Of a stretch of DNA of 64,000 nucleotides, positions 1-64,000 are shown one piece after another. The position numbers were made by a program, and so were the translations under genes. Origin of the DNA: Lepisosteus oculatus (lineage: Eukaryota > Chordata > Actinopteri > Semionotiformes > Lepisosteidae); contig NC_090697.1 of the NCBI RefSeq assembly GCF_040954835.1, positions 3,980,501 to 4,044,500 on the forward strand, in the 5' to 3' direction. Numbering within the stretch: position 1 is the stretch's first letter; the number at the start of each line of letters is the position of its first letter. The notes beneath the pieces are model-generated. The model was not told the origin of the DNA, did not search any database, and saw only the letters and a program-made list of their open reading frames with translations.

Positions 1-656
1 GACAGACTACAATAATGTTTTTAATCAGCACAGGGAACAGACTGAAAACTTACAGTACACAATGTACTACTATTACTACTTATATATTTTCCATGCATTT
101 CTTATGTTCTTGACCACATATTTGTACCCTGTGTATTTAAAGGTTGTAGAGTATTTTTATTTAGAGCATAATTGATTAAGAAAATGTACTCTGATTCTAC
201 ATGAGAATATCCACTATTATAACAGTTTTCACTGTTATTGTAAAGTTTAGCTTGAGTGATGAGACTATCACCTTTAAGAAATCTTTTTAAACACAATCTT
301 TAAATACTAATGTAAAATATTTATCAATCAAATCAAATGTCTCATTGTCATGTATTCATTATCACTAACATAATTTGCTCCTCTCTTTTTTACAGCAACC
401 TACAGTAGACATACTGTATATCTGGATTATTTTATTGTCTGGAACTAAAATAGTTAACATTTCACTGAGATTAACCATAGAATTGTGTTTATGAATAAAA
501 ATAAATAAATAACCCAGTGCAGAGAATAGAGACTTTGCACTGCAGTGTACTGTACAAACACAAAGATATGTTATTTAAATATAGAATTTACTATGGTAAA
601 CATAATTTAAAAGTGTAATTATGCAAAGGTAAATCAAATCTTTGTCTTTTGTGTTT
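1..656 (+). other. 5' flank of T1a with candidate splice acceptors
   Basis: No coding sequence is visible. A strong pyrimidine tract ending in an AG lies at 375-395, and it is conserved in unit B at 21685-21704. A second possible acceptor ends at 668-669, just before the preferred start codon of T1a. Either could join an upstream untranslated exon to the coding exon, as in the T2 genes, but the first exon itself is not visible here. Short upstream ATGs are present after the first acceptor. Confidence 0.4.
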
Positions 657-695
657 ATGGAATTTCTAGTAGATCACGGACTGAAGAGATTCATC

Positions 696-1694
696 ATGAA
701 TTCTACAAATGAGGAGATGGCACGCCTCAAAGCACGCCGGCTGGCAGCTATTAAAGGCGCTATATACACATTTGTATTGGGAACAATCTTAGTTACAGTG
801 TGTGGAAATTTAATGGTCATTATTTCAATTGCTCACTTCAAACAGCTTCATTCTCCAACTAATTTCCTCATCCTGTCTTTAGGATGTGTTGACTGTCTTT
901 TAGGCGTTCTTGTAATGCCATACAGCATGGTAAGATCTGTGGAAACCTGCTGGTACTTTGGGGACTTGTTTTGTAAAATACATTCAAGTCTTGACATGAC
1001 CATTTCAGTAGCATCTATTTTACACCTAAATTGCATTGCTGTTGATAGATACTTTGCTATATGTAATCCTTTACGGTACCAAAACATAATCACTACATTG
1101 GTTGTAGCCATTTTTATTGGCATTGTTTGGCTTTATTCCCTGCTGTTTGGTTTCGGATTGGTATTCTTTAAAGGAAGTTTAGCAAGCACTGATGAGCTGA
1201 TCATTTCCAACTCTTGTGTGGGCTCATGTTTTATACAGTTTGATAAACATTGGGCAGTTCTGGGACTATTACTAGTATTTTTTCTTCCAGCTGTATTGAT
1301 GATTTCTCTTTATGTGAAGATTTTAATTGTTGCCAGTAGGCAGGCAAAAGTAATAAAAGAAATATCAGGGACAGTTGTTTCTCAGAATGGCAATAAAAAC
1401 AAAATAAAAGCAAACAGGGAGAGGAAAGCTGTAAAAACTCTGAGTATTGTAATAGGAATATATCTGCTCTGTTATGTGCCATTTTCTGTTACTACTGTTA
1501 CTGATTTGTTCTTGATTTTTTCTCCGCCTGTGGTTATATTTGATACCCTTATATGGTTGGGCTACTTCAATTCTACATGCAATCCCATAATTTATGCATT
1601 TTTTTACCCTTGGTTTCAGAAGGCATTCAAAATAATTATAACAGGGAATGTCTTTCATTTTGGTTCTTCATCCATAAATCTCTTTTCAGATTAA
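696..1694 (+). CDS. Trace amine-associated receptor T1a (N-terminus altered)
   Basis: This is a single-exon class A amine GPCR of 332 residues from MNST. Visible landmarks are N1.50 (residue 38), D2.50 (66), C3.25 (93), the amine-binding D3.32 (100), DRY (117-119) and the TAAR TM7 fingerprint [16 protein letters not shown]. TAARs are Gs/Golf-coupled plasma-membrane receptors, mostly of olfactory neurons. I chose ATG 696 because it aligns with the MNST start of the other paralogs and has A at -3. An in-frame ATG at 657 would add 13 residues. Compared with T1b, 11 N-terminal residues including both conserved cysteines are replaced by two, a net loss of 27 bp, and the stop falls two codons earlier. 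No Asp is seen on TM5, so a monoamine ligand is more likely than a diamine. The frame is open, but function is doubtful. Confidence 0.88.
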   Translation: MNSTNEEMARLKARRLAAIKGAIYTFVLGTILVTVCGNLMVIISIAHFKQLHSPTNFLILSLGCVDCLLGVLVMPYSMVRSVETCWYFGDLFCKIHSSLDMTISVASILHLNCIAVDRYFAICNPLRYQNIITTLVVAIFIGIVWLYSLLFGFGLVFFKGSLASTDELIISNSCVGSCFIQFDKHWAVLGLLLVFFLPAVLMISLYVKILIVASRQAKVIKEISGTVVSQNGNKNKIKANRERKAVKTLSIVIGIYLLCYVPFSVTTVTDLFLIFSPPVVIFDTLIWLGYFNSTCNPIIYAFFYPWFQKAFKIIITGNVFHFGSSSINLFSD

Positions 1695-1845
1695 TATTAA
1701 TAGATAATTCTAAAGTTGCTAACATGATCCCATAATTCTAGAAAACGTAGGCACAGTTTCAAACTTTCCATGAACAACAAATTGTTTCATTATTCAACAC
1801 TACTTTTTAACATTAAGAAACACTTAAGAATACCCTTTCATAGGA

Positions 1846-2316
1846 ACAGCATTTTTTTCTTAATAATTCAAATAAACATAAAATTACATGAAAATGTGAT
1901 CATAGTTAAAATAGACAACACATGACATGCAGAATGAGAACATGTTGAAAATAATGGAATGATAGAAATGTTGAAATGATAAATTATTAAATAGATTTAC
2001 TGTTCATCATTCATTTGATAGGTTAGGCATGGTGAAAAACAGATTAAAGTGGTCTCTGTAGAAAAGAAGCAGAAGTATATCAGTATATCACACAAAATGA
2101 TACATTATATACAATTTCTACCTTTTAAAAATTATTTTTAATTGCTGGGTGTCTGCTCTTCAGTGCCTTATAATTATTTTAAATTCAATTAAAAAATAAT
2201 TTGAAAAGGATACTTTAGGTATATGAGATGAATATAGATATTTTGTTTTTGCATTTCTTTTAGAAAAAACATTTTAACATCATAACATTGATTCATAATA
2301 TTTTTTATTTTAGTTC
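1846..2316. other. About 470-bp segment present in unit A only
   Basis: Unit B joins the equivalents of about 1845 and 2317 directly, near 23175, with a short repeated sequence at the junction. The segment is AT-rich, has no ORF and no recognisable repeat, and lies just upstream of the receptor fossil. The junction repeat in B favours a deletion in B over an insertion in A. Confidence 0.5.
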
Positions 2317-2399
2317 GGTTTATTTTAGAAATAATTTGTTGAGAGCTATTTTTTTCACAACAAATTTATCAATATGATTCCAAATGTCATACTGTAGCT

Positions 2400-2689
2400 G
2401 ATAAAAGGGAAAAAAAGGCTGCAAAGACATTAGGTATCGTAATGGCAGTTTTCCTGCTCTGTTGTTTGCCATTTTTTGTCACTGTTATTATTGATCCTTT
2501 CACTAATTTTTCTACACATTTTATTGTACTGGATACCCTCATGTGGTTAGGCTACTTTAATTCTGCCTGCAATCCCATGAGTTATGGCTTTTTTATCCCT
2601 GGTTTCAGAAATCCTTTAAAATAATCATAATAGGGAAGATTTTCCATGTTGGTTCTTCATCACTAAATCTCTTCACAGACAAACATTAA
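2400..2689 (+). pseudogene. TAAR pseudogene fragment, TM6 to C-terminus (unit A)
   Basis: The translation covers the end of the third loop ([14 protein letters not shown]), TM6, TM7 ([17 protein letters not shown]) and a degraded tail resembling T1 (GSSS-LF-DKH). Everything 5' of TM6 is missing. Relative to T1 there is a one-base loss just after the TM7 region, giving a premature stop, and the YPWF motif has become IPGF. The same fossil with the same lesions occurs in unit B, so it was already dead before the A/B duplication. It is a former third receptor of the ancestral unit, next to T1. Confidence 0.88.
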
Positions 2690-3763
2690 TGCAACATGTG
2701 AGTTCCCAGTGTTTCTCTATAGTCCCACAATCATGACAGGAAAAGCTATTAAAAAATATTAAATCCCAGTCAATTTATTGTTTCTTCTTTGCTTTCTTAA
2801 TGCCACACAAACCACGTTCTTCTAGCGAGTATCAAATAGCAACATGACAGCTTGTGCAAGCCATTCATTATTTGACTGGTCTGGCAGGACGCAGTGATTA
2901 CGCAGTGAGTTGCAGCTAAGTGGTTCAAGAAGACAAAAGCAAAAATTTAAGTCTTACAAGAACAGCTCACTCTTTTGTAGTGCTGGTAACTAGGGTTAGA
3001 TCTGCCTTGATTACCTCCACAATAATTATGAGAAGATTTTTAAGGAATATAGGTTACAGAAAGAGTCTGCAGAAACATTAAATATCTAAGAGATTTTATA
3101 AATATATCTACATTTTGTTTTATATTTGCCTTTATAATTAGGGATTATACGCTTTTTAGGTATGAATTGTTTTATTACAACAAATTTTGCAATATGTGAA
3201 CATAATTTCATGCATTTATATTTATATATGACAAATGAGCTTTGTCTTAGTACTCTTACATGAAAAAAGAAAATGGAAATGAATCACCAGAAACTCATTA
3301 ATAGTTTTAGTCATGTTGAAAGGACCAGAAAGACACTTTCAAGTTTTTGTTAAGCAGCTTGTTTCTCTATAATATTTTCTCAGCAGAGTATCTTTCTGTT
3401 CATTTCACTGTTTACATGATCTGTAAGATAATAATATGTTTTATTGCAGATTATCAAAATTGGTAATATGTGCTGTATGATATATTTTTATGTTTGACAG
3501 TCACAGAAATTGTATTAGCTAACCTTTGTTATGAATGACCGCATACAATAAATGTGTAAAGTATTAATATTGTATGTTTGTTTATTTAAAACTGCTAAAA
3601 ATTAAGTATTTTTAATGCAATGAAAACATATTTTTAAGATTATCTTAATGAATTTAACACAAATAATTAGCAAAATCCTATATTGAGTCTCAAAAGCCAT
3701 ACATGTTATATAGGAAAAAATGCTGCATTTAATTTTAACTAGTTATTGGTATTATATATAATT

Positions 3764-4085
3764 TGGTGGCACAGTGGGGTAGTGGTTTGCATGGCTGCTT
3801 CACACTACTGGGGGCCAGAGTTTTATTATGGGCCTGCGTGTTATCTGCATGGAGCTTGTATGTTCTCCCTGTGCTCATGTGAGTTTCCTCAAAATTTTGG
3901 TTTCATCAAAAAGTCCCAAAACATACTGGTAGGTGAATTGATTTCTGGGAAAACTGGTCCTAATGTGAGCGCTGGTCTGTGTACGACTGGAATCCTATCG
4001 AGGGTGTACCCATTACTTGCTTAGATAGGCTCTGGCTTCCTCTAAGCCCCTTATTGGGATGAAGGGGATATAAAATGGCTGGATG
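3764..4085 (+). repeat. SINE-like dispersed repeat (GGTGGCACAGTGG type)
   Basis: The unit begins with a tRNA-like head (GGTGGCACAGTGGGGTAGTG). It continues with the segments typical of a widespread fish repeat: TGCATGGAGCTTGTATGTTC, a TTTCCTC run, AAAACATACTGGTAGGTGAA and GGATGTA at the tail. The open frame at 3746-4024 is incidental. A diverged but collinear copy is at 24641-24960 in unit B, so insertion predates the duplication. Confidence 0.7.
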
Positions 4086-4288
4086 TACAGTATATACACA
4101 GTATTGCAGAAATGTTTCTACTCTTTTCACTCATATCTTTCTTTCATTATGGAGGACAAAAATCATCAACTGGAAAGATTTTGCAGAACAAATGGTGGCC
4201 TTATAGAGCTATAGATGTAAATATAAGAACCGATTATGTTAATGAGGAGGAAGATCTGATCAAGACTGTTTGATATTTGAGCGAAAAA

Positions 4289-4340
4289 TGTAGATAGATA
4301 GATACTTTATTGATCCCGTGAGGGAAATTGCAGTAAATGG
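4289..4340. repeat. Short fish repeat tail with TAGA microsatellite
   Basis: A few TAGA repeats run into ACTTTATTGATCCCGTGAGG and GGAAATTGC, a sequence found at the ends of many fish retroelements. Also present in unit B near 25167. I cannot assign the family. Confidence 0.4.
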
Positions 4341-4494
4341 ATTAATGTAATAGATCTAATGGATTAATTATTAAAAACATCATATCGGCTGCTCATGTAC
4401 ATCTTACCAATTGGGTACAATCTGTACTATAAACTTCCTATCTGTTGAGGGCTGCCTGTTAGCTTGAACTAAACATGGCTAAGCTGTCAGTAGT

Positions 4495-4600
4495 TCAGGT
4501 GGGTAGCTGCGTCAGCATGCATAGGCGCAAAGGAACAAGTCATAGGTTTATTCCATGCTGAAAGAGAAGAAAGGCACCTTTTCCAGTGACAGATGCCCAC
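4495..4600 (-). repeat. Penelope-like element terminal fragment (old)
   Basis: It matches the reversed end of the Penelope-like element at 61517 (GGTGGGTAGCTGCGTCAGCA, then the AGGTTTATTCCATGCTGA segment). It is shared with unit B at 25372. Confidence 0.6.
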
Positions 4601-4963
4601 TGTCTTTTTAATTTTTTCTAATTAACTGATATATTTTATTAGTAATGTAATGTATTATTCTTAAACTATTATAAATTGCTCTAATTATATCCGTAACTTT
4701 TTAATCATCCATCGCATGATGAATCTCTTCAAAATGTATCAGTTATACCATGGTTCCTGCACACTACAAAACATACTGTATGCATAGTTTTTTTAAATCT
4801 ACACATTTCTTTACATCATCAATTCAACCTTCAGGAAGTGTGAATATTCAGTGTAGTTTTGGATTTCTTGCAAACTTATAGCTCTATTAAAATGTAGTGA
4901 AAAATATAAAAAAAATCTATTATTGAATTTCTTGTTTCTTCCAAAAAACTTGGCAAAAGAAAT

Positions 4964-4966
<3 letters not shown>

Positions 4967-4995
<29 letters not shown>

Positions 4996-5513
4996 CTTTA
5001 TTTTATATAGCGCCTTTAAAGGTGGCTTCTCAAAGCGCTTTACAGGATGACAATAACAATAAATAAGAAGACTACAACAATAAATAAGAAAATTTCACAA
5101 TACAGGACACAATTATAATTACAACAATACAACAATAACAATAGAGGAGACCGTGGAAGATGGTATTAAGAAGAGCAGAGGGGTGAAGAATGGAACCAGT
5201 TAAGTAAAGGCTTTTCTGAAAAGGAGGGTTTTGAGTCTGGATTTGAAGGAGTTTAGAGAAGGTGACTCTCTAATATCCTTGGGCAAGGAGTTCCAGAGCT
5301 TGGGGGCATAGCAGGAGAAGGCCCTGTCGCCCATACAATGTAGACGGGCTTGGGGGACAGTAAGGAGGGCAGAATTTGAAGAGCGGAGGTTGCGAGGTGG
5401 GGAGTAGGGCGATAAAAGTTCAGACAGGTATTGAGGTGCCAAGCCATGTAAAGCCTTGTAGGTGAGCATGAGGATTTTAAAGTCTACGCGGAATTTGACC
5501 GGAAGCCAGTGCC
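4967..5513 (-). mobile_element. LINE 3' fragment, inserted in unit A only
   Basis: Read on the minus strand, an 89-residue frame (5200-5469) begins MLTYKALHGLAPQYLSELL and contains the block PKLWNSLP. This is the conserved C-terminal end of reverse transcriptases of fish non-LTR elements (CR1/L2/Rex1 group; exact clade uncertain). The 3' untranslated part carries AAAGCGCTTTGAGAAGCCAC and CTTTAAAGGCGCTATATAAA and ends in a (TTA)n tract at 4967-4995. It is 5'-truncated. Unit B has the uninterrupted site near 25842, so this copy inserted after the duplication. Confidence 0.82.
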
Positions 5514-6246
5514 TAAGCTCCTAAACTATTTTTTCCAGACAAGAAAAAAGGTTTAAGCTACATTTTAATTTTAAAAGATGTATCAGTAAAGATTCCGCTG
5601 TTAGTAATAATTACGTGTTAGAATCTAAACAAATACAGCCTGCCACACCTTTCAGCACAGCACAGAGGCACAGATCTTTTCTGCCTCATTTTCTTTAAAA
5701 CAGAAATTAGAAAAGTCTTCTGGGAGACATTAAGGAAGCACTCAGTGTAGCTTTAACACTTATTGGAGATAAGGGATTTAATGCTTCATTTTGTAAAGGC
5801 TGGACCCATGGAGTTCCAGTAGTGACCAGAAAGTAATGACATTAACAGTACCTCCCAGAGGAGCACAATGCCCAGGCAGCACTGAAAGAAAGTAAGAGTG
5901 TAGGCTTGTGAGTGAAGACTATTCACATGGAACTGGCTAGAGGTGTGATGCCACTTGGGAGCTATATAATGCAGTGCTCAAATTTAAAAGAATAAGTTTA
6001 AATCAGCCATGGAAGTAGAGTTAGGTAGTATGATTTATACAGTGTATACTGTATGTTCAAAGGATATTTTCATTTGAATCAGCATTTTACTTGAACTAAT
6101 TACTGTATTACTGGTTATTACTGAAATTACTCTGACATAATGACATAGCCAAAGTGCTGAAACAAGTCTGATTGAACAAATTAGAGCTGCTCTGTCCCTG
6201 TCACAGAAAAAAATACTGAACTGAGGTTCTGTCATTTACCAAAATA

Positions 6247-6560
6247 CAGATGCATCCACTCAGAACATGCATTATTTCTTCCAACGTCAGAAAGTCGTGT
6301 GCTGCGTATCCGTATGTATTTCACTGGCCAAAGATGATCGATAGGTGGCACTTGTGGTGTGTCTGCTTCATATGGCATATTACTATGGAATTTTATAACG
6401 TATAATTTTGGTTGCTGAACATAATAATATAAGGGCTATAATGTCTCTGAACATCATTAAGAATTTTAATTTAGGAATATAAATACAGTATATCATACAT
6501 ACTGTACTGTATATGACTGGTAGTGGAAGCTAAAAAACGTACTCCACCTTCTTCATAAAC
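6247..6560 (+). mobile_element. Old copy of the long-TIR TA element (unit A)
   Basis: It begins TA-CAGATGCATCCA, close to the CAGATGCAGCCATTCAAA terminus of the element at 43658. Matching blocks follow in the same order: ATGGAATTTTA, the GCTGAACATAA region, ATTTTAATTTAGGAATATAA and TATATGACTGGT. No right terminus is found. It is shared with unit B (26576), so it is older than the duplication and well degraded. Confidence 0.6.
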
Positions 6561-7089
6561 ATTTTATACATCAATGTCTTTAACTCGGTTACTTACTGTG
6601 GTTATAAGGAAATGCTTTGACATGCTCATTCTAACTATATAAAGTTTGTATACTTTATAAAAAAACTATAATGCTTTCATCTTTTTTATGAATGTCTTAT
6701 TGACTGTATTGACTTGCTGTCAATATTGTGGTAAAAAACATGTACTTTTTAGAATCCACTTAATAGGGAATAATAACATGGAATCACATAACTAAAGAAA
6801 TTAATAATTATTTTGTATTTATTTTTTTAATGAAAAGAAAATAACAAAGACACAAATATACATATAAATAGAGGAAAAAAGACATTCACTGATGCAGAAG
6901 GGAAAGAAAAAAGAGAACTCAAATAATATTTAAATACCCTTAGAAGGCTTATAAATGAAGCCAAGGGAAAAAATAAATAATAAAAGCATCAGAGATTCTT
7001 CCATTTTTACCTCATAAACACAGATAATTGTATATAGAAAAATCTTTCTTGTTTAAAATAACATCACTCTGTTAACAGAAATAACATTT

Positions 7090-7860
7090 TTACTCAGTCC
7101 CACCTGATTGCTGTCAGGACCTGGGACAGGACAGTAGGTTTCTGAATCATAACGCATCATAGCGAATCATAACCAGCTTTCTACCAACCTCAAATCCAAG
7201 GAAAGAACAAAGTTGCTTATAAGGCAGTGCGGATTTCCTTTGCCACCTTGCTATGCAGTGATGTTCCCGAATCCAGTACTGAAAACACTCCGAGCCCATG
7301 ACCCCAGTCCTCTCCGTGAGCAAAGACTGGGGTGATCTACATGTCTGAGCTCTGCAGCGGTACCCGGCTCTGCAAGGCATTACTACTGCTCTCTAGAGGC
7401 AGTAGTTCTAGATGTATAATGCGCTGGTCTTTGGATCCAGTGACCAGCAGCCTCTGGCTAGCCTCTGCTGATCGCGCCGAAGTTCCTCTGGTCCTCCCGG
7501 ATAGACAGATGGGAAATCTCTACTCAGACCCGCAGCTGGAGTTTTTGCTCTCCATCAGGTGACCAGGCACAGATGATGGCCTCCGCAGAGCCCGCAACAC
7601 CTCTCAGCTTTCCCTGGTTAAAGTCAAGATACATGACCAGCTGTGCAAAGGCAGACATGCGGCTCTACAGGCTGTCTTCCTGGCCCTCGAGTAGCCGGGG
7701 GCTGCAGCCGGAGTCAGGCTGCCAGAGCCATTAACACATGGGCATGCCCAGCCAAGCCTTCGGGTCTGGGCTGCAGACTGGCACAGCGCATCACCCAGAT
7801 CTGCTGTGGTGAGCGCTAGCATGTAGAGAAAGTCATTGCCCTGCTTTTTTATCTAGCACT
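7090..7860 (-). other. GC-rich relic, possibly a WD40-protein retropseudogene
   Basis: The composition is clearly higher in GC than the surroundings. On the minus strand, short stretches read like WD40 blades, for example LLVTGSKDQR and IICAWSPDG, but the frame changes repeatedly. It is present in unit B at 27430-28200 with small indels. No poly-A tract is obvious on the low-coordinate side. I cannot name a parent gene. Confidence 0.3.
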
Positions 7861-8884
7861 TAATGAAAAGGTCAATGTAGAGCATGTTATTATTACTGCA
7901 AGGAGATGTTTGCCGAGATCTAGGGGTGCAAGATTCCGTGATCAAAGCGATTGCAAAGGAGTTAATACATTTTGGGTAAATTATTAATTGTCAAACAACA
8001 GTTCAGATAGACAGCATGAAACAGGCATTTAGGAAGAAAAAGAGGTAGGAGAGAAAAAAAGAGGATACAGGAAGACAGGGGAAGAGACCGAAGGAGAAGG
8101 CAAGACCTCCCCTTCCTCATCCATAAAAACCAGATTCAAGTTAAGTATTTGAAACTTAAATATTTAAAACTTAGAAACTTTGTTAAGAGAGCTATTCTGT
8201 GACTTTGATTTGTTTAAAGAATTCCTCAGTTAAACATGGCCTCCCCTGCTTAGTGAGTGCATTTTTAGAAGAGGTAGATAAGTTTCTATTCATTTTGTAG
8301 CATCCTGGATTACAGAGAGATTTTTAATCGTAGGTTGTATTGTGTCAGATTTAGAAGTCAGCTTTATCTCTTCTGTTGGCCTTTGCAGGCATTATAGAGG
8401 AGTTGAATACTTGGTATTCTGGGGCTTTCCTGGGTGGTTAGGATATACAGTAGGCTCCTGAAATGCCCTGCTTGAGTGTTTGCTAATAGCATAACGCATA
8501 TATTGTATGTTTATGTTGTGTGTGTTATTAAGTGTGTCATTGTCATTATTAATAAATGTTTGTCTAACCTGAGTTATTACTCTTTTCATCAAAGTTGCAT
8601 CAATAAAAAAAATGGAGGTGCCTCCGATTATACCAAACACTTGGATGTATTCTTGAAAAAATATTTACAAGTTGGGGGGTTATGATAACTTAGCTTTAAT
8701 CTAAGCCATAAACCTGGCTTCTACTGTATAAACTTCCAGAGATATTTTTAACAGTTTGAGGGAACATCCTACCAGGGGGAAAGTGACTCTTTTTCCAGAG
8801 GCGAGAAAGTGTTAATTTGCTCAGCTATCTCTGATATTCTCTTTTTTTGTAACCCTCTATTCGTAACAGAACAAATTTCACATA

Positions 8885-8965
8885 GATAGCACCTGAGGAA
8901 TTGAACCCAGGGTTCCTGTGCTGCAGGGGAGCAATGCTAATCAATGTACTTCAAAGGTTTGAGCC
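8885..8965 (-). repeat. tRNA-derived SINE head (degraded)
   Basis: The minus strand shows a B-box-like GGGTTCAATTCC preceded by an A-box-like TTAGCATTGCTC at tRNA-like spacing. Equivalent sequence is in unit B (29655) and partly in unit C (about 39361), so it is old. Confidence 0.5.
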
Positions 8966-9014
8966 TGGGTCATGTCACTATTCCACTGGGAACCCTGACT
9001 GGGATTCTCTAAAT

Positions 9015-10455
9015 TAGGGGTTCTCAAACTGCCAGGTGGTACGCCATATAACCCTGGATCTTTGTTAAGTGCACTGAAAAATCGGGACAGGTTTTCCTAT
9101 TTTCTATTTTAATACGTGTCGAATACACAGCCCACCACACAGCCAATCTTGTAAGCAGAGGAAAGCATAGAAATGCGTGTTACGAACATAAGTGACCAAT
9201 TGTATCTAAAAAACATATCTCCTACAAATAGGAAGGTAAGAGAACGTGCGTGGTTTTGGAGCTGAAGCTGCTATTATAACACTGGACCAATGCCAGTGTT
9301 ATAAGCACAGTAATGCATAGAAATGTGTGCTCTGACGCTGGCAATCGTGTGAGCACAGGAATGCGTGATAGATAACAGAAAAATATTTAAGAACTGTTCT
9401 AGGTTAATTTGAGAAAAATACACCGAGCGTCTCTGTGTTTTAGCTCCCATGCGCATGAAATAAAAACTTCTTTTAACTTCTGAGACGGGATTCCTGAAAC
9501 GGAAACGGGGAAAAATACAAGCTTGTGGATTGCTAAAGCAGGTAAGCCCCACACTATTTTTGAAGAACCTTATTTACCATTGACAAAAGAGCTGACACGT
9601 ATTGTCTGTGGAGAAAAAGCTGCTAAACACCTCGACTTGCTGCCCCCCTTCCCCTGAAAGACACAGTCACTCATAGAATTATTGAAATGGCGGATGATAT
9701 CAAAAGTAAGCTGATAGAGCGCGTCAAGATGAGCAGCTGCTTTTCACTGCAATTAGACGAGTCTGTAGATGCCTTTGATTTGGCCAATTTGCTCGTTTAC
9801 GTTAGATACGAGTTTGAGAGCATGTCCCATAAGGACTTTCTGTTCTGTAAGCCGCTACCAACAGAAACTACAGGAGAGCCCATATTTCAGCTTCTGGATG
9901 AATTCAACGAAGAGAATGGCATCAACTTGAAAAATTGCGTTGGAGTTGTACAGACGGTGCTAGAGCAATGACAAGCCGACACAGCTGTGTAGTTGCACGA
10001 ATTAGAGAGGTTGCTCCAGAAATGAATGGACTATTTGCAACATCCACCACGAGAACTTTGCCTTCAAGAACATGCCTGACGATTTTAAATCTGTTAGACT
10101 CTGTTGTGAATTGTATCAAGGCTCGACCAATGAATTCATATCTGCTTTGCTCGACTAAACAGACTCACCCCTCTCACTGAAATGGTGCTTTTTTATTGTT
10201 TATTTTTAATTGTTGTTGTTCCTGTTTTTTTTCTTTCTGTAAAGCACTTTGATAAGCCACCTTTAAAGGTGCTATATCAAATAAAGTTTATTATGATATT
10301 TATTATATGTGTATGTAAGTGTGTGTGCACATGCACACTCATGTTAGTCATTGAGAATTTCTGGGTTTCCTATGAGAAAATGACTTTCAGGTGGTACTTG
10401 GATGCTTTGGTTTGTTCAGGGGTGGTACTTGGTCCAAAAAGTTTGAGAACCACTG
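9015..10455 (+). mobile_element. hAT-Charlie-like DNA transposon, internally deleted (unit A)
   Basis: The ends are near-perfect inverted repeats of the Charlie type: TAGGGGTTCTCAAACT on the left and GTTTGAGAACCACTG on the right. Imperfect 8-bp flanking duplications are seen (CTCTAAAT and CTTTAATA). Inside are pieces of a ZBED/SCAND3-type hAT transposase. Residues of 9687-9971 include KMSSCFSLQLDES, and 9935-10180 includes CTDGARAMTSRHS and VVARIREVAPEMN in another frame. The BED finger and the C-terminal dimerisation region are missing. A LINE-type 3' tail (10230-10300) is nested within. It is shared with unit B and absent from unit C. Confidence 0.85.
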
Positions 10456-10910
10456 CTTTAATATGTAGAAACAGGGGTCACTTCAGGGTTCTTGTAAGCA
10501 AGAGGTGCTGTTGATAAGGAAGGCCTCTCTTCTAATGCAGATCTATACATCAGCAGTTAACCTCTACATGGGGATGTATTACCTATTATGTGTTAAAAGA
10601 TAAATGGTTAGAATTTCAATAGTGGAATGTACTGTAGAGCTAATGTTCTACAATGGAGAAAAGCTACTCATCTGTGTACAGAAAGTTGCTTTTGTGCTTT
10701 AGTGTTCCTATCCTACTTCTTTCTTTTCTAGACGTCTTTATTAAATAAAATAAAATATTTAATTGAAGGTTAACTGCCTTTTTAAAATACAGGTCTAATC
10801 CATTGTTAAAATAATACAGTTGGAACAGCAAAGAGCTGCTAGACAGGCACTGTATCTCTTTGTCTCATTGTCTGATTACAATGCTGGATTATTCATAATT
10901 ATGTGAATGG

Positions 10911-10990
10911 TCTTGACCAATAGCTTTTTGAAATTTCCCTTGACATCCACACAGTGTTGAACACAACAAAGTCCCAGTGCTGTATAAAAG
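10911..10990 (+). promoter_or_regulatory. T2a promoter: CCAAT and TATA boxes
   Basis: A CCAAT box at 10917-10921 precedes a TATA-like TGTATAAAAG at 10981-10990. Both lie within a block about 150 bp long that is conserved in units B and C, where the TATA reads TATATAAAAG. A half-site resembling the Olf/EBF motif (TTTCCCTTGA) sits between them. Transcription would start about 30 bp downstream, near 11010. Confidence 0.65.
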
Positions 10991-11009
10991 CCTGTATTCT
11001 AACAACAAT

Positions 11010-12039
11010 CAACAAAGAAAGAGAAAGCAAGTTTCTGCAAGATGTCTTTATGAGGAGCCTGTTAAATAGTGAGTATTGTTTTATGATTTCACAAATCATT
11101 GTGTTTGAGTTCATAATTAATTACTGTGTAAGAGTTACCTCAACTAATTATATATATACACATTCAATATAAACATAGGTTAATAGGTAAATATCAATGG
11201 GCTGTTTTTACTTTGAATCTTCTGTACTGTTAGCCTATCAGGCAAGAGGATTATTCTGTTATTCATTTAAAGCTTTCAGTCAATAAATGTGGAATAAAAA
11301 AAAACTTTATGGATTGAGTCAATTAGTAATTGTGAGTATCCCAAATGTTAACCTGATCTCTGACAAAGGCAGTATTGAAGTGGTAATTTGAGTTTGTTAT
11401 ATAAATATAACAAGTTGTATCCCCTCTGTAAACACGCAGTGCATTTCGAAGGCAATTTATTGATATTGTACTTCAAACAGGATTCTATTTCAAACAAATG
11501 ATTTATAGTTTATAGTATTTACAGTAAGATGAATGAAAGTTATAGATTCCTAGTTTAATTTATTTAAACAAACACATTTTAAACATTTTGTGAAAGACTA
11601 CGTTAAAAATTCAATCATCTTCCCGTCCCCTGAGGAACTGCAATTTAATTGCAAACCAGAAATCATTAAGCATCAACAGTCTAATACAGTGTATTAAAGC
11701 ACAGGATTCTACTGCCATTTTAAGATTACACTTCAGAAATTTGAAGTTTAACATCACTTAAAGATGTGAAACACAATATATTCCTTTGAAACGTTTTAAA
11801 AAGTATGTACAATAAGATTTATCATTTATCCCAATAAAACTTATCCAGCATTTTCGTATTTCACATTGTTTAGGGAATTTAAGACACCCAATAGAGCATT
11901 TTTCACTATATTAAGATTTGTTTTGTTTTAACAATACATGCAGGCAACAGGAAATATATTTGTAATAATCCCATATGATTTCAAGTAAACATCCAAATAT
12001 CTGGCAAATGTTTAATATGATTCTCTTTCTTCCTTACAG
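11010..12039 (+). other. T2a 5' UTR exon 1 and intron
   Basis: Exon 1 is inferred to end at 11068, with donor GTGAGT at 11069. The intron ends with the tract and acceptor TTCTTCCTTACAG at 12039. Donor, acceptor and exon are conserved in all three T2 copies. Exon 1 contains a conserved four-codon upstream ORF (ATG TCT TTA TGA). The rest of the untranslated leader is 12040-12114. Confidence 0.6.
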
Positions 12040-12114
12040 AAGAAATTAAAAATAGGTTTCATTGAAACACGTGGCTTCTGTTTCCATCAGCCTCATTTTG
12101 TGAATCTCAGCATT

Positions 12115-13146
12115 ATGAATTCAACAGTATTGGAGATCGACACAATAGAATACTGCTTTGAGGAGATGAACAAATCCTGTATAAAAGGGCACAGAACTGT
12201 TGGTATGAAGGTAGCTATGTATTTTGTGTTTGGTCTTACAGTCCTTATTACAATTGGTGGAAATCTTATTGTGATTATTTCCATCTCTCACTTCAAGCAG
12301 CTTCACTCACCAAATAACTTTCTTGTTCTTTCACTGGCAACCATTGATTTTCTCTTAGGTTTAATTGTTCTCCCATTTAGCATGGTCAGAATGGTTGAAA
12401 CTTGTTGGTATTTGGGATCATTCTTTTGCAGACTTCATACATCTATTGACATGTTGCTTTCCACTGCCTCCATTTTCCATTTATGTTTTATTGCTATTGA
12501 TCAGTATTATGCAGTATGTGAGCCTCTTCATTATACAAACAAAATCAGCATCAGAGTGTCCTGTGTGTTTATTATTATTGGTTGGATTTTGCCAGCATTA
12601 TACACTTTTGGAATAATTTACACCAAATCTAACGACCAAGGCCTAGAAGATGTGGTTGCCATACTATCATGTGAGGGTGGTTGTTTACTTGTTTTTAATA
12701 AGTTATGGGCATTACTGGATTCAGTTATTTTTTTTGCTCCCTGTTTTGCCATGATTGGAATATATGTGCACATTTTCCGTGTAGCTAGAAACCAAGCAAG
12801 AATGATACAAATTATGGAAAATAGAATATTTTCGGTGGACGACAGTAAAAAGAAAACTCAACAGAACAGGGAACATAAAGCTGCTAAGACACTAGGTATA
12901 GTTATGGGTGTCTTTCTAGTCTGCTGGGTCCCTTACTTCACAGATACAATGATAGATGTCTATCTCAATTTTGCAACTCCTTCAGTCGTGTTTGATGGCC
13001 TAATATGGTTAGGCTATGTAAATTCAACTTTTAATCCATTAATATATGCTTTTTTCTATCCATGGTTTCGAGAAGCACTGAAACTTATTCTTACATGTAA
13101 AATATTTCACCGTAATTCATCTAGAATTAAACTTTTGTCTGAATAA
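12115..13146 (+). CDS. Trace amine-associated receptor T2a (DQY variant)
   Basis: This is a 343-residue TAAR starting MNSTVLEID. Visible are N-glycosylation at N2, N-terminal cysteines at 14 and 22, C3.25 (105), D3.32 (112), two ECL2 cysteines (186, 190), D5.43 (202, seven residues before P5.50), CWVPY in TM6 and [16 protein letters not shown] in TM7. Paired D3.32 and D5.43 match the diamine-type site proposed for some mammalian TAARs. The start is ATG 12115, because the longer frame upstream opens only with GTG. Unlike T2b and T2c, the DRY motif reads DQY: codon CAG at 12502-12504 (residue 130) replaces CGG, a CpG-type transition. The receptor should fold and reach the membrane, but G-protein coupling may be altered. 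Confidence 0.9.
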   Translation: MNSTVLEIDTIEYCFEEMNKSCIKGHRTVGMKVAMYFVFGLTVLITIGGNLIVIISISHFKQLHSPNNFLVLSLATIDFLLGLIVLPFSMVRMVETCWYLGSFFCRLHTSIDMLLSTASIFHLCFIAIDQYYAVCEPLHYTNKISIRVSCVFIIIGWILPALYTFGIIYTKSNDQGLEDVVAILSCEGGCLLVFNKLWALLDSVIFFAPCFAMIGIYVHIFRVARNQARMIQIMENRIFSVDDSKKKTQQNREHKAAKTLGIVMGVFLVCWVPYFTDTMIDVYLNFATPSVVFDGLIWLGYVNSTFNPLIYAFFYPWFREALKLILTCKIFHRNSSRIKLLSE

Positions 13147-13689
13147 AGTTGTCGAAATGTATAGCTGGGATAGTACACATTGAATAATTTCAATTCATCA
13201 TTATAGATGTGTTTTTGTTTATTTAAATAAAATGTTTAAAACCAGCATCTGCTTTCATTACTTAAAGTATGTCACTTTTTATTGTGATATTAAATCTTAA
13301 TAAGCCTTTATCGAACTGGTAAATTTCAAACACTAAAAAAACTTCAGGAATGTCTGATTAAGAAATTTAATGAGATACTCCAATATATTTGGAAAAAGAT
13401 GTGCAGAATTTGAATATAACAGAGATATAACTCGTGGTTGGCTGTAAGAAAAAGGAAGAATTAATTGTGACACTACAGTCAGTAATAAAAAAAACAGGCA
13501 AGTAATCTATGGTACAGGTACATTTATTATACTGCAAGAACATTTCATTTTTATATGAAAACTGTGTTCAATATTAATAAAAAATCCCTTTATTTCTGAT
13601 GTCTTACACATAGATGAGAATAAAAATCTTCATGTTTACTCAATTTATTATTCAGTTCCTGTTTTCCTTTAATGATGGTTCATCATTGT

Positions 13690-15580
13690 TTCTTTTAACC
13701 CATCCAGTTTGTACTACTGCTTTCTGATCTCCTGTTCGTCGGGCAGATGCCTCAGCTGCTTTTCTGGAATTCTAAGCCCATTCGCACCCCTTTCTTTGGT
13801 TCTCGACACCATTCCGCTCCAAAGTCGAATAGCTCTTTCAGCCTGGGGGCTCAGCAACAGGATTCCACTCCAAAACCGAGATACCCGAGTGTCCTCATTT
13901 TTCTTGGGTGTTCAGCACAGGATTCCAATCCGAAACTGATGCTCCCCAATTCCTGTCAAAGGGCTGATTTGCCAGGGTTGTGATCTTTGGGCTCTATACT
14001 GACACCCTCACTTCTCGCCGCTAAAGCTGCTCTGACTCCTGTCCAAGACACTACGTCACCCTGCACTGCAGTGCCCTGTTCCAGTCTGTTCTGTCTCCAG
14101 TCCAGGACTTCACGTTACCCTGCACTGCAGTGCTCTGTTCCAGTCTGCTCTGACTGCAGTCTGTGACTTCAAGCCTCTCTGCACTGCAGATCTCTTTTCT
14201 AGGTTGCCTCTTCTCCAGAACTTTATTCTGTACTCCTGTCCCTGACTGTTTGCAGCTTCTGGACAACACCCTAGAATCCTTGACTCTTCTCTGCTGGTTC
14301 TTTTCAGTTCTGTCCTGCCCACAAGAGGAAACTTCTGTTGTCCAGGACCCCAGGGTTCTCCCCATGCAGCTGTTTGTCCTCTCCCTAGCCTAGCCCCATT
14401 CTTGCTCTTTTGGGTCCTGCCATAGTAGTTTAGTTTTTTTTCTGTTATCGTTCCTGCTGCCTTCTCAGCTATTCTTGAAGTGACTTCTTCTCCTGACTCA
14501 GGGCTCTTTATCCTCACCTTTTTCTTTTGAGCTGTCTGGGTAACTTTTCTTTGCTATCATTTTTCCCAGTCTCCTTTCAGCGTTCCAGCAGAACCTTCTG
14601 TTTCTTTCTTAGGGAGTCAAGCATCCTGTTTCCACTTCGATGCCTGAGAGCATCTCTCTGTTAGCCTGAGCCCCTTAAGGATTCCTAGTTGTCAGGCTCT
14701 GACAGGGACTGCCCCCTGCTGCTGTGATGACAAAGGGACTCTCAGAATTGAAAGAGAACTTTTGAAAGGCCTATTGCCTCCCACCTGACGCAGCTCTCAG
14801 GAGTGCCAGGAGTGTGGGTTGGCAAACACAAGGGTCGACGCGGTGAGCAGTGAAACGAATAAGTGGGGACTAGAATATGAAACTGCAGCATCAGGAGATG
14901 CAGAGAGCAGCCAAAGAGCTAAAGCTGGCGTGTTGGGTGACGCTGGAGCTGATTCTGCTGCGCCGGTGAGGCTGAATGCCGGCTTGGATTTGAAGCTGCT
15001 ATATGTTTGATGCTGAGAGCTAAGGCTGCTGCACAGAGCGAAGCTCTATCCTAATGCCGAAATAGCTGCCAATCACAGTCCGCTAGTCAGAGACAGAGAA
15101 CCTTGGGTATGGGTGCAACTGAATGGAGAGTCTCCTGAAAAGGGAGCTGGATGGATCTGAAGCACTGGCTTAAGGCTGCAGAGACTGCTGTGCAAAGCGA
15201 GGGCTGGCTTGGTGTGCCTGGTGACGCTGGACCTGAGGCTGGTGCGCTGGGCAATGCTGAGGCTGAAAACTGCTGCACAGAGTGAAGAACTGGCTTAAAG
15301 CCAAAACTGCAAACACAATAAGCCGGTCTGAAACATGAGGGCCGAATAAGAAGGGAGCCAGGCGGAGTTAAAGGGCTGTCTTGAGGCAGACAATTGGGGT
15401 GGAAAAAAAGGAGCCTCAGGTGAAACCGAATAGCGAGCCTCTTGAAAAAGGGGGACCAAAGGGGTTTGCAAGACAGGCTCGGCTGCAACCTCTGCACAGA
15501 GTTAAGTGCTGTCTTGCTCAGCGGAGATATGTGGAGAGCAGCTTGGGTTTAAGTAGAAAACCAGGAATTGAATACTTAGT
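13690..15580. repeat. GC-rich unclassified repeat tract (unit A)
   Basis: The sequence shifts abruptly from AT-rich to pyrimidine- and GC-rich. It holds internally repetitive blocks but no sustained conserved ORF. Bases up to about 15008 are collinear with unit B (37320-38849). Beyond that, degenerate GCTGCACAGAG-type blocks recur to about 15550. It may be the remains of a retroelement, but no diagnostic protein is visible. Confidence 0.5.
14027..14203. repeat. 59-bp minisatellite, about three units
   Basis: Two units of 59 bp (14027-14085, 14086-14144) and a diverged third share the core CCCTGCACTGCAGTG and TGTTCCAGTCTG. Unit B keeps only the last unit near 38010. Confidence 0.8.
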
Positions 15581-15614
15581 AGAACATTTCTAATTAACAT
15601 TGATATTAAAAAGA

Positions 15615-15840
15615 TAATTAATAATAATTGCTTACACTTATATAGCACTTCTCTGGACGCTACCACTCAGCGCTTTACAGAAAATGGGGTCTCCCCTCCA
15701 CCACCACCAGTGTGCAGCCCCACCTGGATGATGAGGTGGCAGCCATAGATTATTGGGAGACCATGATTGGCAAAGGCCAGAGGGAAATTTGGCCAGGACA
15801 CTGAGGTGATCCCCTGGGATTATTAATGAACACAGAGAGC
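15615..15840 (-). repeat. 5S-derived repeat family, 3' portion
   Basis: It matches the block at 50772 onward (CCTCCACCACCACCAGTGTG, GATTGGCAAAGGCCAGAGGG, GGAAATTTGGCCAGGACA). It begins, on the minus-strand 3' side, with an AT tract and AGTGCTATATAAGTG. The 5S-like head is lacking here, so it is 5'-truncated. Confidence 0.65.
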
Positions 15841-16109
15841 AGACAAATAAAGCAAATAAAAAATGTCTAAACAAAATAAAACAAAGTCTCTCAATAAACT
15901 TTTTAAATCCAATCCTGGTGTCCAACCATGTTTCATTTACCGATACAATACTGCAATACACATCAATGAAACTGCTGCTACCTGTGTTTATCATACATTT
16001 CTACAGGATTTGTAGATACTATATACAGCTGTCATGCAGAAATAGAGGCTACAAACAGTTTACTAAAATCAGGTGCCATTGATGATTCATTGGTCCTTTG
16101 TCCTGAGTG

Positions 16110-17420
16110 AACTCAAAAATGCTACATTGGTGTCAGAAGCGGGCAGGATGGACAACCCGTGGCAGATTCTAGCAGACTCTGTCAAGCGCCGCCTGACCCT
16201 GTGCAGGAGGAGCTCGCCCCGCACCCAAAGTCTGTGATGGCCCTCTGCTCCCTGTGGGAGGCCTTGGAGGTAAGGGATGGGGTGCTGCACTGGGGGTGGT
16301 GGGTACCCTCCATCGGCAAGATCTGGTGGCAGCTGATGGTGCCACAGTTGCTCAGGGGGCTGTGCTCCAAGGGGTGCACGGCCAGCCGGGCGTGGGACAT
16401 TTCGGCTGTAAGAAAACCCTGCAGCGTCTCTAAGGCCACTTTTATTGGGGTCTGTCCCACGGACATGGAGTAGTACTGCTGAACGTGTGCGGTGTGCGTG
16501 GCGCAGAAGGGTCCCCCCGGGCGCTCTCAGGCCCCCCTCCAACAACACCAAGTGGGGGCTCCCATGGAGCATGTGGGGGTGGATATTTTGGGCCCATTTC
16601 CGTGCACTGAGGCTGGGAACCACTACGTCCTGGTGGCAATGGAGTATTTCACAAAGTGGCAGGAGGCCTATGCCCTCCCAGACCAGAGTGCCTCCACAGT
16701 GGCCAATTCCCTACTGGAGGGGATGTTTGCCAGGCTAGGGGTGCCAGAGGATTTACACTGTGACCAGGGACGTAGCTTCGAGTCCCAGGTCTTTGCCAGA
16801 GGGTGCCAGCGCCTGGGGTTATCTAAGACGTGGACCACCCCGCTGCATCCCCAGAGCAACGGGTTGGTGGAGTGGTTTAATCGGACACTCGTCACCCAGC
16901 TGGCTACCCTGGTGTCCCGGCACCAGCGGGACTGGGACAGTCATCTCCCCCTTGCCCTCTGGGCATATGGGGCCGTGGTCCAGGAATCTACCAGGTGCAC
17001 CCCAGCCTCACTCATGCTGAGCCGGGAAATGCGAACCTGTTCTTTGGGCCCCCTGGCCGGAGACGTGTCGGCACCGCCAGCTGGACTGGACAACGAGTGG
17101 GACCTGCGACAGTGGATGCAGCGAGTGGACAGCTTTGCCCGAACCCACCTGACTCAGGCGGGAGTCTGGCAGAAACGGCACTACGACCTGCGCTGCAGGG
17201 GGCCTGCCTTCCAGCCCTGGGACTAGGTTTGGGTACAGCCCGCACCGCCGTAAAGGCCTCAGCCTTAAGCTGGCGCCGTCGTGGGAGGTGCCCACTGAGG
17301 TCCTTTTGGTGGTGGGCGATTTCTGCTACCGGGTCCGGTTGCGAACACGGGGGAGAGTGGCGGTCCTGCACCTAGACTGCCTGGCACCCTACCGGGTCCG
17401 GGAGGAGGACCCTGGCGGGG
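16110..17420 (+). mobile_element. Gypsy-type LTR retrotransposon fossil
   Basis: The left part shows the leader-like TGGTGTCAGAAGCGGG followed by a gag-start-like segment. The right part (about 16492-17226) is an integrase core of the Ty3/Gypsy family, with the VDILGPF, CDQGRSFES and NGLVEWFNRTL blocks holding the catalytic acidic residues. Protease, reverse transcriptase and both LTRs are not seen. It is clearly broken, with several breaks and a large internal loss. A fragment of the same family lies on the minus strand at 39033-39358. Confidence 0.85.
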
Positions 17421-17425
17421 AGGCT

Positions 17426-17505
17426 AACCTTTGTTATGCATGACTGCAGACAATAAATGTGTAAAATATTAATATTGTGTGTTTCTTATTTAAAACTGCT
17501 AAAGT
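17426..17505 (+). repeat. Orphan copy of unit A 3519-3596
   Basis: It shares GCTAACCTTTGTTATG, AATAAATGTGTAAA and TTTAAAACTGCTAAA in order with 3519-3596 and 24391-24470. Neither flank continues the match: the Gypsy fossil lies left and the long-TIR element right. Confidence 0.7.
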
Positions 17506-17507
17506 TA

Positions 17508-18415
17508 CAGATGCAGCCATTCAAAACAAGCGGGCGATACCGCATTATTTTGCAGTGCACTTTACGCAGTCTACCGCGAGTTACCGTAAATTCTCCTATA
17601 GTACCGCAAGTAAAATAATAGTATCCGGAATTTCCGCAAGGTGGAGCTAGTAAAGTTCAACCTCTCATGTTTGAGCTGTCGCCATCAAAGTCTTTAACGA
17701 AGATATTACTAAAAGTATTAATAATGAATGACCTTGGACAAGCTGTAAACTGAAAGTATTGCCCTGGTCCACATTCTTTTTTTCATTAACCATCTTTGTA
17801 AAAGTAACACCACAGCATTTTGCAATCACACATTTGTTTCCAATCATGCAAAGTACAGTACAGAATCGCGTATTTAAAGAAATTAATAACGATATAAGTA
17901 TATTCATGTACAGCAACACAAGAATTGTACATGCTGTACGATGTCTGTTGATAATGTTTGTAGGGCTTTTTCAACACTGCTCATGTGACCTTGCTGGTGG
18001 TGCTGTGGGTTAGGTTCCCGACTACCACATCACATGTTGGGTGTTCACCCACATCACATGTTGGGTGTTCGAATCCAAGGTTCCACATGCTGGAACCTTG
18101 ACTTTTTTTTTTAACAAACATTTCTTTGAAAAAATAAAACGTTTCCCTGGCTCAGAGATTAAATTAAACTTTACTCGCACCAAACAAATTTATATTTCTA
18201 AATATCACAACAGGATCGAATTTAAGTCATTTTTATAACAATGAATAGTCACCTATGCGTTACAATATAAACATTTATATTGATTTAAATCACGTTTAAA
18301 TTGCCTTTATTTAAAACCCATAAATAAAGCCGATACTGTTTAGACTTTTAATTATTTAAAACTGTATTACAGCAGCACAATGGACAATGCAATGTAAATC
18401 GCTATCTTTGACTTC
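17508..18415 (+). mobile_element. Long-TIR TA element, right-truncated copy
   Basis: It begins TA-CAGATGCAGCCATTCAAA. Bases 17508-17870 match the reverse complement of 45710-46073, and 17930-18410 match 44690-45340 directly, as expected if the family has long inverted termini. It contains a tRNA-like stretch with a good B box (GTTCGAATCC, about 18068) and a 24-bp tandem duplication (ACATCACATGTTGGGTGTTC plus four bases). No transposase ORF is seen. Confidence 0.7.
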
Positions 18416-18446
18416 TGCGTAATAATGTTCACCTCTCTGTCCAGCA

Positions 18447-18545
18447 AATTAACAATAGTAATAATAATTAACTTTATTGTATATGGCGCCTTTAAAGGTG
18501 GCTCCTCAAAGCACTTTACAGGATAAAAACAATAACAACAATACT
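18447..18545 (-). repeat. LINE 3' tail
   Basis: A (TTATT)n tract followed on the minus strand by the same AAAGTGCTTTGAGGAGCCAC and CTTTAAAGGCGCC tail as the LINE at 4967-5513. It is severely 5'-truncated. Confidence 0.65.
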
Positions 18546-18559
18546 GTTAGGCTGGGCAA

Positions 18560-21309
18560 ACGATTTTTTTAAAAAAGAAATACAAAATGAGATATAGTGA
18601 TGTGTTCCGGCTTAGACATTAACGAAGAGCATAACACGCTCTGGCTTTCCCATCTACTGTATACCGATACACTGCAAGTACAACCCCCCTCTCTGCTGGC
18701 TGTGACAAATAAAACTGGTTTCACAGGTATTTTCAAAGTAGAAGGGGGTGAGATTTCCAGCGAAAGACACCTCCCCCCATCCAAAACCAAGGAAGTACAG
18801 TACTTACTAGTTAAGAAAGCTAGGCTCCTCAATGAAATCGCTTTAACATGCTAATGCGTTTGTGTAACAGTCCGGGCGTGGCAAGCTTCTAATGTCAACC
18901 CGACTACGGCGAAAGGAACCCTTCTTTCATTGGAAGACAATGAAAATATTATAGCCCTAAATGAATTAATAGCAAACATGGTTTACATAAAAGACATTTT
19001 CCAAGAAAGTTTAGCCTTTGTCACTAATGAAACCACTAAATAAAGACATAAATATAGAAATCTTAAGGTTTTTAAAATACATGACTTTGCTAAAATGTAT
19101 TTAAAAATAAAAATGATTACAACCGCCAGCGGAGAGAGAGAACAGGGGAGGGGTGTTGGTTTTGCATAAGGGGCGGGGCTATGGAAATGATGTCTGTTTG
19201 GGAATGTGGAGTTACATGTTCTGGCTGTTTGTGAATTATCGTTGTTGAGTATGGAGTGTTGAGGTATTGATTTTGTGTAATGCTTTATGTTGAAAATTGA
19301 CGTGGGTTTTGTTTATGATAAAGAGGATAAAGGTACACTACAGGTACACTTTCATACAGGTCATACAGGTACACTTTCACATTACATAAATCCCTGTCCT
19401 TCCCCCCAAGTCCCAGGAGTTAACAATATCCCAGACCAGATATCTCCCAATATCCCAGACAGGGTTCCATCTATCCCTTTATTCCTGGGGCAGGCATCAC
19501 AAGCCCCGTTGCTGGTCTGCTCAGTGCCCTATCACTGCCTGATGAGTGCACCACGTTATTTTAAAAATATATATTACTGTCATTAGGACCAAAAGGTTTT
19601 ATTCAACCAGTTTAAATTGGTGTCTGGAAAATACCCAGCACAATCTCTTCTATGCAATCAGAAACTTCATTTTTGACATGATCACAATGCAACAGAGTGA
19701 TAAAGTGAATATTCAGAATATGCAGTTTCCTACAGTGACTTGTTGTAATAAAAGCCAAAAAATGTGTAAAGCAAAAGTGAAGTGAAATTTGAAGATAGAT
19801 GCTGTGGTTCTACTGAAAATTAATTTGTTGTTTCAAAGCAACATAAATGCCTGACATCATATAAAATACTTTTTTATTGTATATGTTAAGATATGTTTTA
19901 CATTTAGGAAAATGTATCAGAAATCTCAGTGTAAAACTTTGACATTAATAATTAGATTTTGGCATGTCACTACTACAGTCAAGTTCAACAACAAAAGATA
20001 AAGAAACATAGTCCCTCATTGTGCTTACAAGAGAGTTAAAAATATACTTTTGGGAGGCATCAAACAAATGGCTGTCAACACGTCAGACCACTGTGGGTAT
20101 TAGCTGTTACTGGAGGTGAGAGTATAAATGTTTGATAAACAAAATGTTCTTAATAAATTCAAGCTATAATGAAACATTGTAAGTAATGTGTAATACTACC
20201 ACTTCCATTCATATTTAATGTAAATCTAGTTTATGTGTAAAATCTTCAAGATAGCTTTCAGATATAATATTACATACTTTTTGTTTTTACAATTACTGTT
20301 TATTGTGGAAACAAGGTAGGTAACTAGCTAGAAAATTAATGTATGGGCTTTATTTGCAAAGGAAACGAGACAACATTGCATTCAGAATGCAAAAAAATGA
20401 AATTGTTATCAGATCTTAAACAAGATTTAACATTAATTTTTAACAGTAAAAACTGAAGACAGTTTCAACAATTGTTTGGCCTCTGGTAAAATACACCGAC
20501 AAATGAGTTTGTTCTTGTCTATAAGTATGAGTGCTTGTAAATGTGTGTTGCAGACATTTGTAAAATGAATAAATGTAAATGTATTTCTTTATTTTGCCAT
20601 TGTTAGATATTGTTTGAATGCAGTTCCTTGTAAAACTTGGTACTGGGATGCTGAGGGAGTAAAAACATTGTTCAATTTTCACTGCAGTCTATAGATTAGG
20701 TTAGTTTCTTTGCATCTCTGAGTACATTTCTTTCTCTTCTGAAATTAAATTGCTATCTAGTTTGATGACACAGATCGGTAATTGTGATAGAAGTACTTCT
20801 ACATCTTTATTCATGTATTTGAATATGAATATGCTTAAATTGTAGGTTACAATATACTTTAAGTACTTTAGAATAATAGCAAAAAGTCTGTTTTAAAAAA
20901 AGAAAATTAAAGTAATAACTCTGAAATATACCAAGTAATGTTTTTTCATATGTTGTGTTCTCTTAGCAAAAAGAATACATATTGTGTTGGAAGTGTGGTG
21001 AAAAAGAATGATCAATTTATTTCTCCCTGTTGTCTCTTAATCAAAGTGCTTTCAAAGTGCTTTTACTTTATAGTTGAAATAATATACAGAGAAAGAATAT
21101 ATGTTTATACTGTATAGTATATGTACTTTAATTATAATAAGAATATAAATGTTACCTTGCTTTAAAAAGTTTTTGAAAAATTGAATTGAAAAAAAGATCA
21201 TTACACTTAATGCATTGTACCTATTAATGCGAGTGACTTAAGGAAAGCAAACGAATGTATAGGATACAGCACTTAATTTAATTTGTGACCAAGCAAGCTT
21301 CACACTTGT
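18560..21309. other. Intergenic, no gene seen
   Basis: AT-rich single-copy-looking sequence between units A and B. It includes a short imperfect tandem repeat (TACAGGTACACTTTCA units, 19333-19385) and many TACTGTA-type words. I find no receptor remnant, conserved ORF or RNA gene. Confidence 0.6.
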
Positions 21310-21994
21310 GACAGACTACAATAATGTTTTTAATCAGCACAGGGAACAGACTGAAAACTTACAGTACACAATGTACTACTATTATTACTTATATATTTCC
21401 ATGCATTTCTTATGTTCTTGACCACATATTTGTACCCTATGTATTTAAAGGTTGTAGAGTATTTTTTATTTAGAGCATAATTGATAAAGAAAATGTACTC
21501 TGATTCTACATGAGAATATCCACTATTATAACAGTTTTCACTGTTATTGTAAAGTTTAGCTTGAGTGATGAGACTATCACCTTTAAGAAATATTTTTAAA
21601 CACAATCTTTAAATACTAATGTGAAATATTTATCAATCAAATCAAATGTCTCATTGTCATGTATTCATTATCACTAACATAATTTGCTCCTCTCTTTTTT
21701 ACAGCAACCTACAGTAGACATACTGTAAATCTGGATTATTTTTTTGTCTGGAACTAAAATAGTTAACATTTCACTGAGATTAACTGAGAATTGTGTTTAT
21801 GAATAAAAAAAAAAAATAACCCAGTGCAGTGAATAGAGACTTTGCACTGCAGTGTACTGTACAAACACAAAGATATGTTGTTTAAATATACAATTTACTA
21901 TGGTAAACATTATTTAAAAATGCAAGGGTAAATCAAATCTTTGTCTTTTGTGTTTATGGAATTTCTATTAGATCACGGACTGAAGAGATTCATC

Positions 21995-23026
21995 ATGAAT
22001 TCTACAAATGAGGAGATGGAGTACTGTTTCCAGCATGTCAAAGGATCCTGCCTCAAAGCACGCCGGCTGGCAGCTATTAAAGGCGCTATATACACATTTG
22101 TATTGGGAACAATCTTAGTTACAGTGTGTGGAAATTTAATGGTCATTATTTCAATTGCTCACTTCAAACAGCTTCATTCTCCAACTAATTTCCTCATCCT
22201 GTCTTTAGGATGTGTTGACTGTCTTTTAGGCATTCTTGTAATGCCATACAGCATGGTAAGATCTGTGGAAACCTGCTGGTACTTTGGGGACTTGTTTTGT
22301 AAAATACATTCAAGTCTTGACATGACCATTTCAGTAGCATCTATTTTACACCTAAATTGCATTGCTGTTGATAGATACTTTGCTATATGTAATCCTTTAC
22401 GGTACCAAAACATAATCACTACATTGGTTGTAGCCATTTTTATTGGCATTGTTTGGCTTTATTCCCTGCTGTTTGGTTTCGGATTGGTATTCTTTAAAGG
22501 AAGGTTAGCAAGCACTGATGAGCTGATCATTTCCAACTCTTGTGTGGGCTCATGTTTTATACAGTTTGATAAACATTGGGCAGTTCTGGTACCATTACTA
22601 GTTTTTTTTCTTCCAGCAGTAGTGATGATTTCTCTTTATGTGAAGATTTTAATTGTTGCCAGTAGGCAGGCAAAAGTAATAAAAGAAATATCAGGGACAG
22701 TTGTTTCTCAGAATGGCAATAAAAACAAAATAAAAGCAAACAGGGAGAGGAAAGCTGTAAAAACTCTGAGTATCGTAATGGGAATATATCTGCTCTGTTA
22801 TGTGCCATTTTCTGTTACTACTGTTACTGATTTGTTCTTGATTTTTTCTCCACCTGTGGTTATATTTGATATCCTTATATGGTTGGGCTACTTCAATTCT
22901 ACATGCAATCCCATAATTTATGCATTTTTTTACCCTTGGTTTCAGAAGGCATTCAAAATAATTATAACAGGGAATGTCTTTCATTTTGGTTCTTCATCCA
23001 TAAATCTCTTTTCAGATAAATATTAA
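21995..23026 (+). CDS. Trace amine-associated receptor T1b
   Basis: This is a 343-residue TAAR starting MNSTNEEMEYCFQ. It has N-terminal cysteines 11 and 19, D3.32 (109), DRY (126-128), the lysine/arginine-rich third loop and [16 protein letters not shown] in TM7, and it ends LFSDKY. It is the intact sister of T1a, differing by a handful of substitutions plus the N-terminal 27-bp difference. TM5 has no Asp near P5.50 (VPLLVFFLP), so only the classical D3.32 amine contact is expected. TM6 carries LLCYVP instead of the usual CWxP. ATG 21995 is chosen by alignment with the other paralogs; ATG 21956 is in frame 13 codons upstream with a weaker context. A strong splice acceptor upstream (21703-21704) suggests a spliced 5' UTR. 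Confidence 0.92.
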   Translation: MNSTNEEMEYCFQHVKGSCLKARRLAAIKGAIYTFVLGTILVTVCGNLMVIISIAHFKQLHSPTNFLILSLGCVDCLLGILVMPYSMVRSVETCWYFGDLFCKIHSSLDMTISVASILHLNCIAVDRYFAICNPLRYQNIITTLVVAIFIGIVWLYSLLFGFGLVFFKGRLASTDELIISNSCVGSCFIQFDKHWAVLVPLLVFFLPAVVMISLYVKILIVASRQAKVIKEISGTVVSQNGNKNKIKANRERKAVKTLSIVMGIYLLCYVPFSVTTVTDLFLIFSPPVVIFDILIWLGYFNSTCNPIIYAFFYPWFQKAFKIIITGNVFHFGSSSINLFSDKY

Positions 23027-23269
23027 TAGATAATTCTAAAGTTGCTAACATGATCCCATAATTCTAGAAAACGTAGGCACAGTTTCAAACTTTCCATGAA
23101 CTACAAATTGTTTCATTATTCAACACTACTTTTTAACCTTAACAAACACTTAAGAATACCCTTTCATAGGAACATAGGTTTCATAGGTTTATTTTAGAAA
23201 TAATTTGTTGAGAGCTATTTTTTTTCACAACAAATTAATCAATATGATTCCACATGTCATACTGTAGCT

Positions 23270-23559
23270 GATAAAAGGGAAAAAAAGGCTGCAAAGACAT
23301 TAGGTATCGTAATGGCAGTTTTCCTGCTCTGTTGTTTGCCGTTTTTTGTCACTGTTATTATTGATCCTTTCACTAATTTTTCTACACCTTTTATTGTACT
23401 GGATACCCTCATGTGGTTAGGCTACTTTAATTCTGCCTGCAATCCCATGAGTTATGGCTTTTTTATCCCTGGTTTCAGAAATCCTTTAAAATAATCATAA
23501 TAGGGAAGATTTTCCATGTTGGTTCTTCATCACTAAATCTCTTCACAGACAAACATTAA
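23270..23559 (+). pseudogene. TAAR pseudogene fragment, TM6 to C-terminus (unit B)
   Basis: Sister of the fossil at 2400-2689, with the same missing 5' part and the same frameshift after TM7. It differs by very few bases (for example STPFIVLD for STHFIVLD). Shared lesions show that it died before the duplication. Confidence 0.88.
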
Positions 23560-24640
23560 TGCAACATGTGAGTTCCCAGTGTTTCTCTATAGTCCCACAA
23601 TCATGACAGGAAAAGCTATTAAAAAATATTAAATCCCAGTCAATTTATTGTTTCTTCTTTGCTTTCTTAATGTCACACAAACCACGTTCTTCTAGCGAGT
23701 ATCAAATAGCAACATGACAGCTTGTGCGAGCCATTCATTATTTGACTGGTCTGGCAGAACGCCGTGATTACTCCAAGAAAAAAAAAGAGTTGCAGCTAAG
23801 TGGTTCAAGAAGACAAAAGCAAGCATTTAAGTCTTACAAGAACAGCTCACTGTTTTGTAGTGCTGGTAACTAGGGTTAGATCTGCCTTGATTACCTCCAC
23901 AATAATTATGAGGAGATTTTTAAAGAATATAGGTTACAGACAAAGTCTGCAGAAACATTAAGCATCCAAGAGATATTATACATATATCTACATTTTGTTT
24001 TATATTTGCCTTTATAATTAGGGATTATACGCTTTTTAGGTATGAATTGTTTTATTACAACAAATTTTGCAATATGTGAACATAATTTCATGCATTTATA
24101 TTTATATATGACAAATGAGCTTTGTCTTAGTACTCTTACAAGAAAAAAGAAAATGGAAATGAATCACCAGAAACTCATTAATAGTTTTAGTCATGTTGAA
24201 AGGACCAGAAAGACACTTTCAAGTTTTTGTTAAGCAGTTTCTCTATAATATTTTCTCAGCAGAGTATCTTTCTGATCATTTCACTATTTACATGATCTGT
24301 AAGATAATAATATGTTTTATTGCAGATTATCAAAATTGGTAATATGTGGTGTATGATATATTTTTATGTTTGACAGTCACAGAAATTGTATTAGCTAACC
24401 TTTGTTATGAATGACCGCATACAATAAATGTGTAAAGTATTAATATTGTATGTTTGTTTATTTAAAACTGCTAAAAATTAAGTATTTTTAATGCAATGAA
24501 AACATATTTTTAAGATTATCTTAATGAATTTAACACAAATAATTAGCAAAATCCTATATTGAGTCTCAAAAGCCATACATGTTATATAGGAAAAAATGCT
24601 GCATTTAATTGTAACTAGTTATTGGTATCATATATAATTC

Positions 24641-24960
24641 GGTGGCACAGTGGGGTAGTGGTTTGTATGGCTGCTTCACACTACTGGGGCCAGAGTTTTA
24701 TTATGGGCCTGCGTGTTATCTGCATGGAGCTTGTATGTTCTCCCTGTGCTCATGTGAGTTTCCTCAAAATTTTGGTTTCATCAAAAAGTCCCAAAACATA
24801 CTGGTAGGTGAATTGATTTCTGGGAAAACTGGTTCTAATGTGAGTGCTGGTCTGTGTACGACTGGAATCCTATCGAGGGTGTACCCATTACTTGCTTAGA
24901 TAGGCTCTGGCTTCCTCTAAGCCCCTTATTGGGATGAAGGGGATATAAAATGGCTGGATG
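24641..24960 (+). repeat. SINE-like dispersed repeat (unit B copy)
   Basis: Duplicate of 3764-4085, with the same head GGTGGCACAGTGGGGTAGTG and the same truncation, inherited through the segmental duplication. Confidence 0.7.
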
Positions 24961-25371
24961 TACAGTATATACACAGTTGTGCAGAAATGTTTCTACTCTT
25001 TTCACTCATGTCTTTCTTTCATTATGGAGGACAAAAATCATCAACTGGAAAGATTTTGCAGAACAAATGGTGGCCTTATAGAACTATAGATGTAAATATA
25101 AGAACCGATTATGTTAATGAGGAGGAAGATCTGATCAAGACTGTTTGATATTTGAGCGAAAAACGTAGATAGATAGATACTTTATTGATCCCGTGAGGGA
25201 AATTGCAGTAAATGGATTAATGTAATAGATCTAATGGATTAATTATTAAAAACATCATATCAGCTACTCATGTACATCTTACCAATTGGGTACAATCTGT
25301 ACTATAAACTTCCTATCTGTTGAGGGTTCTCTGTTAGCTTGAACTAAACATGACTAAGCTGTCAGTAGTTC

Positions 25372-25480
25372 AGGTGGGTAGCTGCGTCAGCATGCATAGG
25401 CGCAAAGGAACAAGTCATAGGTTTATTCCATGCTGAAAAGAGAAGAAAGGCACCTTTTCCAGTGACAGATGCCCACTGTC
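25372..25480 (-). repeat. Penelope-like element terminal fragment (unit B copy)
   Basis: Duplicate of 4495-4600; it matches the reversed terminus of the element at 61517. Confidence 0.6.
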
Positions 25481-26575
25481 TTTTTATTTTTTTCTAATTA
25501 ACTGATATATTTTATTAGTTATGTAATGTATTATTCTTAAACTATTATAAATTGCTCTAATTATATCCATAACTTTTTAATCATCCATCGCATGATGAAT
25601 CTCTTCAAAATGTATCAGTTATACCATGGTTCCTGCACACTACAAAACATACTGTATGCATAGTTTTTTAAAATCTACACATTTCTTTACATCATCAATT
25701 CAACCTTCAGGAAGTGTGAATATTCAGTGTAGTTTTGGATTTCTTGCAAACTTATAGCTCTATTAAAATGTATGTGAAAAATATAAAAAAATATATTATT
25801 GAATCTCTTGTTTCTTCCAAGAAACTTGGCAAAAGCAATTTAAGCTCCTAAACTATTTTTTCCAGACAGGAAAAAAGGCTTAAGCTACATTTTAATTTTA
25901 AAAGATGTATCAGTAAAGATTCCGCTGTTAGTAATAATTACGTGTTAGAATCTAAACAAATACAGCCTGCCACACCTTTCAGCACAGCACAGAGGCACAG
26001 ATCTTTTCTGCCTCATTTTCTTTAAAACAGAAATTAGAAAAGTCTTTTGGGAGACATTAAGGAAGCACTCAGTGTAGCTTTAACACTTATTGGAGATTAG
26101 GGATTTAATGCTTCATTTTGTAAAGGCTGGACCCATGGAGTTCCAGTAGTGACCAGAAAGTAATGACATTAACAGTACCTCCCAGAGGAGCACAATGCCC
26201 AGGCAGCACTGAAAGAAAGTAAGAGTGTAGGCTTGTGAGTGAAGACTATTCACATGGAACTGGCTAGAGGTGTGATGCCACTTGGGAGCTATATAATGCA
26301 GTGCTCAAATTTAAAAGAATAAGTTTAAGTCAGCCATGGAAGTAGAGTTAGGTAGTATGATTTATACAGTGTATACTGTATGTTCAAAGGATATTTTCAT
26401 TTGAATCAGCATTTTACTTGAACTAATTACTGTATTACTGGTTATTACTGAAATTACTCTGACATAATGACATAGCCAAAGTGCTGAAACAAGTCTGATT
26501 GAACAAATTAGAGCTGCTCTGTCCCTGATTCACAGAAAAAAATACTGAACTGAGCTTCTGTCATTTACCAAAGTA

Positions 26576-26880
26576 CAGATGTATCCACTCAGAACATGCA
26601 GTATTTCTTCCAACGTCGGAAAGTCGTGTGCTGCGTATCAGTATGTATTTCACTGGCCAAAGATGATCGATAGGTGGAACTTGTGGTGTGTCTGCTTCAT
26701 ATGGCATATTACTATGGAATTTTATAACTAACGTGTAATTTTGGTAGCTGAACATAACAATATAAGGGCTATAATGTCTCTGAACATCATTTAAAATTTT
26801 AATTTAGGAATATAAATACAGTATATCATACATACTGTACTGTATATGACTGGTAGTGGAAGCTAAAAAACGTACTCCAC
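26576..26880 (+). mobile_element. Old copy of the long-TIR TA element (unit B)
   Basis: Duplicate of 6247-6560. It begins TA-CAGATGTATCCA and keeps the TATATGACTGGT block. It has diverged from the termini of the younger element at 43658. Confidence 0.6.
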
Positions 26881-27429
26881 TTATTTCATAAACATTTTAT
26901 ACATCAATGTCTTTAACTTACTTACTGTGGTTATATGGAAATGTTTTGACATGCTCATTCTAACTATATAAAGTTTGTATACTTTATAAAAAAACTATAA
27001 TGCTTTCATCTTTTTTATGAATGTCTTATTGACTGTATTGACTTGCTGTCAATATTGTGGTAAAAAACGTGTACTTTTTAGAATCCACTTAATAGGAAAT
27101 AATAACATGGAATCACATAACTAAAGAAATTAATAATTATTTTGTATTTATTTGTTTTAATGACAAGAAAATAACAAAGACACAAATATACATATAAATA
27201 GAGGAAAAAAGACATTCACTGATGCAGAAGAGAAAGAAAAAAGAGAACTCAAATAATATTTAAATACCCTTAGAAGGCTTATAAATGAAGCCAAGGGAAA
27301 AAATAAATAAAAAAGCATCAGAGATTCTTCCATTTTTACCTCATAAGCACAGATAATCGTATATAGAAAAATCCCTCTTGTTTAAAATAACATCACTCTG
27401 TTAACAGAAATAACATTTTTACTCAGTCC

Positions 27430-28200
27430 CACCTGATTGCTGTCAGGTCCTGGGAGAGGACAGTGGGTTTCTGAATCAAAACGCATCATAGCGAATCATA
27501 ACCAGCTTTCTACCAACCTCAAATCCAAAGAAAGAACAAAGTTGCTTATAAGGCAGTGCGGATTTCCTTTGCCACCTTGCTATGCAGTGATGTTTCAGAA
27601 TGCAGTACTGAAAACACTCCGAGCCCGTGACCCCAGTCCGCTCCGTGAGCAAAGACTGGGGTGACCTACATGTCTGAGCTCTGCAGCGGTACCCGGCCCT
27701 GCAAGGCATTACTACTGCTCTCTAGAGGCAGTAGTTCTAGGTATATATTGCGCTGGTCTTTGGATCCAGTGACCAGCAGCCTCAGGCTAGCCTCTGCTGA
27801 TCGCGCCGAAGTTCCTCTGATGCTCCAGGATAGACAGATGGGAAATCTCTACTCAGACCCGCAGCTGGAGTTTTTGCTCTCCATCAGGTGACCAGGCACA
27901 GATGATGGTCTCCGCAGAGCGCGCAACACCTCTCAGCCCTGGTTAAAGTCAAGGCACATGACCAGCTGTGCAAAGGCAGACAGGCGGCTCTACAGCCTCC
28001 GTGTGGAGAAATCCACAGGGTGACCAGGCTGTCTTCGTGGCCCTCAAGTAGCCGGGGGCTGCAGCCGGAGTCAGGCTGTCAGAGCCATTAACACATGGGC
28101 ATGCCCAGCCAAGCCTTCGGGTCTGGGCTGCAGACTGGCACAGTGCATCAGCCAGATCTGCTCTGGTGAGTGCTAGCATGTAGAGAAAGTCATTGCCCTG
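27430..28200 (-). other. GC-rich relic, possibly a WD40-protein retropseudogene (unit B)
   Basis: Sister of 7090-7860. The minus strand again reads LRLLVTGSKDQR. It has an extra stretch near 28000 encoding WSPCGFLHTEAVEPPVCLC in one frame, which is absent from A and may be the original sequence lost there. The frame is not maintained. Confidence 0.3.
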
Positions 28201-28778
28201 CTTTTTTATCTAGCACTTAATGAAAAGGTCAATGTAGAGCATGTTATTATTACTGCAATGAGATGTTTGCTGAGATCTAGGGGTGCAAGATACAGTGATT
28301 AAAGTGATTGCAAAGGAGTTAATACATTTGGGGTAAATGATTAATTGTCAATCAACAGTTCAGGTAGACAGCATGAAACAGGCAGTTAGAAAGAAAAAGA
28401 GGTAGGAGAGAAAAAAAGAGGATACAGGAAGACAGGGGAAGAGACCGAATGGGAGAAGGCAAGACCTCCCCTCCCTCATCAAGATCATCCATAAAAACCA
28501 GATTCAAGTTAACTATTTGAAACTTAAATATTTAAAACTTTGAAACTTTGTTAAATGAGCTATTCTCTGACTTTGATTTGCTTTGACTCAGTTAAAAATG
28601 GCCTCCCCTGCTTAGTGGGTGCTTTTTTAGAAGAGGTAGATAGGTTTCCTTTCATTTTGTAGCATCCTGGATTACAGAGAGATTTTTAATCGTAGGTTGT
28701 ATTGTGTCAGATTTAGAAGTCAGCTTTATCTCTTCTGTTGGCCTTTGCAAGCTGATAGGGGAGTTGAATACTTGGTAG

Positions 28779-29214
28779 TGTTAGGAATCCCTGGAGGGAA
28801 GATACACGGATCCTGTGCAGACACAGGCACGGGTGATAGATGAGGCAGGCGAACAAACCAAAACAAGAGGCAAGGTCGTAGTCAAAAGGCGAAAGGCAAG
28901 TCGTAATCCAGGAAGTTCTCCGGTAGCAGACAGTCCGAGGCGAGAGGCGTGGTGCAAAGTCGAAAAGGCAGAAGGGGAATGCAAAATCCAGAATAAAAGA
29001 GGTACGGGGAAAAACGCCAGGTAGAGCTCTCAAGGAGTAGACTCAATACCGAGCAGCAGGAAGCAGGTGAAGATGGTTTAAATAGCAGTGCGCACCGCAC
29101 AGTGAGTGTGCGCAGGTGGTTTAACTCGTGCGGCGGCGTTTGTTAATAATCACCCGCTGCTGGGGCTGATTAGCTTGCTTACGATTTGGTCTTGACTGCC
29201 TGGTGGTAGTGACA
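28779..29214 (-). mobile_element. Solo LTR, 436 bp, in unit B only
   Basis: It begins TGTTAGG and ends GTGACA (TG...CA) and is bracketed by the 5-bp repeat GGTAG (28774-28778 and 29215-29219). Unit A has the uninterrupted site near 8412-8420. On the minus strand a TATTTAAA box sits in an LTR-like position, suggesting minus orientation. The form fits a Gypsy-type LTR. It is a fossil left by LTR-LTR recombination and is younger than the A/B duplication. Confidence 0.85.
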
Positions 29215-29654
29215 GGTAGCAGTCTGGGGCTTTCCTGGGTGGTTAGGATATAGGCTCCTGAAATGCCTTGCTAGAGTGTTTGCTAATAGTATAACTCATA
29301 TATTGTATGTTTATGTTGTGTGTGTTATTTAGTGTGTCATTGTCATTATTAATAAATGTTTGTCTTACCTGAGTTATTACTCTTTTCATCAAAGTTGCAT
29401 CAATAAAAAAATGGAGGTGCCTCCTATTATACCAAACACTTGGATGCATTCTTGACAAAATATTTGCAAGTTGGGGGGTTATGATTACTTAGCTTTAATC
29501 TAAGCCATAAACCAGGCTTCTACTGTATAAAGTTCCAGAGATATTATTAACAGTTTCAGTGAACATCATACCAGGGGGAAAGTGAGTAATTTTCTCAGCT
29601 ATTTCTGATATTCTCTTTTTTTTTATAACCCTCTATTTGTAACACAACAAATTT

Positions 29655-29730
29655 CACATAGATAGCACCTGAGGAATTGAACCCAGGGTTCCTGTGCTGC
29701 AGGGTAGCAATGCTAATCAATGTGCTTCAA
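29655..29730 (-). repeat. tRNA-derived SINE head (unit B copy)
   Basis: Duplicate of 8885-8965, with B-box-like GGGTTCAATTCC on the minus strand. Confidence 0.5.
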
Positions 29731-30129
29731 GGGCTTGAGTTTTGGTCATGTCACTATTCCACTACAACTCTGACTGGGATTCTCTAATTTAGTGGTTCTC
29801 AAACTATGGTACTATGGAGCACTGCCAGGTGGTACGCCATATAACCCTGGATCATTGTTGTGTGCACTGAAAAATCGGGACAGGTTTTCATATTTTCTAT
29901 TTTAATATGTGTCGAATACACAGCCTACGTACTATGATACAGCGTGCGGTAATACCTGAGTGGACACAGAGCTACAATGTAATTCTATACCATTCTATAG
30001 GAGTGCGTGCTATAAATGAAAGCGGCCAATTGTATCTAAAAACACTTATCTCTTGCAAATAGGAAGGTAGGAGAATGTGCGTTATTTTGGAACAATGCCA
30101 GTGTTATAAGCACAGTAATGCATAGAAAT

Positions 30130-33100
30130 TGATTTTAATCACTTCCGGCGCCGGAAAGATGGCGACGGTTTACAGAAAGCTCTCTCGTTGTGTGTCTGTT
30201 TTAATGTTTATTTATATGTTAATACTCTTGTTTTGTGTTGGACGCTCAATGTCTGTCATTACTTATGATATACAAACACTTTTAAACCTGAGGACAGACT
30301 CCTTAATGTCATCAAACAACTTTTTTCACATACCGGACCCCACCTGCTGGATTGGACAAAGATGCGGCGAACAACAAAAACAGGTGGGCAGACGCCGGGG
30401 GAGACGAGGCGGCGTACTAGCGCGACTACGAAGGCGTCCGCACAGACCACCGCTGCCGTCTATTTTGTTAGCTAATGTTCAGTCACTGGACAATAAGATA
30501 GATGAGCTACATTGTCGGATCAACGCGGAAAGGGACCTGAGGGAATGCTGTGTTTATGCCTTCACTGAAACCTGGCTGAATGCATGCGTCCCGGACACCG
30601 CCATCCAGCCAAAGGGGTTCACCGTTTACCGCATGGACAGAAACCACCAAGCAACTGGCAAACACAAAGGCGGAGGCGTTTGCTTCCTGGTCAACGGGAG
30701 GGAGTTTTCCGCCACTATTATCACAACCGTTCTTGCGTGGAAGCAGCACATAGCGAACTCCATGACATTATCAACAAGCACGAAAACTCCCACCCAGAAG
30801 CCGTCTCAATTGTAGTCTCAATTGTAGTTGGGGACTTCAACCACTGCAATCTGAGGAAAGTACTGCAAAAATACATTCAGTATGTCACTGTACCGACAAG
30901 AGGAGGCAATATTTTGGACCACTGCTACACAACAATAAAAGGAGCATACAAAGCGCTTCCCAAACCGAGTTTCGGTAAGTCGGACCACATCGCTCTCCTG
31001 TTGCTTCCTGAGTACAAACAGTAGCTGAAGACCTCACCCATTGCGAACAGGTCAGTGCGTTGTTGGTCTGAGGAGGCGGAAAGCAAGTTAATAGACTGCT
31101 TTGATAGTACAGACTGGGATGCATTCAGAGCTCCCGACACAGATTTAAATGAGTATACGGACACGGTCACCAGCTATATTAAATACTGCACCGACATTTG
31201 TGTACCAGGAATGAAAATTAGGTCATTTCCCAATCAGAAACCGTGGTTCAACAACGACATTTGCAATAAAATAAAAGATAGATCCACCGCGTTCAAATCG
31301 GGGGACAAAGAGCTGTACAAGAAATCACGGTATGCATTAAAGGAAGCCATAAAACGCGCCAAACGGAGCTACAGAGTGTGGCAGAGTGTGGCAGTGCGCT
31401 GACACCTGGAGGCTGTGGCAGGAATTACAGTCAATCACAGGCTACAAGGGCTGCAGCCAGGAGATTGACACGAACAACGCATCCCTGCCTGACGAGCTGA
31501 ACCACTTCTATGCCCGGCTTGATGCTCTGAACACGGGCAATGCTGAGAAGACCCCAAGTGTGCAGGGCGAGTTTGTTCTGAAACTCTCAGAGCAGGACGT
31601 GCAGAAGACTCTGAGCAGGGTGAAAATCCGTAAGGCTGCAGGGCCTGATGGGATACCAGCTCGCGTCCTGAGGACATGTGCAGCCCAGCTCACCACAGTG
31701 TTTACGGACATCTTTAACTCCTCCCTCTCACAGTCCATGGTCCCCACCTGCTTTAAAAAAAACACTATTGTTCCAACCCCCAAAAAGACAAAAGTGACAT
31801 GCCTGAATGATTACCGCACAGTAGCATTAACATCTGTGGTGATGCAATGCCTGGAGAAGCTGGTGTTGTCACACATCAACTCCTCCATCACAGAGTCCCT
31901 GGACCCCTTGCAGTTCGCCTTCCAGAACAACAGATCAGTGAATGATGCTGTCTCCCTGGCTCTGCATACAGCCTTGGAACACCTGGACACTAAGAACTCA
32001 TATGTGAGAATGCTGTTTGTGGACTACAGTTCAGCATTCAATTCCATCATACCCAGTCAACTGGTGACAAAGCTCAGGGGATTAGGTCTGTGCAACTCTG
32101 TCTGCAACTGGCTGTTGGACTTTCTTATTGAGAGACCACAGGTGGTGCGGATAGGCAATAAAACATCAACACCACTCACCCTGAGCACTGGAACCCCACA
32201 AGGCTGCTGTCTGAGTCCAAGGTTGTACTCCCTATTTACTCACGACTGCACAGCAAGACACAGCAACAACCGCATCATTAAGTTTGCCGATGACACCACT
32301 ATAATAGGACTAATCAGTGATGATGACGAGTCCACTTACAGGGATGAAGTTGTACAGCTGCTTAGGTGGTGTCATAGCAATAACCTGGACTTGAACATAA
32401 AGAAAACGAAAGAGATAATAGTGGACTTTCAGAGACACAGGCCATACACTCACAGCCCACTCAGTATTGATGGAACGGAACTGGTAACAGTCACCAGCTT
32501 TAGGTTTTTGGGAATTCACATCTCTAAAGATCTAACCTGGACTGTGAACACTGACTCTATCATGAAGAAGGCTCAACAGTGCCTTTATTTCTTGAGGTGC
32601 CTCAAGCGATGGGGGATGCCAATACATGTGTTGGTGAACTTCTACCGCTGCACCATCGAGAGCGTCCTCACCAACGGGATCACCGTGTGGTATGGCAACA
32701 CCTCTTCGCGAGAAAGAAAGGCACTGCAGAGAATGGTCAATATGGCCCAGAACATCATCGGCTGCGGTCTCACCAAGATTAAACAGCTCTATGAGGACCG
32801 CTGCCGTGGTAGAATTCTGGCCATCACAGAGGACAGTCACCACCCCGGGCATGAGCTCTTCACCCCACTGCCCTCAGACAAGAGATATAAGAGCATACGG
32901 ACACTTACCACTAGATTCTTCAATAGCTTCTATCCACAAGCAGTGAGACTGGCGAACACATTTAGCCATCCCCCTCGGACCACACCTACACCATCACCAT
33001 CTACCTCTTTATGATTTCTTATCTATTGCACATCTCCAGTCATTGTTTACACGTCTGTATTGTTTACATTCAAACTGTCTACATGTTTACTTGCACATTG

Positions 33101-33245
33101 TCTATTGTTTGTTTGTACATTTTCTTGATGCACTGTTTGCACTTTGTTTTGTTTTTTACACTTGTTTTACAATCGAGAGACTTTCTGTAAGTAAGAATTC
33201 CATTGTACCAGTACCGGTTACATATGGCAATAAAGTTCAAGTTCA
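30130..33245 (+). mobile_element. L2-type LINE, nearly full length
   Basis: It is flanked by the 6-bp repeat AGAAAT (30124-30129 and 33246-33251). The 5' end has a CG-rich start and ATG at 30159. The first frame contains the endonuclease N-terminus (LLANVQSLDNKIDEL, TETWLN). After an internal loss, the GDFNH and KSDHIALLL blocks follow, then the reverse transcriptase. It ends AATAAAGTTCAAGTTCA, the L2-like repeated tail. Short tandem duplications of 12 bp (about 30805-30829) and 10 bp (about 31375-31394) disrupt the frame, so it is now inactive. Confidence 0.92.
31386..33014 (+). CDS. L2 reverse transcriptase ORF (part of the LINE)
   Basis: A 542-codon open stretch with the RT core in order: KAAGPDGIPARVLR, FVDYSSAFNSI, TGTPQGCCLSP and the catalytic KFADDTT. 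After these come the L2 C-terminal FLGIHI, LYFLRCL, NFYRC and WYGN blocks. It has no ATG at its start: the reading frame was opened by a 10-bp tandem duplication just upstream, which separates it from the preceding endonuclease-linker frame (31055-31402). Once it was part of a single endonuclease-RT polyprotein. It is a recent copy, judging from the long open RT. Confidence 0.85.
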   Translation: MWQCADTWRLWQELQSITGYKGCSQEIDTNNASLPDELNHFYARLDALNTGNAEKTPSVQGEFVLKLSEQDVQKTLSRVKIRKAAGPDGIPARVLRTCAAQLTTVFTDIFNSSLSQSMVPTCFKKNTIVPTPKKTKVTCLNDYRTVALTSVVMQCLEKLVLSHINSSITESLDPLQFAFQNNRSVNDAVSLALHTALEHLDTKNSYVRMLFVDYSSAFNSIIPSQLVTKLRGLGLCNSVCNWLLDFLIERPQVVRIGNKTSTPLTLSTGTPQGCCLSPRLYSLFTHDCTARHSNNRIIKFADDTTIIGLISDDDESTYRDEVVQLLRWCHSNNLDLNIKKTKEIIVDFQRHRPYTHSPLSIDGTELVTVTSFRFLGIHISKDLTWTVNTDSIMKKAQQCLYFLRCLKRWGMPIHVLVNFYRCTIESVLTNGITVWYGNTSSRERKALQRMVNMAQNIIGCGLTKIKQLYEDRCRGRILAITEDSHHPGHELFTPLPSDKRYKSIRTLTTRFFNSFYPQAVRLANTFSHPPRTTPTPSPSTSL

Positions 33246-34654
33246 AGAAATGTGTGCTACGAACGCTGGCAATTGTGTGAGCTCAGGAACGCGTGATTGA
33301 TAACAGAAAAATATTTAAGAACTATTCTTGGTTAATTTGAGAAAAATACACAGAGCATCTCTGTGTTTTGGTCCCATGCGCATTAAATAAAAACTTTTTT
33401 TAAATTCTGAGACGGGACTCCTGAAATGGAAACGGGGGAAAATACAAGCTTGTGGATTGCTAAAGAACCTTAATTACCGTTGGCAAAAGAGCTGATACTT
33501 ATTGTCTGTGGAGAAAAAGCTGCTAAACAGCTCAACCTGCTGCCCCCTCTGAAAGACACAGTCACTCATAGAATTATTGATATGGCGGATGATATCAAAA
33601 GTACGCTGAAAGAGAGCGTCAAGATGAGCAGCTGCTTTTCACTGCAATTAGACGAGTCTGTAGATGTCTTTGATTTGGCCAATTTGTTTGTTTACGCTAG
33701 ATACGAGTTTGATCGTATGTCCCATAAGGACTTTCTGTTCTGTAAGCCGCTACCAACAGATACTACAGGAGAGCCCATATTTTAGCTTCTGGATGAATTC
33801 AATGAAGAGAATGGCATCAATGGCAAAATATGAGTTGGAGTTTGTACAAACGGTGCTAGAGCAATGACAAGCCGACACAGCGGTGTAGTTGCACGAATTA
33901 GAGAGGTTGCTCTCTAAAATGAATGGACGCATTGCAACATCCACCACAAGACTTTGCCTTCAAGAAAATGCCTGACGATTTTAAATCTGTTAGACTGTGT
34001 TGTGAATTGTGTCAAGGCTCAAAAAATGAATTTACATCTGCTTTGCTCAACTAAACAGGCTCACCCCTCTCACCGAAATGGTGATTTTTTATTGTTTATT
34101 TTTAATTGTTGTTGTTCCTGTTTTTTTTTTCTGTAAAGCGCTTTGAGAAGCCTCTTTAAAGGTGCTATATCAAATAAAGTTTATTATGATATTTATTATA
34201 TGTGTATGTAAGTGTTATATTTCTGGATATAAGGATTATATTTCTGATTGCATTCATGTAGCTGAGTGGACTGCAATACTCTGGGTGAAATAACTCATTC
34301 AAATATCAGCTGTTAGGACCTGAACCCACCAGTCATTAGTTTAGAGATGTACCCAATATGCTGTGCTGTACCTACACTTTGCAATTAGCAGAGTGACGGA
34401 TGTATTACCCAAGCCTTTATTCTAATTTGTCTGGATTCATTTTAATTAAATAAAATATTTAATTGAAGGTTATTGACGTTTATAATATTATAAATAAAAA
34501 GTTAAATAAATATTTAATTGAAGTTTCGTTTTTAAACTACAGGTCTAATCCATTGTTTACAGATGGAACAGCAAACAGCTGCTAGACAGGCACTGTATCT
34601 CTTTGTCTCATTGTCTGATTACAATGCTGGGTTATTCATAATTATGTGAATTGT

Positions 34655-34733
34655 CTTGACCAATAGCTTTTTGATATTCCCCTTGACATCAACACAGTGT
34701 TAAACATAACAAAGTCCCAGTGCTATATAAAAG
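34655..34733 (+). promoter_or_regulatory. T2b promoter: CCAAT and TATA boxes
   Basis: CCAAT at 34660-34664 and TATATAAAAG at 34724-34733, in the block conserved with units A and C. The Olf/EBF-like half-site reads TTCCCCTTGA. Confidence 0.65.
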
Positions 34734-34754
34734 CCTGTTTTCTAACAAGAATCA

Positions 34755-35705
34755 ACAAAGAAAGAGAAAACACATTTTCTGCAAGATGTCTTTATGAGGA
34801 GCCTGTTAAATAGTAAGTATTGTTTTATGATTTCACAATTCATTGTGTTTGAGTTCATGATATATTAGTGTGTAAGAGTTACCTCAATTAATTATATATA
34901 CACATTCAATATAAACATAGGTTAATAGGTAAATATCAATGGGCTGTTTTTACTCTGAATCTTCTGTACAAAAGAGGAGTATTTTGTTATTCATTTAAAG
35001 CTTTCAGTCAATAAATGTGGAACAAAAAAACTTTATGGATAGAGTCAATTTAGTAATTGTGAGTATCCCAAATGTTAACCTGATCTCTGACAAAGGCAGT
35101 ATTGAAGTGGTAATTTGAGTTTGTTATATAAATATAACAAGTTGTATCCCCTCTGTAAACACGCAGTGCAATTCAAAAGCAATTTATTGATATTGTACAT
35201 TACTTCAAACAGGATTCTATTTCAAACAAATGATTTATAGTTTATAGTATTTACAGTATGATGAATTAGAGTTATAGTTTCCTAGTTTAATTAATTTAAA
35301 CAAACATTTTAAATATTTTGTGAAAGACTACATTAAAAAATCAATCATCTTCCCTTCCTCTGAGGAACTGCAATTAAATTTCGAACCAGAGATCAACAGT
35401 CTAATACAATGTATTAAAGCACAGTATTCTACTGGCATTTTAAGGTTATACTTCATAAGTTTGAATTTTAACTTTACTAAAAGATACGAAACACAATATA
35501 TTCTCTTAAAATGTTTTAAAAAGTGTGTACAATATGATTTATCATTTATCCCAATAAAACATTTCACTATATTAAGTTTTTTTTTCTTTCAACCATACTT
35601 GCAGGCAACAGGAAATATGATATTTGTAATAATCCCATATGATTTCAAGTAAAAATCCAAATATCTTTGACAAATGTTTAATTTGGTTCTCTTTCTTCTT
35701 TGCAG
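34755..35705 (+). other. T2b 5' UTR exon 1 and intron
   Basis: Exon 1 is inferred to end at 34812 before donor GTAAGT. The acceptor TTCTTCTTTGCAG ends at 35705. The same small upstream ORF as in T2a is present. Confidence 0.6.
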
Positions 35706-35780
35706 AAGTAATTAAAAATAGGTTTCATTGAAACACGTGGCTTCTGTTTCTATCAGCCTCATTTTGTGAATCTCAGCATT

Positions 35781-36812
35781 ATGAATTCAACATTATTGGA
35801 GATCGACACAATAGAATACTGCTTTGAGGACATGAACAAATCCTGTATAAAAGAGCACAGAACTGTTGGTATGAAGGTAGCTATGTATTTTGTGTTTGGT
35901 CTTACAGTCATTTTCACAATTGGTGGAAATCTTGTAGTGATTATTTCCATCTCTCACTTCAAGCAGCTTCACTCACCAAATAACTTTCTTGTTCTTTCAC
36001 TGGCAACCATTGATTTTCTCTTAGGTTTAATTGTTCTCCCATTTAGCATGGTTAGAATAGTTGAAACTTGTTGGTATTTGGGATCATTCTTTTGCAGACT
36101 TCATACATCTATTGACATTTTGCTTTGCACTGCCTCCATTTTCCATTTATGTTTTATCGCTCTTGATCGGTATTATGCAGTATGTGAGCCTCTTCATTAT
36201 GCAAACAAAATCAGCATCAGAGTGTCCTGTGTGTTTATTACTATTGGTTGGATATTGCCAGCGTTATACAGTTTTGGAATAATTTACACCAAATCTAACG
36301 ACAAAGGCCTAGAGGATGTTGCTGCCATACTATCATGTGAGGGTGGTTGTTTACTTATTTTCAATAAGTTATGGGCATTACTGGATGCAGTTACTTTTTT
36401 TGTTCCCTGTTTTGCCATGATTGGAATATATGCGCACATTTTCAGTGTAGCTAGAAACCAAGCAAGAATGATACAAATTATGGAAAATAGAATATTTTCG
36501 GTGGACGACAGTAAAAAGAAAACTCAACAGAACAGGGAACATAAAGCTGCTAAGACACTAGGTATAGTTATGGGTGTCTTTCTAATCTGCTGGGTCCCTT
36601 ACTTCACAGATACAATGATAGACGTCTATCTCAATTTTGCAACTCCTTCAGTTGTTTTTGATGGCCTAATATGGTTGGGCTATGTAAATTCGACTTTTAA
36701 TCCATTAATATATGCTTTGTTCTATCCATGGTTTCGAAAAGCACTGAAACTTATTATTACATGTAAAATATTTCACCGTAATTCATCTAGAATTAAACTT
36801 TTGTCTGAATAA
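35781..36812 (+). CDS. Trace amine-associated receptor T2b
   Basis: This is a 343-residue TAAR starting MNSTLLEID. Landmarks are N-terminal cysteines 14 and 22, C3.25 (105), D3.32 (112), intact DRY (129-131), D5.43 (202), CWVPY in TM6 and NSTFNPLIYALFYPWF in TM7. The D3.32/D5.43 pair suggests a ligand with two amines or an inverted binding pose; this rests on hand alignment to P5.50. The start is ATG 35781, since the in-frame extension to 35766 opens only with GTG. No missing key residue was noted, so this is the best-preserved T2 gene with T2c. A spliced 5' UTR and TATA promoter lie upstream. Confidence 0.93.
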   Translation: MNSTLLEIDTIEYCFEDMNKSCIKEHRTVGMKVAMYFVFGLTVIFTIGGNLVVIISISHFKQLHSPNNFLVLSLATIDFLLGLIVLPFSMVRIVETCWYLGSFFCRLHTSIDILLCTASIFHLCFIALDRYYAVCEPLHYANKISIRVSCVFITIGWILPALYSFGIIYTKSNDKGLEDVAAILSCEGGCLLIFNKLWALLDAVTFFVPCFAMIGIYAHIFSVARNQARMIQIMENRIFSVDDSKKKTQQNREHKAAKTLGIVMGVFLICWVPYFTDTMIDVYLNFATPSVVFDGLIWLGYVNSTFNPLIYALFYPWFRKALKLIITCKIFHRNSSRIKLLSE

Positions 36813-37319
36813 AGTTGTCGAAATGTATAGCTGGGATAGTACACTGAAAAATTTCAATTCATCATTATAGATGTGTTTTTATTTATTTCAATAAAATGTT
36901 GAAAACCAGCATATGCTTTCATTATTTACTGTATGTCACTTTTTATTGTGATATTAAATCTTTATAAGTCTTTACTGAACTGGTACATTTCAAACACTAA
37001 AAACTTCAGAAATGTCTGATTAAGAAATTTAATGAGATACTCCAAAATATTTGGAAAAAGATGTGCAGTATTTGAATACAACAGAGATATAACTTGTGGT
37101 TGGCTGTAAGAAAAAGGAAGAATTGTGACACAACAGTCAGTAATCAAATAAACAGGCAAGTAATCTAGGGTACATGTGCATTTATTATACTGCGAGAACA
37201 TTTCATTATTATATGAAAACTGTGTTCAATATTAATAAAAAATCTCTTTATTTCTGATGTCTTACACATAGATGAGAATAAAAATCTTCAAGATTACTCA
37301 ATTTATTATTAATTTCCTG

Positions 37320-38849
37320 TTTTCCTTTAATGATGGTTCATCATTGTTTTTTTTACCCCATCCAGTTTGTACTACTTCTTTCTGGTCTCCTGTTTGTCAG
37401 GCAGATGCCTCAGCTGCTTTTCTGGAATGCTAAGCCCATTCGCACCCCTTTCTTTGGTTCTCAACACCATTCCGCTCCAAAGTCAAATAGCTCTTCAGCC
37501 TGGGGGCTCATCAACAGGATTTCCACTCCAAGACTGTGATACGCGTCCTCATTTTCCTTGGGAGCTCCGTGTCACACCCTCTGCAGCCAGTGGGCGCTCC
37601 TACTCTGTCCTGTCCCTAGTTTCTTGTGCTTTGGTCTCCTTCCGGGGCTCTCTCTCTGGGGCTATATATTTCCGGGTCACTTATTCTGCTTCGCTCAGCA
37701 TTGGTGTTCAGATGTCCTGAAATCCGCCTAAGCATCCAGGTCGCCGCACGTCCGCTGCCTGAGGGCATTGGTTTCTATTCGACTCCTGAACTGCTGAGCC
37801 CGGGCTTTTTCCCCATTCCTCCGCTGTGCATATGGGTCTTTTTCTGCTCTCCTCCCTCTCCATGGCTTGTACTTTCTGACATCCATGACACTCAGCACAG
37901 GATTCCACTCCAAAGCTGAGGCTGCCCAGTTCCCGTCAAAGGGATGATTTACAAGGGTTGTGATCTTTGAGCTCTATACCAACCACCCTCACTTATCGCC
38001 GCTGAAACTGCTCTGAGTGTAGTCTGTGACTTCAAACCTCTCTGCACTGCAGATCTTTTCTAGGTTGCCTTTTCTCTGGAACTTTATTCTGTACTCCTGT
38101 CTGACTGCTTAGCAGCTTCTGGACAACACCCTAGAATCCTTGACTCTTCCCCGCTGGTCACCTTCAGTTCTGTCCTGCCCACAAGAGGAAACTTCTGTTG
38201 TCCAGGACCCCAGGGTTCTCCCCATGCAGCTGTTTGTCCTCTCCCTAGCCTAGCCCCATTCTTGCTCTTTTGGGTCCTGCCATAGTAGTTTAGTTTTTTT
38301 CTGTTATCGTTCCTGCTGCCTTCTCAGCTATTCTTGAAGTGACTTCTTCTCCTGACTCAGGGCTCTTTATCCTCACCTTTTTCTTTTGAGCTGTCTGGGT
38401 AACTTTTCTTTGCTATCATTTTTCCCAGTCTCCTTTCAGGGTTCCAGCAGAACCTTCTGTTTCTTTCTTAGGGAGTCAAGCATCCTGTTTCCACTTCGAT
38501 GCCTGAGAGCATCTCTCTGTTAGCCAGAGCCCCTTAAGGATTCCTAGTTGTCAGGCTCTGACAGGGACTGCCCCCTGCTGCTGTGATGACAAAGGGACTC
38601 TCAGAATTGAGAGAGAACTTTGGGAAGGCCCATTTCCTCAGGAGTGCCAGGAGTGTGGGTTGGCAAACACAAGGGTCGACGCGGTGAGCAGTGAAACGAA
38701 TAAGAGGGGACTAGAATATGAAACTGCAGCGTCAGGCGATGCAGAGAGCAGTTAAAGAGCTAAAGCTGGCATGTCGGGTGATGTTGGAGCTGATTCTGCT
38801 GCGCCGGTGAGGCTGAATGCCGGCTTGGAAATGAAGCTGCTACACGTTT
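37320..38849. repeat. GC-rich unclassified repeat tract (unit B)
   Basis: Collinear with 13690-15008. It is interrupted by a solo LTR (37570-37890) and has one 59-bp minisatellite unit where A has about three. It breaks off at 38849. Confidence 0.55.
37570..37890 (+). mobile_element. Solo LTR, 321 bp, in unit B only
   Basis: It begins TGTCACACC and ends CATGACA, with near-identical 5-bp flanks (CTCCG and CTCAG). A TATATATT box lies in its first half. Unit A has the uninterrupted site near 13909. It is related to the element at 39455-39758. Old LTR fossil, family not determined. Confidence 0.75.
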
Positions 38850-39032
38850 GGAACCCAGGGATCTATGTGGAATTTGTATTGTTACAAATAGGGGCTTAAA
38901 AAATTAACTCTAGAATAAAGAGTCAATTTCCCTCTGGTTTTATGTCCACTCAAACTGTTAATAATATCTCTGGAAGTTTATACAGTAGAAGCCTGGTTTA
39001 TGGCTTAGATTAAAGCTAAGTAATCATACTGT
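38850..39032 (-). other. Inverted duplicate of unit A 8680-8890 at the C junction
   Basis: Its reverse complement reads TAGCTTTAATCTAAGCCATA, TTCTACTGTATAAACTTCCA and the CACATAGAT block, in the same order as 8690-8890. The next sequence in normal orientation begins at 39361, so a small inversion lies exactly at the B/C boundary. Confidence 0.8.
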
Positions 39033-39358
39033 ATGTCTCCCAAGGTGCTTCCCCGTCATAGTGACCGGGTCGTACCAGCACCGGCGGGCGTGGGAACAGC
39101 TGGCCGGCTCCGGCAGGGAGGGCATCTCCTCTCTGGAGCATCCGCTGGAAGGGAGTAGGGGACAGTCACCCCAGTTCCACTGGCGAGACCACTACTGGAT
39201 AGCCCTTGTAAGGGCTGTGGCCACCTGTTGCACCCAAGAGTTGCTCAGGCCCTGGGTGTTCGCTTCCCCTGGGTTCGGTCTCTTTCAGGGTCAGCCGGCG
39301 CTTGATAGAGTCCGCTAGCATCCTGCCCGCTTCTGACACCCATTTAGCATTTTTGAGG
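39033..39358 (-). mobile_element. Gypsy fossil, leader and gag-start fragment
   Basis: The minus strand shows TCAAAAATGCTA, GGTGTCAGAAGCGGGCAGG and the CTCTATCAAGCGCCGGCTGA block, matching 16110-16200. Only a small 5' part survives, and it is broken. It lies inside the inverted junction. Confidence 0.75.
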
Positions 39359-39454
39359 CAGCAATGCTAATCAATGTGCTTCGAGAGTTTGAACCTGGGT
39401 CATGTCACTATTCCACTACAACCCTGACTGGGATTCTCTAATTAGTAGACACAG

Positions 39455-39758
39455 TGTTATGCCCTATTCTATTCTGTTCTGTCCCTTGTTTCCTGTGCTG
39501 TGCTTGTCCTTCCAGTGTGTCTTTGTGTGGGGCTGAATATTTTTGGGTCACCCTTACCTCCTCGCTCAGCATTGAGGGTTCGGATGTCTTGAGGCCTGCC
39601 TAGCACCAGGTCGTCTCTGCTGCGGCCTGAGGGCATAGGTTTCTACCCGACATCATCTGACCCCCTGAGCCCGTGCTTACCCCTCTTCCGCCGCTAAGCA
39701 CAGGGTCTTTTTTTGCTCTCCTGCCATCCCACAGCATGTCTTTTCGACATCAATGACG
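39455..39758 (+). mobile_element. Solo LTR, about 304 bp, in unit C only
   Basis: It is related to 37570-37890 along most of its length (TCTGTCC, GGGGCTGAATATTT, CGCTCAGCATTG, CCTGAGGGCAT). The 5-bp flanks CACAG and CAAAG nearly agree. It sits about 10 bp from the position where A and B carry the hAT. Confidence 0.7.
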
Positions 39759-40579
39759 CAAAGAAGTCACTTCAGGGTACTTGTAAGCAAGAGGTGTTGT
39801 TGATAAGGAAGACCTCTCTACAAATGCTGATCTATACATCAGCATTTAACCTCTGCATGGGGGATGTATTACCTATAATATTACGTGTTAAAAGATAAAT
39901 GGTTAGAATTTCAATAGCAGAATGTACTGAAGTTCCAGTGTCCTACAATGAAAAAAAACTACTCATCCAGAGTTTGATATTCAACTAAACAGTTAAAAAA
40001 AATTCCATAGCTCAGGAAAGTGCGCTTCAAAATCTTTGCATTTTAGTCCTTTGTGTACAGAACATTTGCATCTGTGCTTTGGTGTTCCTGTCCTACTTCT
40101 GTCTTTTTTTAAAACATCTTTATTAATTATTTTATGCAGAAGCATAGAGTATCTTGTGAAAGATTGTGTATTGTGTGAAAATCATTAAACTGACATCTTA
40201 AGTGTCATTGGAGATTATATTTCTGATTGCATTCATGTAGCTGAGTGGACTGCAATACTCTGGGTAAAATAACTCACTCAAATATCATCTGTTAGGACTT
40301 GAAACCACCAGTCATTAGTTTAGAGATGTACCCAATATGCTGTGCTGTACCCACACTTTGCAATTAGCAGAGAGACGGATGTATTACCCAAGCCTTTATT
40401 CTAACTTGTCTGGATTCATTTTAATTAAACAAAAATTTTTAATTGAAGGTTAATTGTCTTTTTAAACTACAGGTCTAATCCATTGTTTACAGATGGAACA
40501 GCAAACAGCTGCTAAACAGGGACTGTATCTCTTTGTCTCATTGTCTGATTACAATGCTGGATTATAATTGTGTATTGTC

Positions 40580-40658
40580 TTTGACCAATAGCTTTTTGAT
40601 ATTCCCCTTGACATCCACACAGTGTTAAACATAACAAAGTCCCAGTGCTATATAAAAG
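40580..40658 (+). promoter_or_regulatory. T2c promoter: CCAAT and TATA boxes
   Basis: CCAAT at 40585-40589 and TATATAAAAG at 40649-40658, conserved in spacing with T2a and T2b. Confidence 0.65.
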
Positions 40659-40679
40659 CCTGTTTTCTAACAAGAATCA

Positions 40680-41530
40680 ACAAAGAAAGAGAAAACAAAT
40701 TTTCTGCAAGATGTCTTTATGAGGAGCCTGTTAAATAGTAAGTATTGTTTTATGATTTCACAAATCATTGTGTTTGATTTTATAATATATTAATGTGTAA
40801 TTGTTACCTCAATTAATTATATATACACATTCAATAATAAACATAGGTTAATAGGTAAATATCAATGGGCTGTTTTTACTCTGAATCTTCTGTACTGTTA
40901 GCCTATCAGGCAAGAGGAGTATTTTGTTATTCATATAAAGCTTTCAGTCAATAAATGTGAAATCCTGAATGTTAACCTGATTTCTGATGAAGGCAGTATT
41001 GAAATGGTCATTTGAGTTCCCTCTGTAAACATGCAGTGCATTTCAAAAGCAATTTATTGATATTGTACTTCAAATGGGATTCTGTTTCAAACAAATGATT
41101 TATAGTTTATAGTATTTAGAGTATGATGAATGAGAGTTATAGATTCCTAGCTTAAATCATTTAAACAAACACATTTTAAACATTTCATGAAAGACAACGT
41201 TACGTAATAATGTAGATTATACTTCAGAATTTTGAATTTTAACATCACTAAAAGATGTGAAACACAATATATTCCTTTGAAACGTTTTAAAAAGTGTGTA
41301 CAATAAGATTTATCATTTATCCCAATAAAACTTCTCCGGCACTCTCGTATTTCACATTGTTTAGGGAATTTAAGACACCCAATAGAGCATTTTTCACTAT
41401 ATTAAGATTTGTTTTGTTTCAACAATACATGCAAGCAAAAGGAAATATATTTTTAATAATCCCATATGATTTCAAGTAAACATCCAAATATATGGCAAAT
41501 GTTTAATATGATTCTCTTTCTTCCTTACAG
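40680..41530 (+). other. T2c 5' UTR exon 1 and intron
   Basis: Exon 1 is inferred to end at 40737 before donor GTAAGT. The acceptor TTCTTCCTTACAG ends at 41530. The upstream ORF ATG TCT TTA TGA is kept. Confidence 0.6.
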
Positions 41531-41605
41531 AAGTAATTTAAAATAGGTTTCATTGAAACACGTGGCTTCTGTTTCTATCAGCCTCATTTTGTGAATCTCA
41601 GCATT

Positions 41606-42637
41606 ATGAATTCAACATTATCGGAGATTGACACAGTAGAATACTGCTTTGAGGACATGAACAAATCCTGTATAAAAGAGCACAGAACTGTTGGTATGAA
41701 GGTAGCTATGTATTTTGTGTTTGGTCTTACAGTCCTTATTACAATTGGTGGAAATCTTGTTGTGATTATTTCCATCTCTCACTTCAAGCAGCTTCACTCA
41801 CCAAATAACTTTCTTGTTCTTTCACTGGCAACCATTGATTTTCTCTTAGGTTTAATTGTTCTCCCATTTAGCATGGTCAGAATGGTTGAAACTTGTTGGT
41901 ATTTGGGATCATTCTTTTGCAGACTTCATACATCTTTTGATAATTTACTGTGCACTGCCTCCATTTTCCATTTATGTTTTATCGCTATTGATCGGTATTA
42001 TGCAGTATGTGAGCCTCTTCACTATGCAAACAAAATCAGCATCAGAGTGTCTTGTGTGTTTATTATTATCGGTTGGATATTGCCAGTGATATACAGTTTT
42101 GGAATGATTTACACCAAATCTAACGACCAAGGCCTAGAAGATATGGTTGCCATACTGTCATGTGAGGGTGGTTGTTTACTTGTTTTTAATAAGTTATGGG
42201 CATTACTGGATGCAGTTACTTTTTTTGTTCCCTGTTTTGCCATGATTGGAATATATGCGCACATTTTCAGTGTAGCTAGAAACCAAGCAAGAATGATACA
42301 AATTATGGAAAATAGAATATTTTCAGTGGACAACAGTAAAAAAAGAACTCAACAGAACAGGGAACATAAAGCTGCTAAGACACTAGGTATAGTTATGGGT
42401 GTCTTTCTAATCTGCTGGGTCCCTTACTTCACTGATGAAACGATAGACGTCTATCTCAATTTTGCAACTCCTTCGGTCGTGTTTGATAGCTTAATATGGT
42501 TGGGCTATTTAAATTCGACTTTTAATCCATTAATATATGCTTTGTTCTATCCATGGTTTCGAAAAGCACTGAAACTTATTGTTACATGTAAAATATTTCA
42601 CCGTAATTCATCTAGAATTAAACTTTTGTCTGAATGA
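41606..42637 (+). CDS. Trace amine-associated receptor T2c
   Basis: This is a 343-residue TAAR starting MNSTLSEIDTVEYCF. It has cysteines 14 and 22, C3.25, D3.32 (112), DRY (129-131), D5.43 (202), the CWVPY motif and NSTFNPLIYALFYPWF. Differences specific to this copy cluster in TM3 (TSFDNLLCT), TM4 (LPVIYSFGM) and the TM6-ECL3 region (TDETIDVY). These are ligand-pocket or pocket-rim positions, so the ligand range may differ from T2b. The start is ATG 41606; the upstream in-frame codon is GTG. The stop codon is TGA, where T2a and T2b have TAA. Confidence 0.93.
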   Translation: MNSTLSEIDTVEYCFEDMNKSCIKEHRTVGMKVAMYFVFGLTVLITIGGNLVVIISISHFKQLHSPNNFLVLSLATIDFLLGLIVLPFSMVRMVETCWYLGSFFCRLHTSFDNLLCTASIFHLCFIAIDRYYAVCEPLHYANKISIRVSCVFIIIGWILPVIYSFGMIYTKSNDQGLEDMVAILSCEGGCLLVFNKLWALLDAVTFFVPCFAMIGIYAHIFSVARNQARMIQIMENRIFSVDNSKKRTQQNREHKAAKTLGIVMGVFLICWVPYFTDETIDVYLNFATPSVVFDSLIWLGYLNSTFNPLIYALFYPWFRKALKLIVTCKIFHRNSSRIKLLSE

Positions 42638-43657
42638 AGTTGTCAAAATGTATAGCTGGGATAATACACATTGAACAATTTCAATTCATCATTATAAATG
42701 TGTTTTTGTTTATTTAAATAAAATGTTTAAAACATCTGCATCTGCTTTCATTATTTACAGTATGTGTTTTTTTATTGTGATGTTAAATCTTTATAAGCCT
42801 TTACTGTCCATGGAAGAACTGGTAAATTTCAAACACTAAAAATCTGAAAACAGAAATGTCTGATTAAAAATTTATTGAGATACTCAAATATAATTTGACA
42901 AGATGAACAGTATTTGAATAAAAGAGAGAAATACAGTAACTTGCGGTTGGTTGTAAGAAAGGAATAATTCATTGTGAAGCTACAATCGGTAAACAAAAAT
43001 CAGGCAAGTCCACATTGACCTCTAGAGTACAGGTACATTTATTATACTGTGAGAAAATGTCAATATTATATGAAAACTATGATCAATATTAATTGAAAAA
43101 AACTTTATTTCTGATGTCTTACACATTGACGAGAATAAAAGTCTTCACTGCCAGTGTCTTGTGCAATTCCCTTCAAAACAGGTGGAAAAAAATTAATATG
43201 TGGTGAAAATCAAAGAAAAGGGTTTGCGTTTGTCCGGATCTGAGTTTATGTTCAGAGCAGTATAAAATATTTAAACTAAATGGGAGAGGGTTCACAGAGT
43301 AATATTTTTATAGAAAATAAATTATTGATGCAGAGTGCTGTGTTCACAAATATTGTATCATAGATATCTAATGTAAACATATCCATATGGTTGGCAACAT
43401 AAAATAGAACAATATGAGTATAAACAATCTTTAGTTTCTCACACCTTCTACTCTTTTTAATGCCTCTTCAGAACAGCTTTCTGTAGATGCACAGCATGTC
43501 ATTCCTTTCTTACCCATAAAAGTATAAACTTTGAGCATTCAAAGTACAAGTCATTTAAAATATGTATAAATCTTACATTTCTATTGAAAAGATGGACATC
43601 AAGGACATGAGATGGGCACTGATATAGAGGTCTGGCACACAGACACACCTGGAGATA

Positions 43658-46073
43658 CAGATGCAGCCATTCAAAGTGCGCGGTACAGACACATACGGGG
43701 TACCGCGGTACGTGATTGGTTGACCGACAGGGGCACTCGTGGTCCGTTGGTCTGTCGTAGAAAGATTTACAGTAAACATCTTTACTGTGCCCGTTGTAGT
43801 ATTGAATATTCATATGGAATTTTACCACTGAAGGGAAATCTTAGTAGCTGAGCATAAAAAGAATAGGAGCATACTGCAACGCGTGTGAAGGCCATAAACG
43901 ATATTAATTTTGGAACATAAACATACAGTATATGGCTGGTCTCGGTACATTAAAGAAAACATACACGAAACATGATTTCATTATGACCAGAATCGGTCTT
44001 GAGATATTTTTAACTTGATTTACAGTATTTGAGAGGTATGTCTTGACACCGATACTACGTAAATACTGCTCACGTATATGTTTCTAGGTTTATATTATGC
44101 ATTTCATATGGTCAAATTACTTTTGAGCAACTGATAAGAAGCGCGAAACGGTATACCCAGGGTGTTTTAGTTTTCTTTTTGTTTTAATGCAGTGCAGTGG
44201 ATTGATTAGAGATATCAAGTACATACAAGTCATTTTTTAAATGTTGTAGTTCGTCTTGTAAAAATGTGAATATATGATTTGGGCAAACAGAGCCGCAAAG
44301 AAGGACATTATGGGTTGTTGTTTTTTTTTTGCAGTTTTATCTAGAACAAGCGATGCTTAAACCTTTGTCTGATTCTTGTGAAACTATCCACACGACAGTT
44401 ACCTAGGAGTTGATCAGTGATGTCACTGATGGGATGTTTCTAAAAATCCATCCTCTGTAAAACGTCTTCTCCAGTTGTCCTGCATATGTATTCGCTAATG
44501 AAGCTGTGTGTTCTGAGCCTGGTTCTCTACATTTCTGTATGAACCAGCTTAGAGGGCTAAAGACAGCTTGTGTTTAAATTGAGTGTAAGGTAATTTATGC
44601 TTCTAAAGTCATGGTCAGCATTTATTATTGTACTGTGCTGTAAACTTGTTCTGTGCCTAATTACATTATTTTATAGCTTTATCAAATCTGTACATTGTCT
44701 GTTGATAATGTTTCTGTAGTGCTTTTTCAGCCCTCAGCATGTGACCGCGCCGGTGGTGCTGTGGGTGAGGTTCCTGACTCCCATATCACATGGTCTGTGA
44801 TGGAATCCCGCTGGAGCCGTGACTTTTTTTTAACAAACATTTCTTTGAAAAAATGAAATGTTTCCCTTGGTCAGAGATTAAATAAAACCTCACTCGCACC
44901 AAACAAATTTATATTTCTAAATATCACAACAGGATCGAATTTAAGTCTTTTTAATAACAATGAATAGTCACCTATGCGTTACAAAATAAACATTTATACT
45001 GATTTGAATCGCGTTTTGATTTAAATCGTAAACGCGTGTTTAAATATGTGTTTAAAGGCGATATACTGTATAAAAGCGCTGATTCTCATGGAATGTGTTC
45101 CGCCGGGGATTTTAATCGCGTATCTAAGGAAAATTGCAGTGTAACTTTGTTCATGCACAAACAGTGGCATGTTACATTATAATTTGGGTGTCTCCTCTTG
45201 CCAGAAAGCTCTAAATTGCATTTTGAGTGCGGTTTTTGACTTTTTCTAAATTGCAACCCATGTATAAAGCTGATGCAGTTTAGACTGTATTCTAAACTGT
45301 ATTACAGCAGCACATTGGACAATGCAACGTCAATTGCAAAAATGCACTTAGAATCTGTACAAGCCCTACTATGAAAATTATTCAAGACCGATTCTGGTCA
45401 TAATGAAACCATGTTTCATGTATGTTTTATTTAAAGTACCGAGACCAGCCATATACTGTATGTTTATGTTCCAAAATTAATATCGTTTATGGCCTTCACA
45501 CACATTGCTGTATGCTCCTATTCTTTTTATGCTCAGACACTAAGATTTCCCTTCAGTGGTAAAATTCCATATAAATATTCAATACTTAAATGGGCACACT
45601 TAAGACATTAAATATACATATACATACTGTATGCAGTACAGTTTGCATACGGTAATATGTTTATGTTCCTAAATCAATCTCTTTTATGAGCATGTGAAAG
45701 ACATGGTGAATCGATTCTCAAAAATTACTGTACTTTGCATGATTGGAAACAAATGCGTGATTGCGAAATGCTGTGGTGTTACTTTTACAAAGATGGTCAA
45801 TGAAAAAAAGAATGTGGATCAGGGCAATACTTTGAGTTTACACTTACAGCTCGTCCAAGGTCATTCATTATTAATACTATTAGAAATATCTTCGTAAAGA
45901 CTTGGATGGCGACAGCTCAAACATGAGAGGTTGAGCTTTATTAGCTCCACATTGCAGAAATTCCGGATACTCTTATTTTGCTAGCGGTATTTTCCGGTAA
46001 CTTGCGGTAGACTGCGTACAGTGTACCGGAAAATAATGCGGTATCGCCCGCGCATTTTGAATGGCTGCATCTG
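43658..46073. mobile_element. Long-TIR DNA element with TA target duplication
   Basis: The ends are CAGATGCAGCCATTCAAA and its reverse complement, flanked by TA on both sides. Long inverted arms continue inward: 43790-44010 pairs with 45370-45600, including TATATGGCTGGTCTCGGTAC and GACCAGAATCGGTCTTGA against their complements. The outermost parts of the arms have diverged. The middle (44690-45000) holds a tRNA-like stretch. There is no transposase ORF, so it is non-autonomous. The TA target suggests the Tc1/mariner side, but the terminus is not one I recognise. Further copies are at 17508, 6247 and 26576. Confidence 0.75.
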
Positions 46074-46074
46074 T

Positions 46075-46950
46075 AAACAGTCAATTTAATAATGTTTATT
46101 TTGAAATAGAAAATGGGGGAAATAAAACAATAAATTAAAAGAAGCACTAGCTCATAGTATGAACACCTGAGTGCCCTGAAATTCCCTATATAAATACCAG
46201 GGGTAGTTAACCTAAAACTGATACATTTAACTGTGAAAAAATCACGTCAAAAACAAAATTCTGTCTAGACTCTCGATTTTTCTTGGTTCATTATAGTTCA
46301 GTGTCTTCTTTTCATTCTCTTTTAGTTTCAGGACCATAGTTCATGGATGTCCATAGTCCATTTCCTACTGTCAGATTCCAAGTAGCAAAACACAGAGCTT
46401 AAGAATTTGGCAAACTTCTCTCATTCTTCTCCACAACTACTGGCTCAATAGTCAACTTATATAGAATAGAACAGGGTGCATTGTTGTTCTTTGTTCCAAC
46501 AATTACCTGTTGCCATCTTAGGTCTGGGTGTGGCCATTTTTATGCAAGCAAACTGATATTAAATGTCTCAAAGTAAATACTGTCCCTTCAGGATGACATC
46601 TCTAGTGGCATCACAATACACACTAATGGGCTTTGCTGAATTTATGAACTAGGCAATTCAATATTTTTCATTATGGAGTGAAAATCATACTCAAAAGATG
46701 CACTACCAAATATCATACTGATTTCAATTTTAAGAGTCTGGAGCAGTAAATACAGGGTCCCCAAAACCCCTGGGTTTGTGTTGTGGCATTAGTGACATAA
46801 TGTATAGTTTTATTGCAGATAAAGTAAGGACATTTAGTACAGGCAGTAACAGTTGAAATCTGTGCATAATAATTATTCTGATGTATAAATAATGTATGCA
46901 TTCCAGGTCATGATTATAGTATTTATGAACATTTTTTCTTCATTAACTTA
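46075..46950. other. Intergenic, nothing recognised
   Basis: AT-rich sequence between the long-TIR element and the solo LTR, with no conserved ORF or repeat match elsewhere in the window. Confidence 0.5.
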
Positions 46951-46951
46951 T

Positions 46952-47501
46952 TGTCATGGGAGCTGGATCTGACTCCCATGAAGTGCATTGTTAAAGACTC
47001 TATGCAGACGGTATAATCTGGAAATGACTGGAGAAGGACATCAGGGGAAGGTACAGCAGGATTAGGATGGGTTGATAGACAGGGGGTGACTGTAGTGATC
47101 CGGTGCACGGGGGGAAATGTGGAAGCAACCAAATCCAGGAAAGTCCAAAACGGGACGTTGGGGTGCAGTCCGTAATCCAAAGGCTGGGAGATCCATCCAA
47201 GACAGATACACTTACAATCACCGGGAAGGGGAACCGAGACCAGGAACACAAAGAACTAAAAGCATAACGGGACCAGGCGATCTGAATCTTGGACCAAGAC
47301 GGTAGGGACGCCAGGGAATAAGGCCTGCCCTCGGGCTACCTACGAGCCTTGTGGCGTCCATCTTCCAATACTGAGCCAGGAACTGCAGAGACGCTAGGCT
47401 TTTAACCAAAATACATACAAGACACACCAGAGAATAATAAAAACTAATTGTAACAGAAAACGGTAGGTGCGCTCTCTAGAGGAGGGAAGTAAAACGTAAC
47501 A
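46952..47501. mobile_element. Solo LTR, 550 bp
   Basis: It begins TGTCATGGGAGC and ends AAACGTAACA (TG...CA), with perfect 5-bp flanking repeats CTTAT (46947-46951 and 47502-47506). It is GC-rich against an AT-rich background, with no internal coding region. It looks whole as a single LTR. Family not determined; orientation uncertain. Confidence 0.82.
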
Positions 47502-47509
47502 CTTATCTG

Positions 47510-49440
47510 GTTAAATAGATCTGGTTAAGTATGCCTGAAGCCTTCTTGAAGTATAATATTTTTTTAAACATCATACTTGCCTGAATGATAAGATATCATT
47601 TGTGGGTATTCACCTGTGCAAAGGAATACATTATTGTCATTCATTTCTATAAGTGTTTAGTGTACTATTGAGTCATATTATTATAATTTTATGTGGTTTA
47701 AACACAGCTGCAGGCATGTAATATGTGTAAGATGTCAGTAACCCACGCAGCAGCATGTTATGGCTTTTTATTTTTCAATAATCTGATCAAGGCTGCAGTA
47801 CTATGTAAAACTGTAAGGTGGTGCAGTGAATCCATGCACTGCTTAAAATGTTTTAATATAATTTTAATGATCACTTGCAAAACAGTTGTATACATAATGG
47901 CATCTAAAAGAAGGCAATCTGCAAGAACAAATACTTGTATATACAATTTTGATGTTCAGTGTGGATATCTAAGGATAATACTTCACTGAATTCTTTAATG
48001 TGTTTGGCACATCAGAAATGTTTTTTTTCTCCATGTATTTGTAGCGGAGCTAGTTCGGATATGGTGACGTCAGCGCCCTCACTGCGTGTAGCAGGGACCT
48101 CGGCTACTGGGGCTGAGGGAGGTCTCCTTTAGCTCATGCAGCTGGTTCCCTGTTGCGTTCCGCCGGAGACCCGGGTTCGTCTCCCAGGTGCTGCGGGACG
48201 GAACAGATGGCGGGGGGCATGACACCGCGCGGAACCGCGACGGTCACATATTCAGCTCACGAGCTTTTAAAAACCACGTGCTGTAAAGGAGACACTTACT
48301 GTTCCATTTTAAATAGATCCCTTAAAAATAAAAAAATAGCAATGTAAATTCATAAATGTAAAATGAATTCATGCACTAGCAAAATCCAAAAGTATTGTAA
48401 ATATCTATCTTTTGTCATCGTCTCCTCATGTCAGTTATAAATAGTCAAAATATATAATAAAACACGGGAATCCTGCAGGACAGCATGACTGAAAGGCAGA
48501 TTAGCATGTATGAGTAAAACACTACATAATCATGTTTTGAAATTCTAGGAAAAAACATCCTTGTCACTAGCTGCTATCAATAAAACAAAAGAGATTCACC
48601 GAAATTGATTACCTCCTGCCCAGTTCACTGAACCGTTTCACACTATCAATTGATTTCATTTTTATTTGTCATTATACTTACATGAGTGCATAGTATAGTG
48701 AAAAGTGTTTCTCATTATTCTCTCAGGTGCAGTATATAAATAGTATACAGTATATATAGAATATATAGTGCATCGCCATTTGTATTGAAGATGTATCAGA
48801 TATTAAACTGAGATGAGCATATACTGGACTTAAAATTCATCAGATATCTACAGTACAATATATTGAGTGGAATGAACTGTTTGTTTGGTGTGTGCTTTTT
48901 TATTTGTGCTATTTTAAAAGCAAGGAGACGATGTGTGGGACAGTAGGAAATGCAGTTTTTTCTTGAAGAATTTAATGCCACAGTCTAAATTGAAAACTAC
49001 AAGTGTTGCTTAGTGATGAATTTACTTAATAGGAAGTTTCATTTTCCATTACACTGCAAAGAAAAAAAATATATAAACAACAGATAATTTACATTTACTG
49101 ATGTTATAATTCTTTTCAGAGGAAGTGAAACCAAAGCAACCAGAAGTGTTTCAATATTAAAACCAAAGAAACCTAAAACAAATGAAGGGAAGAAGATGAA
49201 CAAAAATTTGCACAAAATTACCAAGAAACCAAAAACAGCAAAAGAGCATACTGTACTATACAAAAAAATGTTGTAAATAATGCAGAATTGTGGTGAGTGT
49301 GTGGTTTCTATTCCTTAAAGAGAATCTCTGGAGCTCTTTGAATTTTTACAGGACTGGGTAAAATCTGGAATGGAGGGACACCGGAACATAGACAACTGCA
49401 CAGACTTCAGAATTTTCTTAAATTAGTCTATTTTATGTTT
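47510..49440. other. Intergenic; one tRNA-like repeat head
   Basis: No gene is visible. Only the GC-rich patch at about 48040-48250 stands out (see the tRNA-like repeat). Confidence 0.5.
48120..48200 (+). repeat. tRNA-like sequence, probable SINE head
   Basis: An A-box-like TTTAGCTCATGCAGCTGGTT and a B-box-like CCCGGGTTCGTCTCCCAG lie at tRNA-like spacing in a GC-rich patch. The acceptor arm does not pair cleanly and no terminator follows directly, so a tRNA-derived repeat is more likely than a tRNA gene. Confidence 0.45.
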
Positions 49441-49459
49441 CTGTACTACATTTCTATAC

Positions 49460-49995
49460 CATTTATAATGGCTGGGAAGCTATTTTTAATGACACAAAGA
49501 AGCACAAACTGAGCGCTAACTAATCAACCTCCTGTGCCGTTGTAGGAGGGCTGAGTGATGTCACACCTCCAAAAAGAAAGCACTTTGTCTCACAAACAAT
49601 AACAATTGGAAAGATATTTTCAATGGCATAAACCTGCAGAATTGGAGCAATAATGAATTAGATCAGCTTGATTCTCCTGCACCATTCTATGGTGGCTGGG
49701 TGACTTCACACTGAAAAAAGAAGGTGCTATATCTTTCAAAGAAAAGCAGCTGGGAAGTTATTTTCAGTGGCACAAACCAGCACAAACACTGCACTAATGA
49801 ATCAGATCAGTCTAGTTGTCCTGTGCCATAGCAGGGGGGCTGAGTGACGTCACGCCCCCTGAAAAAGTAAGGTGCTACAGTATATCTTGGAACCAAAAGC
49901 AACAGTAATGCTACTTTGAACAGCAAAAACTGGCACAAATGCAGCAGTAACAAATAAGGTGGCTTTCATGTGCTGTTTGTAGGGAAGCAACTTTC
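49460..49995. repeat. Degenerate tandem array, about 144-bp unit, four copies
   Basis: The landmark GGCTGAGTGA(C/T)GTCAC recurs at 49549, 49694 and 49838, with a decayed fourth near 49982. Each is preceded by a GGCACAAA segment and a CCTGTGCC segment, and followed by AAGGTGCTATA or similar. The third copy has a perfect palindromic TGACGTCA. Confidence 0.75.
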
Positions 49996-50149
49996 ACAGA
50001 GCTATTTTCCAACCTATTACAATTAAATGTACCAATGTTGCCAAAGTAAGGAATTATTTTAAAACCCTTTTGTGTTAGAATAAATTTGTCTAAAGGAAGC
50101 TTGGTTTCTGAAGAAAACTAGTCTGTCAACCTGTCACAGCATTTGTCCC

Positions 50150-50265
50150 TGTAGTAGTTGCAAAGGAACAAGTAATAGGTTTATTTCATGCTAAAAAGAG
50201 AAGAAAGAGAAGAAAGAAAACACAATGTTTTGGCTGTGAAGCCTTCTTTGGGTGTGACACAATAA
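50150..50265 (-). repeat. Penelope-like element terminal fragment
   Basis: Reversed terminus with GGAACAAGTAATAGGTTTAT, the GAAGAAAGAAAACACAATGT block and AAGCCTTCTTTGGGTGTGA. It is paired with a similar fragment at 54632 upstream of T4. Confidence 0.65.
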
Positions 50266-50771
50266 AATGTCTAAGTTACAGATTGCTGTGGATAGATTTA
50301 GCATCTCTTTCTGTTGTAGAACAGAAAACATTTACAATAAACTTGCAATTATTTCACCTTCGATTTAAAGTTGTTTAGACATAGACAAAGTTCTTTAATA
50401 AGATGACAATCATTTTTTTATGGAATGCCAAGTAAAAACATTAAAATACATAAAATAAAATGAGAAACATTTAGTTTACAGAGCTTCAATTGCAAAAACT
50501 TAGCATTTTGGCTTTTAATTGCACAACAGACTTACTCTTTCACAGTGAAATACTGCACTACAGCTCTACAGTCTCATCAGATATCAAAATTGAAATGGAG
50601 TAACAAAGGTCACAATTTGCACAGTGTGAAGAACACTTGTACACCTACTTCCTAGGTTATGTAAGATTCAACATTTGTACATTTGGATTTATGGGCCACG
50701 GGGCCCATAATACAGTTTTCAAGTTACAGATATTTGACATCTGATACAGTACAAAATGAGCAAATAGTAAG

Positions 50772-51310
50772 TTCCTTTAATGGTTAATGGAAACTCCCTT
50801 CCACCACCACAAATGTGTAGCACCCATCTGGATGTTGCAACAGCAGTCAAAGTGTGCATGGTACGCTCACCACACCTCAACTACCAGTGGGGAGGAGAAC
50901 AGAGTAATGAAGCCAATTCAAAGATGGTGATTATTAAGACGCCATGATTGGCAAAGACCAATGGGAAATTTGGCTAGAGGAAAACCACTGCAGAAAAACC
51001 ATGGGACTTTTAAGGACCACAGAGAGTCAGGACCTTGGTTTTACGGCTCATCAGAAGGACAGTGTCTTATTTTAAAGTATAATGTCCCCGTCACCATACT
51101 GAGGGCATTAGAACCCACACAGACCACAGAGTGAGCACCCCTATTGGCCCCACTAACACCTCTTCCAGCAGCTCTCCCTGGAAGGTGGAGGTCCCTGGAG
51201 GTGTAACCAGAGGTCTCCCTGGTAAAGGCACGGGCCAGGCTCACCCCTGCTTAGCTTCATCGGGTTGCCAGTGTGAACTGCAGGGTGACATAACTGCTGA
51301 CAAAGGAAGA
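50772..51310 (-). repeat. 5S rRNA-derived SINE-like repeat, long copy
   Basis: On the minus strand the 5' end reads GTCACCCTG, then GAAGCTAAGCAGGGGTGAGC, then CCAGGGAGACC. These correspond to the 5S rRNA blocks ACCACCCTG, GGAAGCTAAGCAGGGTCGG and GGGAGACC that span its internal promoter. The body continues with the conserved family sequence shared with 15615-15840 (CCATGATTGGCAAAG). Confidence 0.75.
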
Positions 51311-51339
51311 AATAAAACAAGCGATACAATAAGCAATAG

Positions 51340-52304
51340 TGTTTGAATATGTAATTAAAAGCATAAGTTATAAATCAAGGCAATGCTTGTAGTTTCAGGG
51401 TCACACAAAGAACTGAAACTAAAATATTTTATTCATCTGAGATTTCAAACCTTTGAAAAACCTTTTTAAGATGCCTGTCTTTGTTGCTATGATATAGAGC
51501 ACAGTAAATGTGCTATCTGAGTAATATTTCAGTGCACATGGAATATAACTATACTGTAATAACATTTTCACGGTGAAGGTGGTGTTTCCTTTGGAAAATG
51601 GCTGAATAAACACATTTAAAAATAATATCAAATTTCACTTTCTTTGTATTTTTCATTTATTTTACAAAAAATGAAGAAAAATAGATGATATATGAAAGAG
51701 CAAAGTTAATTTTCTTCACTCTAAATTCATCCAAATGTTATTTAATAATGTGTGAAAATAAATACATTAATACTTAGAAAATGAAATACAGAAACAAATT
51801 GGGATTTTATTTCCAAGCATCTGTTTTGCTGTTTACTAAGTCTGCTACACTATAACACAATTAAATCCGATGAGTTCTGAAGGAGGAATTTTAATTTGAT
51901 GTATTCTGACTATACACAGTATACAGGCATGTCCATAGTCTTGCTTTATTAAATATACAATATACAAGGCATGCCAAATAAAGATAAAATATTAGTTTTA
52001 TCTTGCCTTAAATTATCCAAGATTAAGTTAATTAATCTTAGGAAGGACTGCTTTATTTAGAATATGGCACCTTACATCATCATATCTGCCCTCCGGGGAA
52101 GTCTCAGAAAACACATAGGTAATATAAATAGAGATACATAGACTGTAAGGGGTGTACTGTATTTGTTCAAAGAAGGGAGAAATTGTAATAGAAATGTACC
52201 TAACCTAAATACCTAGATTGTATTAATTTGGTATTTTGAGTATCCAAAGTGTTCCTTAAAAAATATTGTTAAATTATAAAAATACGTTATTAAAAATACT
52301 TCCT
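51340..52304. other. 5' flank of T3, no gene
   Basis: AT-rich. A possible acceptor TTCCTTCAG ends at 52309, nine bases before the T3 start codon, hinting at a spliced 5' UTR. I could not identify a TATA box with confidence. Confidence 0.4.
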
Positions 52305-52317
52305 TCAGTTTAAACCA

Positions 52318-53346
52318 ATGGATGTGTCTATGCTTCAAGAGCTCAGAAAAGAAAATTTTTGCTATCCCACAATTAATGGATCCTGCACAAGGGAAGTGCG
52401 TTCTCTGACAACTTACATTTTGTTATATATTTTGCTTTCAACTGGGATGATAATCACAATATTTGGAAACCTGGTTGTTATGATTTCAATAACCTATTTT
52501 AAGCAGCTTCACACACCAACAAATATGCTTGTACTGTCACTAGCCCTTGCAGATTTTCTGCTGGGGATGTCTGTGATGCCTTTCAGCATGATCAGATCTG
52601 TTGAAACCTGTTGGTATTATGGAGACATGTTTTGCCAGCTGCACTCCAGTTTTGATATGTTTCTGACTACAGTTTCAATTTTCCATCTGATATTTATAGC
52701 TCTAGATCGCTATCAGGCTGTGTGTAATCCACTGCATTATTATTCAAAAATTACAAATCGTGTTGCTTGGCTGATGATTGGTGTAAGTTGGGGAGTTGCT
52801 GCAATATATACATATGGACTTCTATATTCCAGAGGCAATGCAGAGGGTTTAAATGAATATGTATCAAGTACATATTGCTTAGGAAGTTGTGTACTTTTTT
52901 ATAATGCATTATGGGGGTCACTGGACACATTGATTGCATTTTTCCTGCCTTGTTGTATTATGGTGGGTTTGTATACAAAAATATTTTTCATAGCCAGGAA
53001 ACATGTAGTACAAATTGGCACAAAGACTGATCAAGAAAAAAAAGACAGATTTTCTGAGAAATCTGAATGGAAAGCTGCAAAAACACTAGGTATTGTGGTT
53101 GGTGTTTTTATACTCTGCTGGATGCCTTTCTTTGTTAATTCCATTATAGATCCTTTCACTAACTTTTCTACCCCTGCAATTCTCTTTGAACTCTTTGTCT
53201 GGCTAGGCTACTTCAATTCTACCTTAAATCCAATCATTTATGCATTCTTTTATCCTTGGTTCCAGAAATCACTAAAACTTATTGTTACATTCAGAATATT
53301 TACCAAACATTCTTCTAGTACAAAATTGTTTTCTGAACAAATCTAA
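52318..53346 (+). CDS. Trace amine-associated receptor T3 (TAAR13-like)
   Basis: This is a 342-residue TAAR starting [17 protein letters not shown]. It has N-terminal cysteines 15 and 23 with an NGS glycosylation site, C3.25, D3.32 (113), DRY (130-132), D5.42 (203, eight residues before P5.50), CWMPFF in TM6 and [16 protein letters not shown] in TM7. The segment [12 protein letters not shown] and the ECL2 segment SSTYCLGSC resemble, from memory, the zebrafish cadaverine receptor TAAR13c, in which D3.32 and D5.42 hold the two amines. A diamine ligand is therefore a reasonable inference. The start is the only ATG before the first cysteine with a sensible length. Confidence 0.93.
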
Positions 53347-54630
53347 ACAATGATATGCATCCCAGCAGATTAAAATTATTTTAAGATAGTATTTTTTTAT
53401 TTTATTAAGTCAATTAAGATTGTAGAAAAGTTAAAAAAAATGGCCTTGCAAACATTCATTTTACTTTCTTATTATTTGCAATAGTAAAATAGAATTGGGA
53501 AACTAATCCTAACATTTATCTGTTATTATTTTCAAAAGCTAGCAGCACTCAGAAGTGTTAAACCTAATAAAACCATCATTAACCAACAGAAAAAAAGCGA
53601 CAAGGGAATTTCATATTGTGCCTCTGATGAATCAATGCAGAGCAAGCTTTTCTTCCTCAAGAAACAAGTGACGTAGATAACTTAATCCCGAATTCTTTTC
53701 CATTTCTGTTGTTTTCAACTTCCTTAAGTTTCTCCTCAATGATGAAAAGTGAGGGGAAAGCTACAGTGAAAAAGTCATATGAATATCTTCAAATGGAAAT
53801 AAGGATAAGGATGCGGAGAGGTGTGTGTTCTAGCGTATGTATAGTCAGTGTTTGAGTAGCAAGTGCATGGCAGTTTGCATTATTCAATACATGTTTTGTT
53901 ACTGTGTTTTAATGTGGTAATTAAAAAGTGCAATCTTGTAGTTAATAATTTGTTGCAAAATTGTTTACTTCAAATTAAGAAATTATTTCTTTCTTCACTT
54001 TTGTGATATTTTAAAATGGAATTCCTCCAATGAAAATGAATATAACGTACATAAAAAGGCAAAATAAAGTAATTGATGTTTGTATTTTAGAAAAGACAAC
54101 ACTGAGCAGTATTTAGTATTTGTTTACTGAATGTTTTGTAGGCAATAGTTTTTTTTTTATTCTTGTTACACAGATGGTTTTCATATACAGTACAGAAGAA
54201 TAAGAAAAGGAATTACTGACTCCTTTTTAGTGTTGAATCTGAATTAAAATGATATACTGATGTATGCATTCTGACTGATTTAGAACAGTAATTGATGCTG
54301 GTGTGCTCTAATATGATTGATTCACATAAGTACTAGCAGTTATTCAGATATTTAGTCATGATAATAATGCAGTTTCAAATTTAAAATTATATATCATATA
54401 TACAGTACATTAAGCAGGAGAAATCAGTTACAAAGTTCATAGCTATCATGTTTCAACATTAGATACATGTATGTTATAGCTATGAATGAAATATAGTATA
54501 TGCTATCAATGAAATTATATTTTCATCCAAAAATAATGTTGAATAAAAATCCTATTCAATTTGTAAATGTTTTGATTAGTTAATAATATCAAGTATTTCA
54601 GAACCTTAATAAAAATGTATAAATGAAAAT
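53347..54630. other. 3' flank of T3, no gene
   Basis: AT-rich sequence with no conserved ORF, RNA gene or recognised repeat. Confidence 0.5.
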
Positions 54631-54631
54631 A

Positions 54632-54750
54632 TAGGTGGGTAGCTGCGTCAGCATGCGTTAGCTGCAAAGGAACAAGTAATAGGTTTATTCCATGCTGAAA
54701 AAAAGAAGAAAGAGAACACAACGCTTCGGCCGTGGAGCCTTCTTTATGTG
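54632..54750 (-). repeat. Penelope-like element terminal fragment
   Basis: Reversed terminus with GGTGGGTAGCTGCGTCAGCA and CGGCCGTGGAGCCTTCTT, followed by a (TA)7 microsatellite at 54757-54771. Confidence 0.7.
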
Positions 54751-55424
54751 TGAAAATATATATATATATTTAACACTGAATAAAACTGAATCTGGATTAT
54801 CAACACCCACTAACCACTTTAGCAATATTGTTATGTGATTACCTAAGACCTATATTAAATCAAGAGTGCAATTCAGCAATATCTATACTTTAAAATGGTT
54901 GTAGTAATGCAATACTTTAACCTGTTCTCTACTTGCCTCACATTTCAAGAAATACAAAAGCAAGTTAAGTTCCTAAAAACCTTGATACTAATCATGTCAG
55001 TAGTTCACTCTATGCCCATGTCCCTAGGGAAACATTTCTCAATAATGGTTGTAAAAACTGTAAAAACCCAGTGTGCCCTAGTTTTTATCCCAGCTTGACC
55101 CTATGCGGTTTATTTAAACACATAACATTAATAATAACGTGACTGAATAATATGAACTTTACAGATTTTTAGAAGTCAAATTGTAAGCTACAGGTTGTTA
55201 TGGGTAAAATGTGGAGTCTCTTTCTGTTGTAGACGGGAAAACATCTACATTAAACTTGAATTTATTTCACCGTTGATTAACAGTCGTTCAGAGAGAGACA
55301 AAGTTATTTATAATTTTCAATAAATAAATTGTTAGGGAATTCTGAGTAAAAAAATAAAATCCATAAAATAAAATAAGAAACATTTAGTTAACAGAACTGC
55401 TATTGTAAAAATTCATCATACTGG

Positions 55425-55600
55425 GACATTAAGACTCTCACAGACCACAGAGAGAGCGCCTCCTGCTAGTCTCACTAATACCTCTTCCAGTAGCAACCTT
55501 CCTTTTTCAGGAGGACTCCCTGGTGCAAGTACAGGCTAGGCTCACTCCTGCTTAGCTTCATTGGGTCGCCAGTGTAAACTGAGGCGTGATGTAACCGCTG
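55425..55600 (-). repeat. 5S rRNA-derived repeat, head portion
   Basis: The minus strand has GAAGCTAAGCAGGAGTGAGC and CCAGGGAGTCC, matching the 5S-like head of 50772-51310. It lies at the same place relative to T4 as that copy does to T3. Confidence 0.65.
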
Positions 55601-56074
55601 AAAAAGGAAGAAATGAAATAAGCAATACAATAAACAGAAGTAGTTGCATATATAATTAAAAGCAGTTATACGTTATAAATCAAGGGAATGTGTTTTTTTT
55701 TCTATTAGTGGACCTGATTTAAATATTCAAAGTCCTCAAAGGTTTCTAAAGTCAAAGTCAAATCTACAGGACCTCTTCGGAATTATCAGTGACAATAACA
55801 GAATTCACAATTGTAAATTAAATGGAAGTGCATTTTAAACTGGGAACAGGAGGCACTTTTCACATAATAGTGATTTATACAGTTCTAGAGGAGGACAAAT
55901 TTCTCATCTGACCCTCTTAGCATCTCTTACACAAAAATATCACTGAGTAGCCCATTTGTGCTTCCTTCTTTCTTGATTTTTGTTCCTGCTACATATAGAC
56001 ATTTCTCACTCACACTTACTCTGTCCTGAGAGTGCACCCCACTCAAAGTCCTAATAAAAACTGAGACTTCCCTC

Positions 56075-57067
56075 CATCAAGTTTGCCGATGACACCACAG
56101 TTGTAGGTCTGATCACAGGGTCAATCTCCTTACAACGTGGTGTGAAGACAACAATGTCAGCAAAACCAAGGAGCTGATCGTTGATTTCGGGAAACTGCAA
56201 AACGGACATGCCCCTATCCACATCAATGGGACTGAAGTGGAAAGGGTCAGTAACTTTAAATTCCTTGGCGTCCATATCACCGTGGACCTCACATGGTCTC
56301 TCGATGCCACCTGTCTGATCAAGAAAGCACAACAGCGCCTGTACTTCCTAAGACTGTTGAAGAAGGCTCAGATATGTCCCCAGATCCTCACTAACTTTTA
56401 CAGATGTACTACAGAAAGCACATGGACAGGCTGCATCACAGTGTGGTATGGCAACTGCAGTTCTGCTGACCGAAAAGCCCTACAGTGGGTGGTGAAAACT
56501 GCCCAGTCCATCACTGGGGTTACCCTCCCATCTATACAGGACATTTATGACAGACAGTGCTTGTCGAAAGCTCTTAGCATCATCAAAGACCCCACACACC
56601 CCAGCTACAGACTGTATGACCCACTACCATCTGGAAAACATTACCGGAGCATTCGGGCTCGGACTATCAGACTCAGAAACAGTTTTTACCCCCGCACCTC
56701 ACAGTGCCTTCTTTCTTACCAAAAACCCAAACACACATTGAGATCTACCTCTACCTTACATGTCAAAAAGCTCACTCCCCATAATTTCTATCCCTTTATT
56801 TCATTCTGTTGATGCATGTTTTTGCACATCTGATGTTGTTTTTGCACATTACCTGTTACCTTTTTGTTGTTTTACACATTGCCTGTTGCTGTTTTGCACA
56901 TTGCCTGTTGGTTTTTTGCACACTGCCTGTTGTCTCTGTCTTTCTTTTGTATTGTATTGTTGTTTTTTTTCTTTGAACTACTTATCGTCCAAGAGCTAGC
57001 TAAATAGCAATTCATTATACCATATACCTGTATGTGAGTATAATGACAATAAACTTGAACTTGAACC
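56075..57067 (+). mobile_element. L2-type LINE, 5'-truncated
   Basis: It starts at the RT catalytic block (AAGTTTGCCGATGACACC = KFADDT). The frame 56237-56812 gives the L2 C-terminus (FLGVHITVDLTWS, LYFLRLLKKA, NFYRCTTES, WYGNCSS, DPLPSGKHYRSIRART). There is at least one frame shift between the FADD block and that frame. The tail ends AATAAACTTGAACTTGAA, typical of L2. It is a different subfamily or older copy than 30130-33245. Confidence 0.88.
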
Positions 57068-57555
57068 TGATTATAGCAAGCTGGTAGTGAGGATCAAACT
57101 ACCTATCTGTATGAGGCGTTATTCCCAACATCCGTGCCCCTCACCTCATCACCTGGTTACACCTTGATTGATTGTACGATGAATTCTACATAATACCATA
57201 GAATTTTGGTATAGAAAGAGGTAAATATGGAGACATTTCTCTGACAATACTGTATGTCTAAATACTATATGGTAAACTATTAAATCTTCAGGGGGTGAAC
57301 TTATTTGTCACCACAGTGTACTTTACTTTGGAGTGTACTGTATATCTTCTTCTAACTCCATTGTTTATTGCCTCCTAAATTTCTGCCTCCTGAAATTCTC
57401 ATGTCAATAGAAAACATGCTATTTTTAACTCATATTTAAGAATGTTACCCACATGTGGTCTAAGACAAACACCAGAGATGCAAGAAGCGGTTAATTGTCA
57501 GAAGACTGATTGTATTATTGAAGAGAGAGAGTGGGTGTGTTCTACTGTTTTCTTT

Positions 57556-57568
57556 GTTATATAAATAC
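57556..57568 (+). promoter_or_regulatory. T4 TATA box
   Basis: TTATATAAATACA lies about 90 bp before the T4 start codon, so an unspliced leader of about 60 bases is likely, unlike T2. Confidence 0.5.
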
Positions 57569-57649
57569 AGCTTGTATCAAAGATGCATTTCAGAAATCCT
57601 GGGCTGTAATATAAGGGATGATATCTTATGTGGCACATAACAAGAAACA

Positions 57650-58684
57650 ATGGAATTCACAAAAGTAAAGGAAATGGAAAACATACTTGTTTGCTCTCAA
57701 ACCAGTAATTCCTCTTGCTTGAAAGAAATTCGGTCCACAGCAATTAATGTCATGCTATATATCCTTTTGTTAACTGGGATACTCATCACTGTGTGTGGTA
57801 ACCTAGTGGTGATCATTTCTATCTCTCACTTCAAACATCTCCACACTCCAACTAATCTTCTGGTGCTCTCAATGGCTGTTGCAGACTTTTTACTTGGATT
57901 GTTTGTGATGCCATTCAGTATGATCAGGTCTGTTGAAACATGCTGGTATTTTGGAGATACCTTTTGTTTTTTTCATGCAAAGATCGACTTGATTTTGTCT
58001 ACTGTTTCAGTTTTTCATTTGATATTCATTGCTATTGATCGTTACTATGCTGTGTGTGATCCTTTATTGTACTCCTCTAAAGTAACAATGCCTGTGGCAT
58101 GGCTGTTTGTTACAGTTAGCTGGATTGCTGCAGTTGTATACATATGTGTGTTAATTACTTTCAAAGGAAATACTGACGGTATGGACGGCTTTGATCCATG
58201 TCCAGGAGACTGCATTATTGTCTTTAATGCAGTGTGGGGAACTCTGGATACAGTGTTTACATTTTTCTTACCATGTTGTGTTATGCTGTCCATCTATACA
58301 AAAATATTTTCTGTGGCAAGAAGGCATGAAAAGGTAATCTGTACAATACAGGACCAAATACAATCAAGAGAAGACAAAAAAATGAAAATACCTCGCAGTA
58401 AAGACAGTAAAGCAACTAAAACATTGACTATTGTTATTGGAGTCTTTGTTATTTGCTGGTTACCCTACTTTGTTAACAGTGTAATGGATCCCTTCTTAAA
58501 CTTTTCTACTGCTCCAGCTGTCGTCGATGCTCTGCAGTGGCTGGGGTACTTCAATTCTGGCTGTAACCCAATCATCTATGCTCTGTTTTATCCTTGGTTT
58601 CAGAAAGCCCTGAAGCTCATTGTAAACTGTAAAATATTTAATCCAGGATCTTCTTTAATAAATTTGTATGCAGAAATCCATTAA
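57650..58684 (+). CDS. Trace amine-associated receptor T4
   Basis: This is a 344-residue TAAR starting MEFTKVKEMENILVCSQ. It has N-terminal cysteines 15 and 23 with NSS glycosylation, C3.25, D3.32 (113), DRY (130-132), D5.42 (200, eight before P5.50), CWLPYF in TM6 and NSGCNPIIYALFYPWF in TM7. The D3.32/D5.42 pair suggests diamine detection, as for T3. ECL2 is shorter (DPCPGDC) than in T3. The start ATG has a usable context (ACAATGG) and agrees in length with T3. It is a neighbour and probable old duplicate of T3, since their upstream blocks match. Confidence 0.93.
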   Translation: MEFTKVKEMENILVCSQTSNSSCLKEIRSTAINVMLYILLLTGILITVCGNLVVIISISHFKHLHTPTNLLVLSMAVADFLLGLFVMPFSMIRSVETCWYFGDTFCFFHAKIDLILSTVSVFHLIFIAIDRYYAVCDPLLYSSKVTMPVAWLFVTVSWIAAVVYICVLITFKGNTDGMDGFDPCPGDCIIVFNAVWGTLDTVFTFFLPCCVMLSIYTKIFSVARRHEKVICTIQDQIQSREDKKMKIPRSKDSKATKTLTIVIGVFVICWLPYFVNSVMDPFLNFSTAPAVVDALQWLGYFNSGCNPIIYALFYPWFQKALKLIVNCKIFNPGSSLINLYAEIH

Positions 58685-58689
58685 AGCTT

Positions 58690-61515
58690 GCATGTCACCA
58701 GTTGTGTTTCTAAAATACAGCTTGTGTATGTGTATTAGTATTTAACAGATTTAAATCTGATAGGGAATACAAATTAGAAGATACAATATGTTTGGTTTGG
58801 GTTAAACTGGTGGCTTTTTGATGACTTTATGATTTTGTACTTGTTAAATCTAAACAGATCTAATAATTATTATGTAGTTTTAATTACGTAGAGAAAAATA
58901 TTTTAATGATTATGGTAAAGGGTTTATTAAATTAAAGAAAAAAAGGGGTTATTTGGCTTATTTCAAATTATGGACAACATAATTTCAGTTATATTAAGAA
59001 CTGAAACAATTATTACTTGTAAAATAATCTTGATAGATATATTTTTACACATTTTTTAATTCTGGATTTCATTACAATAAAAATATAAATAGTTTATAGT
59101 TATAGTATATACTACAGTACATTATAGTATATATAGTTTAAATATTGTTTCATTTTTAAATGTACTTTAAATTACAATTTGGATATATGTTTTCTAATAA
59201 CTTTTTTAAAATTTCGATTTTTTAAATTCTAATTAAAATGCTAATACAGACTACAAATGATATACAGAATTTTATAGTGGGTATGCATCTTAGAACTTAG
59301 TTAAAAATATACAACATCCTTTTGGCATTACAACTATGTGCCTACTGTTTCTTGGATTCAAGCTTTGTATGTCCAGGTACTGTAGCAGTGATTGAAATAA
59401 ACAAGAGCCTTAATTTAAAAAAATATTTCCACTGGACTTATTTAATCAAATAGACTTTAGAGTTTCACTTATACTGCTCTACAGCATATTCAAATAAAAG
59501 GATACTGATTTACAGTAATGCTGTAATCTACAACCATAATGCATATTGACTATTGTACATGCATATCTATTAGATTGTAGGTTGTATAATGTAATTAAAA
59601 ACTGTAATCTGCAACATATCAGTACGTAGGATTTTCTGAATTGCAAGACGTCTTTTTTCCACAATTTAATTTTCAAATTTATCTGGATACCAAATGATGG
59701 TAATACAATATTTATGTCTTACTTGTGAACATATTTACCAAGGGTTTATGGTACTGGCACTGGTTTCTATTCTATCCTGGTGATCTGCAAATTTTCTTTG
59801 GAGATGAGCTCAACTAAATTAATGGCTTTAGTAGTTTTCTTTTTCCTGGTATTAAAGTGTTGGTTAAAGGTTTAAAAGGCCTGATAAACTGTAACCCTTT
59901 AGCACAAGGATTGGATAACTATGACTTATGATATAGTGAGCACAATGAAAAAGCTACGTAATTTACAAATGCTTTATGCCTTTCTTCCCATTTATGACAT
60001 ATGAAAATAACTAAGTAAAGCCTGTCTTATATTAAGGATATAGATTTTTTCCACATTTCTATATACAGCATAAGTACAGCTCAAAGTTGCAAAATGTTTA
60101 CATACTGTAAACACCTACAAGAATTTAACACACAAACGTATGATTCTTTTGTCATTGTTTCCCATCGGTTCTGATCCTGAAGACTGTTTTCAGTCCTCTT
60201 ACACTTCTGCCTTGACAATAAAGTCTTTTGAAATTACTGTTGAAATGTATTTTTGTTTGGGATTGGTTTTCACTATGCATAATTAAGTTTTTAAACTATG
60301 AAGCTACTTTATTCATGAATAAAACACATAGCAGACATAGTATTAATCTGTGCACTTGCAGTCTTCCCAGATGATTGAAAGGAACAGCAGATTTCCTTTC
60401 AGTTTATGTTTATTATGTAGTTTTTCAAATTAAGCTTTCAAATTTCAGCTAATGTTTTTTATGTCACCATATAATGGTGTGTACTGTACTGTTCTTAAGT
60501 GGTGTGTCCGATTATGCAGTCAAATAGGCCCACCTGGGCATTTAGACCTATTAAGACCTATTTAGAAGTATATTTACACTTATTAAGAAGATCTCTGGGA
60601 AGTCCAAAAAGTTTTATTAACAATTTAAATAGTGGGGACCAGTATCCAATTAGTCCAAACTTAATCCCAAGAAATATTGTCAACTAATTGAGATATATCC
60701 TTATTCTCCACTAGTCTATATGAAGATCTTAATAGTAAGTAAAAAGCAAGCAGATTGGTCTGATTTATTCTGCTACATACTGTTTATCCAGCTTTATATG
60801 TAAGGGGTTAAAAGGAAGATCCCCAAAAGCATTTCTTGTAAAAGAGCCCATTCTTCAAAGCAGACTGCATCAATCAAGATCGAGTGAGGGAAAAGGAAAT
60901 AAAATAATCTTCACAAGAGTGATCATAATGCAGTATGTTCTTAATTGTTCTGTGCTGCTACATTCACTCCCAGAAATTATTCACCATTCTGGATCTCCAT
61001 ATCTGTTGCTTCTATGATAATTTCAGATTTGAGGAAGATACTCGGCTGTACATGGGCAGCCTGTTACTGCATCATTTCCAGTTGTTTCACTTTTCCACTC
61101 AGCTACCTCTGAAGCCTAACGAGTTTTGCTGCTGGGTCAGCCTTCTCATATATACACATAAAGTCCAAGAACAAGGCCAATGTCTTCTCAGGCAGCGCTA
61201 TCACAAGCACAAGCTGCTATCTCTAGCACTATTGCCTTCAGGCCTTTGATTTTAATGAAATCCCTACATAACCCAAACAAGCTCCCATTTTGCCTTCTCT
61301 GCACACTATATTAATGCTTTGTTGTATTAATGATATGTATGTTAATAATTGTAGCCAAATAGATTTTAAAAGAAAATCCCACAAAAATACTTTTTTCTGA
61401 ATTGTTTCCTTTCCTGTCCCCCTCATCTCAGGATCTTGTCAAAACTAACTCAGCAGTTCCACACCTCCACACATCCACATGCCAATCCTTAAGATGTGGT
61501 AATTATGTTACTGTT
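58690..61515. other. Intergenic, no gene seen
   Basis: Very AT-rich with many TACTGTA and TATAGTATA words. No conserved coding sequence, RNA gene or repeat match to the rest of the window was found. Confidence 0.55.
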
Positions 61516-61516
61516 G

Positions 61517-63372
61517 TAGTTCAGGTGGGTAGCTGCGTCAGCATGCGTAGGCTGCAAAGGAACAAGTAATAGGTTTATTCCATGATGAAAAAAGAAGAAA
61601 GAGAACACAACGTTTCGGCCGTGGAGACTTCTTCAGGTGTGAGAGAGCAGCGACGACATCGACTTCGAGAACCAAGCCCTCTAAATGTACTCCTTTTTCA
61701 TCAACAGAGGATACCCAGCAGCGTGATTGACAGGGCCCTTGCCCGAGCCAAAAACACCCCCCGCGGGGCCCATCAACCCGATCAGGAACTCCCGCCGTAA
61801 CAACCGCATTCCTTTGGTGCTTCCTTACCACCCTAACACACTTCCTATCCCCAGGACCATTAACCACAACTCACAGGATGATCCCTCCATTGGGGCCCTC
61901 TTTTCTGATCGCCCTATCATCTCATATCGCTAACCATCTAATCTGCGTAACCTCCTTGTTCACAGCTCCCTTGACTGCCCTCAACAACCATCCACACCAG
62001 GTGCTTTCCCTTGCAACAGAGCTCACTGTATCACCTGCAAGTACACATCCACCACCACACTCATTCAAGGCCCCTCAGGACAATTCCGGATCACCCAGAC
62101 ATCATCTTGTACCTCCAGCAACCTTATTTACTGTATCTCTTGTAGTAAATGCCCAGCCATCTACATTGGAGAAACAGGAAGGAGACTCGGAGACCGCTTC
62201 AGAGAACACGTCAGGGCTGTGAAGATTAAAGATCTCTCCAAACCCATTGTTTCTCATTTCACCTCTGACTAATTTTGATTAGGGGGCGGAACATCTCATA
62301 CAGGAGAAGGAAAATCACACCTACACTGACACATGCCTGGCTACTAAATGCGAGCCTTGTTGTCACACCGTGACAGTAACAATGGGTCCCCATCCATTTT
62401 TCTCCTTCCCTGCTGGTGAGACATATGCAGTGTCAGCCTTTGACCCCCTCCCTCCCTACTCCATAGTTTCTTTCTGTCCCATGCTAAACATTAGGCTTAC
62501 TCAACACACCATTAGCTCCATGAATGCTGTGTAGTCACCTCTTTGCCATTCCTCTGTCTGGTACAGTGTTAGCCCCTGACTTACTTCTATTTCTGTCCCT
62601 TCCTTAACATCATGTTCTACCCACCATGCCCCAGAACTATCTTCTGTTTTCTCATATCTTCCGCTTCCCTGGCATAGTTTTGTCCCTCAAGCCGATCTCC
62701 GTCTGTGGCCAGGTCCACTTGCTTAGTACTTCAGATATCTACCTTTCTCACTCCCTATTCAAGCACCTCCTCCCCATATCTTCCCTTTATCAAAACAAAA
62801 TTCAGTGTGCAGACAGTAACTTGACCTCTCTGCAATATCAGCAATCCTACACTGGAAGGCTAGTGGACCCTTGCTCTTTCAAGACCCTCACAATCGCATC
62901 TCAGTCCTGGTAACGTGCTGCCTTATGCTCTCTGTTCCCAGAGTGTCTTACTGAACCACACTTCAAAGTACTCACTCTCCTCTTTTTTATTTAAATTAAT
63001 ATATTTATATTTATAAATATCACAGTTTTCAACTTGGGTCTGTTATCTGGCTTGATCAGTATTGGCATTAGACATGAAAACTCCTCATCCTTTCTTCCAT
63101 GTTTGCAGTATTTGTAGGGATAAACAGTCTCATTCCATGTGCCCTCTATGCCTGTCTTCGCTTCAAGCAGGGTGATGGTGCAAGCCAAGGCTTTAGAGGA
63201 ACAGAAGATATTGAATCTAATACCTATGTGATGGATTGGTTTTGGGGACAGAGCAGGATTCTCCATATGTGTTTCAAATAGGTAGCTGCGTCAACACCCG
63301 AAGAAAGCTCCACAGCCAAAATGCTGTGTTTCCTTTCTTTTCAGCATGGAATAAACCTTTACTTGTTTCTTC
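61517..63372 (+). mobile_element. Penelope-like retroelement, broken
   Basis: At the left end a reversed copy of the terminal sequence (61517-61640, CGGCCGTGGAG) precedes coding remains. The right end carries the same terminal sequence in forward orientation (63280-63372, AGCATGGAATAAACCT). In between, 62040-62260 encodes the GIY-YIG endonuclease region with its CCHH-like cysteines (LIYCISCSKC) and the IYIGETGRRLGDRFREH core. Sequence before it resembles the end of a Penelope RT. Several breaks are present and most of the RT is gone. An inverted partial terminal repeat is usual for this family. Confidence 0.82.
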
Positions 63373-63389
63373 TTCTCCATATGTGGCTC

Positions 63390-64000
63390 AAGGGTTGGCA
63401 TTCACCACAGTCTGCTTCACATAAATGTGTTTTTTCAGCATTTCTCAGCATTATGCGTCTAAAGACCATTCTGTACAAAGCAGCATGGTGAAATCCCAAC
63501 ATCAGTAATGTGTTTTAACTAATTTTTCTTAGCTGTTACCTCTGACATATCTCTGGGGTGCACTGGCTAAACAAATATTATATCACAACCTGTATATTGG
63601 TTTCAGGACACCTACATCAGAAAATGGCTTGCAGCTACCTTGTTCCAGAGATTATATTCTAATGCTTTCCTGTAGTAAGTACTAAGTCAGAATTTAGCAT
63701 ACTAAAATACTCAATCAACATTCACAAAGCATCTGATTCCTGGATGCCATTATTCCTTGAGAACTGAATATTTTGGTGTACTGTATAGATAAAAGCGCAC
63801 ACTTGCAAACCAATGGATTTTATGATAAAATTGTTCAATTCACAAGTATGCAAAAGCTTTTGACAAAACTGATACTACTTAAGAATCCAGAGTGAAATAA
63901 ATCAGAGAACACAATTGGAAAGTGTATTCAAAACTGAGAACAGGAGTTACGTTTCATGTAGAGTGTTGGTTGTCTGAAAAAAATCTAACCTGTCTTATTT
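63390..64000. other. Right edge, possible start of a further duplicated block
   Basis: No gene is visible. Bases 63915-63960 resemble 55800-55865 upstream of T4 (AAAACTGAGAACAGGAG against AAACTGGGAACAGGAG), in the same orientation. Confidence 0.3.

Follow-up and report, generated by a model that had tools for sequence, protein, structure and literature searches.

A Lepisosteus oculatus TAAR gene with DQY in place of DRY: a candidate signalling-impaired tandem duplicate

Can a chemoreceptor gene whose reading frame is fully open nevertheless have lost the ability to signal? The question is raised by T2a, one of seven full-length TAAR frames in the window (the whole stretch of 64,000 nucleotides analysed here, C2:3980501-4044500 of the 1.2-Gb assembly of Lepisosteus oculatus). 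The DRY motif of this receptor has become DQY, and we ask below when and how the change arose, what else has changed in the gene and what has probably become of its signalling.

Glutamine at position 3.50 of T2a

The features needed at this point are as follows.

12115..13146, + strand: T2a, an uninterrupted TAAR coding frame of 343 amino acids and a stop
12499..12507, + strand: DQY replacing DRY, residues 129-131 (3.49-3.51), at the cytoplasmic end of TM3
12502..12504, + strand: Gln130 (3.50), codon CAG; the other T2 copies, namely T2b, T2c and, outside the window, L002 and L003, have CGG
35781..36812, + strand: T2b, a paralogue with DRY (GAT CGG TAT)
41606..42637, + strand: T2c, a paralogue with DRY (GAT CGG TAT)

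T2a is a class A GPCR according to its match to Pfam 7tm_1 (PF00001; 177.7 bits, cut-off 30.5), a profile that the other six full-length frames of the window match as well. The TAAR TM7 signature NSxxNPxx[Y/H]xxxYxWF, as defined in the available part of PMC4786312, is found in T2a and overall in 64 of the 75 full-length frames read. The top 14 PDB sequences for T2a are all TAARs or TAAR fusion constructs (best E value 1.7e-114), the best matches being TAAR13e, d, c and a in that order. These zebrafish TAAR13 receptors (PDB 9m40, 9m0x, 9m2s and 9m3s) are the solved structures closest to T2a in sequence, and they differ from it in that their three aligned rows read DRH, with the arginine kept, and in that their TM5 is one residue longer. 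TM5 is one residue shorter before Pro5.50 in seven of the 75 full-length TAARs (T2a, T2b, T2c, L002, L003 and two further genes, L006 and L067), a shortening that may move a nearby aspartate in the ligand pocket. Among the best-scoring candidates, the TAAR cluster on C2 spans about 3.72 to 4.60 Mb and one more TAAR lies on C1. A repeated genome search with a distant TAAR query added only short fragments among the matches listed, with no further full-length locus in the C2 cluster found among them.

A preliminary description of the window had reported DQY at 12499-12507 of T2a and CGG in T2b and T2c. Both observations are borne out: T2a reads GAT CAG TAT, with CAG as codon 130, and both paralogues read GAT CGG TAT. 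Elsewhere in the window the Arg3.50 codon is CGC in T3, CGT in T4 and AGA in T1a and T1b. Position 3.50 was then surveyed in 81 TAAR frames and fragments, comprising the seven in the window, L002, L003, L006 and 71 fetched loci, with several short pseudogene pieces left out. Arginine occurs in 79 of them and glutamine in T2a, and in the remaining one (L050) the segment is not covered; Gln3.50 of T2a is unique in the TAAR set read. Six of the 81 sequences are shorter than 330 amino acids, and all five of these that cover the motif keep the arginine. The odorant receptors of the same genome, at least 138 in number (138 scored out of 542 candidates), served as a yardstick, and the 49 that were read (the 30 best-scoring and 19 others on C13) all have arginine at 3.50. 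Lacking Arg3.50, T2a departs from D/E-R-Y, which is a hallmark of class A GPCRs and not a requirement for membership. A different pair of rare changes at switch positions is seen in L006 (C2:4324093-4325115), a full-length TAAR with Y-R-Y replacing D-R-Y and alanine at 5.50.

Age and mutational origin of the change

The gene lies in one of two tandem units.

5894..23174, + strand: tandem unit with T2a and T1b, 97.5% identical over a 17.4-kb alignment to the unit with L002 and T1a about 21.3 kb upstream

The T2 copy nearest to T2a is L002 (C2:3971326), outside the window and about 21.3 kb upstream, whose protein is 98% identical to that of T2a. The protein of L003, a second copy just beyond the window, is 94% identical. 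Both copies read DRY with CGG. Since L002 keeps CGG in the sister tandem unit, the R-to-Q change of T2a is younger than the tandem duplication. Lys320Glu, near the C-terminus, seems T2a-specific inside the window, yet it is common to L002 and L003 and is therefore no part of the R-to-Q event.

Other features of the two units and their surroundings can be described alongside. T1a (657-1694) has 27 nt fewer than T1b near position 720, in frame, and with changes beside this gap it lacks both N-terminal cysteines of T1b; the paired units thus hold a second in-frame difference that may be disabling. TAAR pseudogene fragments covering approximately residues 235-345 lie 3' of T1a (2355-2686) and 3' of T1b (23225-23556) and were copied with the tandem unit. 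Between the TAAR genes, 16087-17226 and 30159-33014 hold retroelement-like frames (integrase-like and reverse-transcriptase-like, named by eye).

The preliminary description had regarded the substitution as the expected product of CpG deamination, and CGG to CAG is indeed a G-to-A transition at a CpG. Taking the L002 coding sequence as a proxy for the ancestor, nine CpGs are present, one of them within codon 130. Between the two tandem units, transitions occur at 27 of 558 CpG positions versus 93 of 6181 other C/G positions and are thus 3.2 times commoner at CpG (unpolarised counts). The Arg3.50 codon is CGN in 70 of the 74 full-length TAARs that keep the arginine, CGN making up 36% of all arginine codons there, and the mean CpG observed/expected ratio of TAAR frames is 0.27. 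In the odorant receptors of the same genome, CGN encodes Arg3.50 in 29 of the 49 read among the at least 138. The codon usage suggests that the most constrained arginine of TAARs likely sits on a mutation hotspot. As a single substitution, Gln3.50 is sufficiently explained by mutation of a mutable site in one gene among the 75 full-length ones. Conversion as the source of the glutamine codon was considered and rejected, since CAG at 3.50 occurs in none of the other TAAR codons among the 80 read.

Conservation and constraint in the rest of T2a

The motifs and residues that T2a keeps include the following.

12448..12450, + strand: Asp112 (3.32), kept
12763..12765, + strand: Tyr217 (5.58), kept; tyrosine in 74 of the 75 full-length TAARs
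12871..12873, + strand: Glu253 (6.30), ionic-lock partner of Arg3.50, kept
13033..13047, + strand: NPLIY (NPxxY, 7.49-7.53), kept

We take Asp112 to be the amine-binding aspartate and Tyr217 to be the active-state partner of Arg3.50. CWxP is also kept. Of the columns in the alignment of 75 full-length TAAR frames, 56 are at least 96% conserved; the only one of these at which T2a differs is position 3.50, and T2b, T2c, L002 and L003 match all 56. The judgement of the preliminary description that the remainder of the receptor is intact agrees with the open frame and with the other 55 of the 56 conserved columns being unchanged. Across the 75 genes, 49 match at all of these columns, 16 depart at one and 10 at two to six. 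A single departure is common (26 of 75 genes have at least one), and what is unusual in T2a is its place. A TAAR pseudogene is defined in the available text of PMC4786312 by a premature stop or a frameshift; neither is found in the T2a frame, where 343 amino acids are open and the TM motifs are kept, and for this reason T2a is not classed as a classical pseudogene.

Seven coding differences, six of them nonsynonymous, separate T2a from L002. With L003 as outgroup, L002 equals L003 at all seven sites, which places seven changes on T2a and none on L002, a count in which exchange between L003 and L002 could mask changes of the latter. Among the six amino-acid changes is Val204, a residue that T2b and T2c have as well, so that exchange between copies, and not a fresh mutation, may account for it. 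In about 2.5 kb of flank there are 12 changes on T2a and 6 on L002. The 7:0 asymmetry has a two-sided P of 0.016 taken alone and a Fisher P of 0.14 against the 12:6 of the flank. The coding rate of the T2a lineage (0.0068) is not below the flank rate (0.0049), and the 5' sequences of T2a and L002 differ by 2 substitutions in 979 aligned sites. In other comparisons coding divergence is lower than flank divergence (T2a/T2b 0.040 versus 0.064-0.068; T1a/T1b 0.015 versus 0.021-0.025).

Comparison of the flanks of T2a (11723-13632), T2b (35443-37290) and T2c (41214-43147) revealed that the upstream flank of T2a is closer to T2c (0.045 versus 0.100) and its downstream flank closer to T2b (0.059 versus 0.150). 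These mosaic flanks probably reflect past exchange between T2 copies, and with such exchange probable, caution is due in interpreting the 7:0 count and the dN/dS values given next.

The dN/dS branch test that the preliminary description had called for was run with our own GY94-type script, in which CpG rates are not modelled. In the model of five copies, omega on the T2a tip is 1.97 versus 0.52 elsewhere. T2a is consistent with neutrality (omega = 1 on its tip is not rejected, P = 0.50), but its omega is not significantly above that of the other branches (P = 0.18). For the five T2 copies together, omega = 1 is rejected (P = 0.014). A test with the three window copies only (omega 0.97 for T2a versus 0.36, P = 0.08) is superseded, as its T2a branch includes changes common to L002 and L003 such as Lys320Glu. 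Trees with L003 beside T2b or T2c were rejected, being 31-32 log units worse than (T2a,L002),L003,(T2b,T2c). The data fit relaxed constraint on T2a without proving it, seven changes being too few.

Probable impaired coupling and its alternatives

In class A receptors, Arg3.50 at rest pairs with Asp3.49 and Glu6.30, and in the active state it pairs with Tyr5.58 and the C-terminus of the G protein; glutamine is uncharged and shorter than arginine. The partner residues of Arg3.50 are unchanged in T2a. We propose that a CpG transition from CGG to CAG after the tandem duplication swapped Arg3.50 for glutamine. Without the arginine, T2a would be unable to maintain contact with Tyr5.58 and the G-protein C-terminus in the active state, or with Asp3.49 and Glu6.30 at rest. 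Its signalling in response to odours, through Gs/Golf, would be lost or strongly reduced, a loss made tolerable by the near-identical copy L002, and the gene would be drifting towards a pseudogene, still without a stop codon. In view of the role of Arg3.50 and the precedents from odorant receptors, T2a is most likely uncoupled or weak, a state tolerated since L002 remains. Our preferred reading, which we hold with slightly better than even confidence, is that T2a arose by recent duplication and is impaired in its coupling, as an early missense pseudogene that is hypomorphic or signalling-dead. The preliminary description had named a decoy, a receptor with altered coupling and an early pseudogene. 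The last of these is weakly favoured by a change that is private and recent and by seven changes on T2a, six of them nonsynonymous; no finding here speaks for a kept decoy.

The precedents come from the mammalian 'dRy' odorant receptors (Raimondi et al. 2017, PMC5630595, available in part), which resemble T2a in having lost Arg3.50 in an intact chemoreceptor frame, at a CpG codon, and in belonging to a multigene family with redundancy; the types listed there include R-to-Q (OR13A1 R140Q), the change of T2a. According to the same text, no other position of the proteome has as many variants in healthy people as Arg3.50 of odorant receptors, which is rich in CG codons, and PMC7866472 also singles out position 3.50 of human odorant receptors. 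T2a has in common with such missense-inactivated chemoreceptors the loss of Arg3.50 from an intact frame and a CpG arginine codon as the source, all four other T2 copies having CGG. It differs from the population variants of PMC5630595, as far as that source goes, in being a fish TAAR and an assembly state that follows a datable tandem duplication. The enrichment of arginine loss is reported there, in the part at hand, for mammals and not for other vertebrates, which T2a, as one gene, does not contradict. In ligand screens 1 of 1089 tests of odorant receptors without the DRY arginine was positive versus 102 of 8815 with it, figures to which the accessible text of PMC5630595 adds that surface expression was uncontrolled and that OR1G1 seems to signal differently. 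In odorant receptors, DRY mutations hamper coupling to the G protein and eliminate the rise in cAMP, as stated in PMC8394594. Class A receptors without the motif exist (PTGDR, with ECW), and V2R R137C/L is constitutively active (PMC4814114, in part). The outcome of Arg3.50 mutations is not uniform (PMC9822836, in part) and includes constitutive activity, uncoupling and altered folding (sections of PMC4814114 and PMC9822836).

Within TAARs, the human variants of TA1R, TA5R and TA9R (PMC9822836, in part) are, like T2a, substitutions of Arg3.50. They were collected from databases, and the residues mentioned are C, S, H, L, G, P, T and K, without the Q of T2a. A literature search for R3.50Q with the DRY motif and GPCR found nothing, and one for TAAR and the DRY motif (PMC4415300 and PMC9822836 included) had among the papers listed none on loss of the DRY arginine in a fish TAAR, judged by title and the start of the abstract.

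Gln3.50 could instead be a segregating allele of the sequenced animal, other individuals having arginine at T2a, in which case the mechanism would be the same and not a property of the gene. A CpG site, a recent origin and the description of such a state for human odorant receptors (OR13A1 R140Q being named in the text of PMC5630595 at hand) speak for it, but no second T2a copy on another contig was found among the matches listed from this one assembly, and we regard it as unlikely. Alternatively, T2a with Gln3.50 may couple to Gs/Golf well enough to work, as the unchanged state of its other highly conserved columns would allow and as the varied outcome of Arg3.50 mutations (PMC9822836, in part) permits. 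Against such tolerance stand the arginine in 79 of the 80 TAAR residues read, despite CpG mutation steadily producing others, and the nearly always negative screens of odorant receptors without it (PMC5630595, in part); we find it improbable.

Equally improbable in our estimate is a kept, altered function, with T2a as a decoy, an arrestin-biased or a constitutively desensitised receptor under selection. The frame is intact, Asp3.32 is retained and the 5' sequence, so close to that of L002, implies that expression may be kept; yet the codon model detected no purifying selection on the T2a tip, and none of the 80 residues read belongs to a second TAAR with the same change. The narrower version, in which duplication gave rise to a non-signalling TAAR, uncoupled from the G protein, that continues to bind amines and is retained for a role as a decoy or through arrestin only, we consider slightly less probable again. 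An error of a single base in calling or assembly, conceivable for one substitution in one assembly, is very improbable given that T2a differs from L002 at six further sites across the frame, which marks it as a real separate copy, and that mutations of this type are common.

Returning to the preferred reading of a young duplicate with impaired coupling, T2a carries a real and recent substitution of an ordinary type, in a family rich in tandem copies, and is probably not a new kind of receptor. It adds a TAAR case, arisen after duplication, to the loss of the DRY arginine known from mammalian odorant receptors. With L002 it forms a natural test pair, two proteins 98% identical, with differences at 3.50 and at five further residues. 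Chemoreceptors (for TAARs, the available part of PMC4786312) are scored as intact unless they carry a stop or a frameshift, and T2a would pass as functional though it is probably non-signalling; it is a caution for counts of 'intact' chemoreceptors. Given the prevalence of CGN at 3.50 in TAARs that keep the arginine, decay after tandem duplication may begin with loss of the DRY arginine.
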